Below, piece by piece: positions 1-32,551 of a DNA stretch of 32,551 nt. The notes below the pieces were generated by a model that saw nothing but the letters and a program-made list of their open reading frames with translations, was not told the DNA's origin and searched no databases. A program made the position numbers and the translations under genes. Numbering within the stretch: position 1 is the first letter of the stretch; every line of letters begins with the position of its first letter. The DNA comes from a bacterium (GTDB lineage: Bacteria; Actinomycetota; Acidimicrobiia; Spongiisociales; Spongiisociaceae), in NCBI GenBank assembly GCA_028821265.1, contig JAPPGU010000048.1, positions 1-32,551 of the forward strand, in the 5' to 3' direction.

Positions 1-100
1 GCCGGGAGGCCAGCTCCGCCCGGGCGGGATCGCCCATCACCAGCACCCGCTCGGGTACTTCATCCGGATCCACGCGAAGGATCGGGGTTCGCTCGGCCAT
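1..100 (-). CDS. Nucleoside phosphorylase, PNP/UDP family (partial, 3' end outside window)
   Basis: Only the first 33 residues lie in the window; the gene runs off the left edge. The visible N-terminus ends in VLVMGDPARAELASR, which matches the phosphate-binding GDPxR motif near the N-terminus of hexameric purine/uridine phosphorylases. These enzymes split a nucleoside with phosphate into a base and a (deoxy)ribose-1-phosphate in the cytoplasm. The ATG at 98-100 has a strong Shine-Dalgarno (GAGGAGG) about 6 nt upstream. It follows the aldolase/dehydrogenase gene by 28 bp on the same strand, so it is probably the next gene of that operon. Substrate (adenosine, inosine, methylthioinosine or uridine) cannot be decided from this fragment. 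In context a methylthioinosine/inosine phosphorylase acting after the deaminase is attractive, but this is inference. Confidence 0.7.
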   Translation of the reverse strand, partial: MAERTPILRVDPDEVPERVLVMGDPARAELASR

Positions 101-128
101 CCAAATACCTCCTCGACCGGCAGCCTAT

Positions 129-2102
129 TCAGATCACCCGTTCGTTACCGCCGTCCACGGGGATCTGCGCCCCGGTGGTCACCGCGAAGGCATCCCCGCA
201 CAATTCGACCACCACCCTGGCGACGGCGGCCGAGGTCACCTCAGCGGAGAGGAGGTTCCGGGTCCGGTACTCGACCTCGCTGAGCCCGTAGGCGGCGGCC
301 CGCTGAGCGATCAGGTCCTCGTCCCAGAGGCCGGTGTCGAACACCCCGTCCGGGTGGACCATGTTGACCCGGATGCCGTCATCGGCCCACTCGAGAGCGG
401 CCACCCGGGCCAGTTGGGTGACGGCCGCCTTGGAGGCGGAGTAAGCGGCGACACCGCGGCCCGGAGCCGCGACGTTCTTGGAGGCGATCACCACCACCCG
501 GCCTCCCACCGGGGAGTAGGCCAGGAAGGGATGGACGGAGGCGAGGAGGGTGGCCACGGCATCCGTGTTGACGGCCAGCGTCGCCCGCCACCGGTCTTCC
601 TCCAGCTCGCCGACCGGCTGGGCCTGGCCGAACACCCCGGCCGCCGGCACCACGATGTCGATTCCTCCGAACCGCTCCACCGCTGCGTCGATCGCCGCCT
701 GCTGGGCGGGGCCGTCAGTCACGTCCACCGCTATCCCCAGCCAGGCCGGACCGTCGAAGGCGTCCACGACCGACCCGTCAAGGTCCAGACCGGCCACCGC
801 GCATCCTTTCGACAGCAGGGCCGAAGCGCAGGCCCGGCCGATACCGGAGGCCGCTCCGGTCACCACCGCCACCATGCCGGCGAACTCCGGGGGCCGCCCG
901 GCCCGCCGCAGCTTGGCCTGTTCCAGATCCCAGTACTCGCAGTCGAACAGATGCCCGGCCTCCAGCGCCACGTACCCGCCCAGATGGTCCTCTGATCGTT
1001 CGAGTACCGCCATCGTGTGGTGGTAGATGTCGGCGGCGATGCGGGAGGCCTTGGCGGTCTCACCCACGGTCAGCAGGCCCAACTCCCCGTCCAGCACCAC
1101 CCGGGGCGCCGGATCCAGCATGGTCAACTCGGTCCGGGCTCGGCCCCGGTTCTCCTCGAAGTAGCGGCGATAACCGTCCACGTAGGCGTCCACATCGGCG
1201 CCGACCATGGGAAACCGCTTGGTACGGATGACGTGGTCGGGAGTGAGCGGCCCCCGGGTCGCCAGGCTCTCCAGGTCTGACCTGCCCACGAAGCGGGCCG
1301 CGGCGGCGTCCGTATGGCGGGTCATGATCATCGGCTTGCCGGCCGCGGCCGAGATGCGGCCGCGGAGCCGGGCCAGCCCGACCGGCGCCGCCGGGGGGAG
1401 AGCCGGCAGATCCTGGACAAGCGCCACCGGAGCGTGGGCTTCGAGCCATTCCTCGGCCTTCGAAATCAGCTCGATATGGCGGCCGTATGCCTCCTTCGTG
1501 TCCGCCCCGTAGGTGAACAGACCATGGTTCAGCAGCACCATCCCGATGGCGTCCTCGTGGTACTGAGCGTTCCAGATCTCCACCACCAGCCGGGCCAGAT
1601 CGAAGCCGGGCATGATGTAGGGCACCACCAGCGCGTCCCTTCCGAAGACCTCCCGGATGCGCTCCTCCCCGTCGGCCAGGTTGGTGAGGGTGACGATCAC
1701 GTCCGCGTGGCTGTGCTGGACGGCCGGGTAGGGCAGGAAGGCGTGCAGCAGGGTCTCCACAGAAGGTTGCGGGGCGGCAGGGTCGAGGCGGGCGGCGGAC
1801 AGCTCCCGCATCATGTCCGGATCGGAGAGCCGGTCGAGCGACAGCAGGTCCTGGAGCCGGTCGATGGGAAGGGGCGTGAACCCCGGCGCCTCGATGGTGG
1901 CCAGGTCCCACCCCGAGCCCTTCACGTATAGGGCGTCGATGGTGCGCCCGGTTATGTCGCGAAAGGGCGCCTTGACGGACGTGTTACCGCCGCCGTGCAG
2001 CACGAGGAAGGGGTCGCTCCCGAGCAGGCGGGATCCGTAGACGCACTCGCCCAGCGGACCCTCGAATCCTGCCGCCTCAGCGGCGTCCCACCTGTCTTCC
2101 AT
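129..2102 (-). CDS. Bifunctional class II aldolase / short-chain dehydrogenase
   Basis: 657-residue two-domain enzyme. Residues about 1-230 are a class II (zinc) aldolase: HGGGNTSVK at 36-44, KGSG at 61-64, catalytic-type Glu116 in SVETLLH, and zinc ligands in HSHAD (His130, His132) and NHGLFTYG (His193). Residues about 408-657 are an SDR: TGAASGIG at 415-422, catalytic YSASK at 554-558, and a C-terminal PVDGG. The layout matches the rhamnulose-1-phosphate aldolase/lactaldehyde dehydrogenase family (RhaEW/YuxG type), where the aldolase yields DHAP plus an aldehyde that the SDR half then oxidises or reduces. No rhamnose kinase or isomerase lies nearby, but mtnA and a nucleoside phosphorylase do. 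The ketose-1-phosphate substrate may therefore be 5-methylthioribulose-1-phosphate or 5-deoxyribulose-1-phosphate (inference). ATG start, weak GGGAG upstream; 60 bp after the ABM-domain gene in the same operon. Confidence 0.85.
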   Translation of the reverse strand: MEDRWDAAEAAGFEGPLGECVYGSRLLGSDPFLVLHGGGNTSVKAPFRDITGRTIDALYVKGSGWDLATIEAPGFTPLPIDRLQDLLSLDRLSDPDMMRELSAARLDPAAPQPSVETLLHAFLPYPAVQHSHADVIVTLTNLADGEERIREVFGRDALVVPYIMPGFDLARLVVEIWNAQYHEDAIGMVLLNHGLFTYGADTKEAYGRHIELISKAEEWLEAHAPVALVQDLPALPPAAPVGLARLRGRISAAAGKPMIMTRHTDAAAARFVGRSDLESLATRGPLTPDHVIRTKRFPMVGADVDAYVDGYRRYFEENRGRARTELTMLDPAPRVVLDGELGLLTVGETAKASRIAADIYHHTMAVLERSEDHLGGYVALEAGHLFDCEYWDLEQAKLRRAGRPPEFAGMVAVVTGAASGIGRACASALLSKGCAVAGLDLDGSVVDAFDGPAWLGIAVDVTDGPAQQAAIDAAVERFGGIDIVVPAAGVFGQAQPVGELEEDRWRATLAVNTDAVATLLASVHPFLAYSPVGGRVVVIASKNVAAPGRGVAAYSASKAAVTQLARVAALEWADDGIRVNMVHPDGVFDTGLWDEDLIAQRAAAYGLSEVEYRTRNLLSAEVTSAAVARVVVELCGDAFAVTTGAQIPVDGGNERVI

Positions 2103-2162
2103 CAGATTCTCCCAGGCCGTGCGGAGGCAAGATTAGAGGCCAAGACCGGTTGCCGGCCGCAG

Positions 2163-2465
2163 TCAGGCGATGCGGGTCATCCGGGTGACCACCACGGACT
2201 CGGTATGGTCCGCGATGGCGGCCAGACCATCGGCGATGTGGGGTTCGTCGAGGTGAGCGTCGAGGTCGGCTTCGCTACGCCAGAGGGCGACGAAGCAAAA
2301 GAGCCCGGGCTCGGTGTCGACCGCATGTAGCCGGTAGTCGAGGCAACCCTCCTCCTCGCGGGTGGGCGCGACCATCGCGATGAGCGCGTCCCGCACGGTT
2401 TCCTCCGATCCGGGAACGGCCCGCACCCGCGCTACGGCTCTTAGAGCGCCCGCCATGGAGTTCAA
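2163..2465 (-). CDS. Antibiotic biosynthesis monooxygenase (ABM/YgiN-like) domain protein
   Basis: 100-residue single-domain protein of the dimeric alpha-beta barrel ABM fold. It has an N-terminal beta strand (LRAVARVRAVPG), a helix (EETVRDALIAMVAPTREEEGCLDY), and the characteristic FCFVALWRSEADLDAHLDEPHI stretch. The family includes quinol monooxygenases, but many members have no known substrate. The start is taken as TTG at 2465 because GGAAGGG lies 8 nt upstream; an in-frame ATG at 2456 is the alternative and would remove three residues. It sits between an SDR gene (37 bp upstream) and the fused aldolase/dehydrogenase, all leftward, so it belongs to the salvage operon. A role in detoxifying or oxidising a reactive aldehyde or quinone intermediate is possible but not shown. 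Confidence 0.75.
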   Translation of the reverse strand: MNSMAGALRAVARVRAVPGSEETVRDALIAMVAPTREEEGCLDYRLHAVDTEPGLFCFVALWRSEADLDAHLDEPHIADGLAAIADHTESVVVTRMTRIA

Positions 2466-2502
2466 CTGTACCGCCCTTCCCGGGAACAGGAATAGTCAGG
2501 GT

Positions 2503-3285
2503 TCAGTACCAGGTGTCGCCGCCGTCCACGTTGATGGCCTGTCCCCGGATTATGTGCGCCGCGTCCGACAGCAGGAAGGCGATCACCCGGCCCACCTCCA
2601 TCGGGGTGATGCGCCTGCCCAACTGCGCCGGCCCCATCGATCCCAGCAGCTCGTCGGACGGGATGTCGAGCCGGGGCGAGAGCCACTCGGCCACCCCGGC
2701 CAGCATGGGGGTGTCGACCCCGCCCGGGCAGACCGCGTTGACGTTGATGCCGTGCTCGGCCCACTCCATGGACAGGGACCGGGTGAGGCCGAGGACCGCC
2801 GACTTGGAGGCGTTGTAGGCGGCCATGTTGCGGTAACCCACCTTGCCGCAGTTGGACGCCACGTTGACGATGCTGCCCCCGCCCGAGGCCTTGAGCCGCT
2901 TCCCGACAGCCTGGGCGACCAGGAACGACCCGGTGACGTTGATCTCGAGCTGGTGGTTCCAGTCGGGACCGGTGGCCTCCCAGGCCTCGTCGAGCGTCAC
3001 CACCCCGGCGTTGTTGACCGCGCCGTCGATGCGGCCGAAGTGCTCCACCGTGCCCTCCACCGCCCGTTCGACCTCGCCCGCATCGGAGACATCGGCCCGG
3101 AAGGCGGCGATCGATGTCCCGGTCAGCCCGACCCGGCGGGCCATCGCTCCGGCGCCCTCCAGGTCGACATCCACCAGGGCCGGCATCCCGCCGGCTTCGA
3201 GGACGGCTCGAGTGATCCCTTCCCCGATCCCGCCGGCGGCCCCGGTCACCAGGAAGACGCGTCCCTCGAGGCTGGTCGCGCTCAT
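2503..3285 (-). CDS. Short-chain dehydrogenase/reductase (SDR), copy 2
   Basis: 260-residue classical SDR. Visible motifs are TGAAGGIG at 14-21 for NAD(P) binding, NNAG at 91-94, Asn116, and the catalytic triad Ser144, Tyr157 and Lys161 (YNASK). It ends in INVDGGDTWY, typical of the family. Asp39 and Asp41 after the second beta strand favour NAD(H) over NADP(H). The ATG at 3285 was chosen because it begins just before the nucleotide-binding motif. A GAGG lies 9 nt upstream and the preceding SDR gene stops 11 nt before it. The frame stays open further upstream, but that part has no SDR features and overlaps the neighbour. Substrate unknown: a polyol, sugar or hydroxy acid. Neighbouring operon genes suggest reduction or oxidation of a sugar or aldehyde derived from nucleosides. 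Confidence 0.85.
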   Translation of the reverse strand: MSATSLEGRVFLVTGAAGGIGEGITRAVLEAGGMPALVDVDLEGAGAMARRVGLTGTSIAAFRADVSDAGEVERAVEGTVEHFGRIDGAVNNAGVVTLDEAWEATGPDWNHQLEINVTGSFLVAQAVGKRLKASGGGSIVNVASNCGKVGYRNMAAYNASKSAVLGLTRSLSMEWAEHGINVNAVCPGGVDTPMLAGVAEWLSPRLDIPSDELLGSMGPAQLGRRITPMEVGRVIAFLLSDAAHIIRGQAINVDGGDTWY

Positions 3286-3296
3286 TGGGGATCGCC

Positions 3297-4097
3297 TCAC
3301 CAGGTGGGGTTGCTCATCACGCCGCCGTCCACCACCAGCTCCGCCCCGGTGATCCACCGGGCCAGGTCGGAGCACAGGAAGACGCAGGCGTCCCCGACAT
3401 CCTCGGGGGTGCCGAGGCGCCCCAGCGGGCAGGCCACACTCCAGCGCCCCACACCTTCGGGCCAGGCATCCTCGATACCGGGGCGCGAGATCAGGCCGGG
3501 AGAGACCACGTTGACCCGAACCCCGGCGCTGCCGTAGGCCTGGGCCGCGGCCCGCGCATGCATGATCATGCCGGCCTTGGAAACGGAGTAGTGCCCGTGC
3601 CCGGGCGCCGGGTAACTCCCCTCTATGGAGGCGATGTGGACGATGGCGCCTCCCGAATCCTGGGCGGCCATGGCGGCCGCCGCCGCCTGGGTCAGCCGAT
3701 GGGTGGCGGTGAGGTTGGTGTCGATCATCTCCGACCATTCAGGATCGGTCAGCTCGGCGAATCCGGCCACGGTCTGGACGGCGGCGTTGTTGACGAGGCC
3801 GTCCAGACGGCCGTATCGGTCCAAGGTCATGTCCACGACACGCCGGGGCCCGTCGGGGGCGGTCAGGTCGGCGGTCACCACCAGCCCGGGCTGTCCCGAT
3901 CGGCCCTTGATGGGCTCGACCGGCGATGACCGTGTATGGGAGACCACCGTGGCGCCGGCCGCGGCCATTCTCGCGGCTATACCGGCCCCGATGTTGCCCC
4001 CGGCGCCGGTGACGGCCACCACCCGGCCGTCCAGTGCAATCAGATCGGCGGGCGACCGGCCATCCGAAGCCCGGGGGGCGGAGCTACTCCCTGACAT
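3297..4097 (-). CDS. Short-chain dehydrogenase/reductase (SDR), copy 1
   Basis: 266-residue classical SDR with TGAGGNIG at about 30-37, NNAA in place of the usual NNAG, a catalytic Ser in the IASIEGSY segment and the YSVSK catalytic Tyr/Lys. It ends with ELVVDGG and a short tail. It is clearly diverged from the SDR immediately downstream, so the pair are not a recent duplication. The ATG at 4097 overlaps the end of the cupin gene by 14 nt, indicating translational coupling; a TTG at 4106 would add three residues. Family members oxidise sugars, polyols and 3-hydroxyacyl compounds; specificity cannot be read from the sequence. The operon position suggests a step in carbohydrate or aldehyde handling. 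Confidence 0.82.
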   Translation of the reverse strand: MSGSSSAPRASDGRSPADLIALDGRVVAVTGAGGNIGAGIAARMAAAGATVVSHTRSSPVEPIKGRSGQPGLVVTADLTAPDGPRRVVDMTLDRYGRLDGLVNNAAVQTVAGFAELTDPEWSEMIDTNLTATHRLTQAAAAAMAAQDSGGAIVHIASIEGSYPAPGHGHYSVSKAGMIMHARAAAQAYGSAGVRVNVVSPGLISRPGIEDAWPEGVGRWSVACPLGRLGTPEDVGDACVFLCSDLARWITGAELVVDGGVMSNPTW

Positions 4098-4530
4098 AGC
4101 GGGCAATGAGGTAGGCGGCTTCCGGGTACAGGTCTACCAGCTCGTCGAAGCTACCCAACTCGAATCCATCCTCACGGTAGGGCGGCGCCATGGTAGTTCC
4201 CACCAGCGACCAGTCTCCGGTGGTGCCGGCGCCCATCCACACTCCTCCGGGAACCGCCACGAAAGGGCGCTCCCCCGCTTCCAGGTCGTCCCCGAGCAGC
4301 AGGCGCCTCGCTCCACCGTCCGGCTCGAGCAGCAGCATCTCCACCGGATGTCCTGCGTAGTGGTGCCAGAGTTCCGGCCCGTCCAGGCGATGGAGGGCCG
4401 AGAAGTCCCCCGGCTGCATCAGGTAGTAGATGGCCGTACTGTTCCCGTCCCGCCAGGTACGGGCCCACATTCCCCCCTCGGAAGGCAACGGCGCCAGACC
4501 CAGCAACTCGGCTACTTCGGGGCCGGTCAC
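4084..4530 (-). CDS. Cupin_5 (DUF985) family protein
   Basis: 148-residue cupin of the cupin_5/DUF985 type. It shows the N-terminal leucine-rich segment, then YYLMQPGDFSALHRLDG, ELWHHYAGHPVEML and the family's conserved FVAVPGGVWMGAG and GTTMAPPYREDGFELG blocks, close to the usual full length. His residues in the first and second cupin motifs (SALHRLDG, WHHYAGHP) could bind metal, but the family has no settled biochemical role; sugar-isomerase or epimerase roles have been considered. The GTG start at 4528-4530 overlaps the TGA of the upstream deaminase gene (GTGA), so translation is coupled. Context suggests it acts on a sugar or sugar phosphate in the salvage pathway. Confidence 0.8.
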   Translation of the reverse strand: MTGPEVAELLGLAPLPSEGGMWARTWRDGNSTAIYYLMQPGDFSALHRLDGPELWHHYAGHPVEMLLLEPDGGARRLLLGDDLEAGERPFVAVPGGVWMGAGTTGDWSLVGTTMAPPYREDGFELGSFDELVDLYPEAAYLIARYVRE

Positions 4531-5834
4531 TCTGCCAGCCGCCGGGCGCGCTCCGTCACCTCCGCCCTCACCTCGTCAACGTCCACGGTGAGCACCCGGC
4601 CCTCGCTGACCACCTGCTCCCCGCCCACCCAGACGGAGCGGACCGCCCGGGGCGATCCCGACCACACCAGCCGCGACACCGGATCGTCCTCCTCCGGCAC
4701 CACCGGATGCAGAGCCGACTCAGACGGCGAAAGCTGCACCATGTCGGCCCGGCAACCCGGCTCGATCCGGCCCAGGTCGGAGCGCCCGATGGCGTCGGCG
4801 GCCCCGGCCGTGGTCATGTGGAGCGCATCGTGGGGTGGCATGAAGGCTGCATCCCCCCGGTCCAGCCGGGCCAGCCGGATGGCGGTGCGCATCTCCTCGA
4901 ACAGGTCGAGCCGGTGGTGCGAGGCCGGGCCGTCCGTGGCGATCCCCACCTTGATCCCGGCCCGGATCATCGCGTCCACCCTGGCCAGGCCCGAGCCGTG
5001 CTTAGTGTTGGAACACGGGCAGTGCGCCGCCCCCACCCCGTGGCGGCCGAAGATCTCCATGTCCTCGTCCGAGAGCCACACGCAATGGGCAGCCAGCACC
5101 CTGGCCTCCAGCATGCCGAGCGACTCCAGGTAGGCGGGCGCCGACAGGCCGCCGGACAGCTCCCGCACCGCCTTGTCCTCCCACTCCTGCTCGGCGACGT
5201 GGATGTGGACCAGCATGTCGTGCTCGCGGGCCAGGCGGGCGACCATCTCCAGGCATTCCTTCGACACCGACCAGGCGGCGTGAGGACCCAGGCCCACCTC
5301 GATCAACTCGCTCGATGCCCACCGGTCCCGGGTGGCCACCATCTCCTCCAGCTGTTCCTGCCAGGTGCCCATCCGGCCCAGCTGGGCGTCCTCGATCACC
5401 GGAGCGGCCACCACGCACCGGAGCCCTGCCTCGGCTGCCCCCCGAGCGACCGAATCCCCGAAGAAGTACATCTCCGATGACGTGGTGATGCCGTTGGAGA
5501 GAAGCTCGGCGGCGCCCATCAGCATGCCGACCCTCACGTCATCCGGGGTCAGGCGCCCCTCCCGGGGCCACATCACCTCGTGAAGCCACCGGTCCACCGG
5601 CAGCCCTTCTCCGGCGCCGCGCAGCAGGATCATCGGCGTGTGGGCATGGAGGTTGACGAATCCGGGCATCAGGATGCCGTCTATCCGGTGAACCGGAGTC
5701 CCGTCCCGGTCGGGCGCCTCCGAGGCCGCGCCGGCCCACACCACCCGTCCGCCCTCCACGTCCACCACGCCCCCCGGGATGGGGGTCCGTCCCTCGGACA
5801 TGGTGATCAGCAGATCGGCTTGGTAGCGGTCCAT
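4527..5834 (-). CDS. mtaD: 5'-methylthioadenosine/S-adenosylhomocysteine deaminase (amidohydrolase)
   Basis: 435-residue amidohydrolase-superfamily protein of the TrzA/AtzA/MtaD branch. Metal ligands are visible as His63 and His65 (HAH), His212 (HIH) and Asp301 (TDGPASHH). The substrate-site motifs GPHA (183-186) and AHCVWL around His250 are those of MTA/SAH deaminases. It would convert MTA or S-adenosylhomocysteine to the inosine analogues plus ammonia in the cytoplasm. Guanine or chlorohydrolase activity is the main alternative, but the mtnA gene only 48 bp away on the other strand supports MTA. The ATG at 5834 starts the leftward operon; the stop overlaps the cupin start. Confidence 0.82.
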   Translation of the reverse strand: MDRYQADLLITMSEGRTPIPGGVVDVEGGRVVWAGAASEAPDRDGTPVHRIDGILMPGFVNLHAHTPMILLRGAGEGLPVDRWLHEVMWPREGRLTPDDVRVGMLMGAAELLSNGITTSSEMYFFGDSVARGAAEAGLRCVVAAPVIEDAQLGRMGTWQEQLEEMVATRDRWASSELIEVGLGPHAAWSVSKECLEMVARLAREHDMLVHIHVAEQEWEDKAVRELSGGLSAPAYLESLGMLEARVLAAHCVWLSDEDMEIFGRHGVGAAHCPCSNTKHGSGLARVDAMIRAGIKVGIATDGPASHHRLDLFEEMRTAIRLARLDRGDAAFMPPHDALHMTTAGAADAIGRSDLGRIEPGCRADMVQLSPSESALHPVVPEEDDPVSRLVWSGSPRAVRSVWVGGEQVVSEGRVLTVDVDEVRAEVTERARRLAE

Positions 5835-5882
5835 CTAATCGCCCCCGGTCAGCTGGGTTTGGCAGCCTGTAGCATAAATATC
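5835..5882. promoter_or_regulatory. Divergent promoter region between mtaD and mtnA
   Basis: A 48-bp gap separates the divergent starts, so both promoters must overlap or extend into coding sequence. On the plus strand TAGCAT (5870-5875) is a plausible -10 hexamer whose start point would fall at or next to the mtnA ATG (5883), implying a leaderless mRNA. No ribosome-binding site precedes that ATG. No convincing -35 is seen. On the minus strand only a G-rich stretch precedes the mtaD ATG. Confidence 0.4.
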
Positions 5883-6932
5883 ATGCAGCAACTCGGTGAC
5901 CGTCCGCTCGACTGGATCGACGGCGGGGTCTCGATGGTCGATCAGACCAGACTCCCCGACTCGTACGAGGTGATGCGGATCAAGTCGGTCCCCGACATGG
6001 TGGCCGCCATCCGCCGCCTGTCGGTGCGGGGCGCCCCCGCCATCGGCGTGGCCGGCGCCCTCGGAGTGGCGCTGGCCATCCAGGCCCACGGAACCTCCGG
6101 ACCCGACTTCGACCGGGCGATCCACTCCCTGCGGGAAGCCCGACCCACCGCGGTGAACCTGGCCCGGATGGTGGACAGGGTGGCCCCCCTCGCCGAGCAG
6201 GGCCTGGACCGCGTGCTGGCCGAGGCGCTCGCCATCCGGGACGAGGAGATCGCCGCGTCCGTGTCCATGGGAGAGTACGGGGCCGATCTCGTGACCCGGC
6301 TGGTGAGCGAGCGGGCGGCCCGGGCGATGACGATCTGCAACACCGGGGGCTTGGCGACCATCGAGCGCGGCACCGCCCTGGCGGTCATCCAGACCCTGCA
6401 CGAGCGGGGCACGCTGGCGGAGGCGCTCGCGCTCGAGACCCGGCCCCTCCTCCAGGGCGCCCGCCTCACCGCCTGGGAGCTGGCCCGCATGGGGGCTCCC
6501 CACCGGCTCCTGGTCGACTCGGCCGCCAACTTCATGCTGGCCCGGCGACAAGCCGACGTGGTCCTCACCGGCGCCGACCGGATTGCCGCAAACGGCGACA
6601 CGGCCAACAAGATCGGTACCTTCTCCCTGGCTCTCGGCGCCCGGTACGCCGGGGTCCCCTTCATCGTGGTCGCCCCGGAGTCGACCGTGGACATGGACAC
6701 TCCCGGGGGTGACGCCATCCCCATCGAGGACCGGGACGCCGGAGAGGTGGTGTCCGTCCGGGATCGTGCTACCGCTCCTGCGAATACCGACGCCGCCAAC
6801 CCCGCCTTCGACATCACGCCGCACGCCCTGATCACCGCGATCGTGACCGATCGGCGGGTGGTCAGGATTGATCGAGGTGATAGCCTCCGGTCGGTGCCGC
6901 TCGGGGAGCTTCGCCGACCGGCCAACGAGTAG
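5883..6932 (+). CDS. mtnA: S-methyl-5-thioribose-1-phosphate isomerase
   Basis: 349 residues, the usual MtnA length. Characteristic motifs are VRGAPAIGVAGALG at 48-61, the catalytic Cys152 in ICNTGGLAT, an equivalent of the conserved DSAA block (DSAANFML at 212-219) and the catalytic Asp232 in GADRIAANGDTANKIGT. It isomerises 5-methylthioribose-1-phosphate (and in some bacteria 5-deoxyribose-1-phosphate) to the ribulose-1-phosphate form. The closely related ribose-1,5-bisphosphate isomerases are less likely. The ATG at 5883 fits the start of the family's first beta strand and lacks a Shine-Dalgarno. The nucleoside importer begins 55 bp downstream, and the deaminase is divergent. No mtnB, mtnC or mtnD homologue appears nearby, so the classical methionine salvage route is not completed here. 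Confidence 0.93.
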   Translation: MQQLGDRPLDWIDGGVSMVDQTRLPDSYEVMRIKSVPDMVAAIRRLSVRGAPAIGVAGALGVALAIQAHGTSGPDFDRAIHSLREARPTAVNLARMVDRVAPLAEQGLDRVLAEALAIRDEEIAASVSMGEYGADLVTRLVSERAARAMTICNTGGLATIERGTALAVIQTLHERGTLAEALALETRPLLQGARLTAWELARMGAPHRLLVDSAANFMLARRQADVVLTGADRIAANGDTANKIGTFSLALGARYAGVPFIVVAPESTVDMDTPGGDAIPIEDRDAGEVVSVRDRATAPANTDAANPAFDITPHALITAIVTDRRVVRIDRGDSLRSVPLGELRRPANE

Positions 6933-6987
6933 TCGACACTGTGACAGACACACCAGCGGAACGTCCGCTCTGAGGGAGGAGAACCCC

Positions 6988-8100
6988 ATGACCAGACCCC
7001 TGAAGATCCTGGTGCTCGTACTGGCGCTGGCCCTAGTGGGCGCCGCCTGCGGAGACTCCGAAGACGAGGCGCCCGCCACCACAGCCGCGCCCGCCACCAC
7101 AGCCGCGCCCGCCACCACGGCTGCGTCCGCCACCACCGCGGCGCCGACCACCACGATGGCGCCCGAGGATCCGGTCAGCCTGATCTACGTCAGCCCCAAC
7201 CCGTTGGGCGTGAACAACTTCCTGATTCTGGGCGAGGTGGGTACCCAGCGTGTGGCCGAGCGGCGCGGCGGGACCTGGAAGACCTTCGAGTCGGTAGACG
7301 ACTCCACCCGGAGGGCCAACATAGAGGCAGCCATCGACGAGGCGCCGGACGTCATCGTTCTCACCACATTCACGCTCGTCGAGATGGCAGACGAGTACTC
7401 CAAGGCCAACCCCGACCAGAAGTTCATCATCATCGACGCCTGCCCCGAAGAGCCTGCGCCCAACCTGCACTGCGGAGTCTTCCGGGAGCATGAAGGCGCC
7501 TTCCTGCTCGGAGTGATGGCCGGCCACCTGTCGGAGGCGAAGCAGATCGGCTCCGTGGTGGCCCTCGACATCCCGTTCTTCAAGCGGTGGTGGCAGAGCT
7601 TCGCCGAGGGGGCGCAGTCGGTTGATCCCGATATCGAGAACTCGGTGGTGTTCATCGCCGGTGACAACCCGTTCTCCGACCCGGCACGCGCCAAGGAACT
7701 GGCGCTGTCGCTGGCGGCGCAGGGTCCCGACCACATCTTCGCGGTTGGCGCCGGATCCAATGGCGGTATCTTCGAAGCCGCCGCGGAGGCCGGCTTCCTC
7801 TCGTACGGCGTGGACGTCAACGAGTGTCCCAGCGCGCCCGGCTACATCATCGACAACAACCTGAAGGTGGTCGATGCGGTGGTCGAGCAGCTCCTCGACC
7901 AGGTACTGGACGGGACTGCCGGTCCGGTGGTGTCCTTCGGACTGTCCGAAGGCGGGACCGGGGTGATGGCCCTGCAACCGGGCCTGGCCGACAGCCAGTG
8001 TGTGATCGCCGACCATCCCGACATCGTCGAGGAGGTCCGCGCGGTGGCCGAGGGAATCATCGACGGCTCGATCGTGGTCAACGATCCGTTGTTCGGCTGA
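6988..8100 (+). CDS. BMP-family nucleoside-binding lipoprotein of an ABC importer
   Basis: 370 residues. A lipoprotein signal peptide (charged MTRPLK, hydrophobic core, lipobox VGAAC with Cys21) is followed by an Ala/Thr/Pro linker (30-59) and a basic membrane protein (BMP/PnrA/Med) domain. Domain features include an N-terminal SLIYVSPNPLG strand, DVIVLTTFT, KFIIIDACP and GAFLLGVMAGHLS, with SYGVDVNE near the C-terminal lobe. PnrA-type proteins capture purine or other nucleosides outside the membrane. It has an AGGGAGGAG ribosome-binding site 7 nt before the ATG. It follows mtnA by 55 bp and precedes its ATPase and two permeases. The ligand might be MTA, deoxyadenosine or ordinary nucleosides. 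Confidence 0.87.
   Translation: MTRPLKILVLVLALALVGAACGDSEDEAPATTAAPATTAAPATTAASATTAAPTTTMAPEDPVSLIYVSPNPLGVNNFLILGEVGTQRVAERRGGTWKTFESVDDSTRRANIEAAIDEAPDVIVLTTFTLVEMADEYSKANPDQKFIIIDACPEEPAPNLHCGVFREHEGAFLLGVMAGHLSEAKQIGSVVALDIPFFKRWWQSFAEGAQSVDPDIENSVVFIAGDNPFSDPARAKELALSLAAQGPDHIFAVGAGSNGGIFEAAAEAGFLSYGVDVNECPSAPGYIIDNNLKVVDAVVEQLLDQVLDGTAGPVVSFGLSEGGTGVMALQPGLADSQCVIADHPDIVEEVRAVAEGIIDGSIVVNDPLFG
7075..7146 (+). repeat. Four 18-bp tandem repeats encoding ATTAAP linker
   Basis: Four in-frame 18-bp units encode ATTAAP/ATTAAP/ATTAAS/ATTAAP. The first two copies are identical at the DNA level; the last two differ mostly at third positions. They form the flexible spacer between the lipid anchor and the binding domain. 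Confidence 0.9.
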
Positions 8101-8111
8101 TCGGGAATCGG

Positions 8112-8128
8112 CGGCTCTCCAAGAGCCG
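8112..8128 (+). promoter_or_regulatory. Hairpin between binding-protein and ATPase genes
   Basis: CGGCTCT (8112-8118) and AGAGCCG (8122-8128) form a perfect 7-bp stem with a CCA loop, 11 nt after the binding-protein stop. No T-tract follows. Such an element could stabilise the 3' end of the lipoprotein message or attenuate read-through, allowing more binding protein than transporter. Confidence 0.5.
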
Positions 8129-8147
8129 TGAAGACGGCTGATCCGCC

Positions 8148-9671
8148 GTGACAGCGGCTCTCGAGTTCCGGGGAGTAACCAAGCGGTTCCCGGGCGTGCT
8201 CGCCAACGACGCAGTCGACATGACGGTGCGCGCCGGGGAGATACACGCCGTGGTCGGGGAGAACGGGGCGGGCAAGACGACCCTGATGTCGATCCTGTTC
8301 GGCCTGCTCCCGGCCGACGCCGGCCACATCCTGGTGAACGGCGAACCGGCGCGGTTCGCGTCCGCCCTGGACGCTATCCGCGCCGGACTCGGGATGGTGC
8401 ATCAGGCCTTCCGGCTCTTCCCCACGCTGACCGTCGCCGACAACGTGGTGTTCCGAGAGGAACCCACGCGCAGTGGCCTGGTGGACCGGTCAGAGAGCAT
8501 CCGGCAGGTGAGAAACGTCGCCGACCGATACGGACTGGCGGTCGACCCGACCGAGGTGGTCGAGAACCTCCCGGTCGGGGTGTTACAGAGGGTCGAGATC
8601 CTCAAGGCTCTCTACCGGGATGCGCAGATCCTCATCCTGGATGAGCCGACCGCCGTGCTGACCCCCCAGGAGCGGGACAAGCTGTTCGAGGTGATCAGGC
8701 TGCTCAGAGACTCCGGACGCACCATCCTGTTCATCACTCACAAGCTCGGCGAGGTGATGGCTCTGTCGGATCGAGTCACCGTTCTCCGCGACGGCCGCTC
8801 GGTTGCCCATCTCGTCACGGCCGACACGAGCCCCGAAGAAATCGCTCGGCACATGACCGGACGCGAGGTCGACCTGGACCGGAGGGCGCCTCAACACAGC
8901 CCGGGCCAAGCGGTACTGGCAGTGTCGGACCTCGGCGCGACCGGCGAGCATGGGCGGCTGGCCGTCCACGAAGCGTCGCTGGAGGTTCGTTCAGGTGAGA
9001 TCGTCGGGATAGCAGGCGTTGCGGGCAACGGTCAGAGCGAACTGATCGAGGTGATAGCGGGGCTACGGGCGGCGGACTCCGGCTCGGTGCACCTCAACGG
9101 CGTTGACATCACCCACGCAGAGGTGTCGGCCCGCCGGTCCAGCGGCATGGCCTACGTACCGGAGGACCGCCACGGGGTGGGGACCAGCCACCGGGCCTCG
9201 GTGTGGGCCAACCTGCTGATGAGTCACCAGCGGGGACCGGCGTTCCAGCGGAGAGGCTGGTTCAACCTGCGGGCTGTCCGTAAACATGCCCGCAGTCTCA
9301 TCAGCGCCTACGACATACGAACGGGCCCGATCGGCAGTCCCGTGTCCACCCTGTCGGGAGGCAACCTCCAGAAGGTCGTGGTGGCGCGCGAGATATCCCA
9401 CGGGGCCCCGTTGTTGATCGCCGAACAGCCCACCCGAGGGCTCGACATCGCGGCGATCGAGTTCATACACAGCCGTCTGATCCAGTTTCGGAATGACGGC
9501 GGAGCAGTGTTGATGGTGTCAGCCGAGTTGTCCGAGATCCTTGCTCTGAGCACACGGATCCTGGTTATGTTCGAAGGCCGGATCGTCGTCGAGTTGGACC
9601 CGTCCCAGGTCACCGAGGCCGATGTCGGCGTCTACATGACCGGAGCACACCAGGAGCACCCGGATGGCTGA
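8148..9671 (+). CDS. Nucleoside ABC importer ATPase with two nucleotide-binding domains
   Basis: 507 residues with tandem ABC domains, as in the YufO/NupO/ribose-type (CUT2-like) ATPases. Domain 1 has Walker A GENGAGKT (37-44), Q-loop Gln86, a degenerate signature LPVGVLQRVEI (141-151) and Walker B LILDEPT. Domain 2 has a P-loop-like GVAGNGQSE (290-298) in which the Walker A Lys is replaced by Gln, an intact LSGGNLQK signature (402-409) and LIAEQPTRGLD. This division between a catalytic and a degenerate site is normal for the family. The GTG start at 8148 lies 47 nt after the lipoprotein gene; its 3' end overlaps the permease start by 8 nt. Confidence 0.9.
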   Translation: MTAALEFRGVTKRFPGVLANDAVDMTVRAGEIHAVVGENGAGKTTLMSILFGLLPADAGHILVNGEPARFASALDAIRAGLGMVHQAFRLFPTLTVADNVVFREEPTRSGLVDRSESIRQVRNVADRYGLAVDPTEVVENLPVGVLQRVEILKALYRDAQILILDEPTAVLTPQERDKLFEVIRLLRDSGRTILFITHKLGEVMALSDRVTVLRDGRSVAHLVTADTSPEEIARHMTGREVDLDRRAPQHSPGQAVLAVSDLGATGEHGRLAVHEASLEVRSGEIVGIAGVAGNGQSELIEVIAGLRAADSGSVHLNGVDITHAEVSARRSSGMAYVPEDRHGVGTSHRASVWANLLMSHQRGPAFQRRGWFNLRAVRKHARSLISAYDIRTGPIGSPVSTLSGGNLQKVVVAREISHGAPLLIAEQPTRGLDIAAIEFIHSRLIQFRNDGGAVLMVSAELSEILALSTRILVMFEGRIVVELDPSQVTEADVGVYMTGAHQEHPDG

Positions 9672-10773
9672 AACTCAACCGATCCAACGCAGCGGCGTCG
9701 CCGCCAGGATCGAGGCGGTACTTTCCCATCCGGTCGTCTTCTCGCTGGTCTTCGCCTTCGCCCTGGGCTGGGTGATCGTCTACCTGACCGGAAACGACCC
9801 CGGCTTCGCCTACCGGGAGATGTACGACGGGGCCATCACGGGCTCAGGGTTGCGCAACACCCTGGGGAGAGCTGTTCCGATCGTCGGGATGGCCCTGGCC
9901 GTGTCCGTTGCCTTCCGGGCAGGGGTCATCAACCTGGGTGGGGAAGGCCAGATGGTCATGGGGGGCCTGGCCGGAAGCCTGGTGGCGATCTATACACCGG
10001 GACCGGGCGAGATCGTCATCCCCCTGGCGATGATCGTGGGGGGATTGACCGGGGCGCTGTGGGCGATGCTGCCCGCCTTCGGGCAGACCCGCCTCCGCCT
10101 ACCCATCCTCATCACCAGCCTGCTGCTCAACTACGTGGCCAGAGCCGTGACCGGATACCTGGTGCGCTTCCACTTCCTCGACGACTCCGTGACGCTGACC
10201 TCCACCCAGCAGGTTCCGCAGACCGCACGCATGCCCAGGCTGCCGATCTTCGGAGGAGTGAGCCTGTCGCTGGTGCTGGTCATCCTGGCGGTGGTGGTCG
10301 CGTGGGTGGTCTATCGACGGACGGTGGCCGGCTACGAGACCCAGATGGCCGGCTTTAACGGCCGGTTCGCCCGCTACGGGGGAATCCAGGTGGAACGCCA
10401 GACCGTCGGTGTGATGGTCGTGGCCGGCGCCATCGGCGGGGTGATAGGAACCCACATGATCATCGGCGACGCCTACCGTTTCATCGACGGAGAGCTGGTG
10501 GTGAGCGGCCTCGCCTGGACCGGCCTGCTGGTGGCCCTGCTGGCCGCCAACTACCCACCGATGATCCTGGTGGCCGGGCTCCTGTTCTCGGGCCTCCAGA
10601 TCGGCGGTCTTGCCATGCAGCGCAACGCCGATGTGTCGTGGCGCCTGGCCCAGGTACTCCAGGCACTGGTGATAGTGGCGGTGGCCAGCCGGTTGGCCTT
10701 CGACCTGTTCAGGCGACGGCGAAGGGGCCCCACCAGCGGCGAGCTTGAATCGGCCGGTGTGGGAGAAGTGTGA
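9664..10773 (+). CDS. Nucleoside ABC importer permease 1 (BPD_transp_2)
   Basis: 369-residue polytopic membrane protein of the branched-chain/ribose/nucleoside permease superfamily (NupP/YufP type). Hydrophobic segments begin with VVFSLVFAFALGWVIVYLTG. The family's conserved loops VAFRAGVINLGGEGQMVMGG and the GFNGRFARYGGI region, where the second subunit type has GxNxxAAxYxGI, are visible. It forms the channel with the second permease. The ATG at 9664 overlaps the ATPase gene by 8 nt, and its stop overlaps the next ATG (TGATG), so the transporter subunits are translationally coupled. Confidence 0.9.
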   Translation: MAETQPIQRSGVAARIEAVLSHPVVFSLVFAFALGWVIVYLTGNDPGFAYREMYDGAITGSGLRNTLGRAVPIVGMALAVSVAFRAGVINLGGEGQMVMGGLAGSLVAIYTPGPGEIVIPLAMIVGGLTGALWAMLPAFGQTRLRLPILITSLLLNYVARAVTGYLVRFHFLDDSVTLTSTQQVPQTARMPRLPIFGGVSLSLVLVILAVVVAWVVYRRTVAGYETQMAGFNGRFARYGGIQVERQTVGVMVVAGAIGGVIGTHMIIGDAYRFIDGELVVSGLAWTGLLVALLAANYPPMILVAGLLFSGLQIGGLAMQRNADVSWRLAQVLQALVIVAVASRLAFDLFRRRRRGPTSGELESAGVGEV

Positions 10774-11690
10774 TGTTCGATCAGCTGTTCGACGCCGCCC
10801 TCCTGGAGTCAGTGGTCAGGGCAATGGTCCCGATCCTGCTGGCCGCCCTGGGCGGGATGATCTGCGAACGGGCCGGCGTATTCCAGATCGCAATGGAAGG
10901 AATGATGCTGGCGGGGGCCTTCGCGGCGATGGCCGGTTCGTACCTGGCGGTGTCCAGCGGACTGGGGATTGTGTTCGGGGTGACCGCTGGAGTGCTCATT
11001 TCCCTGATGCTGGCCTTCGGAACGGTCAGCCGGCAGGGGGACCCCATCGTGCTCGGCATCGCTCTCAACCTCATGGCGCTGGGGCTCACCGGATTCCTGC
11101 TACCGCAGATCTTCGGCGTGCGCGGTACCTTCCGCCACGAGCGTATCGACGGGCTGGATCGACTGCCGATTCCGGGGCTGTCCGAGATCCCGTGGATCGG
11201 ATCGGTCCTATTCGACCAGACGATCCTCGGCTACCTGGCCTTCCTCCTGGTGCCGGCTATCTGGCTTCTCCTGTTCCGCACGCCGGCGGGCCTGCGTCTT
11301 CGGGGAGTGGGCGAGCGCCCTCTAGCGGCCGAGTCCTTGGGTGTCAGCCCCACCGCCTACAAGTACGGCGCGGTGATCGCTTCGGGTGTGCTGTCGGGAC
11401 TGGCCGGAACCCAGTTGGCCCTGGGCAACCTGGTCCTGTTCGCCGAGGGAATGTCGGCGGGACGCGGCTGGGTAGCCGTCGTGGCGGTCATGCTGGGCCG
11501 GGCCCATCCCTTCGCCGTGTTCGGCGCCAGCCTGCTGTTCGCCTTCGCCGAGGGGCTCGGGTTCCGGCTCCAGGGCAACGGCCTCCCGGTCCAGATCACC
11601 GATGCCCTGCCCTTCCTGGTGACCCTGATCGCCCTGATCGCCGCCCGCAAGCGCTTCGCCCGGCTCCTGGACCTCACCACCGGCGGCTAG
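10773..11690 (+). CDS. Nucleoside ABC importer permease 2 (BPD_transp_2)
   Basis: 305-residue membrane protein, partner of the preceding permease (NupQ/YufQ type). The family motifs ICERAGVFQIAMEGMMLAGAF and GERPLAAESLGVSPTAYKYGAVI are visible, with several hydrophobic spans between. The ATG at 10773 shares an A with the upstream TGA and has GGGAG 7 nt upstream; a GTG one codon earlier is possible. It is the last gene of the mtnA-importer block. Its TAG and the TAG of the convergent LysR gene share the palindrome CTAG (11687-11690). Confidence 0.9.
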   Translation: MFDQLFDAALLESVVRAMVPILLAALGGMICERAGVFQIAMEGMMLAGAFAAMAGSYLAVSSGLGIVFGVTAGVLISLMLAFGTVSRQGDPIVLGIALNLMALGLTGFLLPQIFGVRGTFRHERIDGLDRLPIPGLSEIPWIGSVLFDQTILGYLAFLLVPAIWLLLFRTPAGLRLRGVGERPLAAESLGVSPTAYKYGAVIASGVLSGLAGTQLALGNLVLFAEGMSAGRGWVAVVAVMLGRAHPFAVFGASLLFAFAEGLGFRLQGNGLPVQITDALPFLVTLIALIAARKRFARLLDLTTGG

Positions 11691-12601
11691 CCCCGAGTTT
11701 CCGCCGACTCACGGCTTTCCGGTGGGTTGCCGCCCTTGACCAACTCGATCAGGCGGGCAGCACGCGGATCGAGGTCCTCTCCCGACCTCCAGACCGCCTC
11801 GATCGGCCGGATGGCCACCAGCGGACCTTCCGTCAGGCCGGAGTCGTCCCCCGCCGTCGCCACCTGCCGGGGAAGCACGGTCCGGGCGTAACCGAGAACC
11901 GCCATCTGGCGGAGCACGGTGGGGTGAGCCGACTCGAGAGCCACCTCGGGATGGATGCTCATTCTGGCCAACCCGTCGTCGATGAGTTGCCGGGTGCGCG
12001 AGGCGGACGGGTAGAGCGCCCAGCCCGCGGGCGTGGCAGGCCCCGATCCGGAGTCGGGAGAGCCGGCCATGTCATCCGGCAAGGAGTAGACACGCAGCTC
12101 CTCTTCGGCAATGGCCTCCGAGTTGTAGCGGGCACCGGCCGGGCCGACCACGAGAGCCAGGTCCACCCTGTATTGATCCAGCATGGACAGCAGCTCCGCC
12201 GACTCGCCGACCACCAGTTGGAGTTCGATCCCGGGCCGCTCCTGCTGCAAGCGGGACAGGCCGCGGGGAAGGGTGTAGAGACCGACGGTGTCGATCAACC
12301 CCACCCGGAGAGATCCGACCTCGCCCCGCTGCCAGCTGTCCAGCCACCGGAGCAGATCCCCGGTCTGGCCGACCACCCGATCCGCATAGCGCAGCACCCG
12401 CTGCCCAGCCTCGGTGAGAACTCGCCGCCGCCCGTCCTTCCTGAACAACGGCACCCCCAGCCGCTTGGAGAGTTCGGCCAGCGAATGGGAAAGGGCGGGC
12501 TGGCTGATGCCAAGCACCCAAGCCGCCTCGGTGAACGTTCCCTGGCGCTCCACCTCTTGGAGGTAGCGCAGGCTCCGGAAGTTCAGTACTGGCATATCCA
12601 T
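11687..12601 (-). CDS. LysR-family transcriptional regulator
   Basis: 304 residues. An N-terminal winged helix-turn-helix (about 3-65) has FRSLRYLQEVERQGTFTEAA and ISQPALSHSLAELSKRLGVPLF, followed by a periplasmic-binding-protein-like effector domain with the typical LRVGLIDTVGLYTLP beginning near residue 100. LysR proteins are tetrameric activators that respond to a small co-inducer. It converges on the nucleoside importer and diverges from ino1, with 91 bp between the two starts. ATG codons at 12601 and 12595 are both possible. Targets are unknown; autoregulation, ino1 and the adjacent nucleoside-salvage operons are candidates. Confidence 0.92.
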   Translation of the reverse strand: MDMPVLNFRSLRYLQEVERQGTFTEAAWVLGISQPALSHSLAELSKRLGVPLFRKDGRRRVLTEAGQRVLRYADRVVGQTGDLLRWLDSWQRGEVGSLRVGLIDTVGLYTLPRGLSRLQQERPGIELQLVVGESAELLSMLDQYRVDLALVVGPAGARYNSEAIAEEELRVYSLPDDMAGSPDSGSGPATPAGWALYPSASRTRQLIDDGLARMSIHPEVALESAHPTVLRQMAVLGYARTVLPRQVATAGDDSGLTEGPLVAIRPIEAVWRSGEDLDPRAARLIELVKGGNPPESRESAETRG

Positions 12602-12616
12602 AACTCTTACCTATGG

Positions 12617-12622
12617 ATTGTA
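12617..12622 (-). promoter_or_regulatory. Predicted -10 element of the LysR gene
   Basis: On the minus strand this reads TACAAT, one mismatch from TATAAT. A weak -35 candidate TTCAGT lies 17 bp upstream. The expected start point lies about 9 nt before the LysR ATG, leaving almost no leader. Confidence 0.45.
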
Positions 12623-12636
12623 GGCCCATCATTTAT

Positions 12637-12649
12637 TTGACTGAATCAA
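12637..12649. promoter_or_regulatory. TTGA-N5-TCAA inverted repeat, possible LysR operator
   Basis: TTGA (12637-12640) and TCAA (12646-12649) form an interrupted palindrome in the 91-bp gap between the LysR gene and ino1. It matches the T-N11-A scheme of LysR sites. Its left half is also part of TTGACT, a fair -35 for ino1, with AAGACT (12659-12664) as a weak -10 sixteen bp downstream. Position suits autoregulation plus control of ino1, but this is inference. Confidence 0.4.
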
Positions 12650-12692
12650 TCCGCACGCAAGACTTAAGGGGATTCGAGCCGAGAGGAAACGT

Positions 12693-13760
12693 GTGAGCAA
12701 GATACGGGTAGCGATCGTGGGGGTGGGCAACTGCGCGTCCTCCCTGGTACAGGGTGTTGAGTTCTACCGCGACGCGGCCGCGGACGAGACCATTCCTGGC
12801 CTGATGCACCCGGTGCTGGGCGACTACAGCATCGACGACATCCAGTTCGTGGCCGCCTTCGACGTGGATGCCACCAAGGTGGGACAGGACCTGTCGAAGG
12901 CGATCTCGGCCGGCGAGAACAACACCACGGCCTTCGCCGAGGTCCCCCAGATGGACGTGACCGTGCAACGTGGACCGACCCTGGACGGGATCGGCGCCTA
13001 CCTGACCGGCGTGGTGGAGGAATCGGCGGCGCCCGAGGTAGATGTGGCCGAGGAGCTACGCCAGGCCCGCGCCGACGTGGTGGTCTCCTACCTACCGGTC
13101 GGCTCGCAGGAAGCCACCGAGTTCTATGCCCGTCAAGCCCTGGAAGCCGGCTGCGCCTTCGTCAACTGCATCCCGGTGTTCATCGCCCGCACCGAGGAGT
13201 GGGCGGAACGCTTCCGCCGGGCCGGACTGCCGATCGTGGGCGACGACATCAAGTCGCAGGTCGGCGCCACCATCCTGCACCGCACTCTCGTCAACCTCTT
13301 CCAGGATCGGGGAGTGAAGGTGGACCGGACCTACCAGCTCAATTTCGGCGGGAACACCGACTTCCTGAACATGTTGGAGCGGAGCCGCCTCGTCTCCAAG
13401 AAGGAGTCCAAGACCAAGGCGGTCACCAGCCAGTTGGAGACCCGCATGCCCGTGGAAGACATCCATGTCGGCCCCTCGGATCACGTGCCCTGGCTCACCG
13501 ACCGCAAGTGGGCGCACATCCGCCTCGAGGGGACCGCCTTCGGGAACACTCCCCTCAATGCCGAGGTGAAGCTGGAAGTCTGGGACAGCCCCAACTCGGC
13601 CGGGGTGGTCATCGACGCGCTGCGGTGCGCCAAGATCGGTCTGGACCGGGGTATCGCCGGGCCGCTCTACGAGGCCAGCGCCTACTTCATGAAGTCACCA
13701 CCCCGCCAGATGCGGGATGAGGTCGCCCGCGAGGCCCTCGAGGCATTCATCGAGGGCTAG
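12693..13760 (+). CDS. ino1: Inositol-3-phosphate (myo-inositol-1-phosphate) synthase
   Basis: 355 residues, the length of the short prokaryotic/actinobacterial enzyme. Visible signatures are the NAD-binding [12 protein letters not shown] (10-21), [25 protein letters not shown], a core with [15 protein letters not shown] and [12 protein letters not shown], and the C-terminal [15 protein letters not shown]. It isomerises glucose-6-phosphate to inositol-3-phosphate, feeding phosphatidylinositol and, in many actinobacteria, mycothiol. The GTG at 12693 has GAGAGGA about 6 nt upstream. It stands alone, divergent from a LysR gene and 348 bp before the thiamine-type importer. Confidence 0.95.
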
Positions 13761-14108
13761 GGAGCGGGCATCCTCCTCTGCTCTCTCCCCGGTACAGCTC
13801 GACTCATCGGGCCTTGGGTGGCCGACGGCCAGTCGTGTTCGGTCTAAGCGGGCGCGGATAGCCAGGGAGATCCACCAGCTGCCGTGTTGTCTCGGGTTGG
13901 ATCCCGAGCGGTACTGCACACCCCCAGCCCGTGGAACCCACCCAACATCGCCTATCCGTGTGGCCTCTTGGATTCGGTCGGAGTCGATCGGTTTCGGTAT
14001 TAGACAGCAGATCTCGTGGCCCGGTCATGCCATTTCTGATACGGTAATTCACGAGGTTTCGGCGGCGGGCCGCTCGGACCCGCCTGATTCAAAGGGAGGG
14101 GAGAGACG
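13761..14108. other. 348-bp intergenic region between ino1 and the thi-like cluster
   Basis: No protein-coding gene with recognisable features is seen. It contains a short GC palindrome (TGGCC-GAC-GGCCA, 13819-13831) and a perfect 6-bp hairpin CTCGGG/CCCGAG (13891-13908). A strong AGGGAGGGGAGAG ribosome-binding region lies just before 14109. TGATACGGTAAT near 14037-14048 is the most promoter-like stretch ahead of the binding-protein gene. The conserved pieces of a TPP riboswitch (CTGAGA and the distal ACCTGA/GCGTAGGGA elements) are not present. Confidence 0.5.
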
Positions 14109-15311
14109 ATGACGTACCGGCCGGAGCAGGGGCGGATGAGTATCGCCCGCAAGCTTTTCATTGGTCTGTCCGTGCTGTTACTGGTGGCTGCCGCGTGCGG
14201 GGAGAGCGAGCCTGAGGCCACATCGGCTGCCACTACCGCGGCGCCAGCCACGACCGCCGCCCCGGATACGACCGCGGCGCCCGACACCACTGCCGCTCCG
14301 GATACCACAGCGGCTCCCGCCACGACCGCCGCTCCGGATACGACGGCGGCGCCCGACACCACTGCCGCTCCCCCGGAGCGGGCCACGGTCAGGATCGCGC
14401 TCGACTTCATACCCAACACCAACCACGCCGGCATCTTCATCGCCCGTTCGATGGGCCTGTTCGAGCGTGAGAACCTGGATATCGAGGTCGTTCCGTGGGC
14501 ATTCACGGTCACGGGTGTTCTCGTCGAGGCAGGGGACGCCGACCTAGGTATCGCGTACCCACCCGATCTGCTCCGAGAGGTGGCGCTCGGTTCGTCGCTG
14601 AAGATCGTGGCGGCCATCATCCAGGAGAACAACGTGGCACTGGTCGTTCCTGCTGACTCTCCGTTCCAGACAGCGGCCGACCTGGGTGCGGCCGAGTCGT
14701 ACGGTGGCTACGGCACGCCGCACGAGAGGCCGCTCGTCACCGAGATGCTCACCGCGGCCGGAGCTGCTACGCCAGGGGACTTCCAAGAAGTAGTGCTGCA
14801 GGGTGGAGCGATCGAGGCCCTGATCGAGGACCGTGTCGACTTCAGCGCGGTGTTCCAGGGGTGGAGCGAGATTGCCGCCCGGTTGCGCGGCACCGAACTC
14901 CGCCTCTTCCCCTACGTCGACTTCATTCCGGAGATTGTCTATCCGGACGTCGTCTTCATCGCCCGATCCGAGATGATCGAGCAGCAACCCGACGTACTCG
15001 CGAGAGCCCTGAGAGCTCTGGGTGAGGCATACACGTTCGCGGCGGAGAACCCCGACCAGGCGGCTGACATTCTCATCAGCGAGGTCACGGACCTCGAGCA
15101 GAGCGAGCCGCTGGTTAGAGAGAGCGCCCACTACCGGGCCGCGCAGTACCTCAATGACGACGGGGTTTGGGGCTGCGTGCAGACGTCTCACTTCGCTGGA
15201 ATAGGTGGTCTGCTGGAGCGGTCCGGTGTGCTCCTGGACGAGGAAGGCCAAGTGGTGACGGCACCCGAGTTCTCGGTGTATGCAACCAACGAACTCCTGC
15301 CCGATTGTTGA
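14109..15311 (+). CDS. thiY: THI5/ThiY-like pyrimidine-precursor-binding lipoprotein
   Basis: 400 residues: signal peptide with lipobox VAAAC (Cys30), a 48-residue ATTAAP/DTTAAP linker (41-88), then an NMT1/THI5-type binding domain. The domain opens with RIALDFIPNTNHAGIFIARSMGLF, closely matching the D-(W/F)-x-PNTNH-G signature of ThiY and yeast THI5. ThiY binds N-formyl-4-amino-5-aminomethyl-2-methylpyrimidine, a breakdown product of thiamine. GGGAGGGGAGAG precedes the ATG. The permease, ATPase, an amidohydrolase and TenA follow on the same strand, the same gene set as in thiamine base-degradation salvage. Sulfonate/taurine-type ligands are the alternative within the wider family. An internal ATG (codon 10) is possible. 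Confidence 0.82.
   Translation: MTYRPEQGRMSIARKLFIGLSVLLLVAAACGESEPEATSAATTAAPATTAAPDTTAAPDTTAAPDTTAAPATTAAPDTTAAPDTTAAPPERATVRIALDFIPNTNHAGIFIARSMGLFERENLDIEVVPWAFTVTGVLVEAGDADLGIAYPPDLLREVALGSSLKIVAAIIQENNVALVVPADSPFQTAADLGAAESYGGYGTPHERPLVTEMLTAAGAATPGDFQEVVLQGGAIEALIEDRVDFSAVFQGWSEIAARLRGTELRLFPYVDFIPEIVYPDVVFIARSEMIEQQPDVLARALRALGEAYTFAAENPDQAADILISEVTDLEQSEPLVRESAHYRAAQYLNDDGVWGCVQTSHFAGIGGLLERSGVLLDEEGQVVTAPEFSVYATNELLPDC
14229..14372 (+). repeat. Eight 18-bp linker repeats including a 72-bp segmental duplication
   Basis: Eight 6-residue units (A/D-TTAAP) fill residues 41-88. At the DNA level the 53 bp at 14247-14299 recur at 14319-14371 with two mismatches, a period of 72 bp (four units). 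This indicates expansion by duplication of a four-unit block rather than of single units. Confidence 0.9.
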
Positions 15312-15358
15312 AGCCTCGGCTGGGAGTGAGGGTCCCGACCGGGACAGTGGGCTGACGC

Positions 15359-16237
15359 GTGCTGAGATCAGCGGGGAAGACCTCCGACCAGCGAGCAGGA
15401 GAGCAGGTCTCGGAAGGGGCCGGGGCTTCTCAGGAGCTCGGGAGTTCCGGGTCATCTGAAACCAGGCCGTCGCTCGTGCGGATGGGTTGGCCGCCTCTGG
15501 TTACCGTGCTGCTCGTCCTATCGGCATGGGAGTTGTTCGTTCGCTGGCAGGACATACGGCCGGCGGTCCTACCGACGCCCACCGATGTTCTGGATGCGAT
15601 GTGGGACGACCGTGCCAACCTGTGGGGCGCCACCTGGATCACCCTGCAGACGGTGTTTCTCGGATTCGGGTCTGCTCTTGTCCTGGCGGTCGTAATCGGG
15701 GTCCTGGTCGATAGCTTCGGTTGGGTGAGGCGCAGTATCTATCCGGTAATCGTGGTATCCCAGACCCTGCCGATAGTCGCCATCGCTCCGCTGGTCGTGA
15801 TCTGGTTCGGGTTCGGGATCTCGTCCCATGCATTCGTGGTCGCCATGTACACATTCTTCCCGGTAGCCGTCGCCCTCGCCCAGGGCTTGGCGTCCACGGA
15901 CCAGGACGCGATGAACCTGCTGAGAACGATGGGGGCAGGCCGGGTCCGTCTGCTTCTGAAGGTGCGTTTTCCGAGCGCGCTCTCACAGCTGTTTACGGGT
16001 GCCAGAGTGGCTATGTCGTTCGCGGTGATTGCGGCGGTGATCGCCCAGTTCGTCGGCGCGGTGGAAGGCCTCGGGATCTACATGCTCACCATGAAGAACG
16101 CGTTACGGACGGACCTCGTCTTCGGGGCGGTGACGGTCAGCTCGGCTGTCACCCTTCTCCTGTTCGGAGGGGTGGTGGTCCTGCAGCGGCTCGTCATGCC
16201 GTGGTACCGGCCCAAGACGCAGGGAGATGCCCGGTGA
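15359..16237 (+). CDS. thiX: ThiX-like ABC importer permease
   Basis: 292-residue membrane protein of the SsuC/TauC/ThiX family. A disordered N-terminal stretch of about 40 residues precedes the first membrane span (PPLVTVLLVLSAWELFV). The family's PTPTDVLDAMW and the coupling-loop region NLLRTMGAGRVRLLLKVRFPSA (EAA-type) are visible. GTG at 15359 is used; starts further in (for example the ATG before GWPPL at 15482) would remove the unusual tail. It lies 47 nt after the binding-protein gene. Its TGA overlaps the GTG of the ATPase gene, so the subunits are coupled. It presumably imports the ligand of the adjacent ThiY-like lipoprotein. Confidence 0.85.
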   Translation: MLRSAGKTSDQRAGEQVSEGAGASQELGSSGSSETRPSLVRMGWPPLVTVLLVLSAWELFVRWQDIRPAVLPTPTDVLDAMWDDRANLWGATWITLQTVFLGFGSALVLAVVIGVLVDSFGWVRRSIYPVIVVSQTLPIVAIAPLVVIWFGFGISSHAFVVAMYTFFPVAVALAQGLASTDQDAMNLLRTMGAGRVRLLLKVRFPSALSQLFTGARVAMSFAVIAAVIAQFVGAVEGLGIYMLTMKNALRTDLVFGAVTVSSAVTLLLFGGVVVLQRLVMPWYRPKTQGDAR

Positions 16238-17031
16238 CCCTGGGAGAGGCGGGACAGGGGGGCCTGACGATCGAGGGTCTGACCAAGACCTTCCGCCCCA
16301 AGTCGGGTCCGGTCTTTGCCCTCGACGGTGTAGACATGGTGGTCGAGCCAGGGGAGTTCGTGACCTTGATCGGGCCTAGTGGGTGCGGAAAGAGCACGCT
16401 CTTCAACATCGTTGCCGGCCTCGAGGCGTTCGATTCGGGCCATATCCGGCTTGACGGCGCCCCCAGCCATGATCGGCTGGGCGAGATCGCCTACATGTTC
16501 CAGAAGGACCTCCTCTTCCCATGGCGAACCGTCATGGGCAATGCGGTCCTCGGCCTCGAGATGGACGGCCTCTCCCGTAGGGACGCGAGGGAGCGAATCG
16601 GCCCGTACCTAGAGCGCTTCGGGCTGGCTGAGTTCACCGACGCCTACCCCGACCAACTGTCCGGAGGCATGCGGCAGCGCGTCGCCTTCCTGCGGACGAT
16701 GGTCCAGGAGAGGTCGATCATGCTGCTCGACGAGCCGTTCGGCGCGCTGGACAGCTACACGAGGACCAACCTGCAGCAATGGCTGATGGGGGTCTGGGAG
16801 GAGATCCGCACCACCGTGCTGTTCATAACCCACGACGTCGCCGAGGCCGTCTACCTGTCGGACCGGGCGTACGTCATGACACCCCGCCCAGGTCGGATCC
16901 AGACAGTTCTCGACATCGAACTACCGCGTCCACGGGAGAGTGGGATCGAGATCACCGACGCGTTCCTTGGGCTGGAGCGCAACCTCAAGGCCGAACTGCA
17001 TCTGCATGGGACAGACGATCATGACGGTTGA
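16234..17031 (+). CDS. thiZ: ThiZ-like ABC importer ATPase
   Basis: 265-residue single-domain ATPase of the nitrate/sulfonate/thiamine-precursor type. It has Walker A GPSGCGKST (47-55), Q-loop Gln90 (MFQKDLLFPWRTV), signature LSGGMRQ (142-148), Walker B LLDEPF (164-169) and switch His in FITHDVAEA. The GTG at 16234 overlaps the permease stop as GTGA. The frame is open upstream, but that part is the permease gene in another frame. The last 11 nt overlap the amidohydrolase start. Confidence 0.9.
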   Translation: MTLGEAGQGGLTIEGLTKTFRPKSGPVFALDGVDMVVEPGEFVTLIGPSGCGKSTLFNIVAGLEAFDSGHIRLDGAPSHDRLGEIAYMFQKDLLFPWRTVMGNAVLGLEMDGLSRRDARERIGPYLERFGLAEFTDAYPDQLSGGMRQRVAFLRTMVQERSIMLLDEPFGALDSYTRTNLQQWLMGVWEEIRTTVLFITHDVAEAVYLSDRAYVMTPRPGRIQTVLDIELPRPRESGIEITDAFLGLERNLKAELHLHGTDDHDG

Positions 17032-18373
17032 ACCTGTCCGCGGCGCAAGCAATGACTCCGTCATCCTCATCAGGAACGCGGTGGTCATGACTCTGAACGA
17101 AGCGGGGGATATATACCACGACGGCCATGTCCTGGTAAGGGACGGCCTGGTGGTGTCCTGTGGCTCGGGGCCGGCCACGGATGTCGCCGGAGCCCGGATA
17201 ATCGACGCGATGGGCCTGGCGGTCATGCCGGGTCTCGTCGACCTACATTTCCACACCGACATCGAACGTGGTGGTTACTCGGAGTCTCTCGAAGTCGAGG
17301 AGGCCCTTTTCGACCACTGGTACCCGATGATGCGGAACCTGGACGCGGAGACCGCATACGCGGGCGCCCTCCACAGCTATGTCCGGGCCCTTCGGGGCGG
17401 CATCACCATGGTCAATGACATGTTCCGGCATGTCGAGTCGCTCGCCCGGGCGGCAAGGGATGTCGGTATCCGCGCCACCCTCAGCAGCCTCGTGGCCCGT
17501 CCCGAGGACGGGTTGGACGTCCTCGAGGACAACAAGGCTGCGTTCCATGCTTGCTCGGGCGACGTGGACGACCTGGTCCAGGTGGTAGTGGGCATCGAGT
17601 GGATCCCGCTGGCCACGCCGGCCATGCTGCGCGAGGCGGCGAGCCTGGCCGGCGAACTCGATACCGGCCTGCATCTCCATCTGAGCGAGTCGCAGGCAGA
17701 GGTCGAGACGAGCCTCAGCAAGTTCGGGGCCAGACCGACCCAGGTTGCCTACGACCACGGCCTGCTGGGACCCCGGACTGTCGCCGCTCACTGCGTATGG
17801 CTGACCGACGACGACATCGCCATGATCGCGGAGACCGGAACCCATGTGTCCCACAATCCGGCTGCGAACTCGAAGCTGGGAGAGGGGATTGCTCCCGCCG
17901 TCCGCCTACTGGATGCGGGTGTCAACGTCGGGCTCGGACACGACTCCACAGAAGGCAACAACACCATGGACATGTTCGACGTGATGCGGACCGCGGCGTA
18001 TCTGCAACGGGGACTCTATGCAAACCCAAAGCTCATGCCGGCGGACCAGATACTGAGAATGGCCACGGCAAGCGGGGCGCGAGCCCTCGGGATCGACAGC
18101 GGCGCCATCGAGCCGGGGCGCAAGGCGGATCTGATCCTCGTGGAGGCCGAGATGGAGTTCTTCGACAGCCGGTCCCCCGCATACAGGGCCAACCTGGCGC
18201 CCAGGATGGTCTTCGCCACGAACGGGAACATGGTTCGTACGGTGATCGTCGATGGGCGCATCGTGATGGAGGACCGGGTCATCAAGACCGTCGACGAACG
18301 GGAAGTAGCGGAGCGAGCCCGCGAGGCGGTTGCGCGACTGACCAGGCACAAGCGATCGAAGGGATCATCGTGA
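17021..18373 (+). CDS. Amidohydrolase of the TrzA/MtaD branch in a thi-like operon
   Basis: 450 residues. Metal ligands: His76 and His78 (LHFH), His220 (HLHLSE), His257 (AAHCVW) and Asp308 (GHDSTEGNN), the set used by mononuclear-metal deaminases. The substrate motif GPHA of MTA/SAH deaminases is absent; the equivalent region reads VGIEWIPLATP. The substrate should therefore differ from MTA. The start overlaps the ATPase gene by 11 nt and the stop overlaps tenA as GTGA, so it is co-translated with the thiamine-precursor importer. In Bacillus the enzyme at this position (YlmB) deformylates formylaminopyrimidine but belongs to a different hydrolase family. This protein could fill that role, or deaminate a pyrimidine. 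ATG at 17006 is an alternative start. Confidence 0.85.
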   Translation: MTVEPVRGASNDSVILIRNAVVMTLNEAGDIYHDGHVLVRDGLVVSCGSGPATDVAGARIIDAMGLAVMPGLVDLHFHTDIERGGYSESLEVEEALFDHWYPMMRNLDAETAYAGALHSYVRALRGGITMVNDMFRHVESLARAARDVGIRATLSSLVARPEDGLDVLEDNKAAFHACSGDVDDLVQVVVGIEWIPLATPAMLREAASLAGELDTGLHLHLSESQAEVETSLSKFGARPTQVAYDHGLLGPRTVAAHCVWLTDDDIAMIAETGTHVSHNPAANSKLGEGIAPAVRLLDAGVNVGLGHDSTEGNNTMDMFDVMRTAAYLQRGLYANPKLMPADQILRMATASGARALGIDSGAIEPGRKADLILVEAEMEFFDSRSPAYRANLAPRMVFATNGNMVRTVIVDGRIVMEDRVIKTVDEREVAERAREAVARLTRHKRSKGSS

Positions 18374-19017
18374 GTTGGACCCGACACATGATGGAGGAGA
18401 CCGCGCCGCTCTTCGAGCGTATCTACGAGCATCCGTTCTTGGCGGAGCTAAGGACGGGGACTCTCGGCAATGACAAGCTGGCCTTCTACTTCGAACAGAA
18501 CGTCCACTACATAGACGCCGTCCTGCGGTGTCGTGCAATCGTCGCCGCCAAGGCACAGAACGACGAGATCAGGGACTTCTTCCTGCGGAACACGCAACTG
18601 ATCCTCGACGAGTACTACCACCAGGAGGAGATGCTCCGCAAGCTGGGGGGCACCTTCGAGGCGCCGGTCGCACCGACCCTCTACGCATACTCGCGGCACC
18701 TCTTCTATCTGGCCTTCGCTCGCGACCCGGTCGAGTATCTGGGGTCCTTCCTACCTTGCCCCCTGAGTTACGATGCCATCGGCTACCAGCTCGCCGATGC
18801 TCCGCTCACCGAGTTCCAGGCTGACTGGTGGGAGTTCTACATGAGCGAGTCCCACCACACGCTCTGCCGGGACTACCGGGACTTCGTAGACCGCTACTCG
18901 CAAGGCCTGTCAGATGAGCGGCGCGCTCAGATGTTGGACAGCTTCCGCATCGGCGTGAACTACGAGTTCATGTTCTGGGACATGGCCTACACAAAGGAAC
19001 GCTGGCCGCTCGGCTAA
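18370..19017 (+). CDS. tenA: TenA family aminopyrimidine aminohydrolase / thiaminase II-like
   Basis: 215-residue all-helical TenA protein of the TenA_C type. The catalytic Cys is Cys130 (FLPCPLSYDAIG, matching Cys135 of B. subtilis), with Tyr47, Tyr107, Tyr134 and the C-terminal Glu199 (NYEFMFWDMAY) also conserved. At the position of Asp44, which contacts the aminopyrimidine, this protein has Asn44 (FEQNVHY). TenA hydrolyses 4-amino-5-aminomethyl-2-methylpyrimidine to HMP. The Asn may alter ligand preference. The GTG start at 18370 overlaps the amidohydrolase stop. It is the last gene of the cluster; a GC hairpin follows immediately. Confidence 0.9.
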   Translation: MSWTRHMMEETAPLFERIYEHPFLAELRTGTLGNDKLAFYFEQNVHYIDAVLRCRAIVAAKAQNDEIRDFFLRNTQLILDEYYHQEEMLRKLGGTFEAPVAPTLYAYSRHLFYLAFARDPVEYLGSFLPCPLSYDAIGYQLADAPLTEFQADWWEFYMSESHHTLCRDYRDFVDRYSQGLSDERRAQMLDSFRIGVNYEFMFWDMAYTKERWPLG

Positions 19018-19018
19018 A

Positions 19019-19037
19019 CCCGCCGAGTCCCGGCGGG
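19019..19037. terminator. Bidirectional terminator-like hairpin after tenA
   Basis: CCCGCCG (19019-19025) and CGGCGGG (19031-19037) form a perfect 7-bp GC stem with a 5-nt loop, 2 nt after the tenA stop and inside the 70-bp gap before the convergent DUF1989 gene. There is no T-run on either side, as is common in high-GC actinobacteria. Confidence 0.6.
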
Positions 19038-19087
19038 ATGTCGGGTAGTTCACCGATGTCGGGGCTAGCGGGCCTCCGCGAACTCTC

Positions 19088-19744
19088 CTACGTGCCTTGC
19101 CGGCTCTGTAGGACTTCGACCTTCATAGGGGTGATGTGGTAGCTGTTCGTGGGCGCGAGCACATCCATCGGGCACGTACTCATCGCAGCGAGCAGGTCTG
19201 TCTCGGCTCGAATGGATATGCTGTCGCCCGGCCGGGTGACGGGCTGATGTATACGCATCACCCGGGTCTCCGGGTCGGGCTGCGTGTTCATGAAGACCCC
19301 GATAGCGTCCGGGATCTCGGAGGGGGCCACACCGTGCGGTCGGAGAACCTCCTGGAGTAGTTCGAAGCACCCGTCCTGAGGGGTGACACCGTACATCTCG
19401 TACATTCCGCGGTTGCACATCCTCCCGTAGAGGTCGTGTATCCCCTTGAGAGGTGACGTGTCCTCCACGACAGTGGCGAGGATGCGGTATCCGGTGGACC
19501 AGATGGTGCCGCCCGGAGCCAGCCCGAGGGGGGGTTCGTAGGTCGCGGTGTTGCGGATGTTCCTGGTACGGGTCCACGAGATAGAGTTCCGCTCGCGGAG
19601 GTCTTCCCGCGCGAACAGGACCAGGTCTCCTACCTGGCCGCCCTCGATGTCGGTTATGCGGATTATCTGGCCGGTGTCAACTGTCCATGCCGTCGCGGCC
19701 TTGGCCGGGATCGTCTCCGAATAGATCAACCGGGTGCCGCTCAC
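19088..19744 (-). CDS. DUF1989 (urea-carboxylase-associated / carboxyguanidine deiminase-like) protein
   Basis: 218 residues from the GTG at 19744, which has a GGAGG just upstream; the frame continues further upstream but without family features. The domain shows IRITDIEGGQVGDLVLF, ERNSISWTRTRN, GRMCNRGMYEMYG and TNSYHITP. His103, Cys110 and Cys191 are probable metal ligands. Two-subunit DUF1989 proteins have been shown to be carboxyguanidine deiminases (CgdAB) working with a guanidine carboxylase. Here there is one DUF1989 gene and no carboxylase, so the function may differ; another small N-containing substrate is possible. It is convergent with tenA and 128 bp downstream of the molybdoenzyme gene, with its own promoter-like -10. 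Confidence 0.85.
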   Translation of the reverse strand: MSGTRLIYSETIPAKAATAWTVDTGQIIRITDIEGGQVGDLVLFAREDLRERNSISWTRTRNIRNTATYEPPLGLAPGGTIWSTGYRILATVVEDTSPLKGIHDLYGRMCNRGMYEMYGVTPQDGCFELLQEVLRPHGVAPSEIPDAIGVFMNTQPDPETRVMRIHQPVTRPGDSISIRAETDLLAAMSTCPMDVLAPTNSYHITPMKVEVLQSRQGT

Positions 19745-19779
19745 TCCGCCTCCGTGACCACGGCCGGGGTATCGATTGG

Positions 19780-19785
19780 AGTATA
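19780..19785 (-). promoter_or_regulatory. Predicted -10 element of the DUF1989 gene
   Basis: On the minus strand this reads TATACT, a near-consensus -10, inside the 128-bp gap upstream of the DUF1989 gene. It would give a leader of about 28 nt containing GGAGG. No clear -35 is present. It suggests transcription independent of the molybdoenzyme gene. Confidence 0.45.
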
Positions 19786-19872
19786 CGAGACATCCCGCGC
19801 TCGACCCCGACGGCCACTGCGGTACCTGCAATCGGCTTCGGGCGTCCCGGTCACCGGTACACCCTGGCGGAA

Positions 19873-22200
19873 CTACTCGTTTGGGAGGGTGACGATCTCG
19901 GGTGGGTCGAAGGCGCCATGGGCCGGGGGCGCTCCGGGCCATCGCTCCACCCGCACGAGGCAGGTGTGGGCGGTGGGCCCCTGGGCCAGGCTCGAGGTCC
20001 CGACATCGGCGGTGAGCACGTTGGGGTTGCCGTGCAGGCAGGTGCCCTCCAGGCCGGGTCCGGCGCCCGGCGAGTACCAGGCCCCGGTCGCCAACTGGAC
20101 CACCCGGCGCCGGATCCGGTCGGTGATCGTCACACCGGCCAGGCAGGCGCCCCGCTCGTTGAACACACGGACAACGTCGCCGTCCTCGATACCCCTCCGG
20201 GCGGCGTCATCGGGATGCATCAGTAGCGGCTCGAGACCGGCCACCTTTGCCCCACGGCTGTTCGACCCGTGGTCCAGCTGGCTGTGGAGCCGAGTTGAGG
20301 GCTGGTTGGAGATCAGGTGCAGTTCAGCCTCGCCGGTCGCTTCGCCCAGCCATTCGCCCGGAGGCATCCAGGCCGGATGCGGCGGGCAGTCCTCGTATCC
20401 GAAACCGGCGATCCGCTCAGAGTAGAGCTCGATCCGGCCGGACGGTGTACGGAGCGGGTACCGATCGGGGTCCTCTCGAAACTCCTCCAGCAACACGCGC
20501 TTCGGCTCCCCACCTCCGAGCCCGCGATCGATGAATCCCGCCTGCCAGAACTCCTCGAAAGTGGGGCTCCCCGGTTCGCTCCGCCGGTATTGCTCGTACA
20601 GGAACCGAACCCAGCCGTCAGCAGTCCGGCCTTCCGAGAAGGCATCCCCGGTGCCGAGGCGGGCTGCCAGGGCGCCGAGAATGGCGTGGTCGTCCCTGGC
20701 GCCGCCCAACGGTTCGATGACCTTCTTCATGGCGAAGAAGTACGGGTCGTTGGGCTTGCCGCCGATGTCGTTGCGCTCCAGAGTGGTGGTGGTGGGCAGC
20801 ACGATGTCGGCGTGCTTGGCGGTGGCGGTCCAGAAGGGCTCGTGAACGATGACGGTCTCGGGACGCTGCCAGGCCCGGCGCAGGCGGTTGAGGTCCTGGT
20901 GGTGGTGGAAGGGGTTGCCGCCCGCCCAGTAGACCAGGCGGATGTCGGGATAGGTATGGGTTCCACCGTCGTACTCGTACTCCTCCCCCGGTCCGGTCAG
21001 CATGTCGGCGATCCGGGCCACCGGGATGAGGGAGTCGGCGACGGGCCGTCCCGGCTTGAAGCGGGGTAGCCAGGCCCTGTCGAACCCGCTGCCGATCGCC
21101 GCCACCGCCCCGTAACCGATGCCGAAGCCGCCTCCGGGGAGGCCGATCTGCCCGATGGCGGCGGCGAGGGCGATGGCCGCCCAGATGGCGTGCTCGCCGT
21201 GGCGAGCCCGCTGGAGCGACCAGCTGGCGTTGATCATGGTGCGCCCCGCTACCAGCGCACCGGCCAGCGACCTGATCCACTCCGGCCGGATGGTGGTGAT
21301 CGGTCCGGCCCACTCCGCGTCCTTGGGGATCCCGTCGGTGTCGCCGGTGACGTAGGCGGCCAGGTTCTCCCAGCCCACGCAGTAACGCGCGACGAAGTCG
21401 CGATCGTAGGAATCGTCCTCGATCAGGGTGTGGATGAGGGCCAGCATCAGGGCTACGTCCGTGCCCGGCCGGATCGGGACCCATTCCGGATCCACGTAGT
21501 CCGCGACATCGTCGTCGATGGGCGACACGTTCACGAAGCGGGCGCCCCGCTCGGCACACCTCCGCATCCAGCCCCTCAGCTCATGGCGTCCCACACCGCC
21601 GTAATCCACCTGGCTGTTCTTCGCCGGAATACCCCCGAACGCCACCATCAGGTCGGTCTCGGCGGCGATCACGTCCCACGAGGTGTGGAGCTTCTCGAGA
21701 CCCCACCAACTGGTCCCGACCACATGGGGAATGATGACCTCGGCCGCCGCCAGGCTGTAGCTGTTGACCGAGCGGGTGTAGCCGCCGATCGAGTTCAGGA
21801 AACGGTGAAGCTGGCTCTGGGCATGGTGGAAGCGCCCGGCGCTGGCCCAGCCGTACGAACCGGCGTAGATGGCCCGGTTGCCGTAATCGCTCCGGACCCG
21901 GTCGATCTCTCCGGCCACCAGGTCAAGGGCGTGATCCCAACCGACCTCCACGAAGCGCTCCCTGCCGCGGAGGTGAGTGGCGGCTCCCGGGCCGGCCTCC
22001 AGCCAGCTCTCCCTGACCGACGGCATACCCACCCGGCACTGGTCGATGTCGGCCAGCGAGTTCCCTATGGGAGACGGGTCGGGATCGTGGCGAAAGGGCC
22101 GTACGGCCTGGATCGCGCCGCCCGAGGCTTCGATCTCGTAGGCACCCCAATGGGTCACCGTCAGGCTCGAGGCGCCGCTATCCGAGTCGCGTGGGATCAT
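19873..22200 (-). CDS. Molybdopterin oxidoreductase, DMSO/biotin-sulfoxide reductase type
   Basis: 775 residues from ATG 22200. It is a Mo-bis-MGD enzyme of the DMSOR/BisC/TorA group. SYGW (Tyr116, Trp118) matches active-site Tyr114/Trp116 of DMSO reductase. NSYS with Ser149 followed by AAAEVIIPHVVG fits the serine Mo ligand. Further family landmarks are YWAGGNPFHHHQDLNRL, HADIVLPTTTTLERNDIG and a C-terminal cofactor domain with HSQLDHGSNSR and GDVVRVFNERG. No N-terminal Cys cluster, so no Fe-S centre, and no Tat signal, so it should work in the cytoplasm like BisC rather than in respiration. Likely substrates are S- or N-oxides such as methionine or biotin sulfoxide. The frame extends upstream without homology. 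Divergent from the GMC gene. Confidence 0.88.
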   Translation of the reverse strand: MIPRDSDSGASSLTVTHWGAYEIEASGGAIQAVRPFRHDPDPSPIGNSLADIDQCRVGMPSVRESWLEAGPGAATHLRGRERFVEVGWDHALDLVAGEIDRVRSDYGNRAIYAGSYGWASAGRFHHAQSQLHRFLNSIGGYTRSVNSYSLAAAEVIIPHVVGTSWWGLEKLHTSWDVIAAETDLMVAFGGIPAKNSQVDYGGVGRHELRGWMRRCAERGARFVNVSPIDDDVADYVDPEWVPIRPGTDVALMLALIHTLIEDDSYDRDFVARYCVGWENLAAYVTGDTDGIPKDAEWAGPITTIRPEWIRSLAGALVAGRTMINASWSLQRARHGEHAIWAAIALAAAIGQIGLPGGGFGIGYGAVAAIGSGFDRAWLPRFKPGRPVADSLIPVARIADMLTGPGEEYEYDGGTHTYPDIRLVYWAGGNPFHHHQDLNRLRRAWQRPETVIVHEPFWTATAKHADIVLPTTTTLERNDIGGKPNDPYFFAMKKVIEPLGGARDDHAILGALAARLGTGDAFSEGRTADGWVRFLYEQYRRSEPGSPTFEEFWQAGFIDRGLGGGEPKRVLLEEFREDPDRYPLRTPSGRIELYSERIAGFGYEDCPPHPAWMPPGEWLGEATGEAELHLISNQPSTRLHSQLDHGSNSRGAKVAGLEPLLMHPDDAARRGIEDGDVVRVFNERGACLAGVTITDRIRRRVVQLATGAWYSPGAGPGLEGTCLHGNPNVLTADVGTSSLAQGPTAHTCLVRVERWPGAPPAHGAFDPPEIVTLPNE

Positions 22201-22266
22201 GACGCCTGTGATTGTACGAGGCTGGTACGAGTGGGGAGTCCCATGGGAGGCAGGTAGGTTCGGGGT
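22201..22266. promoter_or_regulatory. Divergent promoter region, molybdoenzyme and GMC genes
   Basis: This 66-bp gap has a minus-strand -10 TACAAT (plus-strand ATTGTA, 22211-22216), placing the start about 4 nt before the molybdoenzyme ATG. A direct repeat GTACGAG occurs at 22214-22220 and 22225-22231, an 11-bp period, overlapping that -10. A 10-bp palindrome TCCCATGGGA lies at 22239-22248. The repeats look like a regulator site, unproven. Confidence 0.45.
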
Positions 22267-23802
22267 ATGAGCGGGTACGACACGATCGTGGTCGGGGCGG
22301 GGTCGGCGGGCGCCGTCGTGGCTGCCCGGCTGAGCGAGGACCCCGATCGCCGGGTGTTGGTACTCGAGGCCGGTCCGTCCTACCGCTCTGAGGAGACACC
22401 GTGGCACATCCGCAGTCCGAACCCGGCGCAGATCATCTCCGATCCCCGCTACCACTGGCCGGAGTTGGAGGCCCGCCGCACCTCGGGGCAGGAACCGTCC
22501 CTCTACTGGCGGGGACGGGGCGTGGGAGGCAGTTCCGCCATCAACGGGCAGATAGCCATCCAGGCCATGCCGGAGGATTACGACCGGTGGGGAATCCCCG
22601 GCTGGTCGAGTGCGGAGCTACTGCCCGCCATCCGCCGTATGGAGAGCGATCTCGACTTCGGGGATGCCCCCTATCACGGTGACTCCGGTCCCATTCCCGT
22701 GTACCGCACTCCCCCGGACGAGTGGGGCGCGGTCGACCTGGCGCTACGCGACGCAGCGCTGGCGATGGGGCACCCGTGGCACCCCGATCACAACGCACCG
22801 GGCTCGACCGGCGTCTCACCGTACGCCATCAACAGCCGGGACGGCGAGAGGGTCACCACCAACGACGGCTATCTGGAGCCGGCCCGCGGCCGCCCCAATT
22901 TGACCATCCGGGGCCGTGCCCGTGTGGACCGGGTCCTGGTGTCAGGGAGCAGGGCGACGGGTGTCCGGGCGCGTGTCGGCGACGAAACCGTCGACGTCGC
23001 AGCCGCGGAGGTGATCCTGTGCGCCGGCGCCATCCACACACCGTCCATCCTGCAGCGCTCGGGAGTCGGTCCCTCCCGCCTTCTGTCATCCCTGGGCATA
23101 GACCTGGTGGCCGACCTTCCCGTCGGAATGGGATTGCAGGAACACCCCGCCATCTGGTTGATGCTCGACCTTCGCCCCCATGCCCGGGCGGTCTCGCCGG
23201 ACGCCCGCCATACGAATTGCTGCGTTCGGTACAGCTCGGGGGTGGCGGGCGCGGTGCCCAACGACATGCTGGCACTCTCGATGAATCTCAGCGGGTACGG
23301 CGATGAGGGCTTCGAGACCGGACTGCTCGAGCTGTGCGTGTTCGAGAGCGACTCGCGGGGAGAGGTGGCCATCGGCAGCACCGATCCGGACATCCAGCCG
23401 CTGGTCGACTTCCGGATGCTCTCGGAACCCGGCGACCTGGCCCGTCTCAGGGACGGGATCGGGCTTCTCGTCGAGTTGGCGCAGACGGACCCAATCCGCG
23501 ATATAGCCTCGGAAACCTGGCTGGGGCCCGAAAGGCTGGAGATCGACGCGGTGGGGAACGATGCCGCAGTCGATGCCTGGCTGATGCGCTCCTGCCTCGA
23601 TGCCCAGCACGCCAGCGGCAGCTGCCGCATGGGGCTCTCGAACCGTCCGGAGACGGTGGTGGACGAGCGGTGCCGGGTACTGGGCGTCGACGGGCTGAGG
23701 GTGGTCGACGCGTCGATCATGCCCCAGACCCCCAGGGCCAATACCCACCTGCCCACCGTCACCATCGCCGAGCACGCCGCTCATCTGATCCGGAGCCGGT
23801 GA
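22267..23802 (+). CDS. GMC-family FAD oxidoreductase (choline/alcohol dehydrogenase-like)
   Basis: 511 residues. N-terminal FAD-binding GAGSAG (10-15) with Glu34 (LEAGP), GMC signature 1 region GRGVGGSSAING (83-94), signature 2 CAGAIHTPSILQRSGVGP (252-269), and a C-terminal catalytic block with His448 (AQHASGSCRMG) and the NTHLPTVTIAEH segment holding the second catalytic residue (Asn492 or His494). The family oxidises alcohols such as choline, polyethylene glycol, pyridoxine or sugars. The substrate is not evident; residues typical of choline oxidases cannot be assigned. ATG at 22267; divergent from the molybdoenzyme and 153 bp before the peptide-type importer. Confidence 0.9.
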   Translation: MSGYDTIVVGAGSAGAVVAARLSEDPDRRVLVLEAGPSYRSEETPWHIRSPNPAQIISDPRYHWPELEARRTSGQEPSLYWRGRGVGGSSAINGQIAIQAMPEDYDRWGIPGWSSAELLPAIRRMESDLDFGDAPYHGDSGPIPVYRTPPDEWGAVDLALRDAALAMGHPWHPDHNAPGSTGVSPYAINSRDGERVTTNDGYLEPARGRPNLTIRGRARVDRVLVSGSRATGVRARVGDETVDVAAAEVILCAGAIHTPSILQRSGVGPSRLLSSLGIDLVADLPVGMGLQEHPAIWLMLDLRPHARAVSPDARHTNCCVRYSSGVAGAVPNDMLALSMNLSGYGDEGFETGLLELCVFESDSRGEVAIGSTDPDIQPLVDFRMLSEPGDLARLRDGIGLLVELAQTDPIRDIASETWLGPERLEIDAVGNDAAVDAWLMRSCLDAQHASGSCRMGLSNRPETVVDERCRVLGVDGLRVVDASIMPQTPRANTHLPTVTIAEHAAHLIRSR

Positions 23803-23818
23803 CGCCGGTCCGTGGCCC

Positions 23819-23835
23819 GGCGCGGTCGCCGCGCC
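23819..23835 (+). terminator. Terminator-like hairpin after the GMC gene
   Basis: GGCGCGG (23819-23825) and CCGCGCC (23829-23835) form a perfect 7-bp stem with a TCG loop, 16 nt after the GMC stop. No T-tract follows. It probably separates the GMC transcript from the importer operon. Confidence 0.55.
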
Positions 23836-23955
23836 CGTGATACCCTGTCGCGGGACTGGTCGCGCCCACCCGCTCCTGGCTGGACGTGGCCCCGATGACC
23901 CCGTTGTGGCGAGAATCCGGACGCACGAGTCGAGCCGGGTGGGAGGGAGGTCCCG

Positions 23956-25659
23956 ATGTCGGACACGGAAGGAATCCTGGACAGGCAGATCTCGAGGCGG
24001 CAGTTCATGGCCTACAGCGGCAAGTTCGGTGTGGCGGCCATGCTCGCCTCTCCGATGGTCGCGGCGGCATGCGGAGGCGAGACGGCCTCCGGCGTGATGC
24101 GCTTTGGGCACCTCAACATCTTCGACACCCCGAACCCCGTGGTGACCGTGTCCACGCCCGACATGCACTGGCTCGTCTACGACCGCCTGATGGAGTTCGA
24201 CAACAACCTGTCACCGCAGCTTTCTCTGGCCACCAGCCGGGACCTGTCGAACGGAGGCGCCACCGTCACCTACAAGATCCGCTCCGGGGTCGAGTTCCAC
24301 GACGGCGAGCCCCTCACCTCGGCGGACATCAAGTACTCCTTCGAGCTGTACCGGGACACCAAGAAGGGCCTCTTCGGAGGGTTCTTCGAGCCGCTCGAGA
24401 CGGTCGAGGCGCCTGATGACGAGACGGTCGTGCTCCACTTCTCAGGCCCTCCGGCCCTCGATCCGAGTGTCGGGGCGCCCATAATCCCGGCGCACATCTG
24501 GCAGGGCATGTCCCCCGAGGACATCGACATCTTCGGCAACGACGAGATGATCGGATCGGGAGCGTTCAAGCTGAACGAGTACACCCCGGATACCCGTCTG
24601 GTGCTGGACCGCAACAGCGACTGGTGGGGTTGGTCGTCCAACGACGGTCCCAAGACCGGCACCTTGGAGCAGATCATCAAGGTGCAGTTGGCGAACGAGG
24701 AGACCATCGCCAACTCGCTGCGTAACGACGAGATCGACGTGACGGGAACCCTCTCGTCTCCTGACATATGGGCAGGTCTGCAGGGCGAGCCGAACGTTGT
24801 GGTGGAGGAGTATCCGGGACTCGTGCTGGACCACTTCGGGATCAACGTCTACGAGGATCCCGACAATCCGGGACAGCCGCATCCGAACTCCGGCGGCAAC
24901 CCGCTGCTCCTCGATCCGGTGATCCGAGAGGCGATGTCATGGGCTATGGACCGTCAGCGCCTGGTGGATCTGGTTCTCGGCGGGCGGGGCGAAAAAGGAA
25001 CGGTGGTCCTACCGCCCGGTCTCGGCGACGCGTTCCTTGAGATCCCCGAGGGCGAGCAGGCCAACGGGAACCCCGCCAAGGCGCGGGAGATACTCGACGC
25101 GGCCGGCTACGTCGATCGGGACGGCGACGGTGTCAGGGAGAGCCCGGACGGCGAGAAGCTCAGCTTCCGGCTGTTCGCCTCCACGGTGATCGACCGGCTG
25201 CCCCTCTACGCCGAGCTCATCAAGCCGATGCTCGAGGACGTAGGCATGGAGATACAGGGCGTGTTCGGCGAGGACGACCCGACGCTGATCCAGCGGGTGT
25301 TCGTCGACGCCGACTGGGACATGTACACATGGGTGTGGCAGACCCCGCCCGATGCCACCTTCATGCTGTCGGTGCAGTCGTGCGATCAGTTCGGGAACCT
25401 CTCGGACACCTACTACTGCGACGCCGAGTACGAGGCTTTGTTCAAGGCGCAGCAGACCGAGGGGAATCCCGCCCAACGACTGGACATGGTCAAGCAGGCG
25501 CAGCAGATCTTCTACGACTCGTTCGCCTATTGCGTGATGGCCTATCCCACCAAGCTCCAGGCCTATCGGGACGACAACTTGGTTGGCTGGCCGTTCGTGA
25601 ACAACGGGATCACCACCAACTGGTCGACGGAGACCTTCCTGATCGTCAGCGAAGCCTGA
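23956..25659 (+). CDS. Family 5 (peptide/opine/nickel) ABC substrate-binding lipoprotein, Tat-type
   Basis: 567 residues. The N-terminus has a twin-arginine motif (SRRQFMAYSG, Arg14-Arg15), a weakly hydrophobic core and a lipobox-like VAAAC (Cys39), so it is probably exported folded and lipid-anchored. The SBP_bac_5 domain is recognised by LVYDRLMEFDNN, the SGVEFHDGEPLTSADIKYSFELY signature and QRVFVDADWDMYTWVW near the C-terminus. This family binds oligopeptides, opines, nickel chelates or glycosides; the ligand cannot be read. A GGGAGGGAGG ribosome-binding site lies before the ATG. The complete transporter follows, then M20 hydrolase and aminotransferase genes that suggest an amide-containing ligand. 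Confidence 0.9.
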   Translation: MSDTEGILDRQISRRQFMAYSGKFGVAAMLASPMVAAACGGETASGVMRFGHLNIFDTPNPVVTVSTPDMHWLVYDRLMEFDNNLSPQLSLATSRDLSNGGATVTYKIRSGVEFHDGEPLTSADIKYSFELYRDTKKGLFGGFFEPLETVEAPDDETVVLHFSGPPALDPSVGAPIIPAHIWQGMSPEDIDIFGNDEMIGSGAFKLNEYTPDTRLVLDRNSDWWGWSSNDGPKTGTLEQIIKVQLANEETIANSLRNDEIDVTGTLSSPDIWAGLQGEPNVVVEEYPGLVLDHFGINVYEDPDNPGQPHPNSGGNPLLLDPVIREAMSWAMDRQRLVDLVLGGRGEKGTVVLPPGLGDAFLEIPEGEQANGNPAKAREILDAAGYVDRDGDGVRESPDGEKLSFRLFASTVIDRLPLYAELIKPMLEDVGMEIQGVFGEDDPTLIQRVFVDADWDMYTWVWQTPPDATFMLSVQSCDQFGNLSDTYYCDAEYEALFKAQQTEGNPAQRLDMVKQAQQIFYDSFAYCVMAYPTKLQAYRDDNLVGWPFVNNGITTNWSTETFLIVSEA

Positions 25660-25707
25660 TCGTCCGGACCACCGCGCCGGAGGTGACCGCTCGAGACGGA
25701 CGCGGAT

Positions 25708-26760
25708 GTGACATCGTCACCTGAGCCGGGGACGGACACCGGCTCGGAACCGGTCGACGTCACGGCCTCGCGGACGGTTCGTTGGCGGTGGCTGCGCAGC
25801 TACCCGGTACGCCGCGTGCTGCAGGGCCTTATCACGCTGTTCGTGGTCGCCACCTTCAACTTCTGGCTCTTCCGGATGCTGCCGGGCGACCCGGCGCGGC
25901 TGATCGCCCGGGAGAGCCGGCTTAGCCCGGAGGCGTTCGAGCAGCTGCGCGAGTCGTTCGGCCTCAACGAACCGGCTTGGTCGCAATACCTGACGTATCT
26001 CACGAAGATCGTCCGGTTCGACACGGGTATCTCGTTCAAAGCTCGCATGCCGGTGACCGATCTGCTGAAGCCCGCCCTCTCCAACACGCTGATCCTGACG
26101 GGGGCGGCGCTGGTGCTGATATTCGTGTTCGGCCTGGCGTTCGGCATCGTCGCCGGTTGGCGGAGGGGGACCCGGACGGACACCTCCCTCACGCTGACCG
26201 CGCTGACGCTGTGGAGCCTTCCCACCTTCTGGGTCGGTCTGATGCTGGTGCTCCTGTTCAGCATCAGCCTCGGCCTGCTTCCGGTGGCCGGGATACGGTC
26301 GGTGGCGGCCATCTACCGGACCCCCTTCGACGAGCTGCGGGACGTGCTGGAGCACCTGGTACTTCCCGCCGCCACCATCGCCATCGTCAGCGTGGGCTCG
26401 ATCGCGCTCATCATGCGTAACTCGCTGGCCGAGGTGGCGGACGAGGACTACATGCTGGCGGCGCGGGCCCGGGGCCTGCGGCCACGGACCATCCTCTGGC
26501 GCTACGGCGTGCGGAATGCCTTCCTGCCCACGTTCACGCTCATGGCCCTCACGCTCGGCCTGCTGATGGCAGGAACCATCCAGACCGAGGTGGTCTTCTC
26601 GTGGCCGGGTCTGGGGCTGCTCATGTACGAGGCGGTCCAGGACCGCGATCTGCCGCTATTGGAGGCGGCCTTCTTCGTGATCGCGGTCATCGTGGTGATC
26701 GCCACCACCATCGCCGACCTGTTCTACTCGCGCCTCGACCCGCGGATCAGGTCGTCATGA
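25708..26760 (+). CDS. DppB-type ABC importer permease
   Basis: 350-residue inner-membrane permease. After a polar N-terminus of about 35 residues comes the first span (VLQGLITLFVVATFNFWLFRMLPGDP), the standard DppB/OppB opening with its following LRESFGLNEPAWSQYLTYL. The EAA loop appears as DYMLAARARGLRPRTILWRYGVRNAFLP. The GTG at 25708 is 48 nt after the binding-protein stop; the 3' end overlaps the DppC-type gene (ATGA). It pairs with the next protein to form the channel. Confidence 0.92.
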   Translation: MTSSPEPGTDTGSEPVDVTASRTVRWRWLRSYPVRRVLQGLITLFVVATFNFWLFRMLPGDPARLIARESRLSPEAFEQLRESFGLNEPAWSQYLTYLTKIVRFDTGISFKARMPVTDLLKPALSNTLILTGAALVLIFVFGLAFGIVAGWRRGTRTDTSLTLTALTLWSLPTFWVGLMLVLLFSISLGLLPVAGIRSVAAIYRTPFDELRDVLEHLVLPAATIAIVSVGSIALIMRNSLAEVADEDYMLAARARGLRPRTILWRYGVRNAFLPTFTLMALTLGLLMAGTIQTEVVFSWPGLGLLMYEAVQDRDLPLLEAAFFVIAVIVVIATTIADLFYSRLDPRIRSS

Positions 26761-27662
26761 GCGCGGAAGGCATCGTGGCGGAAGGAGCCCCGACCGGGCG
26801 GGACCGCGCGGGCAACCAGGCGCCCGCGGTCTTGGGACAGCTATGGAGAACCGGCCGGGGAAAGATCGGCCTGATCCTCCTCGCCGTCTTCGTCGTCTAC
26901 GGGGTGGCGGGCTACCTCGCCTACGAGAACCCTCCAGCGGCCGGGGAGACCGTCGAGGACCGGTTCCGGGCGCCGTCGGTGGATTACCTGCTGGGAACCG
27001 ACAATCTGGGCCGTTCCGTATGGGAGCAGCTGGCCGTGGGGGCCGGCATCTCCCTAGCGGTCGGGGTGGCGGCCACCGCCATCGCGGTCCTCATCGGAAG
27101 CACCGTCGGGATAACCAGCGGCTACATCGGCGGCCGGTTCGACCAGTTCGCCATGGGCATCACCGACATGTTCATCACCATCCCGGCGCTGCCGCTGATC
27201 ATCGTTCTGGCCGCGGTGCTCTCCAGAGGCCTGCCGACCATCATCGTGGTGATCGGGGTGACCAGTTGGGCGGTACCGGCCCGCCTCATCCGGGCAGAGG
27301 TCCTGAGCCAGCGGGAACGCACCTTCATCCTGCGGGCCAAGGCGATCGGGATGCGCCCCCTGCAAATCATGTGGACCCACGTGCTGCCCAACGTGGCGGG
27401 GATCGTCCTGGCCAACGCCATCCTGCTGACCGCCGCCGCCATCCTCACGGAGGCGGTGCTGGCCTTCCTCGGGCTCGGGGACCCGTCACTGATCTCGTGG
27501 GGGAAGATGCTCCAGAATGCGTTCAGTTCCGGTGCGACCTCGCTCGGATACTGGTGGGTGCTGATCCCGCCCGGTCTACTCATCACGCTGCTCGTCCTGT
27601 CGTTCACGCTCGTCGGCAACGCCCTGACCGATGTCATCGATCCCCGGCGCCGGGCGGAGTAG
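26757..27662 (+). CDS. DppC-type ABC importer permease
   Basis: 301-residue permease with one N-terminal span, the conserved extracytoplasmic YLLGTDNLGRSVWEQL motif, then the BPD_transp_1 domain with EAA loop TFILRAKAIGMRPLQIMWTHVLPN and a C-terminal GNALTDVIDPR typical of DppC/OppC. The ATG at 26757 overlaps the upstream TGA; the open frame further upstream belongs to the preceding gene. Downstream ATPase starts 6 nt after its stop. Confidence 0.92.
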   Translation: MSAEGIVAEGAPTGRDRAGNQAPAVLGQLWRTGRGKIGLILLAVFVVYGVAGYLAYENPPAAGETVEDRFRAPSVDYLLGTDNLGRSVWEQLAVGAGISLAVGVAATAIAVLIGSTVGITSGYIGGRFDQFAMGITDMFITIPALPLIIVLAAVLSRGLPTIIVVIGVTSWAVPARLIRAEVLSQRERTFILRAKAIGMRPLQIMWTHVLPNVAGIVLANAILLTAAAILTEAVLAFLGLGDPSLISWGKMLQNAFSSGATSLGYWWVLIPPGLLITLLVLSFTLVGNALTDVIDPRRRAE

Positions 27663-27668
27663 GAAGCC

Positions 27669-28646
27669 ATGGCGCTCCTGAGCATCAGCGACCTCACCGT
27701 CGACTACCGGCGAGCGGGGCGGACAATAAGGGCCGCCGACGGGGTGAGCTTCGACATCGAGAGCGGCAGCGTGGTCGGCCTGGTCGGGGAGAGCGGCTCG
27801 GGTAAGTCCACTCTTGCCCTGGCGATGATGGGTCTGCTACCGGCCAACGGGGCGGTGACCGGCGGATCGATCCGCTTCGACGGCGCCGAGATGACGGGGC
27901 TGGACGAGGCGCAGTGGCGGTCCGTCCGCGGCCGCCGGATGGGCATGGTTTTCCAGGGCGCCATGAACTCGCTGAACCCGGTGCGAAGAGTGCTGGACCA
28001 GGTCGCGGAGCCGATACGCACCCATGATTCCAGCATCGACAAGGCAAAGGCCTCCGACCAGGCTCGCGGCCTGCTTTCCCTGGTGGGTATCCCCGCCGAT
28101 CGCCACAAGGCGTACCCGTACGAGTACTCCGGAGGAATGCGCCAGCGGGCCGGGATCGCCATGGCCCTAAGCGGCGGGCCGGCGCTGCTGATCGCCGACG
28201 AGCCGGTCACCGCCCTCGACGTGATCGTCCAGGCCCGCATCCTCCGGTTGCTCGAGGACCTGCGCGAGGCCCTCGATCTCACGATCCTGTTCATCACCCA
28301 CGATCTCGGTGTCGTGGCCCGCCTCTGTGACCGGGTGGTGGTGCTCTACGCGGCTCGGGCGGTGGAAGAGGGAACGGTCGAGGAAATCTATGGACATCCG
28401 AAGCATCCGTACACGCGAGCCCTGCTCCAGTCGGTTCCCAACTTTGCGCGCGGCAGGGGAGAGTCGCGAGGGATTCCCGGGACGCCGCCATCCCTGGTGA
28501 GCCCGCCATCGGGCTGCCGCTTCCATCCCCGGTGCCCCGACGCGATGGAGATCTGCGCGACCCGGTCCCCCGGATGGACACGGTTCTCCGGTGAGCAGGT
28601 GGCGACCTGCCACCTGTACGGCGAAGAGGGCCTCTCGAATGGTTGA
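27669..28646 (+). CDS. DppD-type ABC importer ATPase
   Basis: 325-residue oligopeptide-type ATPase: Walker A GESGSGKS (40-47), Q-loop in FQGAMNSLNPV, signature YSGGMRQR, Walker B LIADEPVTALD, switch FITHDLGVV and the C-terminal oligo_HPY domain with CRFHPRCPDAMEIC. The cysteines of that region bind an Fe-S cluster in some DppD proteins. The ATG at 27669 has AGGAAG just upstream. Overlaps the second ATPase by 8 nt. Confidence 0.93.
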   Translation: MALLSISDLTVDYRRAGRTIRAADGVSFDIESGSVVGLVGESGSGKSTLALAMMGLLPANGAVTGGSIRFDGAEMTGLDEAQWRSVRGRRMGMVFQGAMNSLNPVRRVLDQVAEPIRTHDSSIDKAKASDQARGLLSLVGIPADRHKAYPYEYSGGMRQRAGIAMALSGGPALLIADEPVTALDVIVQARILRLLEDLREALDLTILFITHDLGVVARLCDRVVVLYAARAVEEGTVEEIYGHPKHPYTRALLQSVPNFARGRGESRGIPGTPPSLVSPPSGCRFHPRCPDAMEICATRSPGWTRFSGEQVATCHLYGEEGLSNG

Positions 28647-29667
28647 CGCCGGTAACAGTTCGCCCCTCGTCACGGTCCGCGACCTGAACGTGCATTTCAA
28701 GCGTTCCCGCCGGGCCGGCCAGCCGGTGAGGGCCGTAGACGGCGTCGATCTCGACATCTTCACCGGAGAAACGCTCTGCATCGTGGGCGAATCCGGTTCG
28801 GGAAAGACGACCCTCGTGCGGGCGATCGGCCATCTGGCGCCCATCACCTCGGGTTCGGTCCGGTTCGGCGATGTCGACGTGGCTCACCTGCGCAGGAGTG
28901 AACTGCGCACCATGCGGCGCCGGGTGCAGTACGTGTTCCAGGATCCGTTCGAGTCGTTCGACCGGCGGCAGTCGATCTTCTCGATCGTGGCCCAACCGCT
29001 GCGGGTGCACAAGCTGGCCGGTTCCCAGTCCGATATCGAGGAGCGGGTTCACGAAGCCTTGGAGGAGTGCGGCCTCGAGCCGGCGGGCGAGTTCGCCAGG
29101 CTCTACCCGCACCAGTTGTCGGGAGGCCAGCGGCAGAGGGTTTCGATTGCCGCGGCCTTGGTACTGCGACCCGAGTTGCTGGTCGCCGACGAGCCGGTCT
29201 CCATGCTCGACGTATCGGTTCGTTCCGACATCCTCTCCCTGTTCGTGCGGCTCAAGCAGAGCCACCAGATGACGCTGCTATTCGTCACCCACGACCTGTC
29301 CGTCGCCTGGGAGATAGCCGATCGCATCGCGGTCATGTACCTCGGCAAGGTGGTGGAGGAGGGCTCCGCCGACCAGGTGATTGGCCGTCCCGCCAACCCG
29401 TATACCCACGCATTGGTCGGTGCCATCCCGGTACCGGATCCTCACGACGTGGCGCCGGAGCCGGGCGTCCGGGGGGACATCGGGGACATCGTCGGCATCC
29501 CGGAGGGTTGCCGTTTCCATCCCCGCTGCCCGTACGCGGACGAGCGCTGCCCGGCCGTGATTCCACCCCTCAGCCGGGTGGGCGAGGGCCACCGGAGCGC
29601 ATGCGTCCGCAACGACGAACTCGACCTGGTGGCGCCCCACCGCCTCGCCACCGGATCGATCGGCTGA
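28639..29667 (+). CDS. DppF-type ABC importer ATPase
   Basis: 342 residues: Walker A GESGSGKT (50-57), Q-loop FQDPFESFDRRQ, signature LSGGQRQR, Walker B VADEPVSMLD, switch FVTHDLSVA and C-terminal oligo_HPY domain with CRFHPRCPYADERC. It forms the heterodimeric motor with the preceding DppD-type protein. ATG at 28639, overlapping the upstream gene by 8 nt. The following M20 hydrolase begins 12 nt downstream. Confidence 0.93.
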   Translation: MVDAGNSSPLVTVRDLNVHFKRSRRAGQPVRAVDGVDLDIFTGETLCIVGESGSGKTTLVRAIGHLAPITSGSVRFGDVDVAHLRRSELRTMRRRVQYVFQDPFESFDRRQSIFSIVAQPLRVHKLAGSQSDIEERVHEALEECGLEPAGEFARLYPHQLSGGQRQRVSIAAALVLRPELLVADEPVSMLDVSVRSDILSLFVRLKQSHQMTLLFVTHDLSVAWEIADRIAVMYLGKVVEEGSADQVIGRPANPYTHALVGAIPVPDPHDVAPEPGVRGDIGDIVGIPEGCRFHPRCPYADERCPAVIPPLSRVGEGHRSACVRNDELDLVAPHRLATGSIG

Positions 29668-29679
29668 CGGGAGGTCGGT

Positions 29680-30840
29680 GTGGGATCGGATGCCAAGGCG
29701 CTGGCGCAGGGGGTGGTCAATGCCTCCCGGCAGGACCTGGTCGCCTTGAGCCACACCATCCACAAATACTCCGAGACGGCGTTCGAGGAGGCACGATCGG
29801 CGGCTCACGTGGCCGGATCCCTGGAAGAGGCGGGATTTGCCGTCGAGGTGGGCTACGGGGGGCTACCGACTGCGGTCCGGGCGGTGGCCGGTAGCGGACC
29901 GCTCCGGGTGGTGATCTGTGCCGAATACGACGCCTTGCCCGGGATCGGCCATGCATGCGGCCACAACGTGATCGCAGCGGCGGCGGTGGGCGCCGGATTG
30001 GGGCTGGCCCCGGTAGCGGACGACGTCGGGCTCGAGGTCACGATCCTGGGTACCCCCGCCGAGGAGGCGGGAGGGGGCAAGGTCCTGCTGCTGGACGCAG
30101 GCGCCTTCGACTCCGCCCATCTGGCCATGATGGTCCATCCTGCCCCCTTCGATGTGGCTGCGCCTCCCGTGGTCGCCATCGAGTGGCTGGAGGTCTCCTA
30201 CCAGGGCAAGGAAGCTCACGCCTCCGCGTTCCCGGAACAGGGAGTCAACGCCGCTGACGCGCTGGTGGTGGCACAGGTGGCGATCGGGCTGCTCCGCCAG
30301 CACGTGGCTGGAACCGACCGGGTTCATGGAATCGTGACCGAGGCGGGTACCGCCGCCAACATCATCCCCGCCCGGGGCGTGGCTTCGTACATGGTCCGGA
30401 CTCCCCACATCGGCCAACTGGAGGCGCTGCGCCGCCGGGTGGAGGCATGCTTCGAGGCGGGCGCTCTGGCGACCGGGGCGGAACTGACCATCGCCCGGCC
30501 GAATCCGCCCTACAGCCACCTGGAGCATCACGCCGGACTGGCCGAGCGCTACCGGCGCAATGCGGAACGCCTGGGTAGGACCTTCCACGACGGCGATGTC
30601 CCTCCCGTGTCGACCGACATGGGGAACGTATCGCTCGAGGTCCCGACCATCCATCCCTTCATAGGCATCGACTCGCTGCCCGCGGTGAACCATCAGCCGG
30701 GGTTCACGGACGCCGCCGCCCGCCCACCTGCCGACCGGGCGGTGATCGACGGTGCCATCTCCCTCGCCTGGACGGCGATCGACGCGGCGACGGATGAGCA
30801 GTTGGCGGGAGAACTCATGGCTGCTGATGGTCGGCGATAG
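29680..30840 (+). CDS. M20 family amidohydrolase (M20D / AbgB-like)
   Basis: 386 residues of the M20 metallopeptidase family, aminoacylase/aminobenzoyl-glutamate hydrolase-like subgroup. Dinuclear-metal residues are in AEYDALPGIGHACGHN (Cys93, His95), GTPAEEAGGGK (the Glu128-Glu129 pair) and MMVHPAP (His153). A lid domain follows from about residue 170. Such enzymes cleave an amide bond between an acyl group and an amine or amino acid. The GTG at 29680 has GGGAGG upstream and begins 12 nt after the ABC ATPase, so it likely hydrolyses the imported ligand. N-carbamoylases belong to another M20 subgroup, so ureidopropionase activity is less likely. Confidence 0.88.
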   Translation: MGSDAKALAQGVVNASRQDLVALSHTIHKYSETAFEEARSAAHVAGSLEEAGFAVEVGYGGLPTAVRAVAGSGPLRVVICAEYDALPGIGHACGHNVIAAAAVGAGLGLAPVADDVGLEVTILGTPAEEAGGGKVLLLDAGAFDSAHLAMMVHPAPFDVAAPPVVAIEWLEVSYQGKEAHASAFPEQGVNAADALVVAQVAIGLLRQHVAGTDRVHGIVTEAGTAANIIPARGVASYMVRTPHIGQLEALRRRVEACFEAGALATGAELTIARPNPPYSHLEHHAGLAERYRRNAERLGRTFHDGDVPPVSTDMGNVSLEVPTIHPFIGIDSLPAVNHQPGFTDAAARPPADRAVIDGAISLAWTAIDAATDEQLAGELMAADGRR

Positions 30841-32188
30841 GTCGGCTGTCTTCTACCGCAGCCCCGGCGACGAGTACCCCCTCTTCGTCCGGGCCAGAGG
30901 TTGCCGGCTCTGGGACGACACCGGTCACGAGCTGGTGGACCTGACCAGCGGTGTCTCGGGAGCGGCCATCATCGGCCAGGGCCGGGAGGACGTCGCCCGA
31001 GCGATGGCCGAGCAGGTGAGGCGCGTCTCCTACATGCACACCGTGGCCGGGACGAACCTCGCGCAGGAGCAGCTGGCGGCCAGGCTGGCGGACTTGGCTC
31101 CCGAGGGCACGGACCGGGTCATGTTCAGTTCGGGGGGTAGCGAGGCCAACGAGATCGCCCTACGTATCGCCCGCCAGTATCACCTGGCGCGCGGCGAACC
31201 CTCCAGGTGGAAGGTCGTGAGCCTGGCGCCGAGCTATCACGGCGCCACCGCCGGCGCCCTGTCGATGACCGGTCGTTGGGACATCAGCCGGAGCTACGCG
31301 CCCTACCTGTTCAGGACCTGCAAGGTCCCCGCCCCGGTCACGTACCGAGGTCCCTACCGCGATCTGGCGCCTGAGGAGATGGCGACCCGGGCCGCCGGCG
31401 CGCTGGCCTCCGCCATCGAGAGCGAGGGACCCGACTCCGTCTCCGCCTTCATCGCCGAGCCGATCGCTCTGTCCACCGGAATGGCGGTCCCGCCGGACGG
31501 CTACTGGCACCTCGTCCGCGACGTGTGCGACAGCTACGGCGTCCTCTTCATCGCGGACGAGATCGTCACCGGCATGTGGCGCACCGGTCGCTTTCTGGCA
31601 CTCGACCATGCCGGCGTGTCGGCAGACATCACCACCCTGGCCAAGGGCTTGGGAGCGGGCTACGCCCCGCTGGGCGCCACCCTGATCAGGGGCTCGGTTG
31701 CCGACACCATCGCTACGGAGAACCGCCGGATGGCCGAGGTCCACACCTACAGCGGGAGCGCCCAGTCCTGCGCGGTGGGCCTGGCGGTGCTGGACATCAT
31801 CGAAGAGGACGGGTTGGTGGAGCAGGGCGCGAAGAAGGGCGAGCTGCTGGCGGACCTGCTGGCCGACGAGATTGAGGATCTCCCCTGGGTGGGTGACGTT
31901 CGCGGCCGCGGGCTCCTTCGGGGGATCGAACTGGTGGCTGACAGGCAACGGCGAACTCCCCTACAGGACCGGGCCGCGGTCGGCACGGCACTCCCCGAGG
32001 CCATGTGGCGGCGCGGGTTCCTCTCCCGGGCGATGCGCCACGGAAGCGCCCTGGTCGGTGACGTGATCACCGTCGCCCCGGCGCTCACGATCGAGATCGA
32101 TGACCTCGAGAGGGGCATCCTCGCGCTACGCTCCTCGATCCTGGAACTCGGCCCGACCTGGGACGATCCGGTCCCCGACGAGTCATGA
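30827..32188 (+). CDS. Class III PLP-dependent aminotransferase
   Basis: 453 residues of the omega-amino acid/acetylornithine/GABA aminotransferase fold. Visible: SGGSEANE at 102-109, YHGAT at 137-141, Asp244 in IADEI contacting the PLP nitrogen, and PLP-binding Lys273 (TTLAKGLGAGYAPLGA). It transfers a terminal amino group, for example from beta-alanine, GABA or a diamine, to a keto acid. The ATG at 30827 overlaps the M20 gene by 14 nt, and the stop overlaps the phosphorylase ATG (ATGA), so all three are coupled. Glutamate-1-semialdehyde aminomutase is less likely given the context. Confidence 0.9.
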   Translation: MVGDRSAVFYRSPGDEYPLFVRARGCRLWDDTGHELVDLTSGVSGAAIIGQGREDVARAMAEQVRRVSYMHTVAGTNLAQEQLAARLADLAPEGTDRVMFSSGGSEANEIALRIARQYHLARGEPSRWKVVSLAPSYHGATAGALSMTGRWDISRSYAPYLFRTCKVPAPVTYRGPYRDLAPEEMATRAAGALASAIESEGPDSVSAFIAEPIALSTGMAVPPDGYWHLVRDVCDSYGVLFIADEIVTGMWRTGRFLALDHAGVSADITTLAKGLGAGYAPLGATLIRGSVADTIATENRRMAEVHTYSGSAQSCAVGLAVLDIIEEDGLVEQGAKKGELLADLLADEIEDLPWVGDVRGRGLLRGIELVADRQRRTPLQDRAAVGTALPEAMWRRGFLSRAMRHGSALVGDVITVAPALTIEIDDLERGILALRSSILELGPTWDDPVPDES

Positions 32189-32551
32189 GCACCTTCGACA
32201 AATCGGCTATCGACAAGGACGCACGGCAGTACGCCACGCGGATCAGGCGCGGAGACGTGGGCCGCTACGTGCTCCTACCGGGAGACCCGGCCCGGGTCGA
32301 TCGGATCGCGAACCATCTCGACGATGTCGAACCGGTGGCGGACAGCCGGGAGTTCCGGACGATCACGGGCAGGTACCGGGACATCGAGGTCAGCGCCACG
32401 TCCACCGGCGTCGGGTGCCCCTCCGCCTCCATTGCCGTCGAAGAACTGGTGAACGCCGGTGCCACCCACCTGATCAGGGTGGGCAGCACCGCAGGCATCC
32501 AGCCCGGAATCAGGACGGGAGACATCGTCATCAACACCGGGGTGCTCCGCA
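32185..32551 (+). CDS. udp: Uridine phosphorylase-like protein (partial, 3' end outside window)
   Basis: The first 122 residues are present. They show YVLLPGDPARVDRIA (phosphate binding), SREFRT, STGVGCPSASIAVEEL and IRVGSTAGIQPGIRTGDIVI, matching enterobacterial uridine phosphorylase in order and spacing. The reaction is uridine plus phosphate to uracil and ribose-1-phosphate; other hexameric nucleoside phosphorylases remain possible. The ATG overlaps the aminotransferase stop. It is a different protein from the phosphorylase cut by the left edge: the aligned N-termini share little beyond GDPAR. Confidence 0.85.
   Translation, partial: MSTFDKSAIDKDARQYATRIRRGDVGRYVLLPGDPARVDRIANHLDDVEPVADSREFRTITGRYRDIEVSATSTGVGCPSASIAVEELVNAGATHLIRVGSTAGIQPGIRTGDIVINTGVLR

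Follow-up and report, generated by a model that had tools for sequence, protein, structure and literature searches.

The window, meaning the whole stretch of DNA analysed here (32,551 bases), is an entire contig and starts at the contig end. There we find a leftward operon, in the order mtaD, Cupin_5, two short-chain dehydrogenases (SDRs), an ABM-domain protein, a fused class II aldolase/SDR and a nucleoside phosphorylase. Diverging from it are mtnA, whose start lies 48 bp from that of mtaD, and the genes of a BMP-type ABC importer (Table 1). All the genes named in a sequence-only reading of this DNA (mtaD-like deaminase, fused aldolase/SDR, phosphorylase, mtnA and BMP importer) were recovered by profile matches, the phosphorylase through a relative, but that reading had overlooked the four genes in between (Cupin_5/DUF985, the two SDRs and the ABM protein). 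The Cupin_5 gene occurs in 19 of 29 order-level loci around the fused enzyme, and the ABM-domain gene in the window and only eight of the 29; locus counts for SDR2 and SDR3 are inflated by cross-matches, and positions alone were used for both. The LysR-type regulator may be tied to the pathway, to judge by where it stands in family f1 alone. No known RNA family (riboswitch) was detected in the window at gathering scores.

Table 1. Genes of the operon and of the divergent importer cluster in the window
Feature	Coordinates	Strand	Evidence
Nucleoside phosphorylase (NP-I, PNP_UDP_1 type), first 33 codons	2..100	-	translation; 97% match to complete relative gene
Fused class II aldolase (N-terminal) and short-chain dehydrogenase (C-terminal), 657 aa	129..2102	-	PF00596, PF00106, NF006196
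ABM-domain protein, 100 aa	2163..2465	-	PF03992
SDR2, short-chain dehydrogenase, 260 aa	2503..3285	-	position conserved across loci
SDR3, short-chain dehydrogenase	3297..4106	-	position conserved across loci
Cupin_5 (DUF985)	4084..4530	-	110.9 bits over 25
mtaD-like nucleoside deaminase (amidohydrolase)	4527..5834	-	PF01979; nearest PDB 4f0r
mtnA, 5-methylthioribose-1-phosphate isomerase family	5883..6932	+	TIGR00512, 359 bits over 279
BMP/PnrA-type substrate-binding lipoprotein	6988..8100	+	PF02608, 124.5 bits over 24.1
ABC transporter ATPase, two ABC domains	8148..9671	+	PF00005, two stretches
ABC permease (BPD_transp_2)	9664..10773	+	PF02653
ABC permease (BPD_transp_2)	10770..11690	+	PF02653
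LysR-type regulator, end of importer genes	11687..12601	-	PF00126, PF03466

The fused enzyme reached 948 bits against the full-length equivalog NF006196 (cut-off 831) and 429 bits against TIGR02632, below the cut-off of 567.75. Residues E116, H130, H132 and H193 of the aldolase domain, as well as S541, Y554 and K558 of the SDR domain, are invariant in an alignment of 34 sequences, the one from the window included. The closest solved aldolase domain, 3m4r, is also the sole solved aldolase below E 0.1. The domain order is that of RhaEW, which has been assayed as a rhamnulose-1-phosphate aldolase/lactaldehyde dehydrogenase and which, in Chloroflexus, oxidises the aldehyde with NAD+ to form lactate (PMC3870299). 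In a tree from a quick search with SH-aLRT support only (73 rows), 67 rows of the fused-enzyme family stood apart from six RhaEW rows (SH-aLRT 100). This tree leaves out L066, L067, L068 and L123 (duplicates of order-level loci), L091 and L143 (broken or cut) and most near-copy order-level loci (16 of the 29 order-level loci were put forward, and two of those dropped as short); 24 of 97 rows were omitted, for short flanks or, once the first 22 had been taken, for having no mtnA nearby. Its order-level rows are labelled mtnA-linked collectively, L058 included, though that contig stops before mtnA.

The structure nearest to the mtaD-like protein is 4f0r, named MTA/SAH deaminase (1.8e-67), followed by 4dyk, named only amidohydrolase, which we take to be the P. 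aeruginosa enzyme. The protein passes no NCBIfam cut-off (NF006549, 319 bits for 540; NF005557, 254 for 522; NF012037, 212 for 779), and it could use adenosine. MtnA scored 359 bits with TIGR00512 against 147 bits with the ribose-1,5-bisphosphate model, and its nearest PDB entries are 6a34 and 2yrf. Neither MtnK nor MTAP was matched in the window, and MTAP had no match at E 0.001 in the window's own genome. The absence of MtnD, which had been remarked for the locus, extends to the same genome (84.6% complete) and to 14 other genomes of its family, none of which gave an ARD/MtnD match.

Because the window starts at the contig end, the phosphorylase is reduced to 33 codons, and this stub alone matched no Pfam family. 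We call it a phosphorylase on the strength of 97% identity with its complete counterpart (241 aa) adjoining the fused gene in a relative, L039. The L039 protein matched uridine/DeoD-type models below cut-off, has Plasmodium PNP (PfPNP, 2b94) as its nearest PDB entry and at 1e-10 gave no match with NF006599, the model for methylthioinosine phosphorylase. At the place of His7, a 5'-contact residue of PfPNP, all 13 relatives readable there have Ile or Val, and Glu184 and Asp206 are kept in 12 of 12 readable at those positions; several of these rows are near-identical, L072 was left out and L047 breaks off. With Glu184 and Asp206 kept, the operonic phosphorylase is a purine-type enzyme; an unrelated specificity would have spoken against the sequence-only reading. 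Two of three His7 mutants of PfPNP favour methylthioinosine instead (PMC3885546). On the other hand, Tyr160 is important for methylthioinosine and Phe there lowers that activity (PMC3885546), and Phe is what all 13 relatives carry, which counts against a 5'-methylthio reading. Among phosphorylase paralogues of the same genome, L032 and L034 have His at the His7 place; this residue is not universal outside the operon, because it is shifted by one position in L033 and is Ala in the right-end paralogue. In 11 of 29 loci the phosphorylase has a trimeric inosine/guanosine-type PNP as its neighbour, so that ordinary nucleosides may also be handled there.

The neighbourhood is conserved within the order, as the sequence-only reading would have it: around the fused enzyme, 24 of 29 loci carry mtnA, 22 the phosphorylase, 20 mtaD and 20 the BMP protein, and every one of the 20 mtaD-bearing loci has the phosphorylase. 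Some of the 29 loci are incomplete: the contigs of L013, L054 and L060 measure less than 7 kb, and that of L058 breaks off within mtaD. Across 138 genomes, mtnA was present in 31 of the 33 that have the fused enzyme and in 10 of the 105 that do not, five RhaEW-only genomes being counted within the latter (Fisher p 7e-20, relatedness ignored). An MTAP match of at least 200 bits, a limit chosen for this analysis, was absent from 31 of the 33 genomes with the fused enzyme, and for this reason a deamination-first order would fit. No mtnA, MTAP, apt or MTR kinase was found near six RhaEW-type relatives of the same order (flanks of 1 to 7 kb).

For relatives beyond the order, we considered the best 80 of 592 as named loci. 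Among these 80, 33 have mtnA within 5 kb, seven MTAP, six adenine phosphoribosyltransferase and one MTR kinase; when at least 4 kb is available on both sides, mtnA is that close in 21 of 48. Four of these loci are order-level ones listed under a public name, and without them the mtnA count is 30 of 76. For the 47 named loci with no mtnA nearby, 26 genomes were searched, of which 23 have mtnA over the cut-off, 20 have MTAP at 250 bits or more and 17 have MTAP over the cut-off; one flank is under 1 kb in L082 and L105. In some far relatives (Gallionella, Zetaproteobacteria, Planctomycetota) the fused gene stands beside mtnA, and in some of them also with MTAP and apt. Three f7 loci have the fused gene near an MTR kinase homologue, and the one scanned (L064) gave 402 bits with TIGR01767, over 275. 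Four Microthrix-type loci show the order upp-mtnA-ald, with a diverging gene taken by eye for psuG. In the plasmid collection, the best matches are 42% identical (Shinella, L153); of 312 records, the two looked at are an LsrF/FGGY-kinase locus in Shinella and, in Rhizobium, a gene beside ABC and glycerol-3-phosphate genes, and mtnA was not found in either, the annotation there being incomplete.

On the gene content, conservation and co-occurrence demonstrated here, we consider it probable that the locus encodes a DHAP shunt that begins with deamination and ends with oxidation. Its putative substrates are purine nucleosides in which the usual 5'-hydroxyl is missing (5'-deoxy and/or 5'-methylthio forms), as arise from S-adenosylmethionine chemistry. 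The nucleoside would be taken up by the BMP-type ABC importer, as the transporter type suggests, and deaminated by MtaD to a 5'-modified inosine, as expected from its family. To judge from its family and pocket residues, the hexameric-type phosphorylase would release hypoxanthine and 5-deoxy- or 5-methylthioribose-1-phosphate, and MtnA would isomerise the sugar phosphate to the ribulose-1-phosphate form, a reaction established for the MtnA family. Context and fold suggest that the class II aldolase domain would yield DHAP and acetaldehyde or (methylthio)acetaldehyde, and, by analogy with the assayed RhaEW, the attached SDR domain may oxidise this aldehyde to acetate or (methylthio)acetate. The deaminative shunt proposed in the sequence-only reading thus stands in part. 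It gains from the conserved neighbourhood and the purine-type phosphorylase, while the aldolase substrate is approached by context alone, namely a clade apart from RhaEW, and the link to MtnA, replaced in some lineages by one to MTAP, Apt or MtnK. Some observations speak against it, among them the lack of a significant link between the fused gene and either mtnA or the absence of ARD in 194 cyanobacterial genomes. In L049 mtaD and the phosphorylase are missing while the remaining set is kept, mtnA linkage in 33 of 80 (or 21 of 48 long-flank) loci among the best 80 of 592 falls well short of all, and the uracil phosphoribosyltransferase of the four Microthrix-type loci is ill-suited to 5'-deoxyadenosine.

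The main rival is that adenosine or inosine is imported, deaminated and phosphorolysed to ribose-1-phosphate, which would be converted to ribulose-1-phosphate and then to DHAP and glycolaldehyde, with the SDR forming glycolate and the pentose phosphate pathway bypassed. The BMP-type importer, the adjacent trimeric PNP and the upp-mtnA-ald loci with their putative psuG would all suit such a route, and an archaeal pathway ending in a ribulose-1-phosphate aldolase is known (PMC9700705). Nevertheless, we regard it as unlikely, since MtnA passes the methylthioribose-1-phosphate model and scores far lower with the ribose-1,5-bisphosphate model, the MTAP, apt and MTR kinase partners of other lineages fit 5'-modified adenosines, and the His that contacts the 5'-OH is lost in the operonic phosphorylase. 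More broadly, and as a speculation that we hold with little confidence, the fused-enzyme family may represent a widespread and hitherto unassigned branch of nucleoside-sugar catabolism, MtnA-linked in at least Actinomycetota, Pseudomonadota and Planctomycetota, with front ends varying by lineage (deaminase and phosphorylase, MTAP and Apt, MTR kinase, or Upp with uracil-releasing nucleosides); in some lineages, perhaps that of the window among them, ordinary ribonucleosides would be consumed by way of ribulose-1-phosphate, giving DHAP and glycolate with no need of the pentose phosphate pathway.

Three further explanations are much less probable. The SDR domain, or SDR2/SDR3, might oxidise C4 of 5-deoxyribulose-1-phosphate to 3-hydroxy-5-phosphonooxypentane-2,4-dione, from which an LsrF-type thiolase would give DHAP and acetyl-CoA with no free aldehyde. 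SDRs usually turn alcohols into ketones, the LsrF substrate, as deduced from its name, is the C4-keto form of 5-deoxyribulose-1-phosphate, and LsrF homologues stand near the fused gene, at no more than 100 bp in L062, L063 and L153 (the Shinella plasmid) and at roughly 2 kb in L132. We find this route very unlikely nonetheless, since the window has no LsrF match, seven loci altogether have one at 1e-15, L153 is only 42% identical and the assayed Chloroflexus RhaEW yielded lactate (PMC3870299). It is highly improbable that the locus serves classical methionine salvage with an MtnB-like dehydratase role for the aldolase domain, although MtnA is present and the class II aldolase superfamily includes MtnB too (PMC6302742). 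We reject this assignment given that no ARD/MtnD was matched in the window's genome, at 84.6% completeness, or in the 14 others of its family. Furthermore, we know of no role for a fused SDR in classical methionine salvage. A rhamnose or fucose (6-deoxyhexose) pathway with a RhaEW-type enzyme, for which the shared domain order with an assayed enzyme (PMC3870299) would speak, is hardly credible and is largely ruled out by clade and gene context: the fused enzyme passes NF006196 and falls short of TIGR02632, its clade is separate from RhaEW, the six RhaEW-type relatives of the same order have none of the partner genes sought (mtnA, MTAP, apt, MTR kinase), and no sugar isomerase/kinase or rhamnose gene was seen among the scanned operon genes and neighbours.

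Two front ends of the DHAP shunt are known, MtnN with MtnK, or MtnP. The preferred deaminative shunt shares MtnA, a class II aldolase, the expected DHAP and aldehyde, and 5'-methylthio/5'-deoxy nucleosides with the MtnP-type shunt of Rhodospirillum rubrum and Rhodopseudomonas palustris (MtnP, MtnA, Ald2), but the window has a deaminase and a hexameric-type phosphorylase in place of MTAP/MtnP, and its aldolase is fused and RhaEW-like. Moreover, R. palustris makes 2-(methylthio)ethanol (PMC5893883), whereas the window is expected to oxidise the aldehyde; the predicted product would be acetate or (methylthio)acetate, where E. coli and R. palustris are reported to form alcohols. The nucleosidase/kinase shunt (Pfs-MtnK-MtnA-Ald2 in E. 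coli; DrdK-DrdI-DrdA in Bacillus thuringiensis) likewise has an MtnA-type isomerase and a class II aldolase, but there the aldolase is a separate gene, MtnK is unmatched in the window, and neither a deaminase in the cluster nor a fused dehydrogenase was found in the searchable part of its descriptions. E. coli is known to grow on an external substrate of this shunt (PMC10986504), and four published 5-deoxyribose clusters contain sugar transporters (PMC6079011).

In Methanocaldococcus jannaschii, 5'-deoxyadenosine deaminase, MtiP and an MtnA-type isomerase also perform deamination, phosphorolysis of the inosine form and isomerisation. A review proposes an aldolase step to DHAP and acetaldehyde for this route (PMC6302742), and the published proposal leads on to 6-deoxy-5-ketofructose-1-phosphate (PMC6079011); this organism is, however, an archaeon, and no fused aldolase/dehydrogenase was found in the searched text of PMC6302742. 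P. aeruginosa deaminates MTA and then phosphorolyses the inosine form with its methylthioinosine phosphorylase (PMC6302742), and Plasmodium PNP phosphorolyses methylthioinosine too (PMC3885546). Unlike in P. aeruginosa, the phosphorylase of the window is of hexameric type, its relative has no NF006599 match, and the pathway appears to run on to DHAP in one operon. RhaEW shares the domain architecture and the expected DHAP and oxidised aldehyde, but the window enzyme belongs to a separate clade and has an MtnA context instead of a rhamnose locus.

The deaminative entry is therefore already known from P. aeruginosa and Methanocaldococcus, and the fused oxidative exit seems to be the new part. 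The novelty that the sequence-only reading saw in the complete set has to be narrowed, as the deaminase-phosphorylase-MtnA series is described for Methanocaldococcus (PMC6302742) and sugar transporters are known in 5-deoxyribose clusters (PMC6079011), and it persists for the fused aldolase/dehydrogenase, which was not found in a DHAP-shunt pathway in the published versions that could be searched. No literature on sponge-associated Acidimicrobiia with nucleoside transport was found.

Radical SAM enzymes and polyamine synthesis give rise to 5'-deoxyadenosine and MTA, both of them inhibitory. The known clusters for 5-deoxyribose disposal are "far from ubiquitous" (PMC6079011). A large class of proteins for which "bifunctional aldolase/short-chain dehydrogenase" is so far the only name gains a concrete, testable role.

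Cyanobacteria that have only mtnP and mtnA, with no Ald2, "must employ another pathway" (Rapp et al. 2021, PMC8102628), and the fused enzyme is a candidate for part of this open question. It cannot be the general cyanobacterial answer, because the gene occurs in only 23 of 194 sampled genomes. We also set aside a general cyanobacterial role for it, as its link to mtnA (21 of 23 genomes with the fused gene versus 130 of 171 without, p 0.11) or to the absence of ARD (3 of 23 genomes with the fused gene have ARD, against 44 of 171 without; p 0.30) is not significant, relatedness being ignored in both comparisons. Eight cyanobacterial loci are among the best 80 of 592, and all six genomes searched for them have mtnA and MTAP over the cut-off.

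The window spans an entire contig (G000:C39). We found that its leftward genes are laid out as one operon, since by their coordinates two pairs overlap (mtaD/Cupin_5 and Cupin_5/SDR3) and the remaining gaps are of only 11 to 60 bp. The genes named in the sequence-only reading are all present, but four had been omitted from its list.

Genes of the leftward set and their divergent neighbours in the window
Gene	Position (nt)	Strand	Remark
Nucleoside phosphorylase	2-100	-	first 33 codons
Fused class II aldolase/SDR	129-2102	-	
ABM protein	2163-2465	-	
SDR2	2503-3285	-	
SDR3	3297-4106	-	
Cupin_5	4084-4530	-	
mtaD	4527-5834	-	
mtnA	5883-6932	+	divergent, 48 bp from the leftward genes
BMP lipoprotein, ABC ATPase, two permeases			downstream of mtnA, divergent from the leftward genes
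LysR gene			beyond the two permeases, on the strand opposite to the importer genes

The fused protein passed the NF006196 model ('bifunctional aldolase/short-chain dehydrogenase') with 948 bits over 831. It differs from RhaEW, the rhamnulose-1-phosphate aldolase fused to lactaldehyde dehydrogenase, in staying below the cut-off of the rhamnose model TIGR02632 (429 of 567.75) and in its place on a tree of 73 rows, where all 67 family members split from the six RhaEW rows (SH-aLRT 100). The closest solved structure to its aldolase domain is an unnamed protein, 3m4r. Residues E116, H130, H132 and H193, which we take to be likely metal ligands of the aldolase domain, and S541, Y554 and K558, presumably the catalytic residues of the SDR domain, are invariant in 34 aligned sequences. 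The mtnA product passed TIGR00512. The closest structure to mtaD is 4f0r, named MTA/SAH deaminase, although mtaD reached none of the NCBIfam cut-offs.

The operon most likely represents a previously undescribed form of the DHAP shunt, one that starts with a deamination and ends with an oxidation. An imported nucleoside would be deaminated to a 5'-modified inosine and phosphorolysed to hypoxanthine and a sugar-1-phosphate, which MtnA would isomerise before aldol cleavage to DHAP and an aldehyde. By analogy with RhaEW, the fused SDR would oxidise this aldehyde, because the accessible text on the purified Chloroflexus enzyme describes lactate formation with NAD+ and no activity with NADH (PMC3870299). 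For E. coli and R. palustris, the accessible parts of two papers (PMC10986504, PMC5893883) report 2-(methylthio)ethanol as the form in which the MTA-derived aldehyde is seen; the first of these papers names two variants of the shunt, one with nucleosidase plus kinase and one with MtnP. The deaminative entry is not new in kind, because the accessible part of a review describes how Methanocaldococcus jannaschii uses a deaminase, then a phosphorylase and then an MtnA-type isomerase, and proposes an aldolase step; it also describes MTA deamination ahead of phosphorolysis in Pseudomonas aeruginosa (PMC6302742). Here the entry is joined to a fused aldolase/dehydrogenase. Such a fusion in this pathway was not found among the titles and abstract openings listed for the literature searched, although an earlier description is possible.

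The operon is real and strongly conserved. A search for the fused gene in 138 genomes of the order matched 38 at 1e-60, five of which (G007, G025, G090, G111, G123) had only RhaEW-type matches of 34-36% and were set aside. Among the remaining 33, mtnA was over the cut-off in 31, against 10 of the 105 other genomes (p 7e-20, relatedness ignored). Matches to methylthioadenosine phosphorylase (MTAP) scoring 200 bits or more were found in 2/33 against 27/105. The sequence-only reading had proposed looking for these genes together in related genomes, and the neighbourhood is indeed kept: the 29 fetched loci carry mtnA (24), phosphorylase (22), mtaD (20) and BMP (20), with phosphorylase in 20/20 mtaD loci and in two without mtaD. 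Families f1 and f8 show the same gene order as the window. Individual loci lack the SDRs and Cupin_5 (L057) or mtaD and the phosphorylase (L049). An additional locus outside the 29, L152, whose contig stops inside the aldolase, has mtaD and an MTAP-like gene without a phosphorylase match. In family f7 (L062-L064), the fused gene lies near an MTR kinase homologue, two different mtnA copies and an ABC importer, of sugar type as read by eye.

Beyond the order, the best 80 of 592 relatives from named genomes were taken in one scan, and mtnA lies within 5 kb of the fused gene in 33 and within 600 bp in 26. Four of the 80 are order-level loci under public names; without them, mtnA is found at 30/76. 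Among those of the 80 with at least 4 kb available on both sides, it lies within 5 kb in 21/48. The other partners among the best 80 were MTAP (7), adenine phosphoribosyltransferase (6), uracil phosphoribosyltransferase (4) and MTR kinase (1, at an order-level locus); six RhaEW-type controls from the order showed none of these, nor mtnA, at their loci. Genome searches covered 26 of the 47 named loci that lack mtnA in the vicinity: mtnA over the cut-off is present in 23, and MTAP matches scoring 250 bits or more in 20, of which 17 also passed the cut-off. The mtnA label requires 7 changes on the 73-row tree, as low as in none of 500 shuffles, a result favoured by near-copies.

The main rival is that the substrates are ordinary ribonucleosides. 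Clusters with uracil phosphoribosyltransferase, found in Candidatus Microthrix and kin, are ill-suited to MTA or 5'-deoxyadenosine and keep this reading alive, but the adenine-releasing clusters of Ferrigenium, Gallionella, Zetaproteobacteria and others are consistent with either compound as substrate. In the former (L075, L077, L079, L081) the order is upp-mtnA-fused aldolase, and three of the four have a BMP importer no further than 5 kb away; in L075 and L079 a gene located upstream is, as read by eye, a pseudouridine-5'-phosphate glycosidase. Six proteobacterial loci (L083, L084, L087, L090, L104, L114) cluster MTAP and adenine phosphoribosyltransferase with mtnA and the fused enzyme.

The complete phosphorylase gene of a close relative is of purine type. 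The accessible text on Plasmodium PNP (PfPNP) places His7, Val66, position 73, Tyr160 and Met183 around the 5'-methylthio group and reports that two of three His7 mutants favour methylthioinosine (PMC3885546). We compared these five positions in 13 readable relatives. All 13 have Ile or Val in place of His7, a loss that removes a contact to the 5'-hydroxyl. Phe in place of Tyr160, again in 13/13, speaks the other way. Val66 and Met183 are kept in 13/13, position 73 varies among Ile, Val, Leu and Ala, and Asp206 and Glu184 are kept in 12/12. By an ungapped back-count from the GDP motif, paralogues of the own genome carry His at the His7 place (L032, L034) or one residue off (L033), and the phosphorylase at the window's right end carries Ala.

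In cyanobacteria, the fused gene was found in 23 of 194 sampled genomes (at least 51% identity to a cyanobacterial query). Neither mtnA (21/23 against 130/171 of the others) nor ARD (3/23 against 44/171) differed significantly.

An LsrF-type thiolase, known to act on the C4-keto form of 5-deoxyribulose-1-phosphate, lies near the fused gene in L062, L063, L153, L132 and, as a partial gene, L098. In Saccharothrix luteola (L076), mtnA and the fused gene are near a protein with a B12-binding domain as sole Pfam match, which may be a radical SAM enzyme and a source of 5'-deoxyadenosine. A further phosphorylase fragment at a contig end of the own genome (L035, G000:C33) resembles the f8 type; it may belong to another copy of the operon or to contaminating DNA. 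At 14109-32550, the window encodes an NMT1-type ABC transporter protein, a GMC oxidoreductase, a peptide-type solute-binding protein, an M20 peptidase and a class III aminotransferase; that stretch, its right half, also holds a second amidohydrolase, matching mtaD at 31%, and another nucleoside phosphorylase, truncated where the contig stops.
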